Origin: a virus | Direction: 5' to 3' (one strand) | Length of the DNA stretch: 52,453 bases | IMG/VR virus record: IMGVR_UViG_3300042546_000489 | Coordinates: 1 to 52,453 of that record | Shown here: positions 1 through 52,453 of the stretch, piece after piece | How the letters are laid out: each line of letters begins with the position of its first letter | Position numbering within the stretch: the stretch's first letter is position 1 | Program-made: the position numbers and the translations under genes | The notes under the pieces: model-generated | The model's database searches: none | What the model saw: the letters and a program-made list of their open reading frames with translations, nothing else | Told to the model about the DNA's origin: nothing

Positions 1-318
1 GCTGGAAGCGGCTCGACGACAACACACGCCGCTACCGGATGGCGTACATCTCGACCGCAAAGAAGCAGGGCAAGTCCACGCTGCTTGCTGGTATCGGCCT
101 GTACCTTCTCGCCTTCGACGGCGAAGCCGGGGCCGAAATCTTCGGGTGCGGTGCCGATCGCGAGCAGGCGTCGATCGTGTTCCGCGAAGCGGCGAGCATG
201 GTGCGGGCGTCGCCCAAGCTCTCCCGCGTGCTGGAAGTCATCGACTCCCGCCGCACGATCGCTTACCGCAACGCGTCGTCGTTCTACCGAGTTCTGTCTG
301 CCGACGCGTTCCGGGCCG
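1..318. repeat. Left copy of the terminal direct repeat
   Basis: This stretch aligns base for base, without indels, with 52136-52453. I count 18 mismatches, all between positions 21 and 191; the last 127 bases are identical. Only three amino acids differ in the encoded terminase (Asn/Gly, Thr/Ser and Ala/Ile), so the variation is mostly silent. The simplest reading is a circular or circularly permuted genome assembled from a mixed population. Confidence 0.9.
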
Positions 319-1415
319 AGGGTCTCAATATCCACGGGCTCCTCTTCGACGAGCTCCACGCCCAGCGTGACCGGCGGCTCTGGGATGCTCTGCGGTATGG
401 CGGTGCGGCACGCGAGCAGCCACTCATCGTGTCGATCACGACGGCAGGCTACGACCGCAACTCGATCTGCTGGGAACAGTACGCCTACGCCAAGGCGGTG
501 CTGCGAGATTGGACACACGATCCGACGTTCTTTCCGTGCATATACGAGGCCGAGGAGAACGACGAGTGGACGAGCGAGGACACGTGGCCGAAGGCGAATC
601 CGTCGTGGGGGGTGACGATCAAACCGGACGACTTCGCCGCCGACTGCCGGGAGGCCCAACTCTCCAGCACCAAGGAAAACTCGTTCCGCAGATACCGGCT
701 CAACCAGTGGACGCAGCAAGATACGCGGTGGATCAAGATGGAGACCTGGGACGCGTGCGCATCCGCCCCCCCTGCTCCGCTTGACGGCCGCGAGTGTTGG
801 TGCGGCCTCGACCTCGCAACGACGTACGACACGTCGGCGTTCGTCGCGGTGTTTCCGGAACCAGACGGCACGTTTGACGTGCTGTGCCGTTTTTGGATTC
901 CCGGCGTCAACGCACTCGACCGCGAAAAGCGCGACCGCGTGCCGTACATCACCTGGGCCAAAGACCCCGACACCGGGCTCGTCATGACCGACGGCAACGT
1001 CACCGACTACGACGTGATCCGCCGCGACATCAACGAGTTCGCCAAAAAATACAACGTGCGGCAGATCGCGATCGACCGCTGGAACGCGACGCAACTCTCC
1101 CTGCAACTGCAAGGGGACGGGATCGAGGTGGTAGGTTTCGGGCAGGGCTTCGGTTCGATGTCCAGCCCGTCGAAGCAACTCGAAGGGCTCATTGTTTCCG
1201 GCAAGCTCAGGCACGGCGGCAATCCGGTGCTGTCGTGGATGGCAAGCAACGCCAGCGTCAAGGTGGATGCCGCCGGAAACATTAAGCCGATCAAGCCGCC
1301 GCATGGAAGCTCCGACCGAATCGACGGCGTCGTGGCACTCGTGATGGGAATCGGATGTCACGCAGCGCAAAAGCCGCCTGACAGCACACCAGAACCCTCG
1401 ATGCTTTTCCTATGA
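1..1415 (+). CDS. terL: Terminase large subunit, C-terminal part (5' end cut by window)
   Basis: ATPase-nuclease motor that packages DNA into the prohead. The reading frame is open from base 3. The first in-frame ATG (39) is internal: the equivalent gene at 51931 has 81 residues before it, so the joined protein would be 539 aa. A Walker A-like stretch, TAKKQGKST, begins six codons after that Met, and a Walker B segment, LLFDELHAQ, lies about 100 residues in. Nuclease-type acidic positions are seen in GLDLATTYDT, AIDRWN and DRIDGVVAL. This arrangement fits the Terminase_1 (PF03354) group used by HK97-like phages. The stop overlaps the portal start (ATGA). Confidence 0.93.
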   Translation, partial: WKRLDDNTRRYRMAYISTAKKQGKSTLLAGIGLYLLAFDGEAGAEIFGCGADREQASIVFREAASMVRASPKLSRVLEVIDSRRTIAYRNASSFYRVLSADAFRAEGLNIHGLLFDELHAQRDRRLWDALRYGGAAREQPLIVSITTAGYDRNSICWEQYAYAKAVLRDWTHDPTFFPCIYEAEENDEWTSEDTWPKANPSWGVTIKPDDFAADCREAQLSSTKENSFRRYRLNQWTQQDTRWIKMETWDACASAPPAPLDGRECWCGLDLATTYDTSAFVAVFPEPDGTFDVLCRFWIPGVNALDREKRDRVPYITWAKDPDTGLVMTDGNVTDYDVIRRDINEFAKKYNVRQIAIDRWNATQLSLQLQGDGIEVVGFGQGFGSMSSPSKQLEGLIVSGKLRHGGNPVLSWMASNASVKVDAAGNIKPIKPPHGSSDRIDGVVALVMGIGCHAAQKPPDSTPEPSMLFL

Positions 1416-3268
1416 TTGCACCCTCAGACCGCATCCTCTGGCTTCCGACCTCAGAGTACGAGTCTCGCAACTGGGACTACGAGTCGGGCGGCTACGGCGG
1501 CAACCGCAATCCGTCGGGCGTGCGGATCGACCCCGAGACCGCGCTCCGCTCGACGGTCGTCCTCGCGTGCGTTCGCGTGCTCTCGTCCAGCGTGGCCGGG
1601 CTCCCGTTGCATCTCTACCGGCGGTTGCCCAACGGCGGCAAGGAAATCGCCCGCGAGGTGCCGCTGTACCGCATCCTCCACGAGCGTCCGAACGGCTGGC
1701 AGACGAGCTACGAGTGGCGAGAGCAGATCATGCTCCACCTGCTCACGCACGGGCAGGCGTTCGTCGAGATCGCCGGTGCCGGTCCTGCCACGCAGTTGAT
1801 CGTGCTGCACCCGAGCCGGATGCAGGTCGAGCGGATCGAGAATGGGCGACTGCGTTACCGCTACCGAGAGGATCGCGGCACCGAGACGATCTACTCGCAG
1901 GACGCGATCATGCACCTGCGGTGGCTGTCCGACGACGGCGTCAACGGCATGGTGCCGGTCGAGCTCGCCCGCGACGCGATCGGGCTGGCCCGTGCGTGCG
2001 AGATTCACGGCGCGTCGTACTTCGGCAACGGTGCCCGGCCCGGTGTGGTTCTGTCTACCGATAGCACGATCTCAGCCGAGGCGGCCGAGGCGCTTCGCAA
2101 CGGCTGGGAGCGGATGCACCGTGGCAGCGAGCGAAGTCACCGCACGGCGGTGCTCCAAGGCGGGCTCAAGCCGATCGAGCTCGGCGGCGGGAACATGCAG
2201 GAGTCGCAGTTTCTGGAGACCCGCCGCTTCGCCGTCGAGGAAATCTGCCGCATCTACGGCGTGCCGCCGCATCTCGTGGGCGACCTGACGCGGTCGTCGT
2301 TCTCGAACATCGAACAGCAGTCGCTCGATTTCGTGACGAACGGGCTGATGCCGTGGCTGCGTCGCATCGAGCTTGCGGTTGGTCGCGACCTCATCACCGA
2401 CGACACGCTCTTCGCGGAGTTCGACACTCGCGGCTCGCTGCGGGCAGACGCTGCGGGGCGTGGTGCCTACTACAACACGCTCTGGAACCTCGGCGTTCTG
2501 AGCGTCAACGAGATCCGGGCGCTGGAGAACCTCAACCCCGTCGATGGCGGCGACGTGCGGTTCGTGCAACTCAACATGACCACGCTCGACAAGGCTGCGG
2601 CCGAGCCCGAGCCGACGCCAGTCGTCGAAGAGATCGTCGTCGAGGAGCCGGTTGCCGAAGCCGCTTCACCGGAAGACGAACCCGCACCGGACGCCACGCC
2701 CCAGGTCGCCGAGGTCTCGCTCAACGGTGCCCAGATCACCGGGCTCATCGCGATCGTGCAGGCGATCTCCGATGGTCTCGTCACCCGCGAGGGCGCTGCG
2801 GCAATGATCGCTGCGTCATTCCCGAGCATCCCGCCCGCACAGATCGACGCGATCCTCGCAGGGGTGGTCGAGCGTCAACCGGCAGTAGCAGCGGATGCGC
2901 AGCCGCAGCAAGTGCCGGTCGTCGAAGACGCCCCCGCGAGGTCGCTCGAAGAGCGTGCCGAGCCCGGCACCGTCGCCGAGGGCGACTTCGTCTCGTGGGG
3001 CTCGTCTGGCGGTCGCGCCCGTGGGCGGATCGACCATGTGATGGACTACGGCACGCTCGACATCCCCGGCACCGACTTCACGATCGACGCAACCGAGGAC
3101 GACCCGGCGGCGCTGATCACGGTCTACGAAGAGGTCAGCGGCGGGTGGCGGGCAACCGAGACGCAGGTCGGACACAAGGTCTCGACGCTCACGAAGATCG
3201 ACGCGCTGCCCGAGCCGCCGCCTGCGGAGGAGCCACGGGCGAAGCCACGGAGGCGGAAGCGTGGCTAG
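1412..3268 (+). CDS. HK97-family portal protein with C-terminal extension
   Basis: Dodecameric portal at the capsid vertex, through which DNA enters and leaves. Residues 1 to about 390 look like the HK97 portal family (PF04860), including the segment FSNIEQQSLDFVTNGLMPWL. At 618 aa it is longer than the usual 400-450 aa. After an acidic Pro/Glu linker comes a region beginning SLNGAQITGLIAIVQAI, of a kind often found at portal C-termini. A last domain at about residues 519-597 (GDFVSWGSSGG ... VGHKVSTLTKI) resembles DUF2945-type beta-barrel domains. The start at 1412 overlaps the terminase stop; the end overlaps the protease start by 8 bp. Extension domain names are by resemblance only. Confidence 0.92.
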   Translation: MIAPSDRILWLPTSEYESRNWDYESGGYGGNRNPSGVRIDPETALRSTVVLACVRVLSSSVAGLPLHLYRRLPNGGKEIAREVPLYRILHERPNGWQTSYEWREQIMLHLLTHGQAFVEIAGAGPATQLIVLHPSRMQVERIENGRLRYRYREDRGTETIYSQDAIMHLRWLSDDGVNGMVPVELARDAIGLARACEIHGASYFGNGARPGVVLSTDSTISAEAAEALRNGWERMHRGSERSHRTAVLQGGLKPIELGGGNMQESQFLETRRFAVEEICRIYGVPPHLVGDLTRSSFSNIEQQSLDFVTNGLMPWLRRIELAVGRDLITDDTLFAEFDTRGSLRADAAGRGAYYNTLWNLGVLSVNEIRALENLNPVDGGDVRFVQLNMTTLDKAAAEPEPTPVVEEIVVEEPVAEAASPEDEPAPDATPQVAEVSLNGAQITGLIAIVQAISDGLVTREGAAAMIAASFPSIPPAQIDAILAGVVERQPAVAADAQPQQVPVVEDAPARSLEERAEPGTVAEGDFVSWGSSGGRARGRIDHVMDYGTLDIPGTDFTIDATEDDPAALITVYEEVSGGWRATETQVGHKVSTLTKIDALPEPPPAEEPRAKPRRRKRG

Positions 3269-4274
3269 GTATGACCACATCGACTTCTCGCCGCCGTCGG
3301 GCGTGCGGGAAGAGGCGGCCCGAGGGCTGGCATGGCGCGACGAGTACGGCCGAGGCGGCACGGCAGTCGGCGTTGCCCGAGCACGCGACCTGAGCAACGG
3401 GACGAACATCTCGCCCGACACGGCGAAGCGGATGGCGAGCTACTTCGCCCGGCACGAAGTGGACAAGCAGGGCGAGGGATGGAGTCCGGGGCAGGACGGC
3501 TTCCCGAGCGCGGGCCGGATCGCATGGGCTCTCTGGGGCGGCGATCCGGGGCAGGCGTGGGCGAGCAAGTTGACGCGGCAGATCGAGGCAGCGGACGAGA
3601 ACGACAGGAGCACGACGATGAACATCGAGCGACGTTCCCTCGCGATTGACGAGGTTGAATCGGCGGTCCCGCTGCTCGCGGTCGAGAGCCGCAGCGAGGA
3701 TGACGGCAGCGAGCGCGAGTACATCGTCGGCTACGCCGCGAAGTTCGGCGTCTTGTCGCTCGACCTCGGTGACTTCGTCGAGCGGATCGACCCAGGTGCG
3801 TTCGGTATCGTCGCCGAGCGTCGCGGGCGGCGGCGGCCGCTGGAGACTCGCGCCCTCTGGAATCACGACGCCAACTTCCCGCTGGCCCGCTATCCCGGCA
3901 CGCTGTCGATGAGCGTGGACGAGGTGGGGCTGCGGTATGAGTTCCCCGTGCCTGACACGACGTACGGGCGGGACATCGCGAGCAACATCCGTGCGGGCAT
4001 CGTCAAGGGCTCGTCGTTCTCGTTCACCGTGCCGAGCGGCGGCGACTCGTGGGCGGTCGAAGATGGCCGCAGTGTGCGGACGATCCAGAGGGTGGATTCT
4101 CTGATCGATTTGGGACCAGTCTGCTTCCCGGCATACCCGGATGCTGACGTGACGATCGCCCAGCGCTCCTACGATGCGTTTCGCCGTCAGCGTGACGCCG
4201 AGGCTCATCGCCGCATGGCTGCGGCGACCCGCGCCCGAGAACTCCGCGAGTACCTGACCAAGCATGGCCGCTAA
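3261..4274 (+). CDS. Prohead maturation protease with an extra N-terminal domain
   Basis: Serine protease that trims the capsid during maturation. The 337-aa product has two parts. Residues 1 to about 112 (from ARYDHIDFSPPSGVREEAAR to GDPGQAWASKLTRQIE) form a domain often seen next to phage head genes, of unknown role. Residues about 120-330 match the HK97 prohead protease family (PF04586), with the likely catalytic His in ALWNHDANFPLARYP and Ser in VKGSSFSFTVP. The GTG start at 3261 has GGAGG about 7 bases upstream. An in-frame ATG at 3618 has its own AGGAG 8 bases upstream, so a separate 218-aa protease may also be made. The C-terminus overlaps the next gene. Confidence 0.9.
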   Translation: MARYDHIDFSPPSGVREEAARGLAWRDEYGRGGTAVGVARARDLSNGTNISPDTAKRMASYFARHEVDKQGEGWSPGQDGFPSAGRIAWALWGGDPGQAWASKLTRQIEAADENDRSTTMNIERRSLAIDEVESAVPLLAVESRSEDDGSEREYIVGYAAKFGVLSLDLGDFVERIDPGAFGIVAERRGRRRPLETRALWNHDANFPLARYPGTLSMSVDEVGLRYEFPVPDTTYGRDIASNIRAGIVKGSSFSFTVPSGGDSWAVEDGRSVRTIQRVDSLIDLGPVCFPAYPDADVTIAQRSYDAFRRQRDAEAHRRMAAATRARELREYLTKHGR

Positions 4275-4440
4275 GTCCGGCGACACGTGCGAGCGGTGCA
4301 AAGCCGCTCGCCTCAACGTCGCGTCGAGTCAGGCGAGAGGCGAGTACCAGACTCGCTACCTGCGCTGCCCCCGCTGCGGGCACACAGACAAGCACGTCGT
4401 GCATTCCGAGCACGTGCGTCGTCGGGCTTTTACTTCATAG
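4264..4440 (+). CDS. Small zinc-ribbon protein
   Basis: A 58-aa protein starting with an ATG that overlaps the end of the protease gene by 11 bases. Two CxxC pairs (CERC near residue 9 and CPRC near residue 35) are spaced as in a zinc ribbon, and the C-terminus is basic. It lies between the protease and the major capsid gene. A DNA- or protein-binding role is possible but not shown. I regard it as real because of the overlap coupling and the paired cysteine motifs. Confidence 0.65.
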   Translation: MAAKSGDTCERCKAARLNVASSQARGEYQTRYLRCPRCGHTDKHVVHSEHVRRRAFTS

Positions 4441-4541
4441 TAAAAAACCCGGCGTCGAACTGGATGGGTGCCTGTCTGGCTCCGTAGGTTCGTGGATAGG
4501 TGGCGTGAGCGCCGCCGCATCCCGACCAAGGAGATCGCACC

Positions 4542-5912
4542 GTGGACAAGATCAAGCAGCTTCTCGACGAGCTCGCCCAGGTCGTCGCCGAGATGGAAGC
4601 GATGTCCGAGGCTCCCGCCGAGGGCGACGCCCCCGCGATGGACGCGGAGGAGGAGTCGTCGCTTCGCTCGCTGTCCGAGCGTGCCGACAAGCTCCGCAGC
4701 CAGATCGAGCTGCTGCGTGCCATCGAGGCGAAGAACCTCGAACTGCGTGCCGTGCTGGAGCGTGGTGCTCCCGCCAAGGCGATCGAGAAGGCTGCTGCCG
4801 AGGAGGCTCCCGTGGAGAAGCGAACCGTCCCCGCGATCCCCGTTAGCCACGGACCGCTCAAGGCGTTCCGCAGCGCCGAGTCAGCGTACCGCGCTGGCAT
4901 GCACCTGAGGGGCTACGTGTTCGGCGACGCCGAGGCTCGTCGGTGGTGCGTCGATCACGGCGTCGAGAGCCGCGCCCAGGCGGGCGGCGTCAACTCGCTC
5001 GGTGGTGTGCTGACCAGCCCCGAGCTCAGCAACGAGATCATCCGGCTCGTCGAGGAGTACGGCGTGTTCCCGCAGTACGCTCGCCGGGTGCCGATGTCGA
5101 GCGACACCCTCAACATCGCCCGTCGCACCGGTGGGCTCGCCGCCCGTCCGGTCGGTGAGAACGCCGAGGTTCTCGCGAGCGACGTGACGTTCGACAACGT
5201 CGAGCTCGTCGCGAAGATCTGGGGCGTGGCGAATCGCGTCCCGAACTCGCTGCTCGAAGACTCGGTCATCGACCTCGCCGACCTCATGGCCGTCGAGACG
5301 GCTCAAGCGTTCGCCGAGGCCGTCGATAATTCGGCGTTCGGTCCTGCCGACGGCGAGAGCACCTACCACGGCGTGGTCAGCATCACGAAGAAGATCGTCA
5401 AGGCTGCTCACTCGGCGTCGGTCGTCACCACGACCAACGGCACCGAGGACACCTACGGCGAACTGACCATGAAAAACTTCACCGACATGGTGGCGAAGCT
5501 GCCCACCTATGCTCGGCGGAACGCCCGGTTCTACATCTCCCCGTCCGGCTGGGGCGCTGCGATGCTCAGGCTCGCGATGCTCCCCGGTGGTGCGAGCGGC
5601 CCTGGCGGCAACTCGTCCAGCGACGTGGCCGCCGGGTTCGGTGAGCGGTTCCTCGGATACCCTGTCGTGCTCGTCTCGGCGATGCACTCCAGCCTCGACG
5701 ACAGCAGCGGCGAGGTGGCCTGCCTCTTCGGCGACCTCTCGCAGGCCGCCGTCTACGGCGAGCGTCGGGCGATCCAGATCCGCACGGCGTCCGAGCGGTA
5801 CATCGAGTACGACCAGACCCTCACGTTCGCCACGACCCGCAACGCGATCGTCGTGCATGACGTGGGCTCAACGAGCAAGGCTGGCCCGGTCGTGGCTCTC
5901 AAGTTCGGCTGA
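4542..5912 (+). CDS. HK97-fold major capsid protein
   Basis: Main shell protein, 456 aa, matching the HK97 major capsid family (PF05065). Residues 1-90 are a charged coiled coil (MDKIKQLLDELAQVVAEMEA), typical of the scaffolding delta domain; the upstream protease probably cuts near residues 90-110 (KRTVPAIPVSHGPLKAFRSA). The body contains characteristic segments such as GGVLTSPELSNEIIRLVEEY, VELVAKIWGVANRVPNSLLE and the C-terminal YDQTLTFATTRNAIVVHDVG. The GTG start is chosen because AAGGAGA sits 7 bases upstream (4528-4534). The order protease, capsid, connectors is the standard one. Confidence 0.93.
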   Translation: MDKIKQLLDELAQVVAEMEAMSEAPAEGDAPAMDAEEESSLRSLSERADKLRSQIELLRAIEAKNLELRAVLERGAPAKAIEKAAAEEAPVEKRTVPAIPVSHGPLKAFRSAESAYRAGMHLRGYVFGDAEARRWCVDHGVESRAQAGGVNSLGGVLTSPELSNEIIRLVEEYGVFPQYARRVPMSSDTLNIARRTGGLAARPVGENAEVLASDVTFDNVELVAKIWGVANRVPNSLLEDSVIDLADLMAVETAQAFAEAVDNSAFGPADGESTYHGVVSITKKIVKAAHSASVVTTTNGTEDTYGELTMKNFTDMVAKLPTYARRNARFYISPSGWGAAMLRLAMLPGGASGPGGNSSSDVAAGFGERFLGYPVVLVSAMHSSLDDSSGEVACLFGDLSQAAVYGERRAIQIRTASERYIEYDQTLTFATTRNAIVVHDVGSTSKAGPVVALKFG

Positions 5913-5952
5913 TACGGCGACTGACTTTCAACCCTCCGAGGAGATCTGAACA

Positions 5953-6402
5953 GTGAACCATCTCGAAGCCACGAAGTCCGTCGTCGGCCACACCGAGAAC
6001 CTGACGGCGGCGCAGACCCACACGCTGGTGATCGACCGTCTCGGCTACGAGTACGTGTCGCTCGACGTTGCCCAGGAGCCGTGGACGAACGCGGGTTTCA
6101 CCTCGCAGGCGTCCTTCACGGTGCTGAAGCTCAGCGAGTCCGACAACAACTCGGACTACAGCGACGTGACGGCGTTCGTCGGTGGCGGCACCGGCGGCTT
6201 CACGCTGCCCACGCCGACCGCCACCGCTGGCGACGTGGTCGTGCGGATGGACGTGGATTGCCGTGGGAAAAAGCGGTACTTGAAGTTGACCGCGACTCCC
6301 TACACGACCGGCACCGTCTACACGGTCGCCCGGCTCGGCAAGGGCAACGACGGCCCGGTCAGCGCCTCGTCGAAGAACGTCAACGCCACGGTCAGCGGCT
6401 GA
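5953..6402 (+). CDS. Beta-rich protein after capsid; possible decoration protein
   Basis: A 149-aa protein made largely of short alternating hydrophobic and Ser/Thr/Gly stretches, with no membrane segment and a compact C-terminal block ending ASSKNVNATVSG. I do not recognise a family. Its position straight after the major capsid gene, with GAGGAG about 10 bases before the ATG, and its size suggest a capsid cement or vertex protein. A terminator follows, so the capsid block probably ends here, which would let the structural genes be expressed at high level. The role is inferred from position only. Confidence 0.6.
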   Translation: MNHLEATKSVVGHTENLTAAQTHTLVIDRLGYEYVSLDVAQEPWTNAGFTSQASFTVLKLSESDNNSDYSDVTAFVGGGTGGFTLPTPTATAGDVVVRMDVDCRGKKRYLKLTATPYTTGTVYTVARLGKGNDGPVSASSKNVNATVSG

Positions 6403-6430
6403 TCCGGCTTGACACGACCGACACAGTGAG

Positions 6431-6466
6431 CGGCGGGTGGCGACGAGCCGCCCGCCGTTTCGCTTT
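6431..6466 (+). terminator. Rho-independent terminator after the capsid block
   Basis: CGGCGGG (6431-6437) pairs with CCCGCCG (6451-6457). After one mismatch, GGC pairs with GCC around a 5-base loop, and the T-rich tail TTTCGCTTT follows. It sits between the stop at 6402 and the glycosyltransferase start at 6479. Confidence 0.75.
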
Positions 6467-6478
6467 GGAGGGTGACGC

Positions 6479-7213
6479 GTGATCGTTCAAGTCGGCGATA
6501 CGTCGGTCGAAGTGCGTGCCGAGGCGGTGCTGTCGGCCCCGAGGTTTGGACCCTTGACGAACGTCTTCGCGTTCATCGAGAGCCTCATGCCGCTGCACAT
6601 TCGCCCGACGCTCGGGCAGGGTGCCTACTGGTCGATGGCCCTCACCCGGATGCTTGAGATGTTCTCGGATAAGACCGAGTACATCATCACGCTGGACTAC
6701 GACACGTTCGTCACACAGTCCGATGTCGAGCGGCTCTTCGCTCTGGCGATGACGTGCCAGTGCGACGCTCTCGCCCCGATCCAGGCGAAACGCGAGGACG
6801 GTCGTCCGATGCTCACGCTCCTCGACACGATGGACGCCCCGCCCGCCGACGGCAAAACCGAACTGCCGCTGTCGTGGTTTGCCGAGCCGGTGCAGCAGGT
6901 CGATACGGCGCACTTCGGCTGCACGATCATCTCCACCAGGGCGCTGCGGCGAACGCTCAAGCCGTGGTTTCACTCGAAGCCAGACGCCGAAGGCGGCTGG
7001 GGCGACGGGCGGGTCGATGATGATCTGTGGTTCTGGTCGCAGTTCAAGAAGTCGGGCAACCGCCTATTCATCACGCCTCGCGTCGTGATCGGTCACGGCG
7101 AGTATGTGATCTCGTGGCCGAGCAAGGATTTCTCCGGTCCGGTGTTCCAGCACACGACGAACTGGCAGCGGACGAAGCGACCGCCAGAAACTGCATGGAG
7201 GGTCGGCGAATGA
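6479..7213 (+). CDS. GT-A-like glycosyltransferase within the head gene block
   Basis: A 244-aa protein with a glycosyltransferase-like layout. The central segment EYIITLDYDTFVTQSDVERL contains the acidic DxD-type site used by GT-A enzymes to hold a metal and nucleotide sugar. A later GWGDGRVDDDLWFWSQFKKS segment resembles the acceptor-side region of such proteins. The GTG start has GGAGGGTGA about 6 bases upstream. It lies between capsid and connector genes, and its product could glycosylate virion proteins as they assemble; donor and acceptor are unknown. Its end overlaps the next gene (ATGA). Confidence 0.7.
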   Translation: MIVQVGDTSVEVRAEAVLSAPRFGPLTNVFAFIESLMPLHIRPTLGQGAYWSMALTRMLEMFSDKTEYIITLDYDTFVTQSDVERLFALAMTCQCDALAPIQAKREDGRPMLTLLDTMDAPPADGKTELPLSWFAEPVQQVDTAHFGCTIISTRALRRTLKPWFHSKPDAEGGWGDGRVDDDLWFWSQFKKSGNRLFITPRVVIGHGEYVISWPSKDFSGPVFQHTTNWQRTKRPPETAWRVGE

Positions 7214-7422
7214 CGACAATCAGAGTACGGATGAATCGTGCATACGGTGCCTACAAGGCGGGCGAGCTCGTCGAGGTGGACGAGTCCTTTGCCGCGAGGC
7301 TCTTCGCGTGGGGCTACGCGAAACGGGAGACGCAGCAATCGCTGATCGAGACGGCAGCGGTGGAGCCGGTCGCGGAGCGAGCAGACGTGACGCCACGACG
7401 TAAGGGGCGACGCCATGAATGA
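7210..7422 (+). CDS. Small head-region protein
   Basis: A 70-aa protein. The ATG at 7210 overlaps the previous stop, so translation is probably coupled. Residues 1-38 (start TTIRVRMNRAYGAYKAGELV) look like a short beta-barrel of a type often found before head-tail connector genes. The remainder is a charged tail ending RRKGRRHE. No function is assigned. It is kept as a real gene because of its overlaps on both sides. Confidence 0.6.
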   Translation: MTTIRVRMNRAYGAYKAGELVEVDESFAARLFAWGYAKRETQQSLIETAAVEPVAERADVTPRRKGRRHE

Positions 7423-8026
7423 CGGCAAGCGATACCGATCACTGAAGGTCGCCACGCAGCCGGTCGTCGAGCCGGTGAGCGTCGCCGACGCCAAGGCTCA
7501 CATTCGCGTCGATCACAATACCGACGACGCCTACATCGCTGCGCTCATCTCTGCGGCCCGCGAGTACTGCGAGACGTACATGGACGAGACGCTGGTGGAC
7601 ACGCAGTACGTGATGCGGCTCGATGCGTTCCCGGCGGTCATCGAGTTGCCCCGCCCGCCAATGTCGCAGACCACCGGACGCACGGCGGTCTCGATCGTCT
7701 ACACCGCGAGCGAGGCGGGCAACACGGCGACGCTCTCGACGACCGAGTACCGCGTCGATCGGGACGCGAAGCCTGGCACGCTGCGAACGCTCTACGCCGG
7801 ATCGTGGCCGAGCCATCTGCTCGACTACGGCAGCGTCACGGTGACGTGGTGGGGTGGCCGTGGCGACGACGGCAGCAAGGTGTCGCCCCGCGTCAAGGCG
7901 GCAATCCTCATGCTCGTCGGGCAGTGGTATGAGCGCCGCATGGCGGCCGACGCCGTGTCGCTTTCCGAGATGCCGTTCGGCGTGAAGGCGTTGCTCGACA
8001 GTGTGAAGTGGGGATCGTACACGTGA
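7415..8026 (+). CDS. Head-tail connector (HK97 gp6-like)
   Basis: A 203-aa adaptor expected to form a ring beneath the portal. The N-terminal half, with VSVADAKAHIRVDHNTDDAY and ALISAAREYCETYMDETLV, matches the gp6-like/phiE125 gp8-type connector group (helical, ATP-independent). The C-terminal half is a beta-rich extension followed by PRVKAAILMLVGQWYERR, a conserved closing helix in this family. The ATG overlaps the preceding gene by 8 bases. The order connector, head closure, neck, tail terminator is classical for siphoviruses. Confidence 0.85.
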   Translation: MNDGKRYRSLKVATQPVVEPVSVADAKAHIRVDHNTDDAYIAALISAAREYCETYMDETLVDTQYVMRLDAFPAVIELPRPPMSQTTGRTAVSIVYTASEAGNTATLSTTEYRVDRDAKPGTLRTLYAGSWPSHLLDYGSVTVTWWGGRGDDGSKVSPRVKAAILMLVGQWYERRMAADAVSLSEMPFGVKALLDSVKWGSYT

Positions 8027-8340
8027 TTGATCCCGGCAAACTCCGCGAGCGGGTGACTGTGCAGATCGCCACCGGGGCGACGAACGCCATCGGCGAGACG
8101 GTACTGACGTGGAGCGACTCGACGGCCGTGTGGGCAAGCGTCGAGGGCGTGTCGGCCCGCGAGGCGCTGGCTGCGAATCAGCAGGAGGTGACCGTCACGC
8201 ACCGCGTGAGAACCAGATACATCCCGGGACTCACGCAGCAGATGCGGTTCGCGTGGCGCGGAAGGACGCTCGACATCGTGTCGCTCCTCGAACACAACAA
8301 CCGCAGCGAGCACGAGTGCATCTGCGAGGAGCGGACGTAA
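8023..8340 (+). CDS. Head closure / head-tail adaptor protein
   Basis: A small beta-barrel protein of the SPP1 gp16-like group (PF05521) that seals the filled head. Recognisable segments are IDPGKLRERVTVQ near the start, VWASVEGVSAREALAANQQ in the middle, and MRFAWRGRTLDIVSLLEHNN near the end. Two GTG starts are possible, 8008 and 8023. I prefer 8023 (105 aa) because it forms a four-base GTGA overlap with the connector stop, the coupling style seen throughout this cluster. The stop overlaps the next ATG by one base (TAATG). Confidence 0.85.
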   Translation: MIDPGKLRERVTVQIATGATNAIGETVLTWSDSTAVWASVEGVSAREALAANQQEVTVTHRVRTRYIPGLTQQMRFAWRGRTLDIVSLLEHNNRSEHECICEERT

Positions 8341-9008
8341 TGGCAGACACTCGCGTCAAGGTCGAGTTCGACACACAGGAGCTCGCCGTCCTGCGAGCGG
8401 CTTTTAGCAGGCTTCCGAAGAACATCTCGGCACGCTACCTCGGCGCCGCCCTGCGGTCTGCATCGAGGCCCGCACTCGCGAAGTTGCGTCAACTCACTCC
8501 CAGAGGCCCGACCGGCAACCTCAAGCGGTCGATCGCCACGAAGGTGAAGCGATACAAAAGCGGAAACGCCGTCTCTCTCGTGGGCTACCAAGCGGCGACC
8601 GGCGCTGGCCAGAAAGCGAGGGGCTTCCATCAAGGGTTCGTTGAGTTCGGCACAAAGCGTCGAACGGCCAAGGGCAGGTACGCATCGACCTACTGGAGCA
8701 AGACCGTAGATCGTCAGGGCAAGTTCCAGGTCTTGACGACCAAGCGAGGTAAGAACGCCGGAAAGATTCGGACGAAGCCGTTTCCGAAGTCATTCTTCAA
8801 GGTCGCCAAGCGAGGCCAGAAGGTTGAGCTCGGCAAGATGCCGGTCGGCGGAAAGCGAGGGATTGCGCCAGTCAAGACCGCATGGGCTCGCTCGCTGCCC
8901 GAGGTTCGGAAAACTCTTGAACTTCAGATGGCGGTGCGGCTTGAAAATGCTCTCAAGGACTTGGCTACCGGCGTGAAGAGTCGCGGCTTCGGACGAGGTA
9001 GGAGATGA
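8340..9008 (+). CDS. HK97 gp10-like neck protein
   Basis: A 222-aa protein of the HK97 gp10/minor-tail neck family (PF04883). The N-terminal segment ELAVLRAAFSRLPKNISARY and the block LTPRGPTGNLKRSIATKVKR followed by GFVEFGTKRRTAKG are characteristic. The family averages 110-160 aa; here a Lys/Arg-rich insertion of about 60 residues (DRQGKFQVLTTKRGKNAGKI) makes it longer. The open frame extends upstream to 8109, but that part only shadows the head-closure gene. The ATG at 8340 shares its A with the upstream TAA stop. Confidence 0.8.
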   Translation: MADTRVKVEFDTQELAVLRAAFSRLPKNISARYLGAALRSASRPALAKLRQLTPRGPTGNLKRSIATKVKRYKSGNAVSLVGYQAATGAGQKARGFHQGFVEFGTKRRTAKGRYASTYWSKTVDRQGKFQVLTTKRGKNAGKIRTKPFPKSFFKVAKRGQKVELGKMPVGGKRGIAPVKTAWARSLPEVRKTLELQMAVRLENALKDLATGVKSRGFGRGRR

Positions 9009-9418
9009 GCTACAAGTCCCCGGAAAAAGTGCTGCTCGATGTTCTGGTGACGGCCACCGCCGTAACCAGCGTCGTCGGCACGCGGATCTACCCTCTGCTC
9101 GCCCCAGCCTCGTCTGCCCTGCCGTTCGTCACGTGGAGGCGCACCGGCATCGAGCGGACCCAGACGCTCGGCTCGCCTCACGGCGTGCCACGGGTTTCCG
9201 TGGACTACACGGTCGTGGCGGCGACCTACAACCAGGCCCGCGAGGCGGCTGATGCCATGCGTCGCACTCTGGATGGGTACGGCGGCACGGTGGACAATAC
9301 GGTTGTGGAGCAGGTCAGCCTCGAAAACGAGGTCGATGACTTCGTCACGCTGGCAGGCTCCGACCAGCCGCCTTCGTATTCGGTCACGCAGTCCTACGAC
9401 ATTTGGTGGAGAGAGTGA
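9005..9418 (+). CDS. Tail terminator / completion protein (DUF3168)
   Basis: A 137-aa protein fitting the DUF3168 family, whose members cap the tail tube and join it to the neck. Typical features are the opening VLLDVLVTATAVTSVVGTRI, the LPFVTWRRTG segment and the central block VDYTVVAATYNQAREAADAM. The ATG overlaps the end of the gp10-like gene by four bases. Its position directly before the tube genes supports the call. Confidence 0.8.
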   Translation: MSYKSPEKVLLDVLVTATAVTSVVGTRIYPLLAPASSALPFVTWRRTGIERTQTLGSPHGVPRVSVDYTVVAATYNQAREAADAMRRTLDGYGGTVDNTVVEQVSLENEVDDFVTLAGSDQPPSYSVTQSYDIWWRE

Positions 9419-9421
9419 CGC

Positions 9422-9799
9422 ATGTCATACAGCACGCCGCATGATTCGTCCGGCACGAACTTCTCCTTCGCTGGTGTGACCTACACGGTCACCCAGATCA
9501 CGTACAACCTCAACGACGTGGCGGCTGGCGACACGATCGACGTGTCGCATCTCGGGCTCACGACCGGAGCTCAGGTCGCCACGATGGACCGCCCGCTGAA
9601 GGGCTCCGCGACCGACACGGGCCGCGAGGTGACGATCGAGTATCTCGGCAACACGGTCATCAACGACGCCACGACGGGCACGCTCGCGATCACGGGCGGC
9701 ATCACGCTCTCGAAGTCGGCGACCGTGTCGAGCTCGTCGGTCACCCTCGCGACGAACGATGTGATCCGTGGTTCGGCCACGTTCCGCGTGGCTCGCTGA
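9422..9799 (+). CDS. Putative tail tube protein
   Basis: A 125-aa Thr/Ser/Gly-rich beta protein (for example TYTVTQITYNLNDVAAGDTI) with no helices, cysteines or membrane segments. Composition, size and placement between the tail terminator and the tail chaperones fit a tail tube subunit. Its neighbour at 9818 has a similar character, so which of the two is the main tube protein is not resolved from sequence; a two-component tube is possible. Confidence 0.6.
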   Translation: MSYSTPHDSSGTNFSFAGVTYTVTQITYNLNDVAAGDTIDVSHLGLTTGAQVATMDRPLKGSATDTGREVTIEYLGNTVINDATTGTLAITGGITLSKSATVSSSSVTLATNDVIRGSATFRVAR

Positions 9800-9817
9800 C
9801 GCGGGGAGGTTCCCGCA

Positions 9818-10132
9818 GTGGCGACGTACTCGACGGGCATCTCGGCGACGTGGGGCAGCGTGACGTTCACCGAGATCTCCGGTCTTTCGTGGACATACGG
9901 CGGCGAGAACGTCGGCCGGTCTGCGAACTTCAACCCGAATCCCGGCAGCGTCTCGGTGACTGCGTTCGGCACCGTCCCGAGCATCTCGCTCGTCGGCAAC
10001 CGTGACACCATCACGATCACGGGTGGCGGCGTGAACTTGACTCAGAAGGCAGTATTGGACTCGGTGTCCGCTGCCGCTGAAGTCAACGGCGTGGCTCGGT
10101 ACACCGCTGAGTTCACCCTTTTGGACAACTGA
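9818..10132 (+). CDS. Second tail tube-like protein
   Basis: A 104-aa beta-rich protein (for example VTFTEISGLSWTYGGENVGR) starting at a GTG with GGGGAGG (9803-9809) eight bases upstream, one of the stronger ribosome sites in this module. It ends one base before the tail assembly chaperone ATG. Like 9422-9799 it has tube-protein character but no decisive motif. It could be the main tube protein, an accessory tube protein or a tube-decorating domain. Confidence 0.55.
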   Translation: MATYSTGISATWGSVTFTEISGLSWTYGGENVGRSANFNPNPGSVSVTAFGTVPSISLVGNRDTITITGGGVNLTQKAVLDSVSAAAEVNGVARYTAEFTLLDN

Positions 10133-10133
10133 A

Positions 10134-10472
10134 ATGGCACTGACGCGAGAGCAGATCGAATCTTCTTCGGCGCGTATTGCCCCCGTCGAGGCGTTCGGCG
10201 GCGAGTGCTTCGTGCGGGTGATGAGCGTCGGAGATCGCGACGCCTACGAAGTGCTGGTGATCGAGCACGGCGGCAAGATATTCCCTGACTTTCGCAGCGA
10301 GCTCGTGTCTCGAACGCTGTGCGACGAAAAGGGGAAGCTCCTGTACCCAGGCGGCGATGGAATAGAGGCGATAAAGCAGTTGCCTTCGGATCACGTCCAC
10401 AAGGTATGGACGGCCGCGATGAAGCACAACGCCATGACCGAGGAGGAGATTCGCAAACTCGCGGGGGAATAA
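10134..10472 (+). CDS. Tail assembly chaperone, upstream frame
   Basis: A 112-aa acidic protein placed between the tube genes and the tape measure gene, where tailed phages encode the chaperone that coats the tape measure protein before tube assembly. It begins MALTREQIESSSARIAPVEA and ends EEEIRKLAGE. A run of five Gs sits just before its TAA stop, and a second open frame in the -1 register continues for about 100 codons, the lambda gpG/gpGT arrangement. The call rests on position, size and the overlapping frames. Confidence 0.75.
   Translation: MALTREQIESSSARIAPVEAFGGECFVRVMSVGDRDAYEVLVIEHGGKIFPDFRSELVSRTLCDEKGKLLYPGGDGIEAIKQLPSDHVHKVWTAAMKHNAMTEEEIRKLAGE
10463..10467 (+). promoter_or_regulatory. 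Candidate -1 ribosomal frameshift site
   Basis: The sequence GCG GGG GAA TAA ends the upstream chaperone frame. A GGG-reading tRNA can slip back one base on the G5 run and still pair GGG, after which reading continues through ATA AAC in the downstream frame. The A-site codon would change from GAA to GGA, so it is not a textbook heptamer, but the G run lies exactly before the stop. Confidence 0.6.
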
Positions 10473-10771
10473 ACGCCCGGCCCTCGCTGCTGTTCAAGCT
10501 GCGTCTGGCTGGGCATCTCGGGAAAACGCTCGCTGAAATCGACCAGATGGACTCGCGAGAGTTCTCGACGTGGATCGCGTACTCGCGATGGTTTCGCCCG
10601 CTCAACGACAGTTGGATGCAGATGGCAATGCTCGCCACGTGCGAGCTCGCTCCGCACACAAAGAAAACGCCGAGCCCGGAGCAGTTCATTCCAATCGACA
10701 CAAGTACGCCGCAGCACTGGACTCAGATTCACGCGACGATCGCGAAGATGAAGGCAGACTTGGAAGGATAG
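10463..10771 (+). CDS. Tail assembly chaperone, downstream frame (frameshift extension)
   Basis: This frame has no convincing start codon of its own. Read from the slip site it gives RPSLLFKLRLAGHLGKTLAE followed by a helical, Trp-rich segment (STWIAYSRWFRP) and ends KMKADLEG just before the tape measure gene. The fused 10134-10771 product would be about 212 aa, the size expected of a gpGT-type chaperone. The upstream part of the same frame (10319-10462) is low-complexity shadow sequence and is not included. Confidence 0.7.
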   Translation, partial: GGINARPSLLFKLRLAGHLGKTLAEIDQMDSREFSTWIAYSRWFRPLNDSWMQMAMLATCELAPHTKKTPSPEQFIPIDTSTPQHWTQIHATIAKMKADLEG

Positions 10772-10772
10772 C

Positions 10773-12989
10773 ATGGCTACCGATCTTGCGCTCGCGATGC
10801 AGATCAGCGCGAACACGACGCAACTCGCGTCAGCGGCTCGCGATGTGTCAGCGAAGCTGCAAGGCATGGCCCAGGCTGGACGCAAGGCTTCCGCCGACCT
10901 GGGCGTTCTGAAGACGATCGAGATTTCCCGCGTATTCGTGTCGTCCATCACGGCGGCGACAAGGTCGCTCTCGGCGATTGTCTCCGGTTCTGCCGCAGCG
11001 ATCGCAGGCGTGGACGACCTGAGCAAGCGCACGGGCGCTAGCACGCAGGCACTTCAGGCGTATCAGTTCGCCGCCGAGCAAAGCGGCGTCAGCGTCGAGA
11101 CGTTTGGTCGCAGCGTCCAGAAGCTCGGCATCAATCTGGGCGAGGCGCAGACGGGCAACAAGGCTACCGCGAAGTCATTCGCGGACCTTGGGCTGTCGGT
11201 CGATCAGTTGACGCAACTGAGCCCAGAGGCGGCGTTCGAGGCGGTAGCGGCAGCGATCGCGAAACTCCCAAACCCAGCGCAGCAGGCGGCGGCTGCGGTC
11301 AGCGTGTTCGGCAAGGCTGGTGCCGAACTTGTGCCTGTGTTTGCAGAGGGAGCAGGTTTTCTTGCGGACATGCGGGGCGAGGCGGTGCGTCTCGGTCTCG
11401 TCCTCGGCGAGCCGCAGGTGAGAAGCCTCGCTACGCTCGACGACTCGCTCGGAAAGGTATCGGCTACGTTTCGTGCCTTCACGGCTCGCGTAGTTGCGGA
11501 GCTTGCCCCCGCGCTGGTTGACGCAGCGGAGAACGCCGCCACCTTCATCGCATCCCTCGACGTGCGACAGATCGCCACGTCGATCACATCTCTCCTCGGC
11601 GGTGCGTCCCAGGTTGTTTCAGCGTTCGGCGAGGCATTCCTGTCGGTCTATCAATCGACGGCTCCGCTGGCGGCGACTGTGTTTCCGGCGATTGCGAGCT
11701 CACTTTCTTTCATCGCCAAAAACCTTCAAGGCGCTGCTGTCGGTGCTCTGGCTGCTGCCGGTGCGCTGGCTGGGTATTCATTAGCGGGACTGTCGGCTGC
11801 CACTGCCACGGCAACGCTTTCGGCAGCGATCACGACTCTCCTGTCTCGCACTGGTATCGGGCTCATCGTCGTGCTGGCAGGCACTGCGGCTGGGGCTCTC
11901 TTGAACTGGGCATCGTCTGCCAGCGACGCAGGAGCGGAGTCGCAGGCTGCAATCGCAAAAGCAAACGCTGCTATCGCGATCGCCGAGCAGTCCACTCGCG
12001 ACGCAACACAAGCCGTGCGTGAGTTTGGCAACGAGGCGACGCAGGCTTTCAAGTTGCCAGCCGAGATCACTGAGCAGACGCTCGTTCAAGACAGCATCAA
12101 CGAGGCTAGCACCGCGTTCCGCAATCTTGCGAAAGAGGCTGGCGGTCTGGCGAATGTTCCCGTCGCCGTCGGAGAGGCGTTCGAGACGCTAACGTTCTAC
12201 ATCCAAGGCGTTGAGAAGGGCATCGTCGATTCAGCGAGTCAGCAGGAAGCGATCGCCGAGTCGGCCGCAGTCGTTCTCGTCGAGATTCAGAAGATCGTCG
12301 AGGCACGCAAGGCTGAAGAGGAGGCGACGAAGGCGGCAGCCCAGGCGGCGCAGCAGGCGTCCGATGCGGCACGCAAGAGAACGGAAGAACTCGCTTCGGC
12401 TGGCGTTTCGGCGGCAGAGCAGTCTCGCGTCCAGTTGTCGAAGGATTTGCTCGCCATCACGCAGTCGCTCGCTGACGCCGAGGCGGCTGTCGCGGCGGCG
12501 AAGCAGAGCGGCGATCGGGCTTCGCTCCAAGCGGCGCAGGAGCGGCTGCGTCTGACTCAGGAGACCGCAGCGGCTGCGACGATTGAAGCTAAGCGGCAGG
12601 CCAGAGAGCGCGACCTCGCCGCCTTTGGCATCGACGAAGGACTCCTGAAGCCGGTGACGACGCTGCGAGACCAGTTCGTGAAGGTCCGCGAGGCTTTCGA
12701 TCGAGGTCTCGTCAATGGGGGCGAGGCAAGGCAGGCGCTCGAAAACCTCGCCGCCGAGGGAATTTCAATACGCGCCGACATTGCTGCCGAGCTCAGCCGC
12801 CCCGCGCAGAGGGCGCTCAGCGTCAACGACTTGCGGACCGCAGAGGGGGCGTCGCAGTTTCTCGCTTTCGCGACAGGGCGTGAAGACCCAGCCGTCGAGC
12901 AGGCACGCCAGCAAGTGCGGAAGCTCGATGAGATCAAGCAGGCACTCATCGCTATCGGTGCGAATCCGGTCGAGATCCTCGGCGGCTAA
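10773..12989 (+). CDS. Tail tape measure protein
   Basis: At 738 aa the longest tail gene. It is Ala-rich and mostly helical, with N-terminal coiled-coil segments (LASAARDVSAKLQGMAQAGR), a conserved tape-measure block (DDLSKRTGASTQALQAYQFA ... FGKAGAELVPVF), a hydrophobic central stretch (about residues 310-375) that probably inserts during DNA ejection, and long C-terminal Ala/Glu/Lys coiled coils. By the usual relation of about 1.5 angstrom per residue it would set a tail of roughly 110 nm. It directly follows the chaperone pair by one base. Confidence 0.9.
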   Translation: MATDLALAMQISANTTQLASAARDVSAKLQGMAQAGRKASADLGVLKTIEISRVFVSSITAATRSLSAIVSGSAAAIAGVDDLSKRTGASTQALQAYQFAAEQSGVSVETFGRSVQKLGINLGEAQTGNKATAKSFADLGLSVDQLTQLSPEAAFEAVAAAIAKLPNPAQQAAAAVSVFGKAGAELVPVFAEGAGFLADMRGEAVRLGLVLGEPQVRSLATLDDSLGKVSATFRAFTARVVAELAPALVDAAENAATFIASLDVRQIATSITSLLGGASQVVSAFGEAFLSVYQSTAPLAATVFPAIASSLSFIAKNLQGAAVGALAAAGALAGYSLAGLSAATATATLSAAITTLLSRTGIGLIVVLAGTAAGALLNWASSASDAGAESQAAIAKANAAIAIAEQSTRDATQAVREFGNEATQAFKLPAEITEQTLVQDSINEASTAFRNLAKEAGGLANVPVAVGEAFETLTFYIQGVEKGIVDSASQQEAIAESAAVVLVEIQKIVEARKAEEEATKAAAQAAQQASDAARKRTEELASAGVSAAEQSRVQLSKDLLAITQSLADAEAAVAAAKQSGDRASLQAAQERLRLTQETAAAATIEAKRQARERDLAAFGIDEGLLKPVTTLRDQFVKVREAFDRGLVNGGEARQALENLAAEGISIRADIAAELSRPAQRALSVNDLRTAEGASQFLAFATGREDPAVEQARQQVRKLDEIKQALIAIGANPVEILGG

Positions 12990-12992
12990 CTC

Positions 12993-13859
12993 ATGGCAAT
13001 CCTGCAAACCACCGAGATCCTCCCTCGCACGTTCGAGCACCGGTTCGGCTCGTCGCCGACGGCCCAGCGCAAGGTCATCGTCACGGTCGATGCGCCAGAG
13101 ACGCAGCAGGCTGTGCTCGATGCGGTCGGGATCTACCACGGCAGCACGCACCCAGAGTACGCGTACCTCGTCTGCACGAATGGGTCGTTCACCGAGACCG
13201 ACCGATACCACGTCGAGGCGACGTACAGTTACGAACTCCCGCAGGTCGGCACGACGGATTTTCAGCCGAACCCTCTCGCTCGTCCTGACGTGTGGTCGTT
13301 CTCGACCGGCGGTGCCCAGGTGCCTGCCCTCGTCTACTACCACGGCAGCGGCAACGGCGACCGACGCCCGCTCGTCAATGCCGCCAATGATTATTTCGAG
13401 GGACTGACCACGCTCGAAGCCGAGGTGCGAGCGACGATCGCATGGAATCGTGCCGCGTTCCCGTCGGCGCTCGCCTCGGCTGTCACGAACTGCGTCAACG
13501 CCGGTCCGTATCTCTGGGGTGCCAAGCACACGTGGCAGTGCGCGGGTATCTCAGCGAGCAAGCAATCTGAGGTCGTCAACGGCGTCGAGGTCAACTACTG
13601 GAGCGGCACGACTGAGCTCGTGTTTCGGCAGACCGGGTGGAATCTGCTTTTGCCCAACATTGGGCTGAACTACATCCAAGGCAGCGAGAAGAAGCGAGCG
13701 ACCGTAGAGCTGAATGGCGAGGCGATCGCGTCGGCGAATCCCGTCGCGCTGACAGAGTCTGGAGACCTCGCAGCAGAAGGCTCTCTGCCGATCATTCTTG
13801 AGCGTCGCGTTTTTCGCGAGGTTGATTTCTCTACTTACTTCGGCACCCCACCGTTCTGA
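12993..13859 (+). CDS. Tail protein after tape measure (distal-tail candidate)
   Basis: A 288-aa beta-rich protein (for example KVIVTVDAPETQQAVLDAVG and TDRYHVEATYSYELPQVGTT). No family is recognised with certainty. It occupies the slot where siphoviruses encode the distal tail or baseplate hub protein, directly after the tape measure. It shows no signal peptide or membrane segment. The assignment to the tail tip is from position only. Confidence 0.55.
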   Translation: MAILQTTEILPRTFEHRFGSSPTAQRKVIVTVDAPETQQAVLDAVGIYHGSTHPEYAYLVCTNGSFTETDRYHVEATYSYELPQVGTTDFQPNPLARPDVWSFSTGGAQVPALVYYHGSGNGDRRPLVNAANDYFEGLTTLEAEVRATIAWNRAAFPSALASAVTNCVNAGPYLWGAKHTWQCAGISASKQSEVVNGVEVNYWSGTTELVFRQTGWNLLLPNIGLNYIQGSEKKRATVELNGEAIASANPVALTESGDLAAEGSLPIILERRVFREVDFSTYFGTPPF

Positions 13860-13867
13860 GGCACGAC

Positions 13868-14236
13868 ATGGCAGACGTGAACTACACGATCAACGGGCAA
13901 GTCGCAAAGGGCGCGCTCTCGCAGTCGTTCGCCGCGAGCGGCGTGACTGCGGACATGAACACCACGGGTATGATCGCCCTGACGCTGAACCTCGGGACCG
14001 CTACGCAGGCGATCTCGACAGCGTCGCTCTCCAGCGTCGGGATCGCTTTCGCTCGGTCGCTCGCGACGACCGGTACGCACACCGTGTCGTTCGGCAGGCT
14101 GGACGGCACGACGCTCTACGAAGCCGTGACGCTGCGTGCTGGCGAGGCTGCGGTGATGCGACTCGCGGCAGGCGACTACGGCGCGAAGGCGGTGGTCGCC
14201 AACTCTCGTCTCGTCATCTTGATCTACGAGGGCTGA
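13868..14236 (+). CDS. Minor tail protein, unknown family
   Basis: A 122-aa Ala/Thr-rich beta protein (ADVNYTINGQVAKGALSQSF at the N-terminus, VVANSRLVILIYEG at the end). It is separated by 8 bases from the upstream tail gene and one base from the next, so it is part of the same transcript. Its character is that of a small tip or tube-associated virion protein; I recognise no motif. Confidence 0.5.
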   Translation: MADVNYTINGQVAKGALSQSFAASGVTADMNTTGMIALTLNLGTATQAISTASLSSVGIAFARSLATTGTHTVSFGRLDGTTLYEAVTLRAGEAAVMRLAAGDYGAKAVVANSRLVILIYEG

Positions 14237-14237
14237 G

Positions 14238-14795
14238 ATGCCCCAGAGGCCGGACGGACAAGCGGCACGGCCGCAGCGCGTGACGTTCACGAAGGGCTCT
14301 GCCGAGCGGATCGCGGCGGTCGTGCGTGACTACGAGGCGGGAGATCGGAGCGCCTTGCCACTGCGGTTCGGAGTCGTCTCGTCTGACTCGCAGAAGACCT
14401 TCCGCATCGCCACGTTCTCGGGTGCGTGGAGCCCGAACAGCACGAAAACTGTCGAGATCGTGCTGACGGGACAGACGGTCAACGCGTTCAATCGCACATT
14501 CCCTCTCTCCAGTGTTCCTGCAAACAATGAAATCGCGTGCAGTATCGCCAAGGACGGTACGGCATGGCACCTCGTGGACGTTGGGAAAAACCAGAGTTTC
14601 GGCCACCTCTTCGCGGGCGGCATTACGACACGCACGGTCGTCACCGACATGCTCATCGCCGCGACGCTCAACACCACGAACTGCGCGATCACAGTAACAA
14701 AGACTCCGGTCACCGCCACGGTGACGATAGTGTTTTCGACATACACGGCTTCGTTCTTGTCGCTGGCCGGAATGACCTACCAGCCTGGAGTGTAA
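14238..14795 (+). CDS. Putative virion-associated protein
   Basis: A 185-aa protein. The first 30 residues are basic (PQRPDGQAARPQRVTFTKGS). The rest is beta-rich with a repeated Thr/Val pattern near the end (TKTPVTATVTIVFSTYTASF). Position in the tail operon suggests a tip protein. No enzymatic motif is visible and function is unknown. Confidence 0.5.
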   Translation: MPQRPDGQAARPQRVTFTKGSAERIAAVVRDYEAGDRSALPLRFGVVSSDSQKTFRIATFSGAWSPNSTKTVEIVLTGQTVNAFNRTFPLSSVPANNEIACSIAKDGTAWHLVDVGKNQSFGHLFAGGITTRTVVTDMLIAATLNTTNCAITVTKTPVTATVTIVFSTYTASFLSLAGMTYQPGV

Positions 14796-14798
14796 GCC

Positions 14799-15317
14799 AT
14801 GGCGTGCCCTTGCTGCAGTCCTCAAATATCATGCGCCACTGAATGCAACGGAAACGGAGTGCCATCGCAGATATCGATGCAAATTACCCAAGTGTCATTT
14901 GGCGCGAACTCCGAGTTCGATGAGAGCGACCTAGAGTTTGCCGTGCCGTCCACGTTCATTCTTCCTCTGCGTGACCCTGACTCTGGATGCACGCTGTGGG
15001 ATGCAAGTTTTTTCCCTCGTGCGACACTATGTAGTGAGTGCGGTCAGAGCGGATTCAACCCGGGGAGCGCCGGTCTCGCAATTAGCGTCGATCGTCGCGT
15101 TATCCCGAACCAACTGAATGTCGTGATCGTCATTCGATTCGGGGATGTAACCGTTTTTGGCAACTGTATCGGCGCTTCAGGGCGTTTTTTTGCTACTGCA
15201 ATCGGCAGTGTTTGCGCGCTGCCGCTGAGCGGCACTGCCAACATCCGGAGACCGGGAGTGGGAGGGTGCGATTCCTTCAACATTAGCTCCGTCGCGTTTA
15301 CGCTGGAGGCGGCTTGA
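14799..15317 (+). CDS. Cysteine-rich protein of lower GC than its neighbours
   Basis: A 172-aa protein with an N-terminal cysteine cluster (ACPCCSPQISCATECNGNG), a CSEC pair near residue 77 and further single cysteines, suggesting metal binding or disulfides. Bases 14881-14940 are about 48% G+C (29 of 60), well below the two-thirds seen in nearby structural genes, so it may be a recent acquisition. The stop overlaps the next ATG (TGATG). A surface-exposed virion role is possible but not shown. Confidence 0.55.
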   Translation: MACPCCSPQISCATECNGNGVPSQISMQITQVSFGANSEFDESDLEFAVPSTFILPLRDPDSGCTLWDASFFPRATLCSECGQSGFNPGSAGLAISVDRRVIPNQLNVVIVIRFGDVTVFGNCIGASGRFFATAIGSVCALPLSGTANIRRPGVGGCDSFNISSVAFTLEAA

Positions 15318-15694
15318 TGCACTGCGAGTGGTTGCCGTGCGACGGCGGCAGTATGCGATGCTCTCGGTGCGGTCGCGAGGTGAAGTGTCTAGGTCAGCCG
15401 GTCTTTGCCACTTGCGGCATTGAGCCGCCACTGCCATCCGGCCCCGGCACTGAACTCTCCAAACTCCTGAAGCGATTCGGCATCGAGCCGACGCCGACCT
15501 GCCAGTGCCGAGCGAAGGCAACTGAGATGAACGCGTGGGGTGCAGACGAGTGCGAGAAGCCCGAACGCATCGAGGAGGTCGTCGCCGTGATGCGTGCGGA
15601 AGCGGAGGCTCGCGGACTCCCCTTCCTTGACATCGCCGGTCGCCTGCTCGTGCGCCGTGCCATCCGCAACGCCCGGCGTGCCGCTGCGAATTGA
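15317..15694 (+). CDS. Cys-rich zinc-binding-like protein
   Basis: A 125-aa protein. The ATG at 15317 follows GGAGG (15304-15308) and overlaps the previous stop. The N-terminal half carries cysteines in MRCSRCGREVKC and near residue 34 (FATCGIEPP); a CQC pair and a further Cys follow in TPTCQCRAKATEMNAWGADE. The C-terminal half is helical and basic (RLLVRRAIRNARRAAA). The pattern suggests a zinc finger followed by a nucleic-acid- or protein-binding helix. No function is assigned. Confidence 0.55.
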   Translation: MHCEWLPCDGGSMRCSRCGREVKCLGQPVFATCGIEPPLPSGPGTELSKLLKRFGIEPTPTCQCRAKATEMNAWGADECEKPERIEEVVAVMRAEAEARGLPFLDIAGRLLVRRAIRNARRAAAN

Positions 15695-15730
15695 CACTCT
15701 ATCCACCATGGACGCAGGAGGACGGGTGCC

Positions 15731-16018
15731 GTGGCGGATGATCACACGATCACGATCGCGGGCGAGAAGTGGCTCCTGCGCTTCTCGCGTCTCACAGGCA
15801 AGGCTGACGGCTGGACGTGCTATGACGAAAAGCCGCCGAAGATGCTGGTCGATTCTCGACTGACCGGCTCGCAGCGTCTCGAAACCGTCCTCCACGAGAT
15901 CGCCCATGCGGTGCTCGGCTCCACGATCTCCGAGGAGACGGTGACCGAGTTGGCCCGCGTCCAGCGTCGTGTCCTCTGGCAGATCCTGCGTTACCGGGAG
16001 GTGCCGCGTGGCGAGTAA
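15731..16018 (+). CDS. Small HExxH metallopeptidase-like protein
   Basis: A 95-aa protein whose helix LETVLHEIAHAVLG carries the HExxH zinc-binding signature, flanked by hydrophobic residues as in zincin active-site helices. A third ligand is not obvious; Glu residues at EETVTELARV could serve. It is much shorter than secreted metalloproteases and closer in size to the core of ImmA/IrrE-type intracellular proteins. The GTG start has AGGAGGA about 10 bases upstream. Its natural substrate is unknown. Confidence 0.6.
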   Translation: MADDHTITIAGEKWLLRFSRLTGKADGWTCYDEKPPKMLVDSRLTGSQRLETVLHEIAHAVLGSTISEETVTELARVQRRVLWQILRYREVPRGE

Positions 16019-16283
16019 GCAGAAGCGTGTCTCGATTGCGGACGACGTGCTCGGGCGAGCCGCCAACTATCAGCCGGGATTCGTCGCGTGGCACTGCAAG
16101 CTGCCGCCCGACGCACTCGCGGAACTGGAGTCGCTGCGGTCCAGGTGGGCGAGTGGCGAGGTGGCGATCCAGAAGAGGGCGCTCGCGAGGGCGATCATCG
16201 AGACGTGTCGTGAGCGTGGGTTTCCTGTCAGCGGCGTGCAAGGAGTCGAGCATTGGCTCAACGCAGCGCGAAAGACTCACTGA
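16008..16283 (+). CDS. Small helical hypothetical protein
   Basis: A 91-aa protein beginning ASKQKRVSIADDVLGRAANY after the initiator, with a central helix LPPDALAELESLRSRWASGE and a C-terminal segment resembling a DNA-binding helix pair. The start is placed at GTG 16008, which has GGGAGG upstream and overlaps the metallopeptidase stop; an earlier start at 15969 only reads neighbouring-gene sequence. Function is unknown. Confidence 0.5.
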   Translation: MASKQKRVSIADDVLGRAANYQPGFVAWHCKLPPDALAELESLRSRWASGEVAIQKRALARAIIETCRERGFPVSGVQGVEHWLNAARKTH

Positions 16284-17332
16284 CCGACAGCGTCATCACT
16301 GCCGCCGCGACGGCCGAGCAACTCGCAGCCGACGCCGAGGTCGCACGCCTTCGTGCCGAGGTGGCGGCGCTGAAGGGGCGCTACCGATCCGCACTCGCTC
16401 AGATCGACCGCGAGCGGGAGCGTGCCGACGCGTTCGTCGGGCTCAAGGGTATCGAGGCGAAGCGCCCGCTAACCAAAAGCGTAAAGGGCAAGCGGCACCC
16501 CGCGTCGATGGTCGTGTTGCTCTCCGACATCCACTGCGAAGAGACGGTGCGGAGCGAGCAGGTCAACGGACTCAACGCCTTCGACCTCGACGTGTGCGAC
16601 GCCCGGCTCGCCGAGTTGAGCGAGCGATTCTTCGCCCTGCTCGAACACGAGCGGCAACTGTGCAAGATCGACCGCGTCGTCGTCTGGCTGGGCGGCGATC
16701 TCATCTCTGGGATGATCCATCCCGAGCTCGCGGAGGAGAACTCTCTGCACCCGCTCGCGGCTCTCCGGTGGATCGGCGAGCGGCTGCGTGGATTCATCGA
16801 CGCCGTGAGCGACACGGCCAGCGAGGTGCTGGTCGTCACGTCGTGCGGGAATCACGGGAGGACGACCGAGAAGCTCCGCACGAACGAAGCGGATACGTCC
16901 TACGAACACCATCTCTACGTGACGATGGCGGCTGCGGAGTCGCGGAAGAACGTCGCGTGGCGAGTGGGCGAAGGGCACCTCAACTATGTCGATCTCGACG
17001 GGTTCACTATTCGGTTCATGCACGGACACGCCGTTCGGTACCAGGGCGGCATCGGCGGGATTCACGTCCCGCTGAACAAGGCGATCGCCGCGTGGGACTC
17101 GACGCGACGTGCGGACCTCACGTGCCTCGGGCACTGGCACCAGTTTTCGTGGTCACGCTCGGGACGCTACGTCACGAACGGAAGCGTGATTGGACCGTCT
17201 GCGTACTCTGTGCGAATCAAGGCGAGCTACGAGCCGCCGTGTCAAGCGGCGTTCGTGGTCGATCACCATCGCCGCGAGGTGACGCGAGCCTATCCCGTGT
17301 TCTGCGATCGAGACCTCCGAGGAAAGACATGA
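16253..17332 (+). CDS. Calcineurin-like metallophosphatase
   Basis: A 359-aa protein. All five signature motifs of the metallophosphatase superfamily are present in order: DIHC (DxH), GGDL (GD), GNHGR (GNH), MHGHA and GHWHQ (GHxH). The first 80 residues form a coiled coil (ADAEVARLRAEVAALKGRYR). The enzyme probably uses two metal ions to cut a phosphodiester or phosphomonoester; phage members may act on nucleic acids in the manner of Mre11/SbcD, but no SbcC partner is nearby. TTG at 16253 is chosen because AAGGAG lies 7 bases upstream. The stop overlaps the next ATG. Confidence 0.85.
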   Translation: MAQRSAKDSLTDSVITAAATAEQLAADAEVARLRAEVAALKGRYRSALAQIDRERERADAFVGLKGIEAKRPLTKSVKGKRHPASMVVLLSDIHCEETVRSEQVNGLNAFDLDVCDARLAELSERFFALLEHERQLCKIDRVVVWLGGDLISGMIHPELAEENSLHPLAALRWIGERLRGFIDAVSDTASEVLVVTSCGNHGRTTEKLRTNEADTSYEHHLYVTMAAAESRKNVAWRVGEGHLNYVDLDGFTIRFMHGHAVRYQGGIGGIHVPLNKAIAAWDSTRRADLTCLGHWHQFSWSRSGRYVTNGSVIGPSAYSVRIKASYEPPCQAAFVVDHHRREVTRAYPVFCDRDLRGKT

Positions 17333-17916
17333 CCGAAGCAACGCTCGAATCAGCCAACGCCGCCCTTCGCAACGCCGTCGAGTCCCGCCTCGCTGGACGA
17401 TCACCGATGGCGGCGAGCCTGGAGGGATGCCAGCCTGCACTGGAGGCGGCGACGAGGGTGCTGAGCGACGCGGCAGCCACCGAAGAATCATCCGAGGTCT
17501 ACGCCGAGTGGACGCCGCCCGAATACGCCGCGCGGGTCGAGGCGGTCAAAGGTTTCGCCCGACTCGTCGAGGAGGCGCGGCCCGCGCGGGTCGCGAGGGA
17601 GACGCATCCCACGTCGCAGGCGTTCTTCGACTTGTGCGATCAGATGAAGGAGATGCACCGGCGGAAGAGCCGAGACTACGGGTGCCCGAGCGGCGAAGAT
17701 CCGCTCGCGAACATCCGCAACGGGGCGCGGTTCGTCGGCATCCCGTCGTGGAAGGGCGCGATGGTCAGGCTCTCCGACAAGGTCACGAGGCTCGCCGCCT
17801 ACAACGCCACCGGGCGGCTGGAGAACGAGTCGCTCGAAGACAACCTGTTCGACCTCGCGTCCTACGCACTGCTCGCCTTGCTCCTGCACCGTGAGGATCG
17901 CGATGCCGAAGCGTGA
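17329..17916 (+). CDS. MazG-like / DUF1599 nucleotide-metabolism protein
   Basis: A 195-aa protein. The C-terminal 95 residues contain KSRDYGCPSGEDPLANIRNG, then MVRLSDKVTRLAAYNATGRL and DNLFDLASYALLALLL, which closely follow the DUF1599 (nucleotide modification associated domain 1) pattern. The family is helical, related to MazG-type NTP pyrophosphohydrolases, and frequent in phages. Acidic helix positions in LSDKVTRL and EDNLFDLASY are the likely metal ligands. The ATG at 17329 overlaps the metallophosphatase stop. A role in clearing or shaping nucleotide pools is inferred. Confidence 0.7.
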   Translation: MTEATLESANAALRNAVESRLAGRSPMAASLEGCQPALEAATRVLSDAAATEESSEVYAEWTPPEYAARVEAVKGFARLVEEARPARVARETHPTSQAFFDLCDQMKEMHRRKSRDYGCPSGEDPLANIRNGARFVGIPSWKGAMVRLSDKVTRLAAYNATGRLENESLEDNLFDLASYALLALLLHREDRDAEA

Positions 17917-18091
17917 CTCGCACCCGCCACTCACCGAGGACGACCTCGCGCAGATCGAGCACCGCGCCCGGCGGTTCAGCGGTGCCTACACCGGCACGAG
18001 CGGCACGCTCGCTGGCGACGTGATCCGCCTGCTCGCGGAGCGGGCTCGCCTCCTCGCGATCATCGCCGTGCTCCAGAGCGAGGACGCGTGA
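17903..18091 (+). CDS. Small hypothetical protein
   Basis: A 62-aa charged helical protein (PKRDSHPPLTEDDLAQIEHR), ending in the hydrophobic helix ERARLLAIIAVLQSE. ATG 17903 is preferred over GTG 17891 because GAGG lies 6 bases before it. It overlaps the genes on both sides. Function is unknown. Confidence 0.5.
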   Translation: MPKRDSHPPLTEDDLAQIEHRARRFSGAYTGTSGTLAGDVIRLLAERARLLAIIAVLQSEDA

Positions 18092-18312
18092 TGTTCGGCG
18101 ACCTGCGGCGACGCGTCGATCAACTGGCGTCCGTTGTCGCCGTGATGGCGTCGAACCAGCGGTCGATGGCCGAAGCGATGCGGACGCTCGTAGAGTCTGC
18201 CAACCAGAACGCCGAGCACTGCAACCGGAATTTCACGTCAATCGTCGAGTCGCTCCAGCAAATCGTCGATCGCCTCGGCGAAGATACGTCGGACGATTGG
18301 TGGAAAGAGTGA
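18091..18312 (+). CDS. Small coiled-coil protein
   Basis: A 73-aa protein dominated by an amphipathic helix (RRVDQLASVVAVMASNQRSM) with an acidic, Trp-rich end (DTSDDWWKE). The ATG overlaps the previous stop (TGATG). It is the last gene of the rightward late cluster; the integrase gene runs toward it from the other side with a 6-base gap. Function is unknown. Confidence 0.5.
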   Translation: MFGDLRRRVDQLASVVAVMASNQRSMAEAMRTLVESANQNAEHCNRNFTSIVESLQQIVDRLGEDTSDDWWKE

Positions 18313-18318
18313 CCCTGG

Positions 18319-19176
18319 TCAGTTGATTCCCGGTAGCACCTCGCAAGGCGGCGGATCGCGATCAGTCAGGCGGCGATCGAGATACCAGCGGTGTGTGATT
18401 CGCGGGCTGGAGTGATCTAGCAACTTGACGGCGTCGCCCCCGAGGGCGGCGTAGTGCGATGCCGCAGAGCGTCGCAACTGATGAAAGCCGCACTTGCGGC
18501 CCGTGGGCAATCCGGCACGACGCACGACATCGCGATACTTCGTCCAGAGGTACTCTCGCGAGCCAGGCCACTCGAACACGCGGTTTTTGCCGCACGCTCT
18601 GGCGACGAGGTCATACGTCACCGGAGTGAGCCGGTACGCACGGTCTCGCTTGCCGCCCTTCCGATACTCGGCTCGCACGCTGAGAAACGGCGAGGCCAAG
18701 TCCTCTGGCCGACATGCCAGCACGGCTCCGATACGCTCGGCTGTTTCCCACAGCACGTTCACGAGCGCGGCGTACCAGATGCCCGCTGGCACCGTGCCGA
18801 CGCGTCCAGGTGTCGCCACGGCGGCACGCACGAGGGACCGCAACTGATCGACGCTCCACGCCTCTGGAATGCGGTCTGGCAGCGGAGCGGGCGGCACGCA
18901 CGGCCGGTCCCGAACGAATCCGCGATCAGCGGCGAACCGCCAGAGCGCGATGAGCTGCGTGCGTTCCTTCTCGGCCGTGTATGGACTGCGCGTGCTGCCA
19001 CGGTGCTCAAGAAACCGGCTGATCGTCAGATCGGTCAGGTCGTCAATCGTCGGCTCGTGCCGCAGCCACTTCCAGAACGAGCGAATCGTGCATCCGTACA
19101 GGCGGCTCGTGTTTGCTGATCGTCCGCGCAGCCGCAGCGGACGGTAGTAGTCATCGAACAGATTCTGCAGCGTCAT
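18319..19176 (-). CDS. int: Tyrosine recombinase (integrase)
   Basis: A 285-aa site-specific recombinase and the only confident minus-strand gene. The N-terminal SAM-like domain includes MTLQNLFDDYYRPLRLRGRS. The catalytic residues are recognisable: Arg in WETAERIGAVLAC, Lys in YRKGGKRDRAYRL, HxxR in FHQLRRSAASH, His in LLDHSSPRIT and the nucleophile Tyr in HRWYLDRR. The frame extends 64 codons further upstream, but ATG at 19176 has a near-perfect GAGGAGG nine bases before it and is chosen. It points to lysogeny by integration; the attachment site probably lies in or beside the gap after its start. Confidence 0.9.
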   Translation of the reverse strand: MTLQNLFDDYYRPLRLRGRSANTSRLYGCTIRSFWKWLRHEPTIDDLTDLTISRFLEHRGSTRSPYTAEKERTQLIALWRFAADRGFVRDRPCVPPAPLPDRIPEAWSVDQLRSLVRAAVATPGRVGTVPAGIWYAALVNVLWETAERIGAVLACRPEDLASPFLSVRAEYRKGGKRDRAYRLTPVTYDLVARACGKNRVFEWPGSREYLWTKYRDVVRRAGLPTGRKCGFHQLRRSAASHYAALGGDAVKLLDHSSPRITHRWYLDRRLTDRDPPPCEVLPGIN

Positions 19177-19356
19177 CGCGTGCCTCCTCGTAGGGGATAG
19201 GTCACGCATCCAAGCGTCGCAAGTCGGCTCCTGCCTGTAGGGGTTGAAACGATTAGTCGGCCGTCCGCGAATCCTGTCCCCGCCATTGCACGCCCGCCAG
19301 TCCGAGGGGATTGGCGGGCGTGCCTTGCTTCGATCGAAACTACAGGATCGCGAACA
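19177..19356. promoter_or_regulatory. Divergent control region between integrase and HTH gene
   Basis: A 180-base gap between oppositely oriented genes. It should hold the promoters for both and is the natural place for attP arms or operators. It contains two GTAGGGG words (19190-19250) and the long inverted repeat listed separately. I cannot define an attachment core or firm -35/-10 boxes here. Confidence 0.5.
19288..19323. repeat. 16-bp inverted repeat with 4-base loop
   Basis: Left arm 19288-19303 pairs with right arm 19308-19323 around GAGG, with one G-T pair. The arms include GCACGCCCGCCA and TGGCGGGCGTGC. No T-run follows on either strand, so an operator, an integrase/excisionase arm site or a leader hairpin is more likely than a terminator. 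Confidence 0.8.
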
Positions 19357-19575
19357 ATGGTCAAGCAACCGGACTACATTTCGGTTCCGAAGGCTGCAGA
19401 AATCCTCGGATGCTCGGACGTTTGGGTCATTCGGATGATCGAACGCGGCGAGCTCGAAGGCTTCCGGCTCTCTGGCCGCGCGTGGGCGGTGAGCCGCGCG
19501 TCAGTGGCGAAAAACCACGAGGAGTACCTCAAGCGAGACCCCACCCTCTCGGGAAGAAAGCGGTCACGCGCGTGA
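19357..19575 (+). CDS. HTH excisionase-family protein
   Basis: A 72-aa protein fitting the helix-turn-helix 17/MerR-like excisionase group (PF12728). SVPKAAEILGCSDVWVIRMI forms the HTH, and ERGELEGFRLSGRAWAVSRA the wing. Such proteins act as recombination directionality factors or small regulators. Divergent placement opposite the integrase across a shared control region supports an excisionase or early regulator role. The ribosome site is weak (AGGATCG about 8 bases upstream). Without a test it cannot be told from a general repressor. Confidence 0.7.
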   Translation: MVKQPDYISVPKAAEILGCSDVWVIRMIERGELEGFRLSGRAWAVSRASVAKNHEEYLKRDPTLSGRKRSRA

Positions 19576-19584
19576 CTCAGCGTA

Positions 19585-19613
19585 TTGACTCGACGCGTCA
19601 TCGAGACTACGAA
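19585..19613 (+). promoter_or_regulatory. Possible promoter before the second HTH gene
   Basis: TTGACT (19585-19590) and TACGAA (19608-19613) are separated by 17 bases, a sigma70-like spacing. The -10 match is poor, so this is a tentative call. Confidence 0.3.
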
Positions 19614-19630
19614 TGGAGGTGAACGGGCAG

Positions 19631-19870
19631 ATGGGAGAAAAGGACGTGGTCTACCTGTCGATGGAAACTGCCGCGAAGCGACTCGGCTGCTCGTCGCCGA
19701 CCGTGCGGCGCATCGCGAAGTCGCGCGGCGTCGGAATCCTCGCTGACGGCACCCGCATCGTCGCGGTCGCCGAGCACGAGCTCGCCCTGCTCAAGCCGTT
19801 TATCCACGAGACGAGCGGCAATCCGGTCTGGATCGCCTCCAGGGGCAAGGCGAAGCGGAAGCGGTCCTAG
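19631..19870 (+). CDS. Second small HTH DNA-binding protein
   Basis: A 79-aa protein with a helix-turn-helix in YLSMETAAKRLGCSSPTVRR followed by a wing-like segment (GVGILADGTRIVAVAEHEL) and a basic end (RGKAKRKRS). It resembles the excisionase/MerR-type fold of its neighbour but is not a close copy. ATG 19631 is preferred to ATG 19613 because GGAGGTG (19615-19621) lies 9 bases before it. It may be the phage's repressor, an excisionase or a replication regulator; the presence of two related HTH proteins is typical of a lysogeny switch. Confidence 0.6.
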   Translation: MGEKDVVYLSMETAAKRLGCSSPTVRRIAKSRGVGILADGTRIVAVAEHELALLKPFIHETSGNPVWIASRGKAKRKRS

Positions 19871-20050
19871 GCGTTATAGAGAAGAAAAACGCAGGGCCAA
19901 AAAGGCTTCGCGGCGTCGCGTTTTTCGCGGGGCGGCTCCTAATCCCTTGCGGCGCAAAGGATTGCGGCCCGATAAAACGCCCGCGAAAACGGGTTTTGAC
20001 GCGAAAACTCTGGCGTCTACGGATCAGCATCGACTTTTTGGACGCCGCCC
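19871..20050 (+). repeat. Structured non-coding element, copy A
   Basis: This starts directly after the HTH gene stop and fills much of a 321-base gap without a gene. It shares GCGTTATAGAGAA-like and GGCTTCGCGGC words, at the same 33-base spacing, with copy B at 28998. A hairpin at 19941-19963 (AATCCCTTGC/GCAAAGGATT, one mismatch) occupies the position of copy B's perfect hairpin, and a CCCG/CGGG hairpin with the loop CGAAAA follows. It could be a terminator array, an RNA or an origin-related element. Confidence 0.55.
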
Positions 20051-20113
20051 CAATCCGAAAAACCCCTTCTATATAGGGAAAAACGGCCCTCCCACGATTT
20101 TTTCGAAAGCCTA

Positions 20114-20141
20114 TTGACGCGAAACGCCGATAGGTTATAAT
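20114..20141 (+). promoter_or_regulatory. Early promoter P1 with overlapping dyad
   Basis: TTGACG (20114-20119) and a perfect TATAAT (20136-20141) are separated by 16 bases. The -35 box and spacer lie inside an interrupted palindrome, CCTAT ... ATAGG (20110-20134), a likely operator. A leader hairpin, CGCGG/CCGCG, follows at 20153-20168. The unit closely matches P2 at 22608. Confidence 0.85.
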
Positions 20142-20191
20142 GCAGGGGTCAACGCGGCGGACACCGCGAGACGCCAAACGGAGGACGAACG

Positions 20192-20440
20192 ATGAAGGCT
20201 TCCAGCAAGTTCGGTCGGGGCGGCTGCTACACGTGCGGCGACTGCTGCCGCCAGACCCGGCAGACCGGGCGCGGTGACAACGAGAACTGCGGGCTGTGCG
20301 TCGAGTGCTTTGAGCGGAGCAGCATTGAGAACCAGATGAGCGACGAGGGCGAGACGCCCGAACTGCTCCGCGAGTGGCAGGGCTACATCGACACCTGCAT
20401 CGCCAAGGGCGGCAAACCCAGCCAGACGAAGTGGTGGTGA
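20192..20440 (+). CDS. Small Cys-rich early protein
   Basis: An 82-aa protein, the first gene downstream of P1, with GGAGG 8 bases before the ATG. Residues 12-19 (CYTCGDCC) and 33-39 (CGLCVEC) give seven cysteines in two knuckles, suggesting a zinc-binding fold. The rest is charged. Early position and size are typical of a host-takeover or regulatory factor, but no function is assigned. Its stop codon is part of the repeated TGATTGTTCGG element. Confidence 0.6.
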   Translation: MKASSKFGRGGCYTCGDCCRQTRQTGRGDNENCGLCVECFERSSIENQMSDEGETPELLREWQGYIDTCIAKGGKPSQTKWW

Positions 20441-20451
20441 TTGTTCGGATA
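20438..20451 (+). repeat. Stop-linked element, copy 1
   Basis: TGATTGTTCGGATA, where the first three bases are the stop codon of the upstream gene. Confidence 0.65.
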
Positions 20452-20480
20452 CCCGCACTGCGGACGTTCCGCAGTGCGGG
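20452..20480 (+). terminator. Perfect 12-bp hairpin between early genes
   Basis: CCCGCACTGCGG (20452-20463) pairs fully with CCGCAGTGCGGG (20469-20480) around the loop ACGTT. No T-tract follows, so it may weaken rather than stop transcription, stabilise the 3' end of the upstream message or act as a processing site. Confidence 0.6.
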
Positions 20481-20505
20481 CGGGACTTCAACGGAGGACG
20501 AGACG

Positions 20506-21141
20506 ATGAAGATCACCACGAAGCACCCGGGCTACCCGTCGCACGTAGTGCGGCGAGCCGCCCGCTGGGCGGCGAAGCAGATCGGGCTCGACGGCAAGGT
20601 TCTGCGGACGCTGAACGTCGAGGTCGGCTACCGCAAGTCGGCACAGTGGAAGAACGGCGATACGTGGGGCGGCTGGTACAAGCATGGCGAGCGGCTCGTG
20701 CAAGTGCTGCTCGGTCGCAACATTCGGTACCCGACGCCAGCAGGCCACAACCGCAGCGAGGCGGATCGGTTTGCCAACGACGAGTGGGAAGTGTTCGTCA
20801 TGATGCTCGCCCACGAACTTGAACACGCACGCTGCTATGCGGTCTCGCGAACATGGGACGAACGAGCAAGGCTCAACTCCGAACCGCGCGTGCGTGCGAT
20901 CCACTGGCGAACCCTGCTCGCCTTCCGCGAAGCCCGCGAGACGCTGCTTGCTGAGTGGCTCCGCGAGCCGTCCAAGCGGCCGGTGAAGCCGAAGCCGAGC
21001 GTCGTGGATCGCCGGGCCGAGCGGGCTGCAATGCTCCTCGCCCAATGGGAGCGGAAGCTCAAGATGGCGAAGACGAAGGTGAGCAAGTACCGCCGCAAGG
21101 TCAACTACTACGGTGCCGCCGCCGCCCGGCGGCAGGGATAA
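20506..21141 (+). CDS. HExxH zincin-like protein with basic C-terminus
   Basis: A 211-aa protein. VMMLAHELEHARCYAVSRTW holds an HExxH signature (HELEH) on a hydrophobic helix. The C-terminal 60 residues are strongly basic with a Lys/Arg coiled coil (AQWERKLKMAKTKVSKYRRK), suggesting contact with nucleic acid or anchoring. ATG 20506 follows AACGGAGGAC at the standard distance; the longer open frame from 20374 only shadows the previous gene. A peptidase acting on a host or phage protein is inferred from the motif alone. Confidence 0.55.
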   Translation: MKITTKHPGYPSHVVRRAARWAAKQIGLDGKVLRTLNVEVGYRKSAQWKNGDTWGGWYKHGERLVQVLLGRNIRYPTPAGHNRSEADRFANDEWEVFVMMLAHELEHARCYAVSRTWDERARLNSEPRVRAIHWRTLLAFREARETLLAEWLREPSKRPVKPKPSVVDRRAERAAMLLAQWERKLKMAKTKVSKYRRKVNYYGAAAARRQG

Positions 21142-21150
21142 TTGTTCGGG
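21139..21150 (+). repeat. Stop-linked element, copy 2
   Basis: TAATTGTTCGGG, where the TAA is the stop of the HELEH protein gene. AACGGAGGAC and the next ATG follow within 30 bases. Confidence 0.6.
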
Positions 21151-21175
21151 ACTGCTAACAACGGAGGACGATGCG

Positions 21176-21436
21176 ATGACGAAGCGAATCGAGCAATGGC
21201 TAGAGCAGCACGGGTTCAAAAACGGAGATTGGCACTGGGACTTCAACAATCTCCGAGTCGCTGCAATCGGCCACGAGTTCCTCATCATGATGTTCTGGGG
21301 GCGAGCAGGCGAGACGCCGCTGGCATGGTCGGCTGCGTTCCCCTGCCCCGACGGCAAGTTGTCCGCACCGGAAGACGTGGTGCTGGAGACGATCAAGCAG
21401 GCGTTCAAGCACGCTGACGTATCGGAGGTGCGGTAA
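21176..21436 (+). CDS. Hypothetical early protein
   Basis: An 86-aa aromatic-rich protein (TKRIEQWLEQHGFKNGDWHW near the start). It uses the leader AACGGAGGAC and overlaps the next ATG by one base (TAATG). No motif is recognised. Confidence 0.5.
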   Translation: MTKRIEQWLEQHGFKNGDWHWDFNNLRVAAIGHEFLIMMFWGRAGETPLAWSAAFPCPDGKLSAPEDVVLETIKQAFKHADVSEVR

Positions 21437-21903
21437 TGCAAACCTTCCTGCCCTACCCCAACATCTGGGCCTCGGCCCGGTGCCTCGACAATCGGCGACT
21501 CGGCAAGCAGCGGGTCGAGTGCAAGCAGATTTTGCTCACGCTCGGAGTCGACGTTGGCGAGCATCGCGGCAACCCGGCATCGCGGTGGCGGAACCATCCC
21601 GCTGTCCGTATGTGGCGAGGCCACGAGCTTGCCCTGGCCGAGTACGCCGAGATCATGTGTGCGGCGTGGCGGAATCGCGGATTCAAAGACACGCTGCGGG
21701 AGCAGTTCCGTGCTGTGTGCGACCGACTGCTGTCAAGCAGCCGGTGGCACTCCTCGCCCAACTGGCTCGGCTACGACCGGCTGCACGCCTCGCACCGGAG
21801 CAACCTGCTCCGCAAGGACGCCCGACACTACGGTCAGTTCGAATGGCAGGAGCCAGCCGACCTTCCGTACTGGTGGCCTGTGGACAAGGAGGTGGCGGCA
21901 TGA
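21436..21903 (+). CDS. Pyrimidine-dimer glycosylase-like protein (MSMEG_6728-type)
   Basis: A 155-aa protein opening MQTFLPYPNIWASARCLDNR and RLGKQRVECKQILLTL, then RWRNHPAVRMWRGHELALAE. This pattern is that of the bacterial MSMEG_6728 group, related to T4 endonuclease V-type pyrimidine dimer DNA glycosylases (PF03013). T4 DenV uses an N-terminal Thr as nucleophile; here the second residue is Gln and the third Thr, so catalytic equivalence is uncertain. It could repair UV damage or bind DNA. It is coupled to the upstream gene by a TAATG overlap. Confidence 0.65.
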   Translation: MQTFLPYPNIWASARCLDNRRLGKQRVECKQILLTLGVDVGEHRGNPASRWRNHPAVRMWRGHELALAEYAEIMCAAWRNRGFKDTLREQFRAVCDRLLSSSRWHSSPNWLGYDRLHASHRSNLLRKDARHYGQFEWQEPADLPYWWPVDKEVAA

Positions 21904-22049
21904 GCAAGCCGAGCGACCTGGAGATGCGGATGATGATGCTCGGTGCCGCGCTCGCGCGGTGGAACCCCGAGGCGGCAAAGATTGTGGCTGACGCTATGGT
22001 CGAATTGGAAAAGACCCGCAAGGCGAAGGCAAGAAGGAGAAAGAAATGA
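21900..22049 (+). CDS. Very small basic protein
   Basis: A 49-aa protein starting SKPSDLEMRMMMLGAALARW and ending in a Lys/Arg tail (KTRKAKARRRKK). AAGGAGG lies 5 bases upstream and the ATG overlaps the preceding stop. No function is assigned. Confidence 0.5.
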   Translation: MSKPSDLEMRMMMLGAALARWNPEAAKIVADAMVELEKTRKAKARRRKK

Positions 22050-22333
22050 AACGGCAGGCGTTCTTCTACAAACGGCAGACGAAGTTCGTTCGACGGCCTG
22101 CAGAGATCGAGATGCGGCGTCACGAAGACGTAGTCGGCATCGGAGTCTGGCCCGCACGTGACGCGACCGATCCGCACGAGCGGCTTCCGGCTCTGATATT
22201 CCTCACGCCGCAGGAAGCGATGGCTGTGGCGTCGTGGCTGTCGGAAAGCGCCGAGCACTTGATGGCGAAGGCGGCGCGTGCTGCGGCACGCAAGGCGGCG
22301 AAGCTCGCGGCGAAGCGGGAGGCGCAGTCATGA
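22046..22333 (+). CDS. Small early protein with Ala/Lys-rich helix
   Basis: A 95-aa protein: a basic N-terminus (KRQAFFYKRQTKFVRRP), a middle segment with GIGVWPARDATDPHERLPAL, and a long Ala/Lys helix at the end. It overlaps neighbours by four bases at each end. Function is unknown. Confidence 0.5.
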   Translation: MKRQAFFYKRQTKFVRRPAEIEMRRHEDVVGIGVWPARDATDPHERLPALIFLTPQEAMAVASWLSESAEHLMAKAARAAARKAAKLAAKREAQS

Positions 22334-22557
22334 TCCGCGACCTCGTCCGCACCGCATGCGTCGTGCTCGTCATGGTCGTCGCTGCGGCGCTCGTGGTCGA
22401 AGTCCGCGAACGGCTCGCTGTGCTCGACATGGCGGTGCGGATGCAGCCGGTCACGTACGGCTACGCCCCGCAGCCAGCACCGGAGCCTCGCCCGCTAGCC
22501 CGGTTCGGGCGGGCCACGCTCGATTTGGCCGACGCGGCCCTGGGGGTGATCCGGTGA
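22330..22557 (+). CDS. Small single-pass membrane protein
   Basis: A 75-aa protein. Residues 7-25 (RTACVVLVMVVAAALVVEV) form one hydrophobic segment preceded by a short charged start; the remainder is a Pro/Ala-rich tail. It is expressed early, before P2. It could alter the host membrane (for example in superinfection exclusion), but this is speculation from topology. Confidence 0.5.
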   Translation: MIRDLVRTACVVLVMVVAAALVVEVRERLAVLDMAVRMQPVTYGYAPQPAPEPRPLARFGRATLDLADAALGVIR

Positions 22558-22607
22558 ACCCCTGAAACACGGGGCAAAACGAGGCAAAAAATATTTTGGA
22601 AAGCCTA

Positions 22608-22635
22608 TTGACGGCGAAAGCCGATAGGGTATGAT
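22608..22635 (+). promoter_or_regulatory. Early promoter P2, twin of P1
   Basis: TTGACG (22608-22613) and TATGAT (22630-22635) have the same 16-base spacer as P1, and GGAAAGCCTATTGACG upstream is nearly identical. The internal dyad CCTAT(TGA)CGGC-GAAA-GCCGATAGG is paired even though its inner bases differ from P1. The leader hairpin CGCGG/CCGCG at 22645-22660 is also conserved. Confidence 0.83.
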
Positions 22636-22686
22636 GAGGGAGTTCGCGGCGGACACCGCGACAGACGACGAAACGGAGACACGACG

Positions 22687-22890
22687 ATGACCCCAGCCAG
22701 CAAGATGGACTTCAAGAAGATCAAGGACGCGATTAACTACCTCGGCCGCGACGACATGCGGACGCGGCTCACGACGAAGGTCGGAGACAATCCAGCCAGC
22801 GTGGATGCCACACTCGCGTTGATCGAGAGCCTGTGTGCCGTGATCCGGCAGCAGGAAGGACTTGTGGTCGAGGAGATCACGGTCGGCTGA
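22687..22890 (+). CDS. Small early protein downstream of P2
   Basis: A 67-aa protein (TPASKMDFKKIKDAINYLGR), first gene under P2. It is helical with a mixed-charge surface and no cysteines or membrane segment. Its stop is part of the repeated TGATTGTTCGG element. Function is unknown. Confidence 0.5.
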   Translation: MTPASKMDFKKIKDAINYLGRDDMRTRLTTKVGDNPASVDATLALIESLCAVIRQQEGLVVEEITVG

Positions 22891-22902
22891 TTGTTCGGAT
22901 AC
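22888..22902 (+). repeat. Stop-linked element, copy 3
   Basis: TGATTGTTCGGATAC, with TGA the stop of the preceding gene. A small CGGCC/GGCCG hairpin lies just beyond (22913-22927). Confidence 0.65.
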
Positions 22903-22938
22903 GTAATCGGCCCGGCCTCGTCGGCCGTGCCGCTGGAC

Positions 22939-22950
22939 TGATTGTTTAGG
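22939..22950 (+). repeat. Stop-linked element, copy 4 (variant)
   Basis: TGATTGTTTAGG, 51 bases after copy 3 and not attached to a recognisable gene stop. It is followed by TTCGGTAACTAACGGAGGAC before the DUF932 gene, as if the cassette had been duplicated. Confidence 0.5.
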
Positions 22951-22976
22951 TTCGGTAACTAACGGAGGACTCTGAC

Positions 22977-23858
22977 ATGACGACGATGATTGCGAACAAC
23001 GTGGCGGATCGCGTGCGTTCTGCGTTCGGTTTCAGCGTGGACAAGTTCCCGCTCTCGGGACCGGATGGTATGCGGACGCCGTTCTACGGGCTCTTCAAGA
23101 GCGACGACGGCGCGGCGGTCGGATACGGATCGGTCAGCGATCGATACGAGCCGCACACGACCGACGATGTGCTGGCCCTCGTCGAGGCTGCTGGGCATGC
23201 GTTCGATGGCGTGGCCGACGTGAAGTGTCATTTCGACCACGGTCACTACGTCTCGATTCAGCCGAGCAAGGAGCAGCGGCTCGCGGTGTACGGCACAGCC
23301 GACAACGTGTTTCCGCGCATCGTGATCGACGCGGGCTACGGTGGGCAGGCGTTCCGGGCCTCGCTCGGTCTGTACCGCGACCTGTGCCGCAACATGATGA
23401 TCCTGCGGCAGGCCGAGGGCACGACCGTGTCGATCCGGCACACGTCGAGCCTGAGACTCCAGATGGACGAGCTCGTCACGACGTTCGCTTCGCTGGAGCA
23501 GACGTGGGGCAACCTGCAGACGGTCGTGCAGCAGATGGCGAACCGCGAGGTTCGCATGGTCGAGTTCCTCAATGCCGTCTACGGAGAGCCGAAGAGCGAC
23601 GAGGGGCGGTCGGTGACGATCCACCGCAACCGCACCGAGGCGATATTCCGGCGACTCCAGAGCGAGCGGGTTCGCACCGGTCGCGGCACGATGGGCAACG
23701 ACTTTGTCGTGACCGGCTGGGATGCGTTCAACGCCGTGCAAGGGTTCGTCCAGCACGACGCGACGCGACGCGGACGACCGACCGAAATGGAGCGGATCAT
23801 CAGCGCGCTGCACGACACGAAGGTCGCAGCCGCCGAGCGAATCGCTCTCGCACTCTGA
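22977..23858 (+). CDS. DUF932 phage/plasmid-like protein
   Basis: A 293-aa protein fitting DUF932 (PF06067; TIGR03299-like), common in phages and plasmids near replication genes. Recognisable blocks are PFYGLFKSDDGAAVGYGSVS, DRYEPHTTDDVLALVEAAGH, RASLGLYRDLCRNMMIL and FNAVQGFVQHDATRRGR. Biochemical role is unknown; association with replication or recombination modules is established by co-occurrence. AACGGAGGAC precedes the ATG. A strong terminator follows, so the P2 transcript may end here. Confidence 0.8.
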   Translation: MTTMIANNVADRVRSAFGFSVDKFPLSGPDGMRTPFYGLFKSDDGAAVGYGSVSDRYEPHTTDDVLALVEAAGHAFDGVADVKCHFDHGHYVSIQPSKEQRLAVYGTADNVFPRIVIDAGYGGQAFRASLGLYRDLCRNMMILRQAEGTTVSIRHTSSLRLQMDELVTTFASLEQTWGNLQTVVQQMANREVRMVEFLNAVYGEPKSDEGRSVTIHRNRTEAIFRRLQSERVRTGRGTMGNDFVVTGWDAFNAVQGFVQHDATRRGRPTEMERIISALHDTKVAAAERIALAL

Positions 23859-23882
23859 CCGTGGCTTAGTCCACCACGGTTC

Positions 23883-23935
23883 GCCCGGCGGGAGCGGGTT
23901 TCCTCCGTTCTCCCGCCCCGCCGGGCTCTTTCTTT
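23883..23935 (+). terminator. Strong rho-independent terminator
   Basis: GCCCGGCGGGAGCGGG (23883-23898) pairs with CCCGCCCCGCCGGGC (23912-23926), 15 pairs with one bulged A, followed by TCTTTCTTT. A smaller hairpin, ACCGTGG/CCACGGT (23858-23880), precedes it. Confidence 0.88.
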
Positions 23936-23964
23936 CAAACGAACGGACGCAGGGAGTGCGAGTC

Positions 23965-24240
23965 ATGTTTCGGGTCTACGTGTTCGTGTCGTCTTACGAC
24001 CAGCAGGTCATCGCGCACATCAGCGAAGTCGAGCCGGTCGAGTGGCAGGGCAAGACGATGTATCGGGATCTCGCCACAGGCCGAGTCGATCCGAACTACG
24101 GGCGTGAGGACGAGCCCGTGTTCGCCACGAGAGAGGAAGCCGTTGCCGAAGCGATCGCAGGGCTCGGGCGTCTCGAAGAGCAGTTCGCGGCGGCCTGCCG
24201 CAGCAAGATCGAAGAGTTGCAGACGGAGGTGGCAGCGTGA
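23965..24240 (+). CDS. Hypothetical replication-region protein
   Basis: A 91-aa protein beginning FRVYVFVSSYDQQVIAHISE and ending in a Glu-rich helix (LEEQFAAACRSKIEELQTEV). AGGGAG lies 10 bases upstream. It is the first gene after a terminator, so a promoter should lie in 23936-23964 or readthrough must occur; I see no clear one. Function is unknown. Confidence 0.5.
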   Translation: MFRVYVFVSSYDQQVIAHISEVEPVEWQGKTMYRDLATGRVDPNYGREDEPVFATREEAVAEAIAGLGRLEEQFAAACRSKIEELQTEVAA

Positions 24241-24521
24241 ACTGGCATGTCAAGACCGGCGAGCGTTCGGTTCTCGGCGTCGGCTCGGCGATCGACATCG
24301 TCGTCGGGCGATTGGAGTACCTCGTCCAACACGGCAGTAGGTGCAACCAAGAGAAGCTGCTCGGCGAGGCGATCGAGTACGCGAGGTTGCTGCGCGGGTG
24401 GATTCGCGAGCACGAGCCGAGGGTAGAGCTCAAGCAGTGGACGTGCGACGGAAGCATCGAGTCGCAGAGTCGGCAGGTGCTTCGCGCTGGTGGCAAGGCT
24501 GGCCCGATGAGCGACGGTTGA
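24237..24521 (+). CDS. Hypothetical helical protein
   Basis: A 94-aa protein with the helical core VGSAIDIVVGRLEYLVQHGS. The GTG start overlaps the previous stop and has GGAGG nearby. No motif is recognised. It is 15 bases upstream of the helicase gene and probably co-transcribed. Confidence 0.5.
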   Translation: MNWHVKTGERSVLGVGSAIDIVVGRLEYLVQHGSRCNQEKLLGEAIEYARLLRGWIREHEPRVELKQWTCDGSIESQSRQVLRAGGKAGPMSDG

Positions 24522-24536
24522 AAAAGGAGAAGAGCA

Positions 24537-25949
24537 ATGAGTTGGCACGACTCGTTCGATCGCATGAAGCGGCGTCCGCATCTGCTCGTCGTCTGCCCGC
24601 AAGCCGTTGCACCGGCCTGGGGGCGCGTCGTCGAGGCTGCGACGCGAGGTGAGTTGGCCGCGTGGTCGCATCAGTCGCAGGCTGCGGCGTGGTACGCCGA
24701 GCGGCACGCCGGAATGCTCGCGATGGATATGGGCACCGGCAAGACGTTCGCGGCCCTGCTGGCCCTCGACGCGATGCGGCATCCGCTGGTCTATCTCGAC
24801 CTGTCCCGTGGCACGGGCAAGCAGCGAGCCGAGCGGCTGCAGTCCGCCTTGTCGGTCGCGGGCGGGAAGTGCCTCGTCGTCGTGACGAACTACGAGTCGA
24901 TCTGGCGGTCGGCTCTGGCTCCGACGATCGAGTTGGTCAAGTGGGCGGCGATCGTGCTGGACGAGTCGCATCGGATCAAGGCACCGGGCGGTGCCGCGAG
25001 TCGATATCTCGCGAGGCTCGCTGCGAAGCAGCCGCATGCGAGGAGGCTGTGCCTCACCGGGACGCCGATGCCGCACTGGCCGCTCGACCTGTACGGGCAG
25101 TTTCGGTTCCTCGATCCGCAGGTGTACGGCACTTCGTTCGCGAGGATGCGTGCTCGATTCGCCGAGTGTGACACGAGGTTTCCATCGAAGGTGAAGTATT
25201 GGAAAAACCAAGACGAGTTGACCGCGAAGCTCGACGCGCACTCGTTCCGCGTCACGGCAGACGAGGTGCTCGACCTGCCCGAGGCGATTCATGAGACGTT
25301 GCCGGTGGAGTTGTCGCCGAAGGTTCAGCGGTTCTATCGGTCGCTCGAATCGGAGATGGTCGCGGAGATCGAGTCTGGGACGGTCACGGCGGCGAACGCG
25401 CTCACGAAGCTCCTGCGGATGCAGCAGGCGACCGGCGGATATGCCCGCATCGACGGCAGTGCGGAGGTCGTGCCGATCGACGGCACGCCAGCGAAGCGGA
25501 TGGTGCTGGCCGATCGTCTCGAAGACCTGCCGGTGACCGAGCCGGTAGTCGTGTTCTGCCGGTTTCGCTCCGACCTCGAAGACGTTGCCGCCGTGGCACG
25601 CGAGTTGGGACGCGAGTACGCCGAGGTATCCGGCGAGCGGAAAGACCTCGAACGGTGGCAGCGAGGCGACGCGGTGATTCTCGGCGTGCAGATGCAGTCA
25701 GGAGGCGTTGGCATCGACTGCTCGCGTGCCGCTTACGCCTTCTACTACTCGCTCGGCTTCAGCCTGGGCGACTACGAGCAGAGTCTGGCACGGCTGCGGC
25801 GACCGGGGCAGACGCGATGCGTGCGTTACTACCACCTCGTCTGTGAAGGCACGGTGGACGCGCAGGTGTATGCAGCACTACGGGAGCGTCGGCACGTCGT
25901 CGAGGCAGTGCTGCAACGGTTGACGCCGAGACAGGAGTCGGTGGCATGA
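24537..25949 (+). CDS. SNF2-like superfamily 2 helicase with displaced motif Ia
   Basis: A 470-aa ATP-dependent DNA translocase. Motifs: Q-like HQSQAAAW (45-52), Walker A DMGTGKT (64-70), TNYES (117-121), DESH (142-145), TGTP (174-177), then C-terminal QMQSGGVGIDCSRA (motif V) and EQSLARLRRPGQ (motif VI). Oddly, LLVVCPQAVAPAW, which looks like the motif Ia strand normally found after Walker A, lies at residues 16-28, before it; the usual place is taken by PLVYLDLSRGTGKQRAERLQ. AAGGAG precedes the ATG. Likely role in replication fork processing or DNA rearrangement. Confidence 0.85.
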   Translation: MSWHDSFDRMKRRPHLLVVCPQAVAPAWGRVVEAATRGELAAWSHQSQAAAWYAERHAGMLAMDMGTGKTFAALLALDAMRHPLVYLDLSRGTGKQRAERLQSALSVAGGKCLVVVTNYESIWRSALAPTIELVKWAAIVLDESHRIKAPGGAASRYLARLAAKQPHARRLCLTGTPMPHWPLDLYGQFRFLDPQVYGTSFARMRARFAECDTRFPSKVKYWKNQDELTAKLDAHSFRVTADEVLDLPEAIHETLPVELSPKVQRFYRSLESEMVAEIESGTVTAANALTKLLRMQQATGGYARIDGSAEVVPIDGTPAKRMVLADRLEDLPVTEPVVVFCRFRSDLEDVAAVARELGREYAEVSGERKDLERWQRGDAVILGVQMQSGGVGIDCSRAAYAFYYSLGFSLGDYEQSLARLRRPGQTRCVRYYHLVCEGTVDAQVYAALRERRHVVEAVLQRLTPRQESVA

Positions 25950-26404
25950 GCACTAGATTTGAAGACGAGATCGACGGACAGCACGAACAATCCATGCAGT
26001 TGTCGAAACTGCTGGAGCGCGTGGCCGAGTTGCAGGACGCCAAGGACCGCATCTCGGCGGAACTGGCGAAGGTGAGCAAGGAACTGAAAGGCGTGGAGTC
26101 GCTCGCCGTCGAGCAGTTGTCGCTCTCGGGCCTCGACGGCGTGCGTGCGGCGGGCAAGTCGTGGTTCGTGCGGGAGTTCTTCGCGGTGTCGATTCCGACT
26201 GAGAACAAGGAGCGGGTGCTGGAGATCGCCAGCGAAGCCTGCCCCGAGCTCGTGTCGGTCAACACGGCGAGCTTGAAGAGTTGGTTGCTGGAGGAGCGGC
26301 GCGGACAGGACGGCACCGAAGGCGGGCTGGCCGAGGGCACGCCGTTCGAGGGTTTGATTTCGGAGTTCCGTGAGATGCGGCTGTCGCATCGCACGCTCGG
26401 TTGA
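25946..26404 (+). CDS. Coiled-coil protein of replication operon
   Basis: A 152-aa protein. Residues 10-52 form a coiled coil (LERVAELQDAKDRISAELAK); a middle domain (GKSWFVREFFAVSIPTENKE) and a flexible acidic end follow. It overlaps the helicase stop and ends at the TGATTGTTCGG element. A structural or loading partner of the helicase is possible on context; no family is recognised. Confidence 0.5.
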   Translation: MSTRFEDEIDGQHEQSMQLSKLLERVAELQDAKDRISAELAKVSKELKGVESLAVEQLSLSGLDGVRAAGKSWFVREFFAVSIPTENKERVLEIASEACPELVSVNTASLKSWLLEERRGQDGTEGGLAEGTPFEGLISEFREMRLSHRTLG

Positions 26405-26416
26405 TTGTTCGGGTAT
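26402..26416 (+). repeat. Stop-linked element, copy 5
   Basis: TGATTGTTCGGGTAT, where TGA is the stop of the coiled-coil gene. The next leader is AAAGAAAGGAG rather than AACGGAGGAC. Confidence 0.62.
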
Positions 26417-26447
26417 CGTTTCTATCCTCAAAGAAAGGAGTGCCACG

Positions 26448-27209
26448 ATGGCACCGACAGGTGAGTTGATTACTGGGACGGACTCCAAGTTCCTCGCGCT
26501 GCGTCCCGACTCGGACGTGCGCGAGGCTCTGATGGCGAACCTGGGACCGGGCGAGACGCTCAACGCGTCGGACCTGCCCCGTGTGCCGACGCCCGCTGGC
26601 GGAGGCAAAGTCTGGAGTTGGATGGACAGCGGCAACAACGAGCAGAGTGCCAAGTCCATCGACGGCGTGCTCGTCTACTACGGCGTGCGTGGCACGCTGT
26701 GGGGATCGGAGGAACCGCAGGGCAAGGTGTCTCCGGTGCTCGTCTCGTATGACCTCATGACTGCGGTCAGGGTCAACGACGACATCGGCGACCTCGACGA
26801 GGATGCGTTGGAGTCGTGTCGCGTTGGCGACCGGCTCTATGACTGGACGAGGCTTCCGTACAACCAGTACGGCACGAGCAAGTCCGGTCGCGGCAAGCGG
26901 TGCAAGGAGAGCAGGCTGCTCGCCGTGCTGCGGCAGGACGAGGCGTGGCCGCTGCTGGTCACGGCTGGGCCGGGGTCGCTGAAGACTGTGACGCCGTTCG
27001 TGAAGCGGCTTCCGGTGCCGCACTTCCGCGCGGTGGTCAGCCTGACGCTCGACCGGGTTGAAAACGCGGGCGGCCAGCCCTACTCGCAGATCGTGCCGAA
27101 GCTCACCGGCACGCTCTCGAAGGAGGAAGGCGAGATCGTGAAGCGGCTCTACACGGTGCCGCTGTCCCGCGTGGCGACTCAGATCGACGTGACGCAGGAA
27201 GCGTCGTAG
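26448..27209 (+). CDS. Replication-region protein, possible ssDNA-binding function
   Basis: A 253-aa protein with a mixed beta pattern (SKSIDGVLVYYGVRGTLWG-like core, then SPVLVSYDLMTAVRVNDDIG), a basic loop (KSGRGKRCKESRL) and a conserved-looking end (YSQIVPKLTGTLSKEEGEIV). I do not recognise the family. Placement between helicase and Prim-Pol, and a beta core with basic loops, would suit a single-strand DNA-binding or annealing protein, but this is conjecture. ATG 26448 follows GAAAGGAG. Confidence 0.5.
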   Translation: MAPTGELITGTDSKFLALRPDSDVREALMANLGPGETLNASDLPRVPTPAGGGKVWSWMDSGNNEQSAKSIDGVLVYYGVRGTLWGSEEPQGKVSPVLVSYDLMTAVRVNDDIGDLDEDALESCRVGDRLYDWTRLPYNQYGTSKSGRGKRCKESRLLAVLRQDEAWPLLVTAGPGSLKTVTPFVKRLPVPHFRAVVSLTLDRVENAGGQPYSQIVPKLTGTLSKEEGEIVKRLYTVPLSRVATQIDVTQEAS

Positions 27210-27237
27210 TCAGGGATCGGCTCGTCGGTCGCATGTA

Positions 27238-27267
27238 CCCCCCGCCGCGTGGAGACGCGGCGGGGGG
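27238..27267 (+). terminator. 13-bp hairpin before the Prim-Pol gene
   Basis: CCCCCCGCCGCGT (27238-27250) pairs perfectly with ACGCGGCGGGGGG (27255-27267) around GGAG. CTCTCATC follows instead of a T-run, so it may reduce rather than end transcription. The stem ends 14 bases before the Prim-Pol ribosome site. Confidence 0.65.
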
Positions 27268-27289
27268 GCTCTCATCACACGGAGGAATC

Positions 27290-29008
27290 ATGACCACGTC
27301 GATTGTGAACGTCGCGCTTTCGTACGCGGCGCGAGGATGGAAGTTGGTGCCGCTCTACGGCGTCACCGAGCCAAAGGTCTGCACTTGCTGGAAAGGCAAG
27401 GACTGCGGGACGCCGGGCAAGCACCCGGCAGGAGGAGACGGCTGGCAACTGCACGCATCGGACGACGAGGAGACGATCCTGTCGTGGTTTCAGGGCAACA
27501 AGCCGGTCAACATTGGAGTCCTGCTCGGGCCTGCGTCTGGCGTCGTGGACGTTGAGCTTGACGACGACGATGCGAAGGCGGCGTGGGAGTCGCTCGGCCT
27601 GGGTGAAGTCTGGACGCCGACGTATCGCGCCGGTCGTGGTCCGCATCGGCTGTTCCGCTGGGACGAGGGTCTGCCTGCGGTGCAGGTGCGCAAGCCGCTC
27701 GGCATCGAGGTTCGTATCGGCAACGGCGGCAAGGCGGCGCAGTCGGTGCTGCCGCCGAGTCGGCACCATACCGGCGTCTACTACGATTGGGTTCCGGGAC
27801 TGTCGCCGGACGACGTGGAATTGGCACCGCTTCCTGAGAAGTTGGTCGCCCTGCTCTGGAATGACGACGGCAGCGGGCAACTGCGGACGAGCGTAGCGAG
27901 GTCGCCAGCGCGCGAGGTGCTGCACCGCGACGTGAAGACCGGAGAGCGGAACAACGAACTGCACCGCTTCGCCGTCTCGGAGGCGTTTCGTGCGGGGCCG
28001 AACCTCGACGATGAGCGAGAGCAGCAAGACCTGCTGCTCAAGTTGCGTGCCGTCAACGTCGTGATGTGCAAGCCGCCGCTCGAAGACTCCGAGATTGTGG
28101 CGGTCTATCGCTCGGCGATCTCGTGGGTGCGAAAGAACCGATCGGCAGGCGTGGACGAGCGGGCCGCGATCGCGGCGGCGGCGACGATCGCGCCTACTCC
28201 GCGCAACACCGGGGCTGCGATTCCGACGCAGGGATGGCAGCGGGTGTTCACGGAGATCGGGCTTTCGTTCGCACCGCTCGTGCCGGATTCCGGCAGCGAT
28301 CCCGAGTGGGGGCCGGGCGAATGGCGGCTGACGGTCGTCCACTCCGACCCACTGGAGTACCGGCTGCACGTTCCCGCGTGGCGTCAGCACACAGCCGACG
28401 GCACGGGCAACGTGTCACTGACGGTGGATCAGTACCGCTCTGCTACGAAGACGGCGGCGCAGGTGCTGGCCGCGACGGGTACGGTGATGCTCGACGATGA
28501 TCCGAAGCGGTGGAAGAAAATCTGGGACGGCGGCTACAAGGTCGTGGACTCCCGCGACGACGACGGCAAGGCACGCACGAGTCACACGGCTCGCGGCGTC
28601 AAGGCGAAGCTCTTGGACAACCCGTCCCACGAGCAGCCAGGAGCATCGAGCCTGCGGTACGTGCTCCTGGCTACATGGCTTTACGACCGGCTGTCGCAGG
28701 CGTCGCAGCCGTCGGACGACGACGTACCCGATCCGACCGGACGGGCGTCGTGGCGGCAGGACGGCACGCTCTGGTTCGCCTGGGGCAAAGTCTGGGAGGA
28801 CATCGAGCGGCAGCACCGGGTGAACGACGGTGAGCGGATTGCCCTCAAGAGGCGTCTGCTGGCCCGTATCGGAGGCGATCGGGACTTCACCCACCGGGAA
28901 CACCGTCATCTCGGAGGAGCCCGCAAATCGTACGTGGTGTGGTCTCGGAGGGAGTTCGCTGTGCTGGAGGAGATGGCGGCTACGGAGCGTGCCGAGGGCG
29001 TTGTATAG
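27290..29008 (+). CDS. Bifunctional primase-polymerase (Prim-Pol)
   Basis: A 572-aa protein. The N-terminal 190 residues match the Prim-Pol domain (PF09250): GWKLVPLYG, a GKHPAGG-type loop, then the catalytic acidic pair in SGVVDVELDDDDA, and VLPPSRHHTG near the third metal and nucleotide site. A cysteine pair (VCTCWKGKDCGTPGKH) may bind zinc. A helical primase C-terminal region follows (RNNELHRFAVSEAFRAG ... LEDSEIVAVYRSAISWV), then about 250 residues ending in a winged-helix-like region (LKRRLLARIGGDRDF). It should make primers for replication. GGAGGA lies 5 bases before ATG 27290. No DNA polymerase gene is seen, so host polymerase is probably used. Confidence 0.85.
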   Translation: MTTSIVNVALSYAARGWKLVPLYGVTEPKVCTCWKGKDCGTPGKHPAGGDGWQLHASDDEETILSWFQGNKPVNIGVLLGPASGVVDVELDDDDAKAAWESLGLGEVWTPTYRAGRGPHRLFRWDEGLPAVQVRKPLGIEVRIGNGGKAAQSVLPPSRHHTGVYYDWVPGLSPDDVELAPLPEKLVALLWNDDGSGQLRTSVARSPAREVLHRDVKTGERNNELHRFAVSEAFRAGPNLDDEREQQDLLLKLRAVNVVMCKPPLEDSEIVAVYRSAISWVRKNRSAGVDERAAIAAAATIAPTPRNTGAAIPTQGWQRVFTEIGLSFAPLVPDSGSDPEWGPGEWRLTVVHSDPLEYRLHVPAWRQHTADGTGNVSLTVDQYRSATKTAAQVLAATGTVMLDDDPKRWKKIWDGGYKVVDSRDDDGKARTSHTARGVKAKLLDNPSHEQPGASSLRYVLLATWLYDRLSQASQPSDDDVPDPTGRASWRQDGTLWFAWGKVWEDIERQHRVNDGERIALKRRLLARIGGDRDFTHREHRHLGGARKSYVVWSRREFAVLEEMAATERAEGVV

Positions 29009-29130
29009 GAAAAAAATACATACCCTCTGAGGCTTCGCGGCAGTTCGTTTTTCCCGTCAACGTGCGTTTGGTGCCGTAAAACGCGGCACCAAACGTGCCG
29101 TGAAAAACCGCGAGAAAACGGTTTTTGGAA
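28998..29130 (+). repeat. Structured non-coding element, copy B
   Basis: This begins at the Prim-Pol stop and shares words and spacing with copy A. A perfect 12-bp hairpin (CGTTTGGTGCCG 29065-29076 with CGGCACCAAACG 29084-29095) is followed by AAAAACCG/CGGTTTTT, which would terminate in either direction. It fills most of the gap before the UvrD-like gene. Confidence 0.6.
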
Positions 29131-29181
29131 CCAAAAAAAGATCGTGTCAACTTTTTGTATGACTCCTGCGAGGGGGTGCCT

Positions 29182-30831
29182 GTGAAGATAGCGAGACTGA
29201 TCGGTGCCGCTGGCAGCGGAAAGACGACCGAGTTGTTGCGGATCATGGAGGGAGCCCTGCCGCAGTTAGGCAACGACCCTCTACGCCTTGGATTCGCGAG
29301 CTTCACGCGGGCGGCGCGGGCCGAGGCGGTCGGGCGGGCGAGCGTGGCGTGGGGCGTCGATCCGAGCCTGCTGGAGGGCCGTGGTTGGTTCCGCACCGTG
29401 CATTCGACCTGCAAGCGATGCTTGGAGGTGCAGCCGGGGCAACTGATCGGCGACACGCAGAAGGACTTGGAGTGGATCAGCAACGTGCTCGGCGTGCGGC
29501 TCTCGACGGAGTTGGACGACGAGGTCGGAAGGCAGCGGTTCATCGGCGATCCGGTCGTCTCTGCCTCGCTCAACTGCTGGTCGCTGTGCCGGTCGTCGCT
29601 GATGCCTCTAGACGAGGTCGTGAGGCGGATGCGATCCGTGGATGACGACGTTCCCGACTATGCGGCGATTGTTCGCATATCCGAACGGTACGAGATGGCG
29701 AAGCGCGTCGAAGATCGGCTCGACTTCACCGACCTGCTGACGCGATTCGCTGGACTGCGTGTCGATCCTTCCAGCGGCATCTCCCGCGTCGAGCCGGAAG
29801 GTTACTTGCCGCCCGTCGAGGCGTGGCTGTTCGACGAGCAGCAGGACGCGAGTCCGCTGCTCGACATCGTGTGCAAGCGTCTCGTGACGGCACCGAGCGT
29901 GAAGTGGTGCTACGTCGTCGGCGATCCGTTCCAGGCGATCTACGGCTTCGCAGGATCGTCGGCGGATTGCTTCCTCGGCTGGCCCGCCGCGAAGGAACGG
30001 ACCATGCCGAAGTCCTACCGCTGCCCTGCTCCGATTCTTGAGCTCGGCGAGCGGTGCTTGCGGAGGATGAAGCGTGGCTACTTCGATCGCGGCGTCGCGC
30101 CAGCGGATCATGTCGGGTGCGTTTTCGAGGCCGATGACCTCGAAAAACCGATCAGCATCGCCAATCCGAATGAGGACTGGCTTTTTTTAGCGCGTACTAA
30201 CTACCACGCAAAACGCATGATCGCAGCCCTGCACGTGGCCGGAAAGCCGTGCCGCTGGGTGAAGTCGCCCGACGGAGCGACGAACCGAGGCGACGGGCTC
30301 AAGGCGCTCTTCGCGCTGGAGCGAGACGAACCGATCAGTGGCAAGCAGTGGGCGCACGCTCTCGAACTTCTGCCGACGACGAACAAGGACAAGCAGCCGA
30401 TTCTGACACGCGGCACAAAGACGCGCTGGGCGAAGGAACACTGCGACGATTGGGACACGATCTTCGCGTCCGACCTTTCCAGCGTCGGCGTCGCCGAGGC
30501 TGGCATCGATGCGATCCGGTCTGGCTCGTGGTGCTCGCTGGTTGATCGCGGTGAGCAGTGGCGGCGGCAGGCCGTGACGTGGGGGGCCGAACTCGCGGCG
30601 AACCCACGCATCCGCGTCGGAACGATTCATTCGGTCAAAGGTGCCGAAGCCGACAACGTCGCCGTGCTGACCACGATCGGCTCCCGCGTCGAGCAGGGCA
30701 TGGAGAACCCTGACCAAGCAGACGAGGAGCACCGCATCGCCTACGTCGCCGTGACGCGTGCGAGACGGAATCTGTACGTCGTGAACGAGGGCAAGGCCGG
30801 AAGGCGGGTGCCACGCATGGAGGTGCTATGA
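29182..30831 (+). CDS. UvrD/Rep-type superfamily 1 helicase
   Basis: A 549-aa SF1A helicase. Motifs in order: Walker A GAAGSGKTT, LGFASFTRAARAEA (Ia), RTVHSTCKR, the Walker B variant AWLFDEQQDASP, VVGDPFQAIYGFAG (III), PKSYRCPAPI (IV), GTIHSVKGAEADNV (V) and RIAYVAVTRARRNL (VI). It should unwind DNA 3' to 5' using ATP. The frame opens at 29125, but GTG 29182 with a GAGGGGG upstream is the likelier start. It overlaps the following nuclease gene. Together with the SNF2-like protein it gives the phage two helicases. Confidence 0.85.
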   Translation: MKIARLIGAAGSGKTTELLRIMEGALPQLGNDPLRLGFASFTRAARAEAVGRASVAWGVDPSLLEGRGWFRTVHSTCKRCLEVQPGQLIGDTQKDLEWISNVLGVRLSTELDDEVGRQRFIGDPVVSASLNCWSLCRSSLMPLDEVVRRMRSVDDDVPDYAAIVRISERYEMAKRVEDRLDFTDLLTRFAGLRVDPSSGISRVEPEGYLPPVEAWLFDEQQDASPLLDIVCKRLVTAPSVKWCYVVGDPFQAIYGFAGSSADCFLGWPAAKERTMPKSYRCPAPILELGERCLRRMKRGYFDRGVAPADHVGCVFEADDLEKPISIANPNEDWLFLARTNYHAKRMIAALHVAGKPCRWVKSPDGATNRGDGLKALFALERDEPISGKQWAHALELLPTTNKDKQPILTRGTKTRWAKEHCDDWDTIFASDLSSVGVAEAGIDAIRSGSWCSLVDRGEQWRRQAVTWGAELAANPRIRVGTIHSVKGAEADNVAVLTTIGSRVEQGMENPDQADEEHRIAYVAVTRARRNLYVVNEGKAGRRVPRMEVL

Positions 30832-31322
30832 ATCGACGAGCAAGGAGGCTCGAAGCGCTTTTGACCGAAATACGCGAAGAAGTGCTGTGCTGGGACTCAA
30901 ACCACAAAGGAAAGCGATGGGAGTCCGATTTCGCTGCTGCGTGCCGCGAGCGCGGGCTGTGCGTTGAAGAACCACAAGGCCGCGAAGACTTGCGAGTGAA
31001 CGGACTCAAAGTGCAGTGCAAACATATTGACCAAGTACAAAAAAGCGGACGCATCGACATCACCAATCGCATCCCGGTGAAGTCGAATGGAGGGCTGCGA
31101 GGCTATGTGACTTCTGAATGCGACGTGCTGGCGCTCAAGCACGAAGACGAGCTGTTTCTCGTTCCATCGACAACGCTGTGCGACGACAACGGAATCATTC
31201 AGAAGAGCGTCTATCCGTCTTCGCTACGACGGTTCCTGGACTACTGGGAGGTGTTCGAGACGGGATACGAACCGCCGCGCGTCGCTGTTCAAAATTGGCT
31301 TTTTGACGTTGAGGAATCATGA
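30828..31322 (+). CDS. PD-(D/E)XK endonuclease-like protein
   Basis: A 164-aa protein with a restriction-like nuclease core: Glu in GKRWESDFAAACRERG, Asp in GREDLRVNGL, then KVQCKHI (QxK) and a further SGRIDITNRIPVKS segment. This follows the E-D-QxK order of the PD-(D/E)XK fold. Base use is lower in GC than neighbours (31021-31080 is 45% G+C), so it may be newly acquired. The ATG overlaps the helicase stop. It probably resolves or degrades DNA during replication or recombination; the target is unknown. Confidence 0.65.
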   Translation: MNRRARRLEALLTEIREEVLCWDSNHKGKRWESDFAAACRERGLCVEEPQGREDLRVNGLKVQCKHIDQVQKSGRIDITNRIPVKSNGGLRGYVTSECDVLALKHEDELFLVPSTTLCDDNGIIQKSVYPSSLRRFLDYWEVFETGYEPPRVAVQNWLFDVEES

Positions 31323-31660
31323 TCGACCTCTACGAAAGTAACCTCGTCTGCTACCGCTGCTCGGCGTCGTCGTGGGAACACGTTGGCGAGTTCGTCCCGA
31401 TGAAAGGGCCGAGGCAGGACGTTCTGGCGTGCGCGTTCTGCGGCGTTCGGATGCGGGTTGATGCCGCAGCTAGGTCGGCTGCGGCTGAGCCGCGAGCCGA
31501 CTGGGCTGAGTTCCGTTTCCAGTACGGGCGGTTCAAGGGCATGACGATCGCAGAGGCGGACGCCGAGCCAAACGGGCGTCGGTATCTGGAGCACCTTCGC
31601 GACACGAACGAGAAGTTGAAGACACGCATCGAGGAATACCTCGCCGCGTCCTCGGCGTAG
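31319..31660 (+). CDS. Zinc-ribbon protein with ExoX-like C-terminal domain
   Basis: A 113-aa protein. CYRC and CAFC form a zinc-ribbon-like pair. FQYGRFKGMTIAEADAEPNG with RRYLEHLRDT resembles the short domain at the C-terminus of exodeoxyribonuclease X-type proteins, thought to help bind DNA. No exonuclease domain is present, so it is likely a DNA-binding accessory protein. It is coupled to the nuclease gene by a four-base overlap. Confidence 0.6.
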   Translation: MIDLYESNLVCYRCSASSWEHVGEFVPMKGPRQDVLACAFCGVRMRVDAAARSAAAEPRADWAEFRFQYGRFKGMTIAEADAEPNGRRYLEHLRDTNEKLKTRIEEYLAASSA

Positions 31661-31727
31661 CGGCTGCAGTCATCGGCCGCATGGATCGCCAAACCGTGAG
31701 AGGCGACGTATCCACGGAACCCAGTAG

Positions 31728-31769
31728 CCGCCCCGCCGTGAATCTCCAGCACGGCGGGGCGGTTTGCTT
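31728..31769 (+). terminator. Rho-independent terminator
   Basis: CCGCCCCGCCGTG (31728-31740) pairs perfectly with CACGGCGGGGCGG (31750-31762) around nine bases, then TTTGCTT. It closes the helicase/nuclease block. Confidence 0.82.
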
Positions 31770-31785
31770 GACAGCGACTGTCAAG
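31767..31785 (+). promoter_or_regulatory. Palindrome just before a start codon
   Basis: CTTGACA (31767-31773) and TGTCAAG (31779-31785) form a perfect 7-bp dyad with a 5-base centre. It ends eight bases before the ATG at 31793, where no clear ribosome site is seen. It is a candidate operator or translational control hairpin. Confidence 0.5.
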
Positions 31786-31792
31786 TGGCGGC

Positions 31793-32539
31793 ATGAGCGT
31801 CGCTACGCTGGCACGAAAGCCGCAGTGGCACGATGAGCCTCTCGGCCCGTCGGAGAATCCATTCTCGACCAACAAGGTCACCGGGCATTCGCTGAACTTC
31901 CCGATCATCGGGACGTGCACGCCAACGCTCGTGTGTTCCGATACGTGCTACTTCGCCCGTGGCCCCGCGACTTGGACGGCGAGCTTGGCAAAGCAGCATC
32001 GGCTCTTGAACTCATTGCGTGCCGATCCGCAGAGGCTCGCCGGTCGCATCGCTCATTGGTCAACGCGGCTGCGGCTCACGTTCATTCGCTGGTGCGGCGG
32101 CGGCGACCTCGTAGCTGAGACGCCAGCCTGCATCGACGCCGTAGCCTTGATGCTTCCAGGCGTGCCGCAGTGGGTCGTCACGCGCAAGCCTGAGATCGCT
32201 TCAACGATTCAGCCTCGCGACAACGTCTACGTTCACTTTTCGGTAGATCGGGCATCGTGGGCAAGGCTGGAAGAGTTTCGCGTGTTGGCTCCTCGCGGCC
32301 TGAAGTGGTTCTGGTCGTACCAGTGCGATCGAGGAGAGTCTCCAAGCGACGACGTTGCTCCTGTTGTGTTTCGGCATGGCTATGACCTTGACGGATCGCA
32401 GCCGATTGCGAGAGACTGCCCGCTCAATCTGAGCGAGTCGATTGTTCGGGTATGTGAATCATGCCGTCGCTGCTTCAACGGCGACGCTGTTCAAGGGGCA
32501 ACGGAATGCCACGGGAATCCAACATCGTCGCCGCGATAG
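31793..32539 (+). CDS. Cys-rich phage protein, GP88-like
   Basis: A 248-aa protein. The N-terminal part contains NKVTGHSLNFPIIGTCTPTL and VCSDTCYFARG, a cysteine arrangement reminiscent of phage gene product 88-type proteins (PF17338). The C-terminus has CESCRRCF and a further Cys. Paired clusters could hold a metal or iron-sulfur centre. No enzymatic role is established. It lacks an obvious ribosome site and starts 8 bases after a palindrome. Confidence 0.5.
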   Translation: MSVATLARKPQWHDEPLGPSENPFSTNKVTGHSLNFPIIGTCTPTLVCSDTCYFARGPATWTASLAKQHRLLNSLRADPQRLAGRIAHWSTRLRLTFIRWCGGGDLVAETPACIDAVALMLPGVPQWVVTRKPEIASTIQPRDNVYVHFSVDRASWARLEEFRVLAPRGLKWFWSYQCDRGESPSDDVAPVVFRHGYDLDGSQPIARDCPLNLSESIVRVCESCRRCFNGDAVQGATECHGNPTSSPR

Positions 32540-32781
32540 TTCGGGAAGCCAAACAAGCAGGGTGGTGGGTCATGAAGATCCACGGCGGTCCGCATCAGTT
32601 GGCTGGCGTCCCCGACCTGCTCTGTCTTCGACGCGGCAAGGCGGTGTTCCTGGAAGTGAAGCAGCCGGGCAAGAAAGCCACGCCGCTGCAGGTCGCACGC
32701 ATGAGGGAGATCGAGACGCAGGGAGGCGCACCATGCAAGGTCGTTACGTGTCGCGAGGAGGCGATAGCCGCTCTGTCCTAG
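32506..32781 (+). CDS. VRR-NUC domain nuclease
   Basis: A 91-aa stand-alone VRR-NUC nuclease (PF08774). Motifs are IVAAIVREAKQAGWWVMK, AGVPDLLCL (Asp), VFLEVKQPG (ExK) and TPLQVARMREIE. Phage members act as structure-specific nucleases on branched DNA, such as Holliday junctions. ATG 32506 is used because AAGGGG lies 9 bases upstream and the conserved domain begins immediately. It overlaps the upstream gene by 34 bases. Confidence 0.82.
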   Translation: MPRESNIVAAIVREAKQAGWWVMKIHGGPHQLAGVPDLLCLRRGKAVFLEVKQPGKKATPLQVARMREIETQGGAPCKVVTCREEAIAALS

Positions 32782-32978
32782 GCTTCAAGATTCCTGTCGA
32801 TCGCGAGCCACCGGCTCCGACGCCGCTGGATGAAGTCATGTCAGTCATGTTTTTGGAAAGCGCACCGTGGGTGCAATCAAGAATCAAAAAACTGCGGTTG
32901 TCTGGCAGGCTCGTGCGCGGCTGGACACCGCCGACAGTGCCGGACCCGTGCGCCGCTTCGCCCGTGGAGGATTTATGA
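32733..32978 (+). CDS. Hypothetical small protein
   Basis: An 81-aa protein (QGRYVSRGGDSRSVLGFKIP, later VMSVMFLESAPWVQSRIKKL). GGGAGG is 7 bases before the ATG. It overlaps both neighbours, which is common here, but no family is recognised and a chance frame cannot be excluded. Confidence 0.42.
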   Translation: MQGRYVSRGGDSRSVLGFKIPVDREPPAPTPLDEVMSVMFLESAPWVQSRIKKLRLSGRLVRGWTPPTVPDPCAASPVEDL

Positions 32979-33118
32979 GTGCACCGCTTCTGCTGTTCGT
33001 CTCTCTGCTTTACTGGGCTGTCGCGATCGAGCAGTGGTGGAAGGGCTCGCCAGCAGGGTTCGTCGTGTGGGCGAGCTACGGCACGGCGAACTGGGGGCTG
33101 ATGTGGATGACGAGGTGA
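32975..33118 (+). CDS. Tiny membrane protein
   Basis: A 47-aa protein with two hydrophobic stretches (APLLLFVSLLYWAVAI and SPAGFVVWASYGTANWGLMW) that could form a hairpin in the membrane. GTGGAGG lies 5 bases upstream. It could be a holin-like or membrane-altering protein, but is far from the main lysis genes. A terminator follows. Confidence 0.5.
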   Translation: MSAPLLLFVSLLYWAVAIEQWWKGSPAGFVVWASYGTANWGLMWMTR

Positions 33119-33128
33119 GCAGCACAGC

Positions 33129-33189
33129 GATCCCGGCGGGCAGGCACCGGCCCGATAATCCGGCACGCCGAACCCGCCGGGATCGTTTT
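33129..33189 (+). terminator. Terminator with long loop
   Basis: GATCCCGGCGGG (33129-33140) pairs perfectly with CCCGCCGGGATC (33173-33184), followed by GTTTT. The 32-base loop is unusually long. Confidence 0.72.
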
Positions 33190-33231
33190 GAGAACACGGA
33201 AGATCAACGGCGGCCACCGGAGGACTCAACC

Positions 33232-33477
33232 ATGACACATGGCGTAGCAGGGCCGTCCGTTGCATCGCTTGGTTCTCCGACTATCGCGTACCGCGTGGTG
33301 GCGGCGAGCAGCGCAAAGGCACTGGAGACGGAGGTAGCACTGTTGATCGCACAGGGATACTTGCCGATAGGTGGCGTCTCAGTGGCAGTGCTGCACAGGG
33401 AGTGGGAAAACCAACTCAAGGGCTACACCGAGAGCGACGCCGACTGGGAGTATTCGCAGGCCATGCTGCGGCAGTGA
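33232..33477 (+). CDS. DUF1737 protein
   Basis: An 81-aa protein. AYRVVAASSAKALETEVALL and IAQGYLPIGGVSVA match the DUF1737 pattern (PF08410), a small fold of unknown role found in phages and bacteria. GGAGGAC lies 6 bases before the ATG. The final 25 residues (GYTESDADWEYSQAMLRQ) are phage-specific. Followed by a 103-base gap in which I see no firm signal. Confidence 0.65.
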   Translation: MTHGVAGPSVASLGSPTIAYRVVAASSAKALETEVALLIAQGYLPIGGVSVAVLHREWENQLKGYTESDADWEYSQAMLRQ

Positions 33478-33580
33478 CGGTCGGAGAACTTGTGTTTCTA
33501 CTGTCCGTATGTTACGCCGCTTCCGTGTATCACGCCTCCGCTAACTGCAAGGCCACTAGCCTCGCGTGCCATGATCGGGC

Positions 33581-34372
33581 ATGCGACTCGTGGCGACTCT
33601 CATCGCCGTGTCGGCCCTCGCGGCATCCGCCGCCACGATTGACGAGTCGAAGGGCGACGGCCGCTACCTCGACTACGGTGCGACGTTCTCTGGCTACGTC
33701 GTGCGGGTCGTCGGCAACAACGCCGAAGGCGTGCCGCTCGCTGGTTCTGGCACGCTCATCTCGCCGCACTGGGTGCTCACGGCGGCACACGTGCCGCACG
33801 AGATGACGGCGGTGACCGTCGTTATCGGCGGCGAGCGTCTCGCGTGCGACCGCGTCGTGCGGCATCCCGAGTGGGAGGGCATCCACGGGTGGCACGACAT
33901 CGCCCTGGTGCGGCTCGGGCGGCATCGGCACGCCGACGTGTATCCACGGCTCGCTGACGGCACCGAGCGGCTCGGGAGCGTCGCCGCCGCCGCTGGGTAC
34001 GGGATGACAGGCACGCTCACACGCGGGCTCACGGGCGGCGACCAGCGGCTGCGGGCGGGGACGTGCGTCCTCGGGTCGATCGAGCACGGCGTGTATGTCT
34101 GCCCGATTCGCAGGACGCCCGACGCTGGGCCGCTCCCGGCGTGCATCGCACCTGGCGACTCGGGTGGCCCGCTCTGGGCGACGGCGATCGACGGCTCGAC
34201 GAGGATTGTGGGCGTGAACTCGTACGTGGCCCGCGTCGGCGGGAAGACGAAGTACGTCCTCGGCGAGGAGTCGGGTCACACGCGCGTGGTGCTCTACCTC
34301 GATTGGATTCGCAGCGTGACCGGCGAACTTGACTCGCCATGCACGATGCCTGAATGCCAACCGCCACGCTGA
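33581..34372 (+). CDS. Secreted trypsin-like serine protease
   Basis: A 263-aa protein. Residues 1-18 form a Sec signal peptide (MRLVATLIAVSALAASA). The chymotrypsin-fold triad is complete: His70 in SPHWVLTAAHV, Asp106 in WHDIALVRL and Ser194 in CIAPGDSGGPLW. Several cysteines could form disulfides in the envelope. S1 proteases are rare in phages and usually of cellular origin. No ribosome site is clear; a TGCC/GGCA dyad overlaps the start region. A natural role in remodelling a proteinaceous envelope, or as a lysogenic-conversion protein, is inferred. Confidence 0.88.
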   Translation: MRLVATLIAVSALAASAATIDESKGDGRYLDYGATFSGYVVRVVGNNAEGVPLAGSGTLISPHWVLTAAHVPHEMTAVTVVIGGERLACDRVVRHPEWEGIHGWHDIALVRLGRHRHADVYPRLADGTERLGSVAAAAGYGMTGTLTRGLTGGDQRLRAGTCVLGSIEHGVYVCPIRRTPDAGPLPACIAPGDSGGPLWATAIDGSTRIVGVNSYVARVGGKTKYVLGEESGHTRVVLYLDWIRSVTGELDSPCTMPECQPPR

Positions 34373-34575
34373 GATTCCGCCTGCCCGAGGACGAGGGCGA
34401 TTTCCGCGACTGCGTCGAAGGCTCGCGGGCGAAGTCGATCGTCATCCTGCTCGATGACCACCTCGCCACCGAGATCAAGGGCGGCGAGCTCGGCCACGAT
34501 GTCGAGGTGGCGTACCAGGAGCTCCGCGAGTGGCTGCGGAGTCAGTGTGCGGAGCACGGGCTCGATCTGCTGTGA
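34354..34575 (+). CDS. Small acidic hypothetical protein
   Basis: A 73-aa protein (PTATLRFRLPEDEGDFRDCV, later LGHDVEVAYQELREWLRSQC). It overlaps the protease end by 19 bases and the RusA start by four. Proteins of this size and character often precede RusA genes in phages, but no function is known. Confidence 0.5.
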   Translation: MPTATLRFRLPEDEGDFRDCVEGSRAKSIVILLDDHLATEIKGGELGHDVEVAYQELREWLRSQCAEHGLDLL

Positions 34576-34970
34576 CCATCACGCTGTCCATCCCCGGCGA
34601 TCCGGTGCCGCAACCGCGCCCGCGAGTGTCAACGCAGGGCGGGTTCGCTCGCGCGTACGTACCGAAGAGCCATCCAGTTCACGCCTACCGACAGGCGATC
34701 GCATTAGCGGCAAGCGTCGCCGGGCTCCGCGAGCAGGAGAAACCAGTCAGCGTCGTCATCGACGCGGTGTTCGCACGACCGAAATCTCACATGAACAAGG
34801 CAGGCGTGAAGCCGACCGCACCGGCACTGCCGCGACCCGACGTAGACAACCTGGGCAAGGCGGTCCTCGACGCATTGCAGGACGTGATGGGAGACGACAC
34901 GCACGTCGCACGGCTCGTCGTCGAGAAATCGTGGGGCACCGAAGGACGCACGACGGTGCGGATCACGTGA
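34572..34970 (+). CDS. rusA: RusA-type Holliday junction resolvase
   Basis: A 132-aa resolvase (PF05866). The N-terminus (TITLSIPGDPVPQPRPRVST) and the signature PRPDVDNLGKAVLDALQDVM with DDTHVARL, bearing catalytic Asp residues, are clear. It cuts four-way junctions so that branched DNA can be packaged. The GTG start makes a GTGA overlap with the previous stop, and its own end overlaps the next glycosyltransferase gene. Confidence 0.9.
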   Translation: MTITLSIPGDPVPQPRPRVSTQGGFARAYVPKSHPVHAYRQAIALAASVAGLREQEKPVSVVIDAVFARPKSHMNKAGVKPTAPALPRPDVDNLGKAVLDALQDVMGDDTHVARLVVEKSWGTEGRTTVRIT

Positions 34971-35563
34971 GCGTCGCGATCTTCACGAGCGCGGGTGTCG
35001 GCACGCCGTGGGCAGAGCTCACGGTGGCGAACCGTCTCGCGTACTGCGTGCGGCACGACTACACGATGGTGTGGCGGTGCGAGGCGTACTCGCAGGCGTT
35101 GTCGAACTTCTGGCGGATCGGGCAACTGCTCGAACACCATGACCTCGTGTGGACGCTGGACGCCGACTGCGTGATCACGAACCTGACGACCCGGATCGAG
35201 GACGTGCCCGATCTCGGGCCGCACATGACGATCTGCGAGGAGGGTATCGGCGCTCACGCCCTGGTGAACGGCGGGTCGATCGTGTGGCGTGCAACTCAAG
35301 GCACGCTGTCGCTGCTCGCCGACATCGTCGCTGCAGAGGACGAGTGGCGCTCGATGGAGTGGAACGTCCAGCAGTGGCTGATGAAGCACCGCGAGCGGCT
35401 AGCGGATCGCATGACGATCGCGCCGAAACGGGCTTTCAACTCTGTGCATCTCGGGCAGACGAACCACTGGCAGCACGGCGACCTGGTTTATCACCCGTGC
35501 GGTAATCCGCCCGCCATCCGATGCGACTTGATCCGCGAGTACCTGGGGCGGGTGGTCACATGA
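34967..35563 (+). CDS. GT-A-like glycosyltransferase (GT34-type appearance)
   Basis: A 198-aa protein. FWRIGQLLEHHDLVWTLDAD contains the DxD metal site (DAD) with the upstream helix typical of GMA12/MNN10-type galactosyl/mannosyl transferases. Acceptor-side EWNVQQWLMKHRERL and a closing His-rich segment follow. It opens a run of five overlapping genes (34967-38358), four glycosyltransferases and one methyltransferase. The GTG start overlaps the RusA stop. Donor and acceptor are unknown; GDP-fucose made by the phage is one candidate donor. Confidence 0.75.
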   Translation: MSVAIFTSAGVGTPWAELTVANRLAYCVRHDYTMVWRCEAYSQALSNFWRIGQLLEHHDLVWTLDADCVITNLTTRIEDVPDLGPHMTICEEGIGAHALVNGGSIVWRATQGTLSLLADIVAAEDEWRSMEWNVQQWLMKHRERLADRMTIAPKRAFNSVHLGQTNHWQHGDLVYHPCGNPPAIRCDLIREYLGRVVT

Positions 35564-36129
35564 GCTACCAGTTCACGCACGACTGGTTCTCGATGCGCAC
35601 GAACGCATGGCGAGAGCACGTGCTGCCTCGCCTGCCGCACCCGTGCCGATGGCTGGAGGTCGGCTCGCACGAGGGTCGCTCGGCGTGCTGGATGCTCGAT
35701 GAGGCGCTGAAGCCCGGCGACGTGATCACGTGCGTGGATACGTGGGGCGGGCCGTTCGACGGGTACTCGTCGGAGAATCCCGAGGCGCGGTTCGAAGCGA
35801 ACCTCGCGGGACGTGCCGAGAAGTTCAAGGGACGCTCGCACGTATTCTTCGCCCGTGCTCTCGCCGAGCATCGGATGTTCGACGGCGTCTACATCGACGG
35901 CGGGCACGAGGGCCGCACGGTGCTCGAAGACACCGTCCTCGCGTGGCGTCTGCTCAAAGTCGGCGCGGTCATCGTGTGGGACGACTACGAATGGCGCGAC
36001 CCGCACCCGAACCGGCAGCACCTGCCGACGCCGAAGCCCGCGATCGATGCGTTCCTCTCGCTCTACGGTCAATACCTCGACGTGCTGCATCGTGAGTGGC
36101 AAGTCATCGCCGTGAAGCGGGGCGAGTAA
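35560..36129 (+). CDS. Class I SAM-dependent methyltransferase
   Basis: A 189-aa protein with motif I in RWLEVGSHEGRSACWMLDEA, the acidic ribose contact in VITCVDTWGG, and FDGVYIDGGHEGRTVLEDTV followed by VIVWDDYEW, in line with the Methyltransf_24 type that modifies sugars or small molecules. No DNA-methylase motifs (PC or DPPY) are present. Embedded between glycosyltransferases, it probably O-methylates a glycan. It overlaps neighbours by four and one bases. Confidence 0.78.
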   Translation: MSYQFTHDWFSMRTNAWREHVLPRLPHPCRWLEVGSHEGRSACWMLDEALKPGDVITCVDTWGGPFDGYSSENPEARFEANLAGRAEKFKGRSHVFFARALAEHRMFDGVYIDGGHEGRTVLEDTVLAWRLLKVGAVIVWDDYEWRDPHPNRQHLPTPKPAIDAFLSLYGQYLDVLHREWQVIAVKRGE

Positions 36130-36734
36130 TGGACATCTACGCGATCACGACGAGCGTCAACTACGCGGACTACCTGGCGATTTGCCTCAACTGCCTCGCC
36201 GGTCAGGTCACGGGCGTCTGCGTTGTCACGGAGACGAACGACGCGAGCATCGCTGTCGCCGAGAAAGCCGAGGCGACGGCGCTGATCTATGACGGGTGGC
36301 ACGCCGACGATGCAGCGTTCAATAAGGCGGGTGCGATCCGGTTCGCCCAGGAGCACCTTCACGCCGCGTACCCGGAGGCGTGGTATCTGCTGATCGACGC
36401 CGACGTGATGGTGCCGACGAACGCACGCCAGATCATCGAGCAGGACGCGACGAATCCCGAGACGCTCTACGGCGCGAGGCGGGTCGATTTCCACACGCCC
36501 GAGCGGCTCATGGACGGCAAGCCGAACAAGGCATACGCCTCGATGTTCGCCGGATTCTTTCAGCTGTACCGGCGGCACGTGCTGTACCCGGAGTGGTCAC
36601 GCACGGCCGAGCTCTGCGACCTGTCGTTCGCGAAGCAGTTCGCGTCGTGCGTCGTGCTGCCGATGACGGTCGGTCACTGCGGCGTCGAGGCGGTCAACTG
36701 GGAGGGGCGGCGTTCGCCGCTCTGGAAATGCTGA
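36129..36734 (+). CDS. GT-A-like glycosyltransferase
   Basis: A 201-aa protein. DIYAITTSVNYADYLAICL at the N-terminus and EAWYLLIDADVMVPTNARQI (DAD motif) fit a GT-A glycosyltransferase. Later FAGFFQLYRRHVLYPEWSR and VGHCGVEAVNWEGR are acceptor-side features. TAATG couples it to the methyltransferase and its end overlaps the next gene by seven bases. Confidence 0.72.
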   Translation: MDIYAITTSVNYADYLAICLNCLAGQVTGVCVVTETNDASIAVAEKAEATALIYDGWHADDAAFNKAGAIRFAQEHLHAAYPEAWYLLIDADVMVPTNARQIIEQDATNPETLYGARRVDFHTPERLMDGKPNKAYASMFAGFFQLYRRHVLYPEWSRTAELCDLSFAKQFASCVVLPMTVGHCGVEAVNWEGRRSPLWKC

Positions 36735-37501
36735 CCATCTTCACGCTCGTGCTCAACGGGCAGCCGTACATCGAGCAGCACCTCGCGACGTTTCGCCAGC
36801 TCACGATCCCGTGGCAGTGGCGGATCGTCGAGGGCGTCGCGGCACCGACGCACTGCACCGCGTGGTGTCAGACGATGCCGGACAAGTGGCACCGGGACTT
36901 CGTCAGCGTGGACGGTACGCACGAGTACGTGCGGGCGGTGAACAACACGCCGAACGTGACCTGCTCGTGGCGTCACTCACCGTGGGACGGCAAGATCGCG
37001 ATGATCGCACGCGCCCTCGAAGGCGTCGAAGGCGGCGTCGTCATGCAGGTGGACAGCGACGAGCTCTGGCAGGCGTGGCAGTTGGAGCGGATCTACTGGC
37101 TGATGATGCAGCAGCCGGTGGCGACCGCCGCCCGGTTCGCGTGCCGCTACTGGGTCGGGCCGTCGAAGCTCCTGACGAGCACGACGGGCTGGGCACGCGG
37201 CGACCTCGAATGGCTGCGAGCGTGGCGTTGGGGACCGGGCATGCGGTTCCTCCGACACGAGCCGCCGATCGTCACGGGGTTTGACCGGTGCGTCACGATC
37301 GAATCAACGCAGGCGGCCGGGCTCGTGTTCGATCACTTCGCGTACACGACCGAGCAGCAGATTGCCATGAAGCAGGACTACTACGGGTACACGGGGCTGA
37401 CCGATGCGTGGCATCGGCTCCAGGCGACGAGCGGGCCTGTGAATCTTCAAGAGTTCTTTCCGTTCGCCATCGGGGCGACAGCGGATGACGTGGGGATATG
37501 A
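36728..37501 (+). CDS. GT2-like glycosyltransferase
   Basis: A 257-aa protein beginning MLTIFTLVLNGQPYIEQHLA, a GT2-like start, with GGVVMQVDSDELWQAWQLER carrying the DSD metal site. The C-terminal half has many aromatic residues (DHFAYTTEQQIAMKQDYYGY). Part of the glycosyltransferase run; substrates unknown. Confidence 0.72.
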   Translation: MLTIFTLVLNGQPYIEQHLATFRQLTIPWQWRIVEGVAAPTHCTAWCQTMPDKWHRDFVSVDGTHEYVRAVNNTPNVTCSWRHSPWDGKIAMIARALEGVEGGVVMQVDSDELWQAWQLERIYWLMMQQPVATAARFACRYWVGPSKLLTSTTGWARGDLEWLRAWRWGPGMRFLRHEPPIVTGFDRCVTIESTQAAGLVFDHFAYTTEQQIAMKQDYYGYTGLTDAWHRLQATSGPVNLQEFFPFAIGATADDVGI

Positions 37502-38358
37502 CGACCTACACCATCACCGCCTCCGACATCGAGGCTCACCGCCCCGACGTGCTGCTCCCGCCCGACGAGGAGTTCGTGGAGCAGTACGCCGAAGCCGTGC
37601 GTGTCGGGCGAGAGGTCGCAGCCGATCGCACGGCCTCGCTGGTTGCCATCTGCCGCAATGCCATGCCCTGGCTGCCGCAGACGCTCGGGCTCGTAGAGGA
37701 GACGGGCGCGATGTTCCGCTCGTGGTCGGCGTACATCTTCGAGAACGACTCGTCCGACGAGACGAAGGACGCGCTCGCGGCGTGGGCCGATGGCACGCAG
37801 AGGCAAGTGTCGCTGAACATCAACCACCGGCCGCACCTCTCGCATACGATCGACACCGAGCGGACGGTCGCACTCGCGGAGTACCGCACGCAGTGCCAGC
37901 GGTGGGTGCGGCACGGCGAGCCGTGCGACTATGTCGTCGTGTTCGACTCCGATGCCTGGGGCGGCTGGAGCGTTGACGGCGTCGCGACGAGCGTGGGACA
38001 TATCGAGGCGGCTCGCGGGGCGTCGTGCATGGCGAGCTATTCGTGGGCGGAGCACAACGGGTACGCGATCCACTACGACGCATTCGCGGCACGGTGGAAT
38101 CACTGGCGGCGTCGCGATCAAACGTGGTTCCATCACTGGCACCCGCCTGTCGGCTCGCTGCCGCTGCGATTCAACAGCGCCTTCGGGCAACTGGCGCTCT
38201 ACCGGAGGGACGCCTACCTCGCCATGCGGTACAGCGGCGAGGACTGCGAGCACGTGTGTGCTCATCGCACGATGCCGGGGCGGTTGTATCTCAACCCGTC
38301 GAGCCGGTGCGTCTCCTACTGGACACCACGCGATGCCGGGCAACACGGCGACAATTGA
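37498..38358 (+). CDS. Glycosyltransferase-like protein
   Basis: A 286-aa protein. SLVAICRNAMPWLPQTLGLV and SAYIFENDSSDETKDALAAW resemble the donor-binding half of GT2-type enzymes, and CDYVVVFDSDAWGGWSVDG holds a DSD site. The C-terminus (GRLYLNPSSRCVSYWTPRD) completes the fold. It closes the run of overlapping sugar-transfer genes. Specific linkage unknown. Confidence 0.7.
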   Translation: MTTYTITASDIEAHRPDVLLPPDEEFVEQYAEAVRVGREVAADRTASLVAICRNAMPWLPQTLGLVEETGAMFRSWSAYIFENDSSDETKDALAAWADGTQRQVSLNINHRPHLSHTIDTERTVALAEYRTQCQRWVRHGEPCDYVVVFDSDAWGGWSVDGVATSVGHIEAARGASCMASYSWAEHNGYAIHYDAFAARWNHWRRRDQTWFHHWHPPVGSLPLRFNSAFGQLALYRRDAYLAMRYSGEDCEHVCAHRTMPGRLYLNPSSRCVSYWTPRDAGQHGDN

Positions 38359-38728
38359 CGCCGCGATCCTGCGCGTGCAGTGGGAATCGCAGATGCCGAT
38401 GGCGGAAATCTGCACCCACTGGACGATTGCGAAAGATCAATTGATACGCCTGCGCGACGTGTGGCATCTGCCGAAACGTCACGACCGCTCGCTCCGCTAC
38501 AAGCCGCCCCGCGACCCCGGCCCCGATGACGAGGAGGAACGGGCGAGCCGCGAGAGCCTGTCGCTGGCTCCGCAGATCGCCGCCCGTGCGACGTGCGTGC
38601 AGGCGCTCTGGACCGAGCAGCAACGCCGCGATCGCACGATGGCGACCACGCCGAGCGGAGGGATGCTGCGGTGGATCAACGCGAAGGACATCGTCCAGCG
38701 GTTCGCCAATGACGAACTGCAAGGCTAG
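38333..38728 (+). CDS. Possible DNA-binding protein with HTH-like N-terminus
   Basis: A 131-aa protein. PMAEICTHWTIAKDQLIRLR looks like a helix-turn-helix of the kind found in small terminase or recruitment proteins. The remainder is charged and helical (DEEERASRESLSLAPQIAAR). It overlaps the glycosyltransferase end by 26 bases. A regulator of the glycosylation or late operon is one possibility. Confidence 0.5.
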   Translation: MPGNTATIDAAILRVQWESQMPMAEICTHWTIAKDQLIRLRDVWHLPKRHDRSLRYKPPRDPGPDDEEERASRESLSLAPQIAARATCVQALWTEQQRRDRTMATTPSGGMLRWINAKDIVQRFANDELQG

Positions 38729-38772
38729 GGGGGCGAGGTGGCAGACTCGGGGAATCCCCCGGAGTACGTGCC

Positions 38773-39078
38773 ATGGACGCCCGCGAGCTCGGTGCCACGC
38801 CCGACGAGATCACGCAGTACGGCGCGACGCTGTCGTTCTGGGACGCACTGCGGTTGCTCCAGAAGTATTCGCCGGTCGTGAACTACGCCCGTGCGTTCAT
38901 CGGTGAGATCGACCCGTACAAGAAGGGCTTGGTCGTCGCCGATGCGTGCGAGTGGATCGCCCAGCAGACCGACGCGCGGCTCGACGACGAGCTCGTGCGG
39001 CACGTTGCGGCGGTGCTGAAGACCGCCGAGGGCGAGGCGCTGGTCCGGTTCTGCCTCTTCCAGGTCGGGGTGAAGTGA
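38773..39078 (+). CDS. Hypothetical protein before the lysis genes
   Basis: A 101-aa protein (DARELGATPDEITQYGATLS; TLSFWDALRLLQKYSPVVNY). Helical, no membrane segment. GGAG lies 9 bases upstream, inside a GC-rich hairpin region after the previous stop. It may be a lysis regulator by position, but no motif is recognised. Confidence 0.5.
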   Translation: MDARELGATPDEITQYGATLSFWDALRLLQKYSPVVNYARAFIGEIDPYKKGLVVADACEWIAQQTDARLDDELVRHVAAVLKTAEGEALVRFCLFQVGVK

Positions 39079-39079
39079 G

Positions 39080-39700
39080 ATGACGACCGATGCACTCCTA
39101 CGCATCATCGCCGTCGCTGCTGCGGTTGCTCTGCTCGCTGCGCCGTACGCAGGGTACATCCGCGCTGCGGCCACCGCAGCCGCCGAAGCCATCCGGCAGC
39201 ACAGCGGGATCATCGGGCGTCTGATCGCCGCGAGCCTGCTCATCGCAGCCGCGTGGGGCAAGGTGCCGATGCCGACGCTGCCAGCCGTGGGCGGTGGCGT
39301 GGTCGCTCCGGGGCTCGCCGTCGAGGAGCCGAGTGCCGCCATGCGTGAGACCGTCGAGCCGATCGCAAAGCAACTCCGGGGCATGAGCATCTCGGATCGA
39401 ATGCTCTGGGCGGCGACGTGGTCGAAGGTCGCGCTCGTCGCGGCAGGCGACGTGGCGACCACCGAGGTCGTGTTCTCCGATACCCGTGCCCTGCGGATGT
39501 ACACGGCGCTCAGCCTCGACATCGCGTGGCGACGCATCGGCGGTCACAAGCCGGGCAACGAACCGCTTCGCTCTGCCGTCGAGGCGGCGTACGCACCGGC
39601 GGTCGGTGACGCGATCGTGCCGGTGGACGCCAGCGTCCGCGAGCGGTACGTAGCGTTCTGCCGAGCGGTCGCTTGGGCGGCCATGCCAGCCGGGGGGTGA
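39080..39700 (+). CDS. Two-TM protein, holin candidate
   Basis: A 206-aa protein. Two hydrophobic segments near the N-terminus (RIIAVAAAVALLAAPYAGYI and RLIAASLLIAAAWGKV) are joined by a short Ala-rich loop. The C-terminal 130 residues are soluble. It lies directly before the papain-like protease. Holins are usually shorter, so a membrane-anchored lysis partner or virion protein is an alternative. The ATG begins one base after the previous stop. Confidence 0.55.
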   Translation: MTTDALLRIIAVAAAVALLAAPYAGYIRAAATAAAEAIRQHSGIIGRLIAASLLIAAAWGKVPMPTLPAVGGGVVAPGLAVEEPSAAMRETVEPIAKQLRGMSISDRMLWAATWSKVALVAAGDVATTEVVFSDTRALRMYTALSLDIAWRRIGGHKPGNEPLRSAVEAAYAPAVGDAIVPVDASVRERYVAFCRAVAWAAMPAGG

Positions 39701-39702
39701 GC

Positions 39703-40641
39703 ATGACCGCCGACGCATTCGTGCCTCTCTTCGGCTACACACCCGACCCGGATGGGGCGGCGGCGTTCGTGTCGTCGCTGCCGCGCCCGACGCTCGCCGA
39801 GGCCGGGCCGAACCTCCAGGCGGCGAACGAGGACGTGTTCCTCGGACAACACCTGCTTGCCTGCATGCCTGCGTGGAAGCGTGGCTCGCAGCCTATCGGC
39901 TCGTGCGTGGGCTGGGGCTTCGCGATGTGCGTAGACGTACTCGCCGCGTGCGATGTCGTCGTGCGTCGCGAGCCCGAAGTCTTCGGCGGTCGCACGATCG
40001 AGGCGAGCGTCTACGGGCTGTCTCGCGTCGAGGCTCGCGGGCGATCGTCCGCGCCGGGCGGCGACGGCTCGACGGGATTCCACGCCGCCAAGGCTGTCCG
40101 AGATTGGGGCGTGCTGCACTACGGTCAGCAGTACGGCGACGTGCGGTTCGATCGCCAGTTCACCGGCACCGAGGAGAAGGCGTGGGGCCGAGACGGTCTG
40201 CCCGACGTGCTGGAACCCTACGCGAAGAAGCGACGCTGCACCGAGGTCACGCTCGTGCGGTCGTTCGACGACTGTGCGAAAGCGATCAGCAACGGATACC
40301 CCGTCGCACTGTGCTCGATGCGTGGGTTCTCGATGCGGTTTGCGGATCGCGGCTCGCTCGGTGGTGGCTGGCTCACGCCAGCCGGGTCGTGGGCGCACTG
40401 CATGATGGCTTGCGCTCTGCGTGTCGATCGCCCTGCCCTGCTCGTGCCGAACTCGTGGGGCAACTGCTACTCGGGTGCGGTGGACGAGCGACTGCCCGAG
40501 GCGTTCCAGCGCACCAGCGGATGGGTGGACGCCGAGGTCATCGACGATATGTGCCGTGGCGGCGACTCCTACGCGCTCGCCGGGTTCACTGGCTTCGAGC
40601 CGACTGTGATGCCGACCGGGTGGCTGCGGGGGATTCTCTGA
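39703..40641 (+). CDS. Papain-like (C1A) cysteine protease, possible endolysin
   Basis: A 312-aa protein. The papain active site is complete: Gln63 and Cys68 in GSQPIGSCVGWG, His232 in AGSWAHCMMA, and Asn250 in LLVPNSWGNCY. There is no signal peptide, so a holin-type pore or lysis would be required for release. It sits where phages place the endolysin, with a two-TM protein before it and membrane proteins after it, and I see no lysozyme, amidase or CHAP gene in the window. A natural function in degrading a protein component of the host envelope is inferred; a virion or scaffold protease is the alternative. Confidence 0.82.
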   Translation: MTADAFVPLFGYTPDPDGAAAFVSSLPRPTLAEAGPNLQAANEDVFLGQHLLACMPAWKRGSQPIGSCVGWGFAMCVDVLAACDVVVRREPEVFGGRTIEASVYGLSRVEARGRSSAPGGDGSTGFHAAKAVRDWGVLHYGQQYGDVRFDRQFTGTEEKAWGRDGLPDVLEPYAKKRRCTEVTLVRSFDDCAKAISNGYPVALCSMRGFSMRFADRGSLGGGWLTPAGSWAHCMMACALRVDRPALLVPNSWGNCYSGAVDERLPEAFQRTSGWVDAEVIDDMCRGGDSYALAGFTGFEPTVMPTGWLRGIL

Positions 40642-40889
40642 TGCGCTGGCTCATCGTACTCGTCGTCGTCGCGATCGGCTGCGTGGCGTCTCTGCCGCCG
40701 GATGACGTGACCGTATCCGCCGACCTCGCCGCCGAGGCTGCACGCATGGTGGTCAAGATGCGGAGCGAGATCGGCCCGGCACCGAAGCCGGTCGATGAGC
40801 GGTGCTCGAACTGCAACGGCACCGGGAAGATCGGCGACGGGAGGATCGTGATGCAGTGCCCCGAATGCGGAGGCACCGGCAAGCGATGA
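40641..40889 (+). CDS. Lipoprotein-like CxxCxGxG protein, spanin candidate
   Basis: An 82-aa protein. MRWLIVLVVVAIGCVAS looks like a lipoprotein signal with Cys14 in lipobox position. The C-terminus has two CxxCxGxG knuckles (CSNCNGTGKIGDG and CPECGGTGK), the zinc motif of DnaJ. Signal plus lysis location suggests an outer-membrane spanin-like or secreted factor, but the DnaJ-type knuckles are unusual for that. The ATG overlaps the protease stop (TGATG). Confidence 0.6.
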   Translation: MRWLIVLVVVAIGCVASLPPDDVTVSADLAAEAARMVVKMRSEIGPAPKPVDERCSNCNGTGKIGDGRIVMQCPECGGTGKR

Positions 40890-41245
40890 CCCGCGACGAA
40901 CTCTACGAGCACGTGTGGAAGCGACTCCCCATGCGGAAATACATGGTGGGGAGAGAGACCGTCCATGACCTGACGACGCTGGCGATCGAGAACTGGGAGG
41001 GCGAGTACCTGGGCCACGCCGAGAGCGAGGAGGGCCGCGACATCGTCGCGATGTCGATCGCAGGGAAGGTCAAGAGGGCGCATCAGTGGCAGAGCGGTCG
41101 CGAGCCGCAGGAGTACGGCTTTTTCTGGACGCTGATGCTCGGTGCGATCGTCAATGCGATCGTGCAAATCATCGTCAAGTGGTGGCTCGAACGTAGTGTC
41201 AATCGCGTTCTCATGGCGGCGTGGCAACAGGAGTTGACTCGATGA
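40886..41245 (+). CDS. Small protein with C-terminal membrane segment
   Basis: A 119-aa protein. The N-terminal 75 residues are soluble and charged (TRDELYEHVWKRLPMRKYMV). Residues about 79-100 (FFWTLMLGAIVNAIVQIIVK) form one membrane helix with a short basic tail outside it. With its neighbours it forms a block of membrane proteins after the protease, consistent with holin or inner-spanin functions. Confidence 0.55.
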   Translation: MTRDELYEHVWKRLPMRKYMVGRETVHDLTTLAIENWEGEYLGHAESEEGRDIVAMSIAGKVKRAHQWQSGREPQEYGFFWTLMLGAIVNAIVQIIVKWWLERSVNRVLMAAWQQELTR

Positions 41246-41511
41246 CCAGCGAGCAAGTGCAGAGCACGTTCCTCACGATGATCCGAGACTACGGTTTCGC
41301 AACTGTCGTGGCGTTAGCGTGCCTCTACGTCGGCAGACAGGATGTCCTGTTACCCCTCGTGAAGGCGCACTCTCAGTTCCTCGAAAAACTCGCGCAGACG
41401 CAGATCGAGATCGCCGGTGCGGTACAGGAGCAAACCCGCCTGCTCTACGCGCTCCAGCCGGGCGCACGCGAGACGCCGTACAAGGTCAGCGCCCCGGTGC
41501 AGGAGAAGTGA
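41242..41511 (+). CDS. Holin-like protein with N-terminal TM and coiled coil
   Basis: An 89-aa protein: TM segment GFATVVALACLYVGRQDVLL near residue 18, then a coiled coil (KAHSQFLEKLAQTQIEIAGA). This layout is shared with BhlA/UviB-type holin-like proteins. The four-base overlap couples it to the upstream gene. It is a good candidate for the pore or antiholin of the lysis module. Confidence 0.58.
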   Translation: MTSEQVQSTFLTMIRDYGFATVVALACLYVGRQDVLLPLVKAHSQFLEKLAQTQIEIAGAVQEQTRLLYALQPGARETPYKVSAPVQEK

Positions 41512-41512
41512 C

Positions 41513-41848
41513 ATGGCAGAGTTTTCCCTGCTACCAGGGCAGCTTGCCCTGAAAACACGCCAAGGCGACGAGTTTTCGGCGACCGTCACGCTCTCGCAGG
41601 GCACGGCGGCGTTCAGCCTGACCGGATACACGGTCACGGCGGGCATCACGTCGCTCGTGGACGGCACCAGCGTGGACGACTTTACCTGCTCGGTTGTCTC
41701 GGCGACTGCGGGCACGGTGTCGATCTCCCTGCAAGAGAACGAAACCTCGGCGCTTGCATCGGGTTCGTATGCTTGGTCGTTGCGGTGGATCGCGCCGGGC
41801 GCGGTCACTCGCACCGCACTATCGGGCGTATTGGAGGTGACGCGGTGA
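41513..41848 (+). CDS. Small tail-fibre/baseplate beta domain
   Basis: A 111-aa beta-sandwich-like protein (AEFSLLPGQLALKTRQGDEF; TVTAGITSLVDGTSVDDFTC), similar in layout to N-terminal domains of baseplate/receptor-binding proteins. It leads the receptor-binding block. Coupled to the next gene by a four-base GTGA overlap. Confidence 0.55.
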   Translation: MAEFSLLPGQLALKTRQGDEFSATVTLSQGTAAFSLTGYTVTAGITSLVDGTSVDDFTCSVVSATAGTVSISLQENETSALASGSYAWSLRWIAPGAVTRTALSGVLEVTR

Positions 41849-42129
41849 GCATCACGGCGAGCGTCTCGGGATCACCGATCACGGCGAGCGTGACCGAAAG
41901 CGGCGCGAGCGTCGCAGTGTCGCCCGTGGCGATCTCGGCGACGGTGCTCGCTGGCATCGGGCCGCAGGGACCGGCGGGCGCGACCGGCGAAGGCGGCGGT
42001 GCGACGAGCCTCGCGACGCTGTCCGACGTGGAGATCACCGCTGCCGCCGACGGCGATGTGCTTCGATACAACGGCTCGAAGTGGGCCGACTACGCCGAGA
42101 TTCAACTCACCGATGGGGGAAATTTCTGA
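41845..42129 (+). CDS. Small fibre protein with collagen-like stretch
   Basis: A 94-aa protein. Alternating Ser/Ala/Val repeats at the N-terminus, then GIGPQGPAGATGEGGG, a short collagen-like run that can trimerise, and a closing GDVLRYNGSKWADYAEIQLT motif shared by many tail fibre proteins (the point where a fibre meets its next segment). The GTG start overlaps the previous gene. Probably part of the adhesion apparatus. Confidence 0.6.
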   Translation: MSITASVSGSPITASVTESGASVAVSPVAISATVLAGIGPQGPAGATGEGGGATSLATLSDVEITAAADGDVLRYNGSKWADYAEIQLTDGGNF

Positions 42130-43205
42130 TGCCCAACACAATCCGCATCAAGCGTCGCGCATCGTCCGGTGGTGCCGGAGCGCCCAGCTCGCTGGCGAAC
42201 GCGGAGCTCGCGTTCAACGAGAACTCGAACATCCTCTATTACGGCACAGGAACGGGCGGCGAGTCTGGCTCGGCGACCAGCGTGATTGCGATTGCCGGAT
42301 CGGGCGCGTTCGTGTCGATCACCGAAGTGCGCGCTGCGAACACGGTCCTCGCTGGTCCGACGAGCGGTGCCGCAGCTGCGCCGACGTTCCGGGCGCTGAC
42401 CTCCGCCGACATCCCGTCGCTCTCGGGCGTCTACATCCCGATGACGGGTTCGGCGACGCCGACCGGGACGTACACGTTCAGCGGCACGGTCAACGTCACG
42501 GGTACGTTCCAGGTCGGCTCGACCACCGTCACGTCGAGCGCCGCCGAATTGAACCTCGTAGACGGCTCGATCGCGAACACGGTGGTGAACTCGAAGGCTG
42601 TCATCTACGGCTCGGCCGGTCAGATCGCAGCGACGACGATCACGACCAGCGGCAACGCGACGGTCGGCGGCGATCTCACGGTGACCGGCAACCTGACGGT
42701 CAACGGCACGGTCACGACCGTGAACAGCACAACCGTCACCGTGGACGACAAGAACATCGAGCTCGGGTCGGTCTACTCGCCGACGGACACGACCGCTGAT
42801 GGCGGCGGCATCACACTCAAGGGCTCGACCGACAAGACGATTCTCTGGCTCAACGCGACCGACTCGTGGACATACAACCAGAACATCGAGCTCACCTCGG
42901 GCTACGCCTACCGCATCGACGCCGTGTCAGTGCTGAGCAAGACGACTCTGGGTTCCACGGTCGTGTCGTCTTCGCTCACGAGCGTCGGCACGATCGCCAC
43001 CGGTGTCTGGCAGGGCACAGCCGTCGGCGTCGCCTACGGCGGCACCGGGCTCACGTCCGCACCGCAGGGCTCGGTGCTCGTGGCGAACACGGCGAACACG
43101 TACACCGCGCTTGACGGCGGCGGTACGAACGATGGACTCCTCGCCTACACGGCATCGAGCGACACGATCGCCTGGGCGACGAGCATCGACGGCGGGACTT
43201 TCTGA
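42129..43205 (+). CDS. Tail fibre protein
   Basis: A 358-aa protein. Residues 1-40 (PNTIRIKRRASSGGAGAPSS ... AELAFNENSNILYYG) resemble Mtd-type N-terminal attachment domains and are related to the start of the next gene. The middle is a long Thr/Val/Gly-rich beta fibre (TGTYTFSGTVNVTGTFQVGS; VGGDLTVTGNLTVNGTVTTV). The C-terminus has DGLLAYTASSDTIAWATS. It probably reaches the receptor together with the larger fibre; no depolymerase motif is seen. Confidence 0.75.
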   Translation: MPNTIRIKRRASSGGAGAPSSLANAELAFNENSNILYYGTGTGGESGSATSVIAIAGSGAFVSITEVRAANTVLAGPTSGAAAAPTFRALTSADIPSLSGVYIPMTGSATPTGTYTFSGTVNVTGTFQVGSTTVTSSAAELNLVDGSIANTVVNSKAVIYGSAGQIAATTITTSGNATVGGDLTVTGNLTVNGTVTTVNSTTVTVDDKNIELGSVYSPTDTTADGGGITLKGSTDKTILWLNATDSWTYNQNIELTSGYAYRIDAVSVLSKTTLGSTVVSSSLTSVGTIATGVWQGTAVGVAYGGTGLTSAPQGSVLVANTANTYTALDGGGTNDGLLAYTASSDTIAWATSIDGGTF

Positions 43206-43208
43206 CGT

Positions 43209-45308
43209 ATGCCCACGTATCCAATCCAAATCAAGCGCAGCGGAACGGCAGCATCCGCTCCGTCGTCGCTGGCTCACGGCGAGTTAGCACTGAACTACGC
43301 CGACAAAGTGCTGTATTTCAAGGACGCCTCGAACGTCATCCAGTCGTTCACGTTTCAGTCCTACGCGCTCGCGTCACACACGCACTCGATCTCGGATGTG
43401 ACGGGGCTGCAAACCGCCCTCGACGGCAAGGCGTCGAGCAGCCACACGCATTCGATCTCGGATGTGACCGGATTGCAGGCGGCCCTCGACGGCAAGGCGT
43501 CGTCGTCGCACGCCCACGCCGCCAGCGACATCACCTCCGGCACGCTGGACATCGCCCGCATCGCCAACGACGCCGTCACCTACGCCAAAATCCAAAACGT
43601 CAGTGCCACCGACCGCCTGCTCGGTCGCTCGTCGTCCGGTGCAGGCGACGTGGAGGAGATCACCTGCACGTCGTTCGGTCGTTCCTTGATTTCGTCAGCC
43701 GATGCCGCAGCGGCGCGCACCACGCTCTCGGTGCAGCCGACAGCCAGCCCTGCGTTCACCGGCGCGGCGACGTTCGACAACACCGGCAACGTCGTCCCTC
43801 TGACGATCACAAACGCAGGCACCGCAAACTCGTTCGTCGTCAACGACGCGAGCGGGGATACGACGCCGTTTGTGATTGATGCCGACGGCAACGCGGGCAT
43901 CGGTTACTCCACCCCCAGCGACTACGGCAAACTCGTTGTGAGCGGCGGCACGGCCGCCAACGCTCCGGTCGTCACTATCGAATCGACGGCGTTCAACGCA
44001 TCACAGGGCTGCTCGCTGGACTTCGCTCGCGCTGGGTTCACGCAGAAGGTGCAAGCGAGGCTTGCGACGCAAGACAACGGCGCGTCCGCGTCGAACTTCA
44101 TCATCTACACAAAGGCCGACGGCACCGCTGGTGCTCTGTCTGCACGCCTCACCATCTCCTCCACCGGCGTCGCCACGTTCGCGGGGCAGATCGTCGGGCA
44201 GGCGGGGGCGGCGATCTCTGGTGGTGCTGTCACTGTCACGTCGCCACTGCGACTCACAGGCACCGTCGCTGGCAACAACAGAATGCTGGAGTGGCAGACC
44301 AGCGGAACTACGCGATGGCAGGTGTCGGCCCACTTCAACGCCGAATCTGGAAGCAACGCCGGGTCAGACCTCTACGTGAGTCGATGGTCTGATTCTGGCG
44401 TTTTTCTTGGCACTCCTCTCCAGATTCGACGTGACACTGGAATGGTGACGTGCGAGTCAGGGCTGACCGTGCAAAACAGTCCCGTGACGGTTATTGGGGG
44501 CAGCGTCTCAACGTGCAGCGTGGCACCGAGCGGCGATCCCAATACGGGGCTGTATTTTCCGGCGGCGAACGTCGCGGCGGTGGTGACGGATGGAGTAGAG
44601 CGAGTGCGGGTGGATGCGAGTGGACGAGTAGGCATAGGAGTAGCGCCCGGCAGCACTTCGCCGTACGCACTGACCGTCTACAGAGGCTCCGTCGATTCAG
44701 TCATCATGGCGCAGGGCTTGCTCACCGATTCGCCGTTCAATGGGACCGGCAAGTCTGCGGTGCAACTAGACGTGGACGGAAAAGGCGGGTTCGCGTGGCA
44801 AAACGATGCCAGCGGCGGGACTCGCACGCTCAAACTCCTGAGCAACAGCGGATACGGGGCAGGCGATTCGACGCTGATGACCGTGTCGTCCGGAGGAACA
44901 ATCACCGCATCGCAGGTCTACAGCGACACCGTCGGCGCGACGAACCGCGACCTGTTCGTAGACAGCACCGGCAAGTTCGGCTACGTCTCCTCCATCCGCG
45001 AGTCGAAGACCGACATCGTCACGCTGGACGACGTGTCATGGCTTTCCGCGCTCTCGCCCGTCTCGTACCGCTACCGCAAGAAGAACTCCGACGGCACCTA
45101 CAGCGACGAAGCGGACGGCGTCACCGACTACGGTCTGATCGCGGAGGACGTGGAAGCGGTACGGCCGGAGTTGTGTTTCTACGACCAAGTGGACGGCGAG
45201 CCGCAACTGCGTGGCGTCACGTACAGCAAACTCATCACGCCGATGCTGCGGTACATCCAGCAACTGGAAGCACGCATCGCCGCACTAGAGGAGCGACTCA
45301 ATGGCTGA
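43209..45308 (+). CDS. Receptor-binding fibre with S74 intramolecular chaperone
   Basis: A 699-aa fibre. The N-terminal attachment domain (PIQIKRSGTAASAPSSLAHG) is followed by two 22-residue HTHSISDVTGLQ repeats (57-100), beta-helical regions, and a C-terminal peptidase S74/endosialidase chaperone domain: SIRESKTDIVTLDDVSWLSA with the Ser/Lys autocleavage dyad near residues 594-602, YGLIAEDVEAVRPE, and a final coiled coil (MLRYIQQLEARIAALEERL). The chaperone folds the trimer and is then cut off. Its end overlaps the next gene by eight bases. Confidence 0.87.
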   Translation: MPTYPIQIKRSGTAASAPSSLAHGELALNYADKVLYFKDASNVIQSFTFQSYALASHTHSISDVTGLQTALDGKASSSHTHSISDVTGLQAALDGKASSSHAHAASDITSGTLDIARIANDAVTYAKIQNVSATDRLLGRSSSGAGDVEEITCTSFGRSLISSADAAAARTTLSVQPTASPAFTGAATFDNTGNVVPLTITNAGTANSFVVNDASGDTTPFVIDADGNAGIGYSTPSDYGKLVVSGGTAANAPVVTIESTAFNASQGCSLDFARAGFTQKVQARLATQDNGASASNFIIYTKADGTAGALSARLTISSTGVATFAGQIVGQAGAAISGGAVTVTSPLRLTGTVAGNNRMLEWQTSGTTRWQVSAHFNAESGSNAGSDLYVSRWSDSGVFLGTPLQIRRDTGMVTCESGLTVQNSPVTVIGGSVSTCSVAPSGDPNTGLYFPAANVAAVVTDGVERVRVDASGRVGIGVAPGSTSPYALTVYRGSVDSVIMAQGLLTDSPFNGTGKSAVQLDVDGKGGFAWQNDASGGTRTLKLLSNSGYGAGDSTLMTVSSGGTITASQVYSDTVGATNRDLFVDSTGKFGYVSSIRESKTDIVTLDDVSWLSALSPVSYRYRKKNSDGTYSDEADGVTDYGLIAEDVEAVRPELCFYDQVDGEPQLRGVTYSKLITPMLRYIQQLEARIAALEERLNG
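43377..43508 (+). repeat. Two tandem 66-bp repeats in the fibre gene
   Basis: Each encodes HTHSISDVTGLQ(T/A)ALDGKASSS; the copies differ at a few bases. A partial third unit (HAHAASDIT) follows. Variation in copy number would change fibre length. Confidence 0.8.
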
Positions 45309-45612
45309 CATCCACACGCTGTACGCTGCCGAGCCGTTGTCTTACGCAGCCACGTATGACCGCCTGTGGGTCCGCGAGATCGTCGTCTCATCCCAGACAG
45401 GCGGCGAAGCCGAAGCCCGCGTGACGTTGGTCCGATTCCGCACCACCGAGACAGGCGTGGAGGAGGCACCGGCCGAGCCGGTGCGGCTTCATGTCCGCGA
45501 CCTGCTCGCTGGAGCGGAGGCCGACGCGGACCTCGCGGCGGCGGTGGGGGCGTTGATGAACTACGTGGCGAAGGTTGGCGTGGCAGAGGGCGTCGTCGCG
45601 GCGGGCGAGTGA
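45301..45612 (+). CDS. Small protein after the receptor fibre
   Basis: A 103-aa acidic protein (ADIHTLYAAEPLSYAATYDR; LHVRDLLAGAEADADLAAAV). It overlaps the fibre gene by eight bases. Position suggests a fibre assembly or accessory protein; no motif is recognised. Confidence 0.5.
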   Translation: MADIHTLYAAEPLSYAATYDRLWVREIVVSSQTGGEAEARVTLVRFRTTETGVEEAPAEPVRLHVRDLLAGAEADADLAAAVGALMNYVAKVGVAEGVVAAGE

Positions 45613-45613
45613 T

Positions 45614-46549
45614 ATGGTCGTCCTGTCGTCGATCCTGCGTCGCGAAGAACCGCAGCGCGAGCGACGCGAGCGGGTGCCGCTACCCGGCGAGCTCGCCGTC
45701 GTCTGCGTGTTCTGGAATCCTGCCGGGTGGCGATCGCTGCGGCGGAACTACCTCCGGTTCCTCCACGAGATGCGGTGGTGGGGCGTGCCGACGTTCAACG
45801 TCGAGCTCGCCTACGAAGGGCAGGCGTTCACGCGCGACGACGCGTGGCTCACGGTCCGAGGCGGCGACCGAAACGTCCTGTGGCAGAAAGAGCGCCTCAT
45901 CAACCTCGCAGTCGAACGCCTGCCCGACCGCTTCGACAAGGTGGCATGGATAGACGCCGATATGGTCTTCCTCGACCACCAGTGGCCCGAGCGGCTGTGC
46001 CGCACGCTCGAAGAGTGGCCGGTGGTGCAGATGTGGAACGAGTGGCACTGTGCCGGGCCAGACGGGCAGATCGAGAGCAAGAAGTTCTGCGTCGGACATC
46101 GCTGCGAAAGGTATCTCAGCGAACAGAACTGCTGTCCTGGCGGTGCGTGGGCGGCACGACGCGACATCTGGCCGCTCTACGATCGGCACATCGTCGGCAG
46201 CGGCGATTCGATGATGGTCGAGGGATGGACGAACCACCAAGTGAAACGCTGCCTGCGGATCATGAACGAGCCGATGGCGAAGCACTTCCGCGAGTGGAGC
46301 GAGGTGGCGTACGCGAAGGTGAAAGGCGAGATCGCGTGCCTGCCCGGTGACGCGATGCACCTGCACCACGGGAGCCTCGCCGACCGGCAGTATCACTCCC
46401 GGTGGTATCCCGTCGTGAACGGCGGATATGACCCGGCGACGCACGTCGAGGTGGACGAGAACGGTCTGCTTCGATGGACGGACTCGGCACCCGAGACGCT
46501 CGTCGAGTGGGTGCGAGGCTACTTCGCGAGCCGAAACGAGGACGGCTGA
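45614..46549 (+). CDS. GT-A-like glycosyltransferase
   Basis: A 311-aa protein. GELAVVCVFWNPAGWRSLRR starts the donor domain; RFDKVAWIDADMVFLDHQWP carries the DAD metal site; CCPGGAWAARRDIWPLYDRH and EVAYAKVKGEIACLPGDAMH fit the acceptor half, ending in a histidine-rich HLHHGS. It is directly upstream of the GDP-fucose genes, which makes fucosyl transfer an attractive, unproven, role. Confidence 0.75.
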   Translation: MVVLSSILRREEPQRERRERVPLPGELAVVCVFWNPAGWRSLRRNYLRFLHEMRWWGVPTFNVELAYEGQAFTRDDAWLTVRGGDRNVLWQKERLINLAVERLPDRFDKVAWIDADMVFLDHQWPERLCRTLEEWPVVQMWNEWHCAGPDGQIESKKFCVGHRCERYLSEQNCCPGGAWAARRDIWPLYDRHIVGSGDSMMVEGWTNHQVKRCLRIMNEPMAKHFREWSEVAYAKVKGEIACLPGDAMHLHHGSLADRQYHSRWYPVVNGGYDPATHVEVDENGLLRWTDSAPETLVEWVRGYFASRNEDG

Positions 46550-46575
46550 GTTGACACGTGCCGCACCATGCGGGC

Positions 46576-47502
46576 ATGGACATATCAACCAAGCGAATCC
46601 TCGTCACGGGCGGTGCCGGGTTTCTCGGCAAGGCAGTCTGCCGCGTGCTGCACAGTCGCGGATGCCGTCACGTGATCGTGCCTCGCCGGGTCGCGTGCGA
46701 CCTGACCAGCGAGGAGGACACGATCGACCTGTTTGACGACCACCGGCCCGAAGTCGTTCTGCACCTCGCGGCCGAAGTCGGCGGCATCGGGGCGAACATG
46801 GCGACGCCGGGAAGGTTTACCTACGCGAACCTCGCGATGGGGCTGCACGTGATCGAGCAGTGCCGACGGTTCGAGGTCGAGAAGGTCGTCGTCGTCGGCA
46901 CGGTGTGCAGCTACCCGCTCGATCCGCCCGTGCCGTTCGTCGAATCGGACTTGTGGAACGGCTACCCCGAACCAACGAACGCCGGATACGGCGTGGCGAA
47001 GCGTGCGGTCTACGAACTACTCAAGCAGTACAACAAGCAATATTCGCTCCCCGGTGCCGTTGTGATTCCGACAAACCTGTACGGCCCGCACGACAACTTC
47101 GACCCGGTGTCTTCGCATGTGATCCCGGCGATGATCCGGCGATTCTGCCGCACCGATCCGGTGACGCTCTGGGGGACGGGATGTGCGTCGCGAGAGTTCC
47201 TCCACGTGGACGACGCTGCCGAAGGCATCGTGCGAGCAGCGGAGAAGGTGACGACGCCCGATCCGATCAATCTCGGTGGTGGCGGCGAGGTGCAGATGAG
47301 GAAGCTCGCCGAGATGATCGCGGGCGAGTGCGGCTACATGGGCACGATCCGCTGGGACTCCTCGAAGCCAGACGGACAGCCGAGGCGTGCGGTCGATGCG
47401 ACCCGAGCCCGCGAGATTCTCGGGTGGACGCCGAGAGTCAGCCTACAGAACGGCATCGCCGAGACGGTCTCGTGGTGGAGGGATCAATGCGTGTCGCTCT
47501 GA
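46576..47502 (+). CDS. fcl: GDP-L-fucose synthase
   Basis: A 308-aa short-chain dehydrogenase that turns GDP-4-keto-6-deoxy-mannose into GDP-L-fucose using NADPH. The dinucleotide motif [26 protein letters not shown] (with the catalytic Cys), NAGYGVAK (Tyr-Lys pair) and [20 protein letters not shown] (with the His) follow the E. coli enzyme closely. One of the Ser positions next to the Cys reads Thr/Val here. ATG 46576 lies six bases after a TTGACAC-N6-CACCATG element. Paired with gmd. Confidence 0.9.
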
Positions 47503-48455
47503 TCACCGGCATCACCGGGCAGGACGGCTCCTATCTCGCTGAGCTCCTGCTCGCGAAGGGCTATATCGTCCACGGCATCGTGCGGCGGTCGAGCACGTTC
47601 GGCACGCAACGAATCGAGCACATCTTCCACCGGCTCAACCTGCACTACGGCGACGTGACCGACGGCGGTGCGATGGCAAGGCTCGTCGCTGAGATCGAGC
47701 CAGACGAGCTCTACAACCTCGCGGCGCAGAGCCACGTGCGGGTGTCGTTCGACCAGCCCGCGTACACGGCGGAAGCGGTCGGGCTCGGAGCGCTCAACGT
47801 CCTCGAAGCAGCCCGCGTCGTGCCGGGATGTCGTGTCTATCAAGCGTCCTCCTCCGAGATGTACGGGCAGGTCGCCGAGACACCCCAGCGGGAGACGACG
47901 CCGTTTCGTCCACGATCACCGTACGGCGTGGCGAAGGTCTACGCTCACTGGATCACGGTGAACTACCGCGAGAGCTACGGGATGCACGCATCGTGCGGCA
48001 TCCTGTTCAATCACGAGAGCCCGAGGCGCGGCGAGACGTTCGTGACCCGCAAGATCACGCGGGCGGCGGCACGCATCGCCAGCGGCATCCACGAGACGCT
48101 GTACCTGGGCAACCTCGACGCCCGGCGGGATTGGGGCCACGCAGCCGACTACGTCGAGGCCATGTGGCTCATGCTGCAACAGGACGAGCCCGACGACTAC
48201 GTCATCGCCACGGGCGAGACGCACAGCGTGCGGGAGTTCTGCGAGCGGGCGTTTGCCCACGTGGGGCTCGACTACCGCGACCACGTCGAGATCGACCCAC
48301 GCTACTACCGACCGGCTGAGGTGGACCTGCTCCAGGGCGACGCGAGCAAGGCACGCAGGCAGTTGGGCTGGGTGCCGAGCGTGACGTTCGAGGGGCTCGT
48401 GGCGGGCATGATGGACGCGGAACTGCAAGCGTTACGGGGACGCGTGGTAGCGTGA
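47487..48455 (+). CDS. gmd: GDP-mannose 4,6-dehydratase
   Basis: A 322-aa enzyme that makes GDP-4-keto-6-deoxy-mannose, the substrate of the upstream gene product. [20 protein letters not shown] binds [40 protein letters not shown] (Tyr/Lys) and [19 protein letters not shown] are signatures of the family. GGAGGGATC precedes the ATG, which overlaps fcl by 16 bases. Only GDP-mannose from the host is needed to complete the pathway. Confidence 0.92.
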
Positions 48456-48459
48456 GGCT

Positions 48460-48801
48460 ATGCCGCAGCGGATACCGACGTGCCGCCCTCCTCGGCTACG
48501 AACTCCACGCAAGCCCGAGGCTCGACCCAACGCCTACCAGCGTGGCTACTGCGACGAGCGGCACCGGGCGTGGCGGCTGGCCGTGCTATTGCGTGACGCG
48601 TGGACGTGTCGCCGGTGCGGGCGGGTATGCGCCAACAAGCGGGAAGCCCACGCGGACCACGTGAGCCCGGTCGTGCATGGGACTGACCACTGCGAGGATG
48701 GACGCAGTCGGTATGACGTGGATGGCGGGCAGTGCCTCTGCGTCGCGTGCCATGCCAGCAAGACAAAAACCGATCAGCATCGACTTTCTGGAGGACACTG
48801 A
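48460..48801 (+). CDS. HNH endonuclease
   Basis: A 113-aa HNH nuclease: zinc pair CRRC and CVAC, with EAHADHVSPVVHGTDH and CLCVACHASKTKTDQ forming the beta-beta-alpha metal site. In HK97-type phages an HNH protein near the terminase helps cut DNA at cos sites or start packaging, which fits here. A basic Pro-rich N-terminus (RIPTCRPPRLRTPRKPEARP) is additional. It starts four bases after gmd. Confidence 0.85.
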   Translation: MPQRIPTCRPPRLRTPRKPEARPNAYQRGYCDERHRAWRLAVLLRDAWTCRRCGRVCANKREAHADHVSPVVHGTDHCEDGRSRYDVDGGQCLCVACHASKTKTDQHRLSGGH

Positions 48802-48865
48802 GTTGCCGAAGGCCGATATAACCACCCGCAGAACCCCCGACAGGGGGGGGGCGGGTCGAGCCTTG

Positions 48866-48923
48866 CCGGGGGCTTTTAATAAAAACCCCGGTTGCCCTTG
48901 AGCGTGCGCGGCCGGGGGTTTTT
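48866..48923 (+). terminator. Bidirectional terminator with a competing upstream arm
   Basis: AAAAACCCCGG (48881-48891) pairs with CCGGGGGTTTTT (48912-48923) with one bulged G, an AT-flanked stem that can end transcription in both directions. CCGGGG at 48866-48871 can pair with the same CCCCGG, giving a mutually exclusive hairpin. It ends 68 bases before the ParB-like gene. A G9 run lies at 48843-48851. The gap 48802-48991 otherwise shows no gene. Confidence 0.78.
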
Positions 48924-48991
48924 GGCCCCCCCTCCGCGAGCCCCGCACATGCGTTCTGAGGCCCGTTTCCACTAGCCAATAGCTCCCACAC

Positions 48992-49627
48992 ATGAACATT
49001 CGAAACCGCGTCAAATCGCTCCGTATGGTCCCTGCGAGCGACCTCCGGCCCAATCCGAAGAACTGGCGAACGCACCCGAAAGCCCAGCAGGACGCCCTCC
49101 GGGGCGTGCTGGCCGAGGTCGGGCTGGCCGACGCCTGCCTCGCCCGCGAACTGCCCGACGGCTCCCTCATGCTGATCGACGGCCACCTTCGAGCCGAGAC
49201 GCTTGGCGACGGCGACGTGCCAGTTCTGATCCTCGACGTGACCGAGGCCGAGGCCGACAAGATTCTCGCGACGCTCGACCCGCTCGCTGCGATGGCGGAC
49301 TCCGACGCGGCCAAGTTGGAGGAGTTGCTGCACACGGTCAACACGAGCAGCCAAGCGTTGCAGGAGTTGATCGCGGCGACAGCGTCGCAGGCCGGGCTGT
49401 ACGAAGACCTGAACGCAGAAACGTCAGAAGAAGGCGACGATCCGAGCGACGAAGACGAGGCCGACGATCCGCCGCCGAGTGGCGTTCGCATGGTGCAGTT
49501 GTTCCTCGACGAGTCGAATATCGGCGAGTTCCAAGACGCCTGCACCAAACTTGCCGAGGAGTACGCGACCGAGAACATCACCGACACCGTGATGGAGGCG
49601 GTTCGCCGTGCAAGTGCATCACTGTAA
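48992..49627 (+). CDS. ParB-like nuclease-domain protein
   Basis: A 211-aa protein. VPASDLRPNPKNWRTHPKAQ and ELPDGSLMLIDGHLRAETLG are the conserved ends of a ParB/Srx-type domain. Helical middle and an acidic linker (EEGDDPSDEDEADDPPP) follow, then a C-terminal SGVRMVQLFLDESNIGEFQD domain. In phages, ParB-like proteins recur beside terminases and beside TET/JBP dioxygenases, suggesting sequence-specific DNA handling for modification or packaging. No strong ribosome site is seen; the gene follows a terminator and needs its own promoter. Confidence 0.8.
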   Translation: MNIRNRVKSLRMVPASDLRPNPKNWRTHPKAQQDALRGVLAEVGLADACLARELPDGSLMLIDGHLRAETLGDGDVPVLILDVTEAEADKILATLDPLAAMADSDAAKLEELLHTVNTSSQALQELIAATASQAGLYEDLNAETSEEGDDPSDEDEADDPPPSGVRMVQLFLDESNIGEFQDACTKLAEEYATENITDTVMEAVRRASASL

Positions 49628-50525
49628 GGAGAAGTTCCAAGCCGACTACCTCGCAGGAACCAAGCTCGACGAGTCGCACTACGACCACCTGCTTGGCGGC
49701 GACGAACCGTGTGACGTGTTCAAGCCTGACGGAACGCCTCTCGTGAAGTACCGCCCGCGTTGGTTCAGCGAGGGGCTGTGCAAATCGGTTATGCCTGCGT
49801 GCCGCAAGGCGGCGACGAAAACGAACAACCGGGGTATGGCCGCTGGTGACATCAAGGAAGTTGAACTCGGAACGCAAAGACCGATTGCGGCGCTCACCAA
49901 AACGCACTTCCGCACTATCAAGGAAGACGGCACGATCAGCAACACGACGCGAGGCGGCGAGGTAGAGAGCGGCATCATCGGCTACTTCGACCGGAGCGCC
50001 AGGTTCCCGTTCTGCCGCCAGACCTCATTCCTCATCTCGCAGGCCGCGTCGTGGAAGCGTTTCCTCCCGTACATCGAACGAGCCGACGAAGGTTTCCGCG
50101 AGCTCATGCCCGACCGATGGGCGGTGCAGCGCGGGTACGCCAGCCGCACCGCGTCGGATTGGGTGATCCCGCAAAGCACGTTCACGACGGTCACGGTCAA
50201 CAAGAACTTCCAGACCGCGACCCATAAAGACGCTGGCGACCTCGCATCTGGCTTCGGCGTGATGTCGTGCCTGCGGAACGACAAGTACGACGGAGCGTAT
50301 CTGGTGTTCCCGGCGTACCGCGTTGCGGTGAACTTCGGACACGGCTGCCTCTGCCTCGCAGATGTCCATGAGTGGCACAGCAACACGCCGTTCACAAGAA
50401 TGCGGCTCGGCTACGAACGCATCACGCTCGTTTTCTACTACCGCGAGAACATGATTCACTGCAAGGAAGCGAAGGCGGAAGTCGAGTGGGCGAAGAACAG
50501 AAAAAGAGGGGAGCCACTGGCGTAA
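49608..50525 (+). CDS. TET/JBP-like 2-oxoglutarate/Fe(II) dioxygenase
   Basis: A 305-aa protein. The C-terminal half has the iron- and cofactor-binding pattern of TET/JBP base dioxygenases: NKNFQTATHKDAGDLASGFG with His206 and Asp208 (HxD), DGAYLVFPAYRVAVNFGHGC, ADVHEWHSNTPF with the distal His (254 or 257), and Arg271 in YERITLVFYYREN for 2-oxoglutarate. Such enzymes hydroxylate methyl groups of 5-methylcytosine or thymine in DNA; phage versions act in hypermodification. The GTG start has GGAGG 9 bases upstream; it overlaps the ParB-like gene by 20 bases and the next gene by one. Confidence 0.85.
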   Translation: MQVHHCKEKFQADYLAGTKLDESHYDHLLGGDEPCDVFKPDGTPLVKYRPRWFSEGLCKSVMPACRKAATKTNNRGMAAGDIKEVELGTQRPIAALTKTHFRTIKEDGTISNTTRGGEVESGIIGYFDRSARFPFCRQTSFLISQAASWKRFLPYIERADEGFRELMPDRWAVQRGYASRTASDWVIPQSTFTTVTVNKNFQTATHKDAGDLASGFGVMSCLRNDKYDGAYLVFPAYRVAVNFGHGCLCLADVHEWHSNTPFTRMRLGYERITLVFYYRENMIHCKEAKAEVEWAKNRKRGEPLA

Positions 50526-51469
50526 TGGCTGTATGCCTTTTCTATCTCGCGGAACCGAAGTACGGCGGATGGCCAACCTACACGTCGCATCTCTACAGAG
50601 GACTCGCGGAAATAGGCAAACGACCTGTCCTGTTCAAGATAGGAAACACAACTGACGGCAGGATGCGACCGTACGGCAGGGGGATTGAATACACGAACGT
50701 CACGCTAAGCGATGCAGTTTCAATGGCGCGTGGTAACCCCTGCTTCATCACCGCAGTCGGGAAGGGCTACTACGACGCCGCTTGCAGTTTGATGCTGTCA
50801 GGTGCATCCGTTTGCGTGCACGACCCAACGGAGCTGAAAGAACCTTTCGCATCGGCACTCCCAGCCGCAAAGGTGATTGTGATCCGTGAGTCGATGCTTT
50901 CGCACCTACCTCGCGCGAAGTTCATCCTTCATCCTTACGCGCCTCGCGGGCAGCAAGGAACCAAAGAAAAACTAGCGTGCGCGATATCAAGAATCGACCA
51001 TGACAAAAACACAGCCATCATCGCATCTGCGAACGAACGGCTAAAAGAGCCCGTTCAACTTTACGGCGCGATCAACCGCATCTACTCATACTTCACGCTA
51101 GACGCGAAGCACCCCGGCTGGGAGAAGAACTACGTCTTAGCACCGAGCGCGAGCAGCCTCTGGGCGTGCCAGAAAATCGCTTGCGGATACAAGAAAGTGG
51201 TCGATCTGTCCGTCATCAAGAAAGACGGCAGAGGAACGCAGTATACGTTTCTTGAGGCCGTGGACGCAGGCTGCTCGCTGGTTTTGCACAAAGCGTGGGA
51301 ACCGACTGGGTTGCTTTCGCAGTTGAGTCGCACCGTGCAAGATGCAGACGGCTTGGTCGAAGAGCTTTCGAGGCCGTGCAAGTTCGACAAGAAAGCCGCC
51401 AGCCGATTGTTGGCACACCACTGCCACAAAAAAATAGCGGCACAAACCTGCGAAGCGATAGGAGCCTGA
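50525..51469 (+). CDS. GT-B-like glycosyltransferase linked to the dioxygenase
   Basis: A 314-aa protein. AVCLFYLAEPKYGGWPTYTS is a GT4/GT-B-like opening with a Gly-rich loop, and GRGTQYTFLEAVDAGCSLVL near the end is the donor-site helix region of that fold. TAATG couples it to the dioxygenase; the likely natural role is adding a sugar to the hydroxylated base. Base use is clearly different: 50941-51060 is about 51% G+C versus 68% at 47701-47760, suggesting recent transfer. The fold is inferred from these two regions. Confidence 0.65.
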   Translation: MAVCLFYLAEPKYGGWPTYTSHLYRGLAEIGKRPVLFKIGNTTDGRMRPYGRGIEYTNVTLSDAVSMARGNPCFITAVGKGYYDAACSLMLSGASVCVHDPTELKEPFASALPAAKVIVIRESMLSHLPRAKFILHPYAPRGQQGTKEKLACAISRIDHDKNTAIIASANERLKEPVQLYGAINRIYSYFTLDAKHPGWEKNYVLAPSASSLWACQKIACGYKKVVDLSVIKKDGRGTQYTFLEAVDAGCSLVLHKAWEPTGLLSQLSRTVQDADGLVEELSRPCKFDKKAASRLLAHHCHKKIAAQTCEAIGA

Positions 51470-51470
51470 C

Positions 51471-51998
51471 ATGGGAAAGCGCGGCCCCGCCCCTGAACCG
51501 TCGATCCTGAAATACATTCGCGGCAACCCGTCGAAGACGGCGCTGCCGACGAACGAGCCGACGCCAGACCTGCTCGACAAGCTCGACCCGCCAGCCTCGA
51601 TCAATGACGATCCGGTCGCCGTGCAAAAGTGGCACGAGACCGTTCCGACGCTGCGGCGGATGCGCGTGTTCACGGAGGCCGACGTGGATGCGTGGGCGAT
51701 CTATTGCCACACGTGGTCTAAGTGGATTGAGGCGAAAGAGAAGTGCAAGCAGTTCGGCCGCGACAACGTGCAGATGGAGCCAGACCCGAATCGAACCGAC
51801 GGGAGGATGCGGATCAAGTGGACGCAGCCGTACTCGTGGGCGGTTGACGAGCGATCGCTCCGCAACGATCTGCGTCGCCTTCAGCAGGACTTCGGCATGA
51901 CGCCGAGCAGCCGTTCGCAGGTGAGCACGCATGCCCAAGAAGAAGCAGACCCGGTTGCCGATTACGCTGCGAAGAGACGCCGAACGCCAGGGGCTTGA
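51471..51998 (+). CDS. terS: Terminase small subunit, P27 family
   Basis: A 175-aa protein of the phage P27 small terminase group (Terminase_4, PF05119). GKRGPAPEPSILKYIRGNPS at the N-terminus and VAVQKWHETVPTLRRMRVFT with WAIYCHTWSKWIEAKEKCKQ are typical. It recognises phage DNA and regulates the large subunit. AGGAG is 6 bases before the ATG, one base after the glycosyltransferase stop. It overlaps terL by 68 bases. Confidence 0.88.
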   Translation: MGKRGPAPEPSILKYIRGNPSKTALPTNEPTPDLLDKLDPPASINDDPVAVQKWHETVPTLRRMRVFTEADVDAWAIYCHTWSKWIEAKEKCKQFGRDNVQMEPDPNRTDGRMRIKWTQPYSWAVDERSLRNDLRRLQQDFGMTPSSRSQVSTHAQEEADPVADYAAKRRRTPGA

Positions 51999-52453
51999 CT
52001 ACTACTTCGATCCAGAGGCTGCGCAACACGTCGTCGGCTTTTTCGAGAAGTGGCTGCGACACTCGAAGGGCAAGCACGCAGGCGAGCCGTTCGCGTTGCT
52101 CGATTGGCAGACCGCGATGCTCGGCGAGTTGTTCGGCTGGAAGCGGCTCGACGACGGATCTCGCCGCTACCGGATGGCGTACATCTCGACCGCAAAGAAG
52201 CAGGGCAAGTCCACGTTGCTTGCTGGCATCGGCCTGTACCTTCTTGCCTTCGACGGTGAGATCGGGGCGGAAATCTTCGGGTGCGGGGCCGACCGCGAGC
52301 AGGCGTCGATCGTGTTTCGCGAGGCTGCGAGCATGGTGCGGGCGTCGCCCAAGCTCTCCCGCGTGCTGGAAGTCATCGACTCCCGCCGCACGATCGCTTA
52401 CCGCAACGCGTCGTCGTTCTACCGAGTTCTGTCTGCCGACGCGTTCCGGGCCG
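51931..52453 (+). CDS. terL: Terminase large subunit, N-terminal part (runs off the window)
   Basis: This frame starts PKKKQTRLPITLRRDAERQG after the ATG and continues FEKWLRHSKGKHAGEPFALL, DWQTAMLGELFGWKRLDDGS to the Walker A. It corresponds to residues 1 to about 174 and supplies the 81 residues missing from the copy at the window start. From 52136 it repeats the left end with three amino-acid differences. The pair is best read as one gene split by the way the circle was opened. Confidence 0.92.
   Translation, partial: MPKKKQTRLPITLRRDAERQGLDYYFDPEAAQHVVGFFEKWLRHSKGKHAGEPFALLDWQTAMLGELFGWKRLDDGSRRYRMAYISTAKKQGKSTLLAGIGLYLLAFDGEIGAEIFGCGADREQASIVFREAASMVRASPKLSRVLEVIDSRRTIAYRNASSFYRVLSADAFRA
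52136..52453. repeat. Right copy of the terminal direct repeat
   Basis: Partner of 1-318, about 94% identical and indel-free. Removing one copy gives a circular map of 52,135 bp with terL intact. Confidence 0.9.

Follow-up and report, generated by a model that had tools for sequence, protein, structure and literature searches.

An exchangeable glycosyltransferase and methyltransferase module in a small environmental phage, with the virion as candidate target

Main finding

The virus record IMGVR_UViG_3300042546_000489 (IMG/VR), analysed over its full 52,453 nucleotides and referred to below as the window, carries on its plus strand five co-directional genes (positions 34967–38358) that encode four glycosyltransferases (GTs) and one class I methyltransferase. 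The glycan module is real and coherent and the system is of a kind already known; what appears new is the swappable arrangement of its genes in a small, uncultured phage. The target can be judged from gene context: on balance, with confidence slightly better than even, we favour the reading that the enzymes act on the phage's own virion, the likeliest acceptor being the major capsid protein or else a decoration protein of the head, and that the block forms the variable part of the pathway.

The last 318 bases of the window (52136–52453) are 94.3% identical to positions 1–318, inside the terminase gene. The contig thus appears to wrap round, giving a genome of about 52.1 kb that is probably complete though classed as linear.

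Composition of the block and identity of its enzymes

The block opens with GT1, a GT34-like glycosyltransferase of 198 aa with a GTG start (34967–35563), which overlaps the upstream RusA-like gene by 4 bases. It is followed by the methyltransferase (35560–36129), GT3 (36129–36734), GT4 (36728–37501) and GT5 (37498–38358), with consecutive overlaps of 4, 1, 7 and 4 bases. Both gene calls and overlaps agree with the initial annotation, which had described four GTs and a methyltransferase in five genes overlapping by 1–7 bases. Across all five genes, 18 pairwise comparisons with relatives gave codon-level dN/dS values of 0.06–0.25, indicating purifying selection; we therefore consider the genes real and selected.

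The DxD signatures were as originally listed: DAD in GT1 and GT3, DSD in GT4 and GT5, DYD in GT7 (6479–7213) and DAD in GT6 (45614–46549). Since DxD is also present in 19 of the 47 other window proteins tested, the motif alone does not go beyond chance and was rejected as proof of GT identity. GT-A identity of the four block GTs is supported by structure models for GT3 and GT5, by the Pfam GT34 match for GT1 and through a relative for GT4.

GT1 passes PF05637 (GT34) with an E-value of 6.5e-8 and 33 bits against a cut-off of 23; D67 of its DAD motif is invariant in five sequences, and D65 is replaced by Gly in both distant relatives aligned. The methyltransferase lies above the PF13578 (Methyltransf_24) cut-off (7e-19), and its substrate is presumably a sugar. 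For GT3, the family search returned nothing better than E 0.19, and its sequence matched GmaR weakly (E 0.044) among solved structures. Its AlphaFold2 model, of moderate confidence (pLDDT 75.4), resembles GT-A enzymes, with 6p61 (Z 16.1) and the WrtF fucosyltransferase (Z 15.6) as the best solved matches, and the DAD motif is invariant in 10/10 sequences. GT4 is GT2-like: it matches PF00535 (GT2) weakly itself, its relative L118 exceeds the PF00535 cut-off, and DSD is invariant in 9/9.

GT5 gave a confident AlphaFold2 model (pLDDT 91.3, 36 sequences). Yeast Mnn9 and human COLGALT1 were the best solved matches (both Z 17.9, rmsd 3.4–3.5 over 224–230 residues), with further GT-A enzymes behind them, and D150 and D152 are invariant in 36/36 sequences. 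With 20.3 bits against PF13704 (Glyco_tranf_2_4), GT5 stays below the curated cut-off of 27.5 and is consequently assigned by fold only; by sequence, COLGALT1 was matched at E 1. In neither of the two modelled proteins, GT3 and GT5, was the proposed GT-A fold absent. Among viral structures, GT5 comes closest to a glycosyltransferase of the giant virus Marseillevirus LCMAC102 (E 8.7e-22, 22% identity), and every phage protein ranks far behind. The COLGALT1 match might hint at a collagen-type acceptor for GT5, and one short G-x-y stretch occurs in 41773–42129.

When GT3, GT4, GT5, GT6 and GT7 were compared by sequence with solved structures, matches were weak or lacking, and the NCBIfam search gave a single weak match. 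No strong similarity appeared in profile comparison among GT1, GT3, GT4 and GT5, in keeping with the earlier view that they are not simple duplicates, and the pairs GT6–GT3, GT7–GT5 and GT7–GT3 were all without significance. The initial annotation had counted six GT-A-like enzymes: GT1, GT3, GT4 and GT5 are well supported and GT7 is probable, while GT6 is included by its motif only.

Genes upstream of GT5 are exchanged around a constant enzyme

A search with GT5 returned 51 viral loci. Its downstream neighbours recur: the families of the genes at 39080, 39673 and 38773 were found in 44, 43 and 39, respectively, of 51 gene-call sets (window included). The stretch between RusA and GT5 was compared in the 45 of 52 loci (the 51 plus the window) that have at least 2.5 kb upstream of GT5, and it behaves as an exchange site, with 17 family sets in the 45 loci when gene order is ignored. 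The window's complete upstream set occurs in six of the 45, and the same set minus GT1 in five more. These locus counts do not represent independent events, since near-identical loci are included. Inheritance of the block as one unit, a possibility raised earlier, was rejected: GT5 is a syntenic core enzyme, and exchange affects its upstream neighbours.

In the exchange site, at least one GT-like family is present in 45/45 loci and a methyltransferase-like family in 40/45, five loci having no such gene. A stricter count, restricted to GT1, GT3, GT4 and family k11 (which scores below its own Pfam cut-off), gives 34/45, because Pfam recognises none of the representatives of families k14, k53 and k59. 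The methyltransferases include Methyltransf_24 and FkbM types, with families k28 and k108 falling below the Methyltransf_24 cut-off. Two loci carry a B12 radical-SAM gene (k86), the Pfam match having been seen on a relative in L115. In one copy (L014:1356–3098) there is, by eye, an apparent in-frame intein; the relatives in L096, L097 and L114–L116 are 434 aa long. A trypsin-like protease with a hydrophobic N-terminus (33581–34372, PF00089 2.5e-13) also recurs near the block, its family being found in 26 loci.

Block DNA, GT5, GT7 and GT4 had no match in a phage collection searched for cultured relatives; the capsid protein had 16 distant matches there, all below 60% identity. As to the host, three MAG contigs are labelled Alphaproteobacteria, Planctomycetota and Binatia, labels that may reflect misbinning.

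Glycosyltransferase-like families linked to capsid genes

A further GT-like gene, GT7 (6479–7213, plus strand), lies in the capsid operon and belongs to the core of this lineage. It follows the gene of the major capsid protein (4542–5912, plus strand; phrog_10, 2.1e-40), a candidate acceptor. Between the two is a small protein (5953–6402, plus strand) that matches phrog_5707, a family of unknown function, at 1.6e-9; by synteny it may be a decoration protein and a second candidate acceptor. The GT7 family search gave GT2-type matches, all sub-threshold, in 4/11 members, and the Asp residues of its DxD are invariant in 11/11. GT7 is a probable rather than a firmly established GT-A enzyme. In all 62 evaluable loci, meaning those of 80 fetched loci with enough upstream sequence, the major capsid gene is followed by GT7 at a distance of no more than 1.5 kb. 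The same position was seen in 7/7 further records, where GT7 identity falls to 36–37%. Among the 28 GT5-bearing records tested, GT7 was found in 20, and in 13/14 of those of at least 40 kb.

The search with GT4 revealed relatives, about 50% identical, in another group of phages. They lie inside a GT/methyltransferase cassette whose possible members are a large GT2-type protein, methyltransferases, a Glyco_transf_7-type glycosyltransferase and a B12 radical-SAM enzyme. A head-protein family lies directly upstream of this cassette in 14 of the 21 loci whose first cassette gene is complete, the head match having been tested on one family member (L119, major head protein). Of the other seven, two lack any gene upstream, and in five that gene is a different one or is cut off. 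That both GT7 and the GT4 family are linked to capsid genes is what makes the virion the likeliest target.

GT6 and a GDP-fucose pathway

GT6 (45614–46549, plus strand) is GT-like by its DAD motif and position only, no family match having been obtained; D114 and D116 are invariant in 7/7 sequences. Beside it the genome encodes both enzymes of a GDP-L-fucose pathway. One is a GDP-L-fucose synthase (46558–47502, plus strand), whose best solved matches are GDP-L-fucose synthases (2.7e-68), and the other a GDP-mannose 4,6-dehydratase (GMD; 47490–48455, plus strand, start approximate), supported by PF16363 and a solved GDP-D-mannose 4,6-dehydratase (1.8e-128). In 26 of 33 GT6 loci the synthase comes next after GT6; of the remaining seven, six break off before that point and L259 has no synthase. 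GMD was detected in only 7 of the 28 GT5 records tested. GDP-fucose is therefore not the general donor, and other relatives must use another one or that of the host.

Alternative targets

The block itself leaves its target undecided, and three other acceptors were weighed against the virion. As the phage carries a TET-like dioxygenase, we tested DNA glycosylation: the dioxygenase would make 5-hydroxymethylcytosine, to which the GTs would add a sugar chain, shielding the DNA from restriction. The gene (49608–50525; Tet_JBP, PF12851, 3.9e-20) lies beside a ParB-like gene (48992–49627), which overlaps it, and an ORF at 50522–51469 that has no family match and looks, by eye, like a GT-B candidate; virus-encoded GTs that hypermodify DNA have been published (Pyle et al. 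2024, as cited in PMC12619734). The presence of the TET-like gene in the same genome counts against the virion reading and leaves room for DNA. However, TET was found in 6 of 51 GT5 records and in none of the other 45 (many records being fragments), and in 2/14 of those of at least 40 kb. A C5-methyltransferase (PF00145) was not found in the window and occurs in 2/28 records, though a host enzyme could substitute, and a thymidylate-synthase-type enzyme was absent from all 14 records searched. In the related genome G012, moreover, the block is 100% identical to that of the window, against 27% for TET. The rare co-occurrence and the missing C5-methyltransferase and thymidylate-synthase-type enzyme speak against a main role in TET-linked DNA glycosylation, which we consider improbable. 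The ParB-like gene, the TET-like gene and the GT-B-like ORF (48992–51469) stand just before the small terminase gene, as a set seen in few relatives.

Tail fibres were considered because the fibre genes (42081–45308) are flanked by the block and GT6, and GT5 with its exchange site lies about 30 kb from the head genes and near the fibre genes, which counts against a head target; glycans on mycobacteriophage tail tubes have also been reported (PMC12619734). Still, it is head genes, not the fibre, that are linked to GT7 and to the GT4-family cassette. In G012 the fibre is 54% identical, whereas block and capsid gene are both 100% identical, so in this one genome the block stayed with the head genes rather than with fibre or TET. 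The fibre thus appears the least probable acceptor of those considered. The fibre gene at 43209–45308 has been replaced independently of the GT block (54% against 100% in G012).

Phage GTs often modify the host surface, as in Gtr clusters. The GTs could accordingly alter a host surface polysaccharide in the course of infection or lysogeny, so that receptors change and other phages are kept out, and an integrase family match (phrog_1) suggests that the phage may be temperate. Yet the GtrA flippase was found in 0/14 records, no polymerase or flippase was noticed near the block, the block genes sit with late genes, and hydropathy shows the block proteins to be soluble apart from one borderline stretch in GT3. 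With no GtrA in 14 records and little membrane anchoring, serotype conversion of the Gtr type is disfavoured, and we judge host-surface modification about as doubtful as a DNA target.

A proposed virion glycan

The gene content is best read as specifying a methyl-modified glycan built in several steps, close to the multi-sugar, methyl-capped glycan suggested at first. If the virion is the acceptor, the chain may be begun or anchored by the two enzymes that stay constant in this lineage, GT5 and the capsid-operon enzyme GT7. Further sugars would come from the exchangeable genes that lie between RusA and GT5, as would methylation in most loci, the order of sugars and the methyl position being conjectural. 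In the window, GMD and GDP-fucose synthase would supply GDP-L-fucose to one or more of the GTs. As no enzyme has a clear membrane anchor, the likely site of action is the cytosol, on virion proteins soon after their synthesis. Besides the TET-like gene and the distance from the head genes, points against the virion reading are the five of 45 loci that show no methyltransferase-like gene, the scarcity of GMD among relatives, and the less than firm identity of GT6 and GT7 as GTs.

A more specific version, which we put forward tentatively and consider rather unlikely as a whole, is a capsid ‘serotype’ system. A core sugar would be laid on the head by the two constant GTs, of which one is encoded in the capsid operon, and the exchangeable cassette of GT, methyltransferase and sometimes B12 radical-SAM genes would give a strain-specific outer glycan, much like bacterial O-antigen loci.

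If virion glycosylation is right, small environmental phages spend five or more genes on a strain-variable virion glycan, like giant algal viruses, which raises the question of what selects glycan diversity outside animal immunity: grazing, surface adsorption, stability or host lectins. In addition, GT and methyltransferase specificities that are still uncharacterised can be drawn from the exchange site, and the fixed place of GT7 beside the capsid gene points to the first candidate acceptors.

Comparison with known systems

In mycobacteriophages, as outlined in reports citing Freeman et al. 2023 (PMC12691614, PMC12619734, PMC13313380), phage GTs place glycans on capsid and tail-tube subunits, and Rhodococcus phages also have a methyltransferase. 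The present phage is likewise a tailed phage with its own GTs and a methyltransferase, its virion glycan being predicted. What sets it apart from the mycobacteriophage system as described there is the exchange site next to a constant GT, the placing of another GT in the capsid operon, and the addition of a GDP-fucose pathway.

TET-dependent DNA glycosylation clusters of phages (Pyle et al. 2024, as summarized in PMC12619734) similarly combine a TET-like enzyme and GTs in one genome. Unlike the clusters in that summary, block and TET are here inherited separately, and the window yielded no C5-methyltransferase.

The chlorovirus PBCV-1 uses viral GMD and GDP-fucose synthase, soluble GTs and methyltransferases to make a methylated glycan on its major capsid protein, according to PMC5408694 and PMC9614988. 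Virus-made GDP-fucose, several soluble GTs and a methyltransferase are shared with our phage, whose glycan is deduced from genes. PBCV-1 is a giant algal virus with an N-glycan, and the two gene sets are unrelated as far as tested, the GT3 model matching the PBCV-1 glycosyltransferase 2p72 as a distant fold at rank 49.

Follow-up and report, generated by a model that had tools for sequence, protein, structure and literature searches.

TET/JBP operons that also encode glycosyltransferases and ParB-like proteins were reportedly predicted, on computational grounds, by Iyer in 2013. Phages that combine a C5-methyltransferase with a TET enzyme and glycosyltransferases are described as carrying out cytosine hypermodification (Burke et al. 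2021, as cited in PMC12730594). In the Rhodococcus phage Tonitrus, a gene set comprising ParB, a TET-like protein, aGPT-Pplase2 and a 5hmU kinase was read by its authors as a system of thymidine hypermodification (PMC11955845). The Gordonia phage LittleMunchkin was found to carry a gene set comparable to that of Tonitrus before its terminase. The thymidine hypermodification pathways of M6, ViI and SP10 start from a dUMP hydroxymethylase of the thymidylate synthase type, which supplies 5hmdU before replication.

The cassette described here belongs to an uncultured phage known from an IMG/VR virus record, the whole of which (52,453 nucleotides) is referred to as the window. As in the system of Burke et al. 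2021, at least in the form in which PMC12730594 presents it, a phage TET/JBP enzyme is paired with a dedicated glycosyltransferase, and hydroxymethylation within the polymer would be followed by addition of a sugar; however, the window phage and nearly all of its relatives lack a C5-methyltransferase, and the window TET falls in a separate clade carrying D at position 211, where the clade that includes the methyltransferase-bearing records has N. With Tonitrus the locus shares the order of a ParB-like gene, a TET-like gene and then base-decorating enzymes, whereas in the window the decorating position, or slot, is filled by a single glycosyltransferase, the genome encodes no amino acid:DNA transferase (ADDT) and the slot holds no kinase. 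The kinase and amino acid:DNA transferase families found in the slot of close relatives recall the thymidine hypermodification of M6, ViI and SP10, but no dUMP hydroxymethylase was found in the window or in the relatives searched. Kinetoplastid base J, made by JBP and a glucosyltransferase, is similar in the chemistry that we propose, in which thymine would be hydroxylated in DNA and then receive a sugar; unlike base J, the phage genes form an operon with ParB, the glycosyltransferase is of the GT4 kind and the thymine activity is putative. T4 DNA alpha-glucosyltransferase (AGT) has, like the window enzyme, a GT-B fold with HD, R-x4-K and a comparable E, yet the two are about 14% identical, other GT4 enzymes match equally well, and T4 makes 5hmC as a nucleotide. 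Phage TET-glycosyltransferase and ParB-TET-kinase cassettes are already known; what is new is an unclassified, TET-linked family of GT4-type glycosyltransferases, the swapping of the slot beside the terminase, and a nearly methyltransferase-free TET clade with D211.

The cassette and its gene products

The ends of the contig overlap by 318 bp, 300 of them identical, which makes this genome of about 52.1 kb essentially complete; terL, whose start falls inside terS, therefore continues from window position 1. A reading made from the sequence only had described three overlapping genes with TAATG coupling and terS following after one base, and this arrangement was borne out in full (Table 1): the dioxygenase ORF starts with GTG and overlaps the ParB-like ORF by 20 nt, its stop codon overlaps the glycosyltransferase start, and a single base separates the glycosyltransferase stop from the terS start. 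An HNH endonuclease gene lies upstream of the cassette, as is often the case in near relatives. When compared with relatives L004 and L009, dN/dS was 0.05-0.06 for TET, 0.08-0.09 for the glycosyltransferase and 0.17-0.25 for ParB; this purifying selection, together with dioxygenase relatives in 80 viral-contig loci, indicates that the cassette genes are real. Neither the TET alignment nor TerL found a relative when bacterial genomes were scanned. A search at the cassette gave zero promoter-like sites, and terminator-like sites in numbers not above those expected by chance. The genome also contains an integrase-like ORF and further glycan genes, in two regions.

Table 1. Positions of the cassette genes, their key residues and other features of the window
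Feature	Coordinates	Strand	Basis or remark
Integrase-like ORF	18319-19368		
Further glycan genes	34454-38358		
Further glycan genes	45575-48455		
GDP-mannose dehydratase/fucose-synthase-like genes	46558-48455		
HNH endonuclease	48460..48801	+	phrog_589, E 1e-15; cluster c9; context
ParB-like protein, 211 aa	48992..49627	+	PHROG ParB-like families
TET/JBP 2-oxoglutarate/Fe(II) dioxygenase, 305 aa	49608..50525	+	PF12851
H206	50223-50225		Fe ligand
D208	50229-50231		Fe ligand
D211	50238-50240		same column as TET2 N1387 and NgTET1 D234
H257	50376-50378		Fe ligand
R271	50418-50420		2OG-binding
TAATG	50523-50527		dioxygenase stop overlapping glycosyltransferase start
GT4-type GT-B glycosyltransferase, 314 aa	50525..51469	+	predicted structure, relatives, context
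H99-D100	50819-50824		invariant in family
R156-x4-K161	50990-51007		invariant in family
E244	51254-51256		nearly invariant in family
Terminase small subunit, terS	51471..51998	+	PF05119, E 2.3e-15; phrog_83; same gene run
Terminase large subunit, terL, 5' part	51931..52453	+	PF03354, E 9.9e-17; context

The first gene product, previously called ParB-like, matches PHROG ParB-like families (9.6e-12 and 1.2e-10; E about 1e-11 to 1e-9), a match by which it was assigned a ParB N-terminal domain; a Pfam search gave no match for this protein. It contains DGHLRAE, a motif of the ParB-box type, and its cluster is present in 73 of 88 loci. The protein probably recruits enzymes to DNA or positions them there.

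The second product matches Pfam Tet_JBP (PF12851) with E 3.9e-20 and 72.1 bits, against a curated cut-off of 34.9. The HxD pair (H206 and D208) and R271 noted earlier, and the distal His, H257, are invariant in an alignment of 63 sequences, and a profile built from these sequences retrieved human TET2 (E 2.9e-8) and the Naegleria Tet-like dioxygenase from the PDB, placing the protein in the TET/JBP family as anticipated. Searches of PDB sequences with single proteins found nothing, and both structures were reached by the profile only. AlphaFold2, run on a shallow alignment of 12 rows in search of a double-stranded beta-helix, returned a model with pLDDT 35.8.

The third product has no match in Pfam, PHROG or NCBIfam. 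Its AlphaFold2 model (60-row alignment; pLDDT 96.5, pTM 0.93) is predicted to adopt a GT-B fold of two Rossmann-like domains, in agreement with the earlier assignment, and superimposes (VIA) on 50 structure entries for GT4 and related enzymes with Z 19.8-24.1 over about 280-303 residues. The top matches are GT4 enzymes at Z 23-24 (VIA), a result with which Foldseek agrees; T4 AGT is among the best (Z 23.1, 303 residues), and the structural matches include entries with hydroxymethyluracil DNA. Because hhalign gave a probability of 1.4 for the glycosyltransferase profile against T4 AGT, the link to that enzyme is drawn from structure only. The predicted fold is common among GT4 enzymes with substrates other than DNA and by itself is no sign of a DNA substrate. 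Pfam Glyco_trans_1_2 is matched by 6 of 60 family members (best E 3.3e-7), the window protein being unmatched, and a tBLASTn search with the glycosyltransferase against named phages found nothing. Two motifs, HD and R-x4-K, are invariant in the family and E244 is nearly so; we take these to resemble the donor-site motifs of GT4 enzymes. An argument about the sugar donor from the GDP-mannose dehydratase/fucose-synthase-like genes was set aside: these lie beside the cassette only in the window phage, L003 and L009, and other phages with the same glycosyltransferase have none beside theirs.

Gene exchange between TET and the terminase

Within the well-supported TET subclade of the window, the ParB-TET pair is constant and the one or more genes that separate TET from the terminase are exchanged from phage to phage, as judged from Pfam searches run on representatives. 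The slot holds the window-type glycosyltransferase in the window, L002-L006, L009 and L022; another GT-A-like protein, with weak similarity to the TET-associated glycosyltransferases (TAGT), in L007, L008, L010 and L026-L028; and TAGT (PF20691) scoring over the cut-off in L014 (E 9.4e-18) and L016 (E 3.1e-6). Elsewhere it is filled by a radical SAM/SPASM protein with an unassigned protein and a TAGT-like protein (L018, L031, L034-L036, L039 and L043), by an FkbM methyltransferase (L012 and L040), or by an ADDT (PF18724) with a P-loop kinase (Ploopntkinase3; L011, L030, L032, L037, L038, L041 and L042), in some cases together with a glutamine amidotransferase. The slot is usually followed by terS-terL, and the window-type terS, where recognisable, stands directly after it.

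TAGT, ADDT, Ploopntkinase3, FkbM and radical SAM are enzymes known or named for base decoration. The strongest argument that bases are hypermodified is this constant oxidation core coupled to an interchangeable decorating enzyme, and this pattern of gene content strongly supports modification of DNA bases. Whatever the base, the cassette is very probably a DNA hypermodification module, in which the TET/JBP enzyme would hydroxylate the methyl group at C5 of a pyrimidine after its incorporation into the phage DNA, the GT4-type transferase would add a sugar onto the new hydroxymethyl group, and the ParB-like protein would serve in enzyme recruitment or positioning on the DNA. The hydroxylated and glycosylated base proposed in the sequence-only reading thus stands in its core, through the profile match, the predicted glycosyltransferase structure and the gene swapping; the protection from host nucleases that it also proposed may follow from such a modification, and a distant clade-A relative, Stenotrophomonas phage DLP6, is the sole phenotypic hint of it. 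DLP6 is listed as restriction-resistant (PMC8228603), and the panel used included enzymes with GC-only sites, in a text that reports no separate result for each enzyme (PMC5349666). This resistance supports modified DNA, but a change confined to thymine would be no obvious block at GC-only sites.

Thymine or cytosine as the modified base

The nearly complete window genome and 18 related records contain no C5-cytosine methyltransferase (PF00145), and 49 of 50 more records are likewise without one, the remaining record, L043, giving a weak partial match (25 bits over 114 positions). A quick tree of the TET sequences (SH-aLRT support, midpoint root, several long branches) separates the window's clade A from a clade B, which shares the glycosyltransferase family and in which several records carry PF00145. 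Across all records, PF00145 occurs in 1 of 71 in clade A vs 7 of 29 in clade B (Fisher p 0.0006) and, among records of at least 15 kb, in 1 of 39 vs 5 of 22 (p 0.02), although the contrast is gone among those of at least 30 kb (1 of 18 vs 2 of 12, p 0.55); as many records are fragments and the records are non-independent, the difference between clades is suggestive only. PF00145 was also absent from the cultivated pelagiphage HTVC112P, Nonlabens phage P12024L, Caulobacter phage Cr30, DLP6 and S-CBWM1, whose TETs belong to clade A, and from LittleMunchkin, of clade B.

A hydroxymethylase of the thymidylate synthase type (PF00303) was found neither in the window and 14 relatives nor in 27 further records, many of them with kinase or ADDT genes and some large; a PF00303 protein is encoded by just one of the six cultivated phages, Cr30. 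In phages whose slots hold a kinase and ADDT and that lack a hydroxymethylase, no visible enzyme other than TET could therefore supply the hydroxymethyl group. As the DNA kinase characterised for thymidine hypermodification acts on 5hmU (5hmdU DNA kinase; PMC7653180), these two points together favour thymine. Since the window phage lacks both a C5-methyltransferase and a hydroxymethylase, thymine is also its most likely base, and genome content favours a route like that of base J, in which thymine would be converted to 5-hydroxymethyluracil (5hmU) and then to glycosyl-5hmU. We lean towards this reading, a hypermodification module with thymine as substrate and glycosyl-5hmU as product.

The same module could instead act on 5-methylcytosine (5mC) made by the host, TET yielding 5hmC and the glycosyltransferase glycosyl-5hmC, a possibility that we consider doubtful. 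It draws on phage TETs described together with a C5-methyltransferase and glycosyltransferases as giving glycosylated cytosine (as presented in PMC12730594), and on the PF00145 genes of clade B, whose TETs are accompanied by the same glycosyltransferase family. The two clades are also split by the residue at position 211: 40 of 41 clade-A sequences have D, and 22 of 22 in clade B have N. The column holds the N of HRDLHN in TET2 and the D of HKDNLD in Naegleria TET, residues that contact the base. Naegleria TET is a 5mC oxidase, and D at 211 alone is therefore no proof of thymine; LittleMunchkin, which combines N with a kinase and ADDT and has no methyltransferase, shows that residue 211 does not map simply onto pathway. 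Against host 5mC as substrate, the window genome and nearly all clade-A records lack a C5-methyltransferase, nearly identical TETs are paired with kinase and ADDT genes that have known relatives acting on 5hmU, and reliance on host 5mC would confine the modification to few sites.

With thymine as the preferred base, the system might be a phage counterpart of base J, in which a TET clade marked by D211 and lacking methyltransferase would hydroxylate thymine in DNA and feed an interchangeable slot adding sugars, amino acids via a kinase or other groups, the GT4-type proteins forming a new family of DNA glycosyltransferases; we regard this wider proposal as evenly balanced. If TET does act on thymine, prokaryotes would have a way to base-J-like DNA, and thymidine hypermodification a second starting point that does not depend on a special nucleotide pool. 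Base specificity can be tested directly, given the clean D/N division of the two clades. The swappable slot also yields a set of candidate enzymes for DNA decoration, among them a glycosyltransferase family without Pfam or PHROG assignment, that may be useful in modified-base tools and in studies of phage evasion of restriction.

Other roles for the cassette, and its place in the genome

The glycosyltransferase could act on surface molecules of the virion or host rather than on DNA, its position after TET being incidental. Other glycan genes are present in the genome (Table 1), GT4 folds are general, and 22 of the 79 loci of the glycosyltransferase family show no TET within the available sequence; TET is nonetheless present in the other 57, the start codon in the window is coupled to TET through TAATG, and close relatives fill the same slot with TAGT, ADDT and kinase genes, so that we consider a surface role improbable. 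A role for the TET/JBP enzyme in demethylation or epigenetic control (e.g. lysogeny switching) rather than bulk hypermodification, to which the integrase-like ORF and the initiation of 5mC removal by TET enzymes in animals might point, is more improbable still, as a constant decorating partner would be pointless for demethylation.

For the hypermodification module that we prefer, a position adjoining terS-terL fits late expression, although no promoter-like site was seen, and modification just before packaging is a conjecture from gene order. In the larger relatives DLP6 and Cr30, TET is instead placed with replication genes.

Genome ends and lifestyle

The genome is essentially complete, as judged from a 318-bp overlap of the contig ends (positions 1-318 versus 52136-52453), in which 300 of 318 positions are identical (94%); the slight mismatch between the two ends perhaps reflects different strains. 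The presence of a tyrosine-recombinase-like ORF suggests a temperate phage.

Features of the window and of related viral loci
Feature	Location	Strand	Remarks
Tyrosine-recombinase-like ORF	window 18319-19368	(-), opposite strand	recognised by eye
Pyrimidine-dimer DNA glycosylase-like protein	window 21436-21903		PF03013, E 6e-20
Trypsin-like serine protease	window 33581-34372		PF00089, E 2.5e-13
Glycosyltransferase-like ORF run	window 34454-38358		includes Methyltransf_24 protein 35521-36129
GT-A-like ORF, then NAD-dependent epimerase (GDP-fucose-synthase-like) and GDP-mannose 4,6-dehydratase	window 45575-48455
Conserved slot protein, about 300 aa	L018 2461-3369		between radical SAM and TAGT-like genes
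C5-methyltransferase match	L043 record (G031) 33415-33747	(-)	weak; one third of profile covered

Slot proteins and putative modification genes in relatives

In viral loci L129-L135 (about 2900-5040), members of the window's GT family have a radical SAM/SPASM protein as their partner, and the sequence stretch examined contains no TET gene; this pairing may represent a different modification route. The L018 slot protein, whose counterparts occur in L031, L034-L036, L039, and L043, returned no Pfam, PHROG, or NCBIfam match when the L018 copy was searched. Within the TET clade of the window, a C5-methyltransferase match occurs in the L043 record only and is perhaps a broken gene.

Other glycan genes of the window

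With the genes at 45575-48455 the phage carries its own nucleotide-sugar pathway; among near relatives, these genes were seen in L003 and L009 only. Most ORFs of the glycosyltransferase-like run lack family matches, and the run possibly serves virion or surface glycosylation. The phage genome also encodes a trypsin-like serine protease.

Follow-up and report, generated by a model that had tools for sequence, protein, structure and literature searches.

A ParB-linked TET/JBP dioxygenase gene and its probable glycosyltransferase neighbour in a phage genome with no detected C5-methyltransferase

Which base is oxidised by a phage TET/JBP dioxygenase when no DNA cytosine-5 methyltransferase (C5-MT) is visible in the same genome? 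Characterised phage TETs act on 5-methylcytosine (5mC) made by a partner methylase, and the large branch of TETs devoid of this partner raises the possibility of thymine hydroxylation in viruses, as in trypanosomes. The question is posed by the stretch of DNA analysed here (hereafter the window; 52,453 nucleotides). For its dioxygenase gene, an initial annotation had left three options: 5mC is supplied by the host, the enzyme acts on thymine, or the methylase is encoded outside the window. The substrate question is tractable because the TET gene is adjoined by a ParB-like gene and by a gene for a probable glycosyltransferase, neither of which was mentioned in that annotation. From sequence comparisons, we favour with moderate confidence a thymine-directed ParB-TET cassette, in which the GT-B-like neighbour would glycosylate 5-hydroxymethyluracil (5hmU) to a base-J-like product.

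The TET gene and its neighbours

The open reading frame that had been read as a base dioxygenase is present, and its product is a TET/JBP dioxygenase by family, fold and catalytic residues. PF12851 matches it with E=3.9e-20 (72.1 bits for a curated cut-off of 34.9, domain positions 2-164 of 164) and PHROG 24024 with E=7e-66. An AlphaFold2 model built with 40 sequences has a mean pLDDT of 93.7. The solved structures nearest to this model are human TET2 (Z 21.6 over 264 residues), NgTet1 from Naegleria (Z 18.9), CMD1 and CcTET. AlkB-type structures rank after the TET-type ones, with Z values of at most 13.9, showing that the fold is a TET-like double-stranded beta-helix. A single-sequence phmmer search of the PDB gave no match, and a profile was required to align TET2. 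In this profile alignment, the Fe ligands are H206, D208 and H257 (HxD...H) and the 2-oxoglutarate-binding arginine is R271. These four residues are kept in all clades aligned, one Melnitz row being truncated.

On the + strand, the gene order is epimerase, GDP-mannose dehydratase, HNH, ParB-like protein, TET, a further ORF, terminase small subunit and terminase large subunit (Table 1). The ParB-like gene overlaps the start of the TET gene by 20 bp, and the ORF that follows shares a single base with the end of the TET gene. With ParB upstream and terminase downstream, the locus has the arrangement of a ParB-TET cassette. Neither an amino acid:DNA transferase (ADDT, PF18724; aGPT-PPlase) nor a P-loop nucleotide kinase (5hmU kinase) was found in Pfam scans of the main ORFs of the window.

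Table 1. Positions of the TET cassette, of flanking genes and of the terminal repeat in the window
Feature	Position	Strand	Basis or remark
Imperfect end repeat	1..318	.	Matches 52136-52453; 300/318 identical, no gaps; within terL
NAD-dependent epimerase (WcaG-like)	46558..47502	+	Pfam Epimerase E=1e-60
GDP-mannose 4,6-dehydratase	47487..48455	+	Pfam GDP_Man_Dehyd E=5e-140; start inferred from domain boundary
ParB-like protein (ParB_N type)	48992..49627	+	PHROG ParB-like partition protein, E down to 1e-11
TET/JBP 2-oxoglutarate/Fe(II) dioxygenase	49608..50525	+	305 aa, GTG start; Pfam PF12851 (Tet_JBP), PHROG 24024
Probable GT-B (GT4-like) glycosyltransferase, TET-linked	50525..51469	+	314 aa; Foldseek of low-confidence model
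Terminase small subunit	51471..51998	+	Pfam Terminase_4 E=2e-15, PHROG 83 E=5e-23; directly downstream of cassette
Terminase large subunit (terL), 5' part	51931..52453	+	Continues at 3-1415 across contig join

The ORF downstream of TET encodes a probable GT-B (GT4-like) glycosyltransferase. No match to its product was obtained with Pfam, with NCBIfam or in a profile search of the PDB. The top Foldseek matches of its model, which is of low confidence (pLDDT 52.8), are mostly GT-B enzymes with E-values of 7e-5 to 1e-3, including PglA (E=7e-5) and AviGT4. Distant homologues of this gene were found in two other loci, L189 (35% identity), with the order ParB - actinophage-type TET - GT-B, and L182, an Actinomadura prophage (40% identity), with the order ParB - GT-B - TET - terminase. 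Because these homologues recur beside ParB and TET in unrelated genomes, the GT-B-like gene appears to be a real partner of TET. The epimerase and the dehydratase possibly supply a nucleotide sugar. This pair is also present in L002 and L008, but an obligate partnership with the GT-B was not supported, since L003-L005 carry the GT-B gene with no such pair seen beside TET.

In another reading, the substrate of the dioxygenase would be 6mA, RNA, a free nucleotide or part of a sugar pathway for tail or capsid, and the glycosyltransferase would join the remaining sugar genes in surface glycosylation. Further sugar genes are located at 34-38 kb and 46.5-48.5 kb, and the fungal enzyme CcTET accepts both 6mA and 5mC (PMC12730594). 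However, a TET with GT-B or with a TET-associated glycosyltransferase (TAGT) beside ParB and near the terminase recurs in many unrelated genomes, and the decorators ADDT and TAGT are DNA-modification families. We therefore consider this reading very improbable.

Some other features of the window were recorded. The phage may be temperate, since a tyrosine-recombinase-type integrase is encoded at 18319-19368 (- strand). A search for tRNA genes in the window found none. A SNF2-family helicase (24537-25949; PF00176, E=8e-22) is encoded by a gene separate from TET. In JBP2, a SNF2 domain is fused to the oxygenase.

C5-methyltransferases and genome closure

A six-frame PF00145 search of the whole window returned no C5-MT candidate, and a scan for motifs I, IV and VI in all its stop-to-stop frames also returned none. 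The phage relative L114, whose TET is 71% identical to that of the window, encodes a small C5-MT of 236 residues (3102-3812; motifs DLFCGAGM, PPCQ and VVENV) located 6.2 kb upstream of TET. This enzyme reaches 25-26 bits with PF00145, for a cut-off of 22, indicating that short phage C5-MTs can be almost invisible to standard profiles. Of the C5-MTs met in relatives it is the most divergent, and as a phmmer query against the window it gave no match. Together with the empty motif scan, this argues against a divergent C5-MT hidden in the window. A route to 5mC through free nucleotides (5-methyl-dCMP), which would need a homologue of thymidylate synthase (PF00303), was rejected as well: such enzymes were found in none of 31 records, and the window has none. 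The methyltransferase noticed near 35560 corresponds to 35521-36129 and belongs to the Pfam family Methyltransf_24, which is not a C5-MT family. In this region (34454-38358), a cluster encodes a Glyco_transf_34-like protein, the Methyltransf_24 protein and a Glyco_tranf_2_4-like protein, which may serve sugars of the surface or of DNA.

The window looks like a complete genome that closes into a circle of about 52.1 kb. Its ends overlap by 318 bp within terL (Table 1). The genome of L114 runs through the junction of the ends with the same gene order, and its terL aligns to both terL pieces of the window, with 77% and 66% identity.

Overall, the initial annotation was right that the window contains no C5-MT, that the methyltransferase at 35560 is not one and that the window appears to be a whole genome. 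It had proposed an all-frame motif search and named a C5-MT in the window as the finding that would overturn it; the search was run, and no such enzyme was found. Its set of three options was also sound, but the closure of the genome makes the third, a methylase encoded elsewhere than in the window, unlikely.

Partners, decorators and pocket residues of viral TETs

About 300 related TET loci were collected, and their neighbours were scored with profiles built in this analysis. In the Melnitz-type clade, 107 of 115 loci have a C5-MT as the gene immediately before TET. In the clade of the window, this place is taken by a ParB-like homologue (84/91 loci), as it is in the actinophage clade (12/16). 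The T4-like Cr30 clade has neither C5-MT nor ParB in the TET flanks examined, and a PF00145 search of 30 whole Cr30-type records, including contigs of 88-197 kb, returned no C5-MT. When ParB-TET records of viruses and phages were searched in full with PF00145, L114 alone had a C5-MT. The split between C5-MT and ParB is largely a clade-level one: the C5-MT label changes about four times on the tree, which offers just three independent pairs. Statistical independence of the split was therefore rejected, and the Fisher p of 4e-17, being pseudo-replicated, is given with no claim of significance.

The genes that follow TET are freely exchanged decorators: TAGT, FkbM methyltransferase, ADDT, P-loop kinase, amidotransferase, GNAT, radical SAM and GT-B-like proteins. 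ADDT (PF18724, E=7e-20) is found in 73 loci, every one of which lacks a C5-MT; the 111 loci that have a C5-MT all lack ADDT. ADDT is known from thymidine-hypermodifying phages and is homologous (E 2e-22) to a Salmonella phage gene annotated as alpha-glutamyl/putrescinyl thymine pyrophosphorylase. P-loop kinase and TAGT were rejected as markers of base identity, since both are found with C5-MT-linked as well as with C5-MT-less TETs.

Two groups of annotations drew attention in this survey. The Cr30-type loci (L193-L272) encode long TETs of about 440 residues, with ADDT in 53 of 84 loci and with no C5-MT or ParB found; several of these TETs are annotated 'putative SNF2 DNA repair protein', a label perhaps copied from kinetoplastid JBP2. 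For the Coopervirus-type TET (NC_011044 and other mycobacteriophage records H22-H74), PHROG 6059 and many RefSeq entries give the name 'queuine tRNA-ribosyltransferase', which looks like a misannotation.

From these data, the TET gene probably supplies the oxidation in a cassette for DNA-base hypermodification, with the order ParB - TET - decorator - terminase. In replicated phage DNA, TET would hydroxylate a pyrimidine at its 5-methyl group. The base is most likely thymine, which would give 5hmU. The thymine route needs no C5-MT because thymine already bears the methyl group. The adjoining GT-B-like enzyme would then put a sugar on the hydroxymethyl group, as in base J. Gene order suggests that the ParB-like protein, which occupies the genomic slot of the C5-MT in cytosine-type cassettes, would replace that enzyme as the partner and target TET to DNA. 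Finally, the adjacent terminase would package the modified DNA, which may resist restriction. Base identity, sugar transfer, the role of ParB and the protective purpose are thus all put forward here as predictions.

Alternatively, the substrate may be cytosine, with the methyl group provided by a C5-MT of the host, of a co-infecting phage or of a prophage. TET would then oxidise 5mC at few motifs and the GT-B would glycosylate 5hmC. According to Burke 2021, as cited in PMC12730594 and PMC11404850, the phage TETs reported as active act on 5mC. Moreover, two relatives with ParB-TET also have a C5-MT, and these keep the 5mC reading alive: L114, described above, and the L182 prophage, which shares the GT-B family of the window and in which the C5-MT lies about 1 kb upstream of ParB and adjoins a radical SAM gene. 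The TETs of L114 and L182 nevertheless retain T196 and R279 as in the C5-MT-less group (see below), so that their C5-MTs may be unrelated to TET. Furthermore, if the cassette relied on a host enzyme unrelated to it, few sites would be modified and the outcome would vary from host to host, and ADDT-bearing TETs never occur with a C5-MT. In L182 (Actinomadura rayongensis prophage, 5051-10927), the order is radical SAM/SPASM, C5-MT, ParB, GT-B, TET and terminase; a radical SAM gene also follows TET in L114, L017 and L111, suggesting a radical-SAM decorated base.

The hosts of complete ParB-TET phages also bear on this alternative. Those with no C5-MT include Nigel, Zemanar and Acadian, which infect Mycobacterium smegmatis and carry ParB-TET-terminase, and the pelagiphage HTVC112P, which carries ParB-TET; in neither M. 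smegmatis nor Pelagibacter is 5mC established. For M. smegmatis, re-examination is however advised (PMC4938668). For Pelagibacter, the reported methylome is GANTC (PMC9516812); m5C is poorly detected by SMRT sequencing. Thymine is favoured over host 5mC because ParB is a fixed partner, because ADDT is found only with C5-MT-less TETs and because several complete ParB-TET phages have hosts in which 5mC is not established. We consider the cytosine route unlikely.

Residues of the substrate pocket were then compared. In the TET of the window, T196, D211, N259, Y277 and R279 are in the pocket register; positions 196, 259 and 279 were assigned to the pocket by alignment register. T196, N259 and R279 are invariant in 175 of 175 TETs of the ParB clade and of the Cr30 type, which are poor in C5-MT. 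At the same positions, the C5-MT clade has S, V and D or G, and the actinophage TETs have V, V and L. D211 is in register with TET2 N1387 and with NgTet1 D234, which contacts the N4 of 5mC. It is conserved, as the cytosine route would have it, but it is an invariant Asp both in the clade of the window and in the C5-MT clade. For this reason it gives no argument for thymine, and it was rejected as a discriminator between thymine and 5mC.

The pocket also bears on a third possibility, a relaxed specificity, in which TET would oxidise the 5-methyl group of either thymine or 5mC and work with or without a C5-MT. Closely related TETs with a C5-MT (L114) and without one (the window, L003-L005, L016) have the same pocket residues, and TAGT and P-loop kinases are common to both kinds of cassette. 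NgTet1 is said to act weakly on thymine. However, TETs of the C5-MT clade are tightly tied to a C5-MT, suggesting specialisation at least there, and we regard relaxed specificity as improbable.

Overall, the comparative evidence favours thymine over host 5mC, a choice that the initial annotation had left between them, but the C5-MTs of L114 and L182 together with the conserved D211 keep thymine at the level of a probable substrate. The Rhodococcus phage Tonitrus carries a ParB-TET-aGPT-Pplase-5hmU kinase cassette annotated as thymidine hypermodification (PMC11955845). Outside Burke 2021, Iyer 2013 and Lee 2021, to which it did not extend, our literature search found no thymine-acting phage TET. 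As a tentative generalisation, phages may possess an in situ base-J pathway, in which a ParB-guided, thymine-hydroxylating TET and a previously unclassified GT-B glycosylating its product would form part of a large C5-MT-less TET branch with freely exchanged decorators (sugar, amino acid, methyl, acyl).

Comparison with known hypermodification systems

Earlier work had already described or predicted the association of TET/JBP with ParB and the thymidine hypermodification cassettes. New here are the GT-B variant, a clean division of viral TETs into two groups according to partner, and the candidate specificity residues. The survey provides two clades to compare, three residues as candidates for specificity and a glycosyltransferase of no assigned class; a few purified proteins would suffice for tests in vitro. 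If the thymine reading is true, thymine hydroxylation by TET/JBP enzymes would be placed in viruses and a thymine-versus-5mC switch (T196/N259/R279) could be mapped. A TET that acts on thymine regardless of sequence would, in addition, be of use as a reagent.

The phage C5-MT-TET cytosine clusters (Burke et al. 2021; Melnitz phages) share with the window the TET/JBP fold and the catalytic residues, and with its group the downstream decorators (TAGT, P-loop kinase) and a presumed oxidation of 5-methylpyrimidines in DNA. They differ in having a C5-MT directly upstream, no ParB partner and an S/V/D-or-G pocket, and they form a separate clade. A C5-MT encoded with TET, which defines a cytosine hypermodification system, is absent from the window.

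The ParB-TET-aGPT-Pplase (ADDT) cassettes of actinophages (Coopervirus relatives, Tonitrus) and of marine phages, predicted to carry out thymidine hypermodification, resemble the window in having ParB directly before TET, in most cases a decorator after it, then the terminase, and no C5-MT. In the window, however, the decorator is GT-B-like instead of ADDT, and its TET has T/N/R at the three pocket positions as compared to V/V/L in the actinophage enzymes.

The kinetoplastid JBP1/JBP2 enzymes and the J-specific glucosyltransferase, which make base J, follow the same two-step logic as proposed here, oxidation of thymine and then glycosylation. Unlike this system, the TET of the window has no fused J-binding domain and has ParB as its partner, and its base and sugar are predicted. 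In the thymidine hypermodification of the ViI-like, SP10 and M6 phages, 5-hydroxymethyl-dUMP is made before incorporation. In the window, where no thymidylate-synthase-type enzyme was found, the hydroxymethyl group would instead be made in DNA by TET. Relatives of the ADDT and P-loop kinase of these phages (Lee et al. 2018, 2021) also occur with C5-MT-less TETs.
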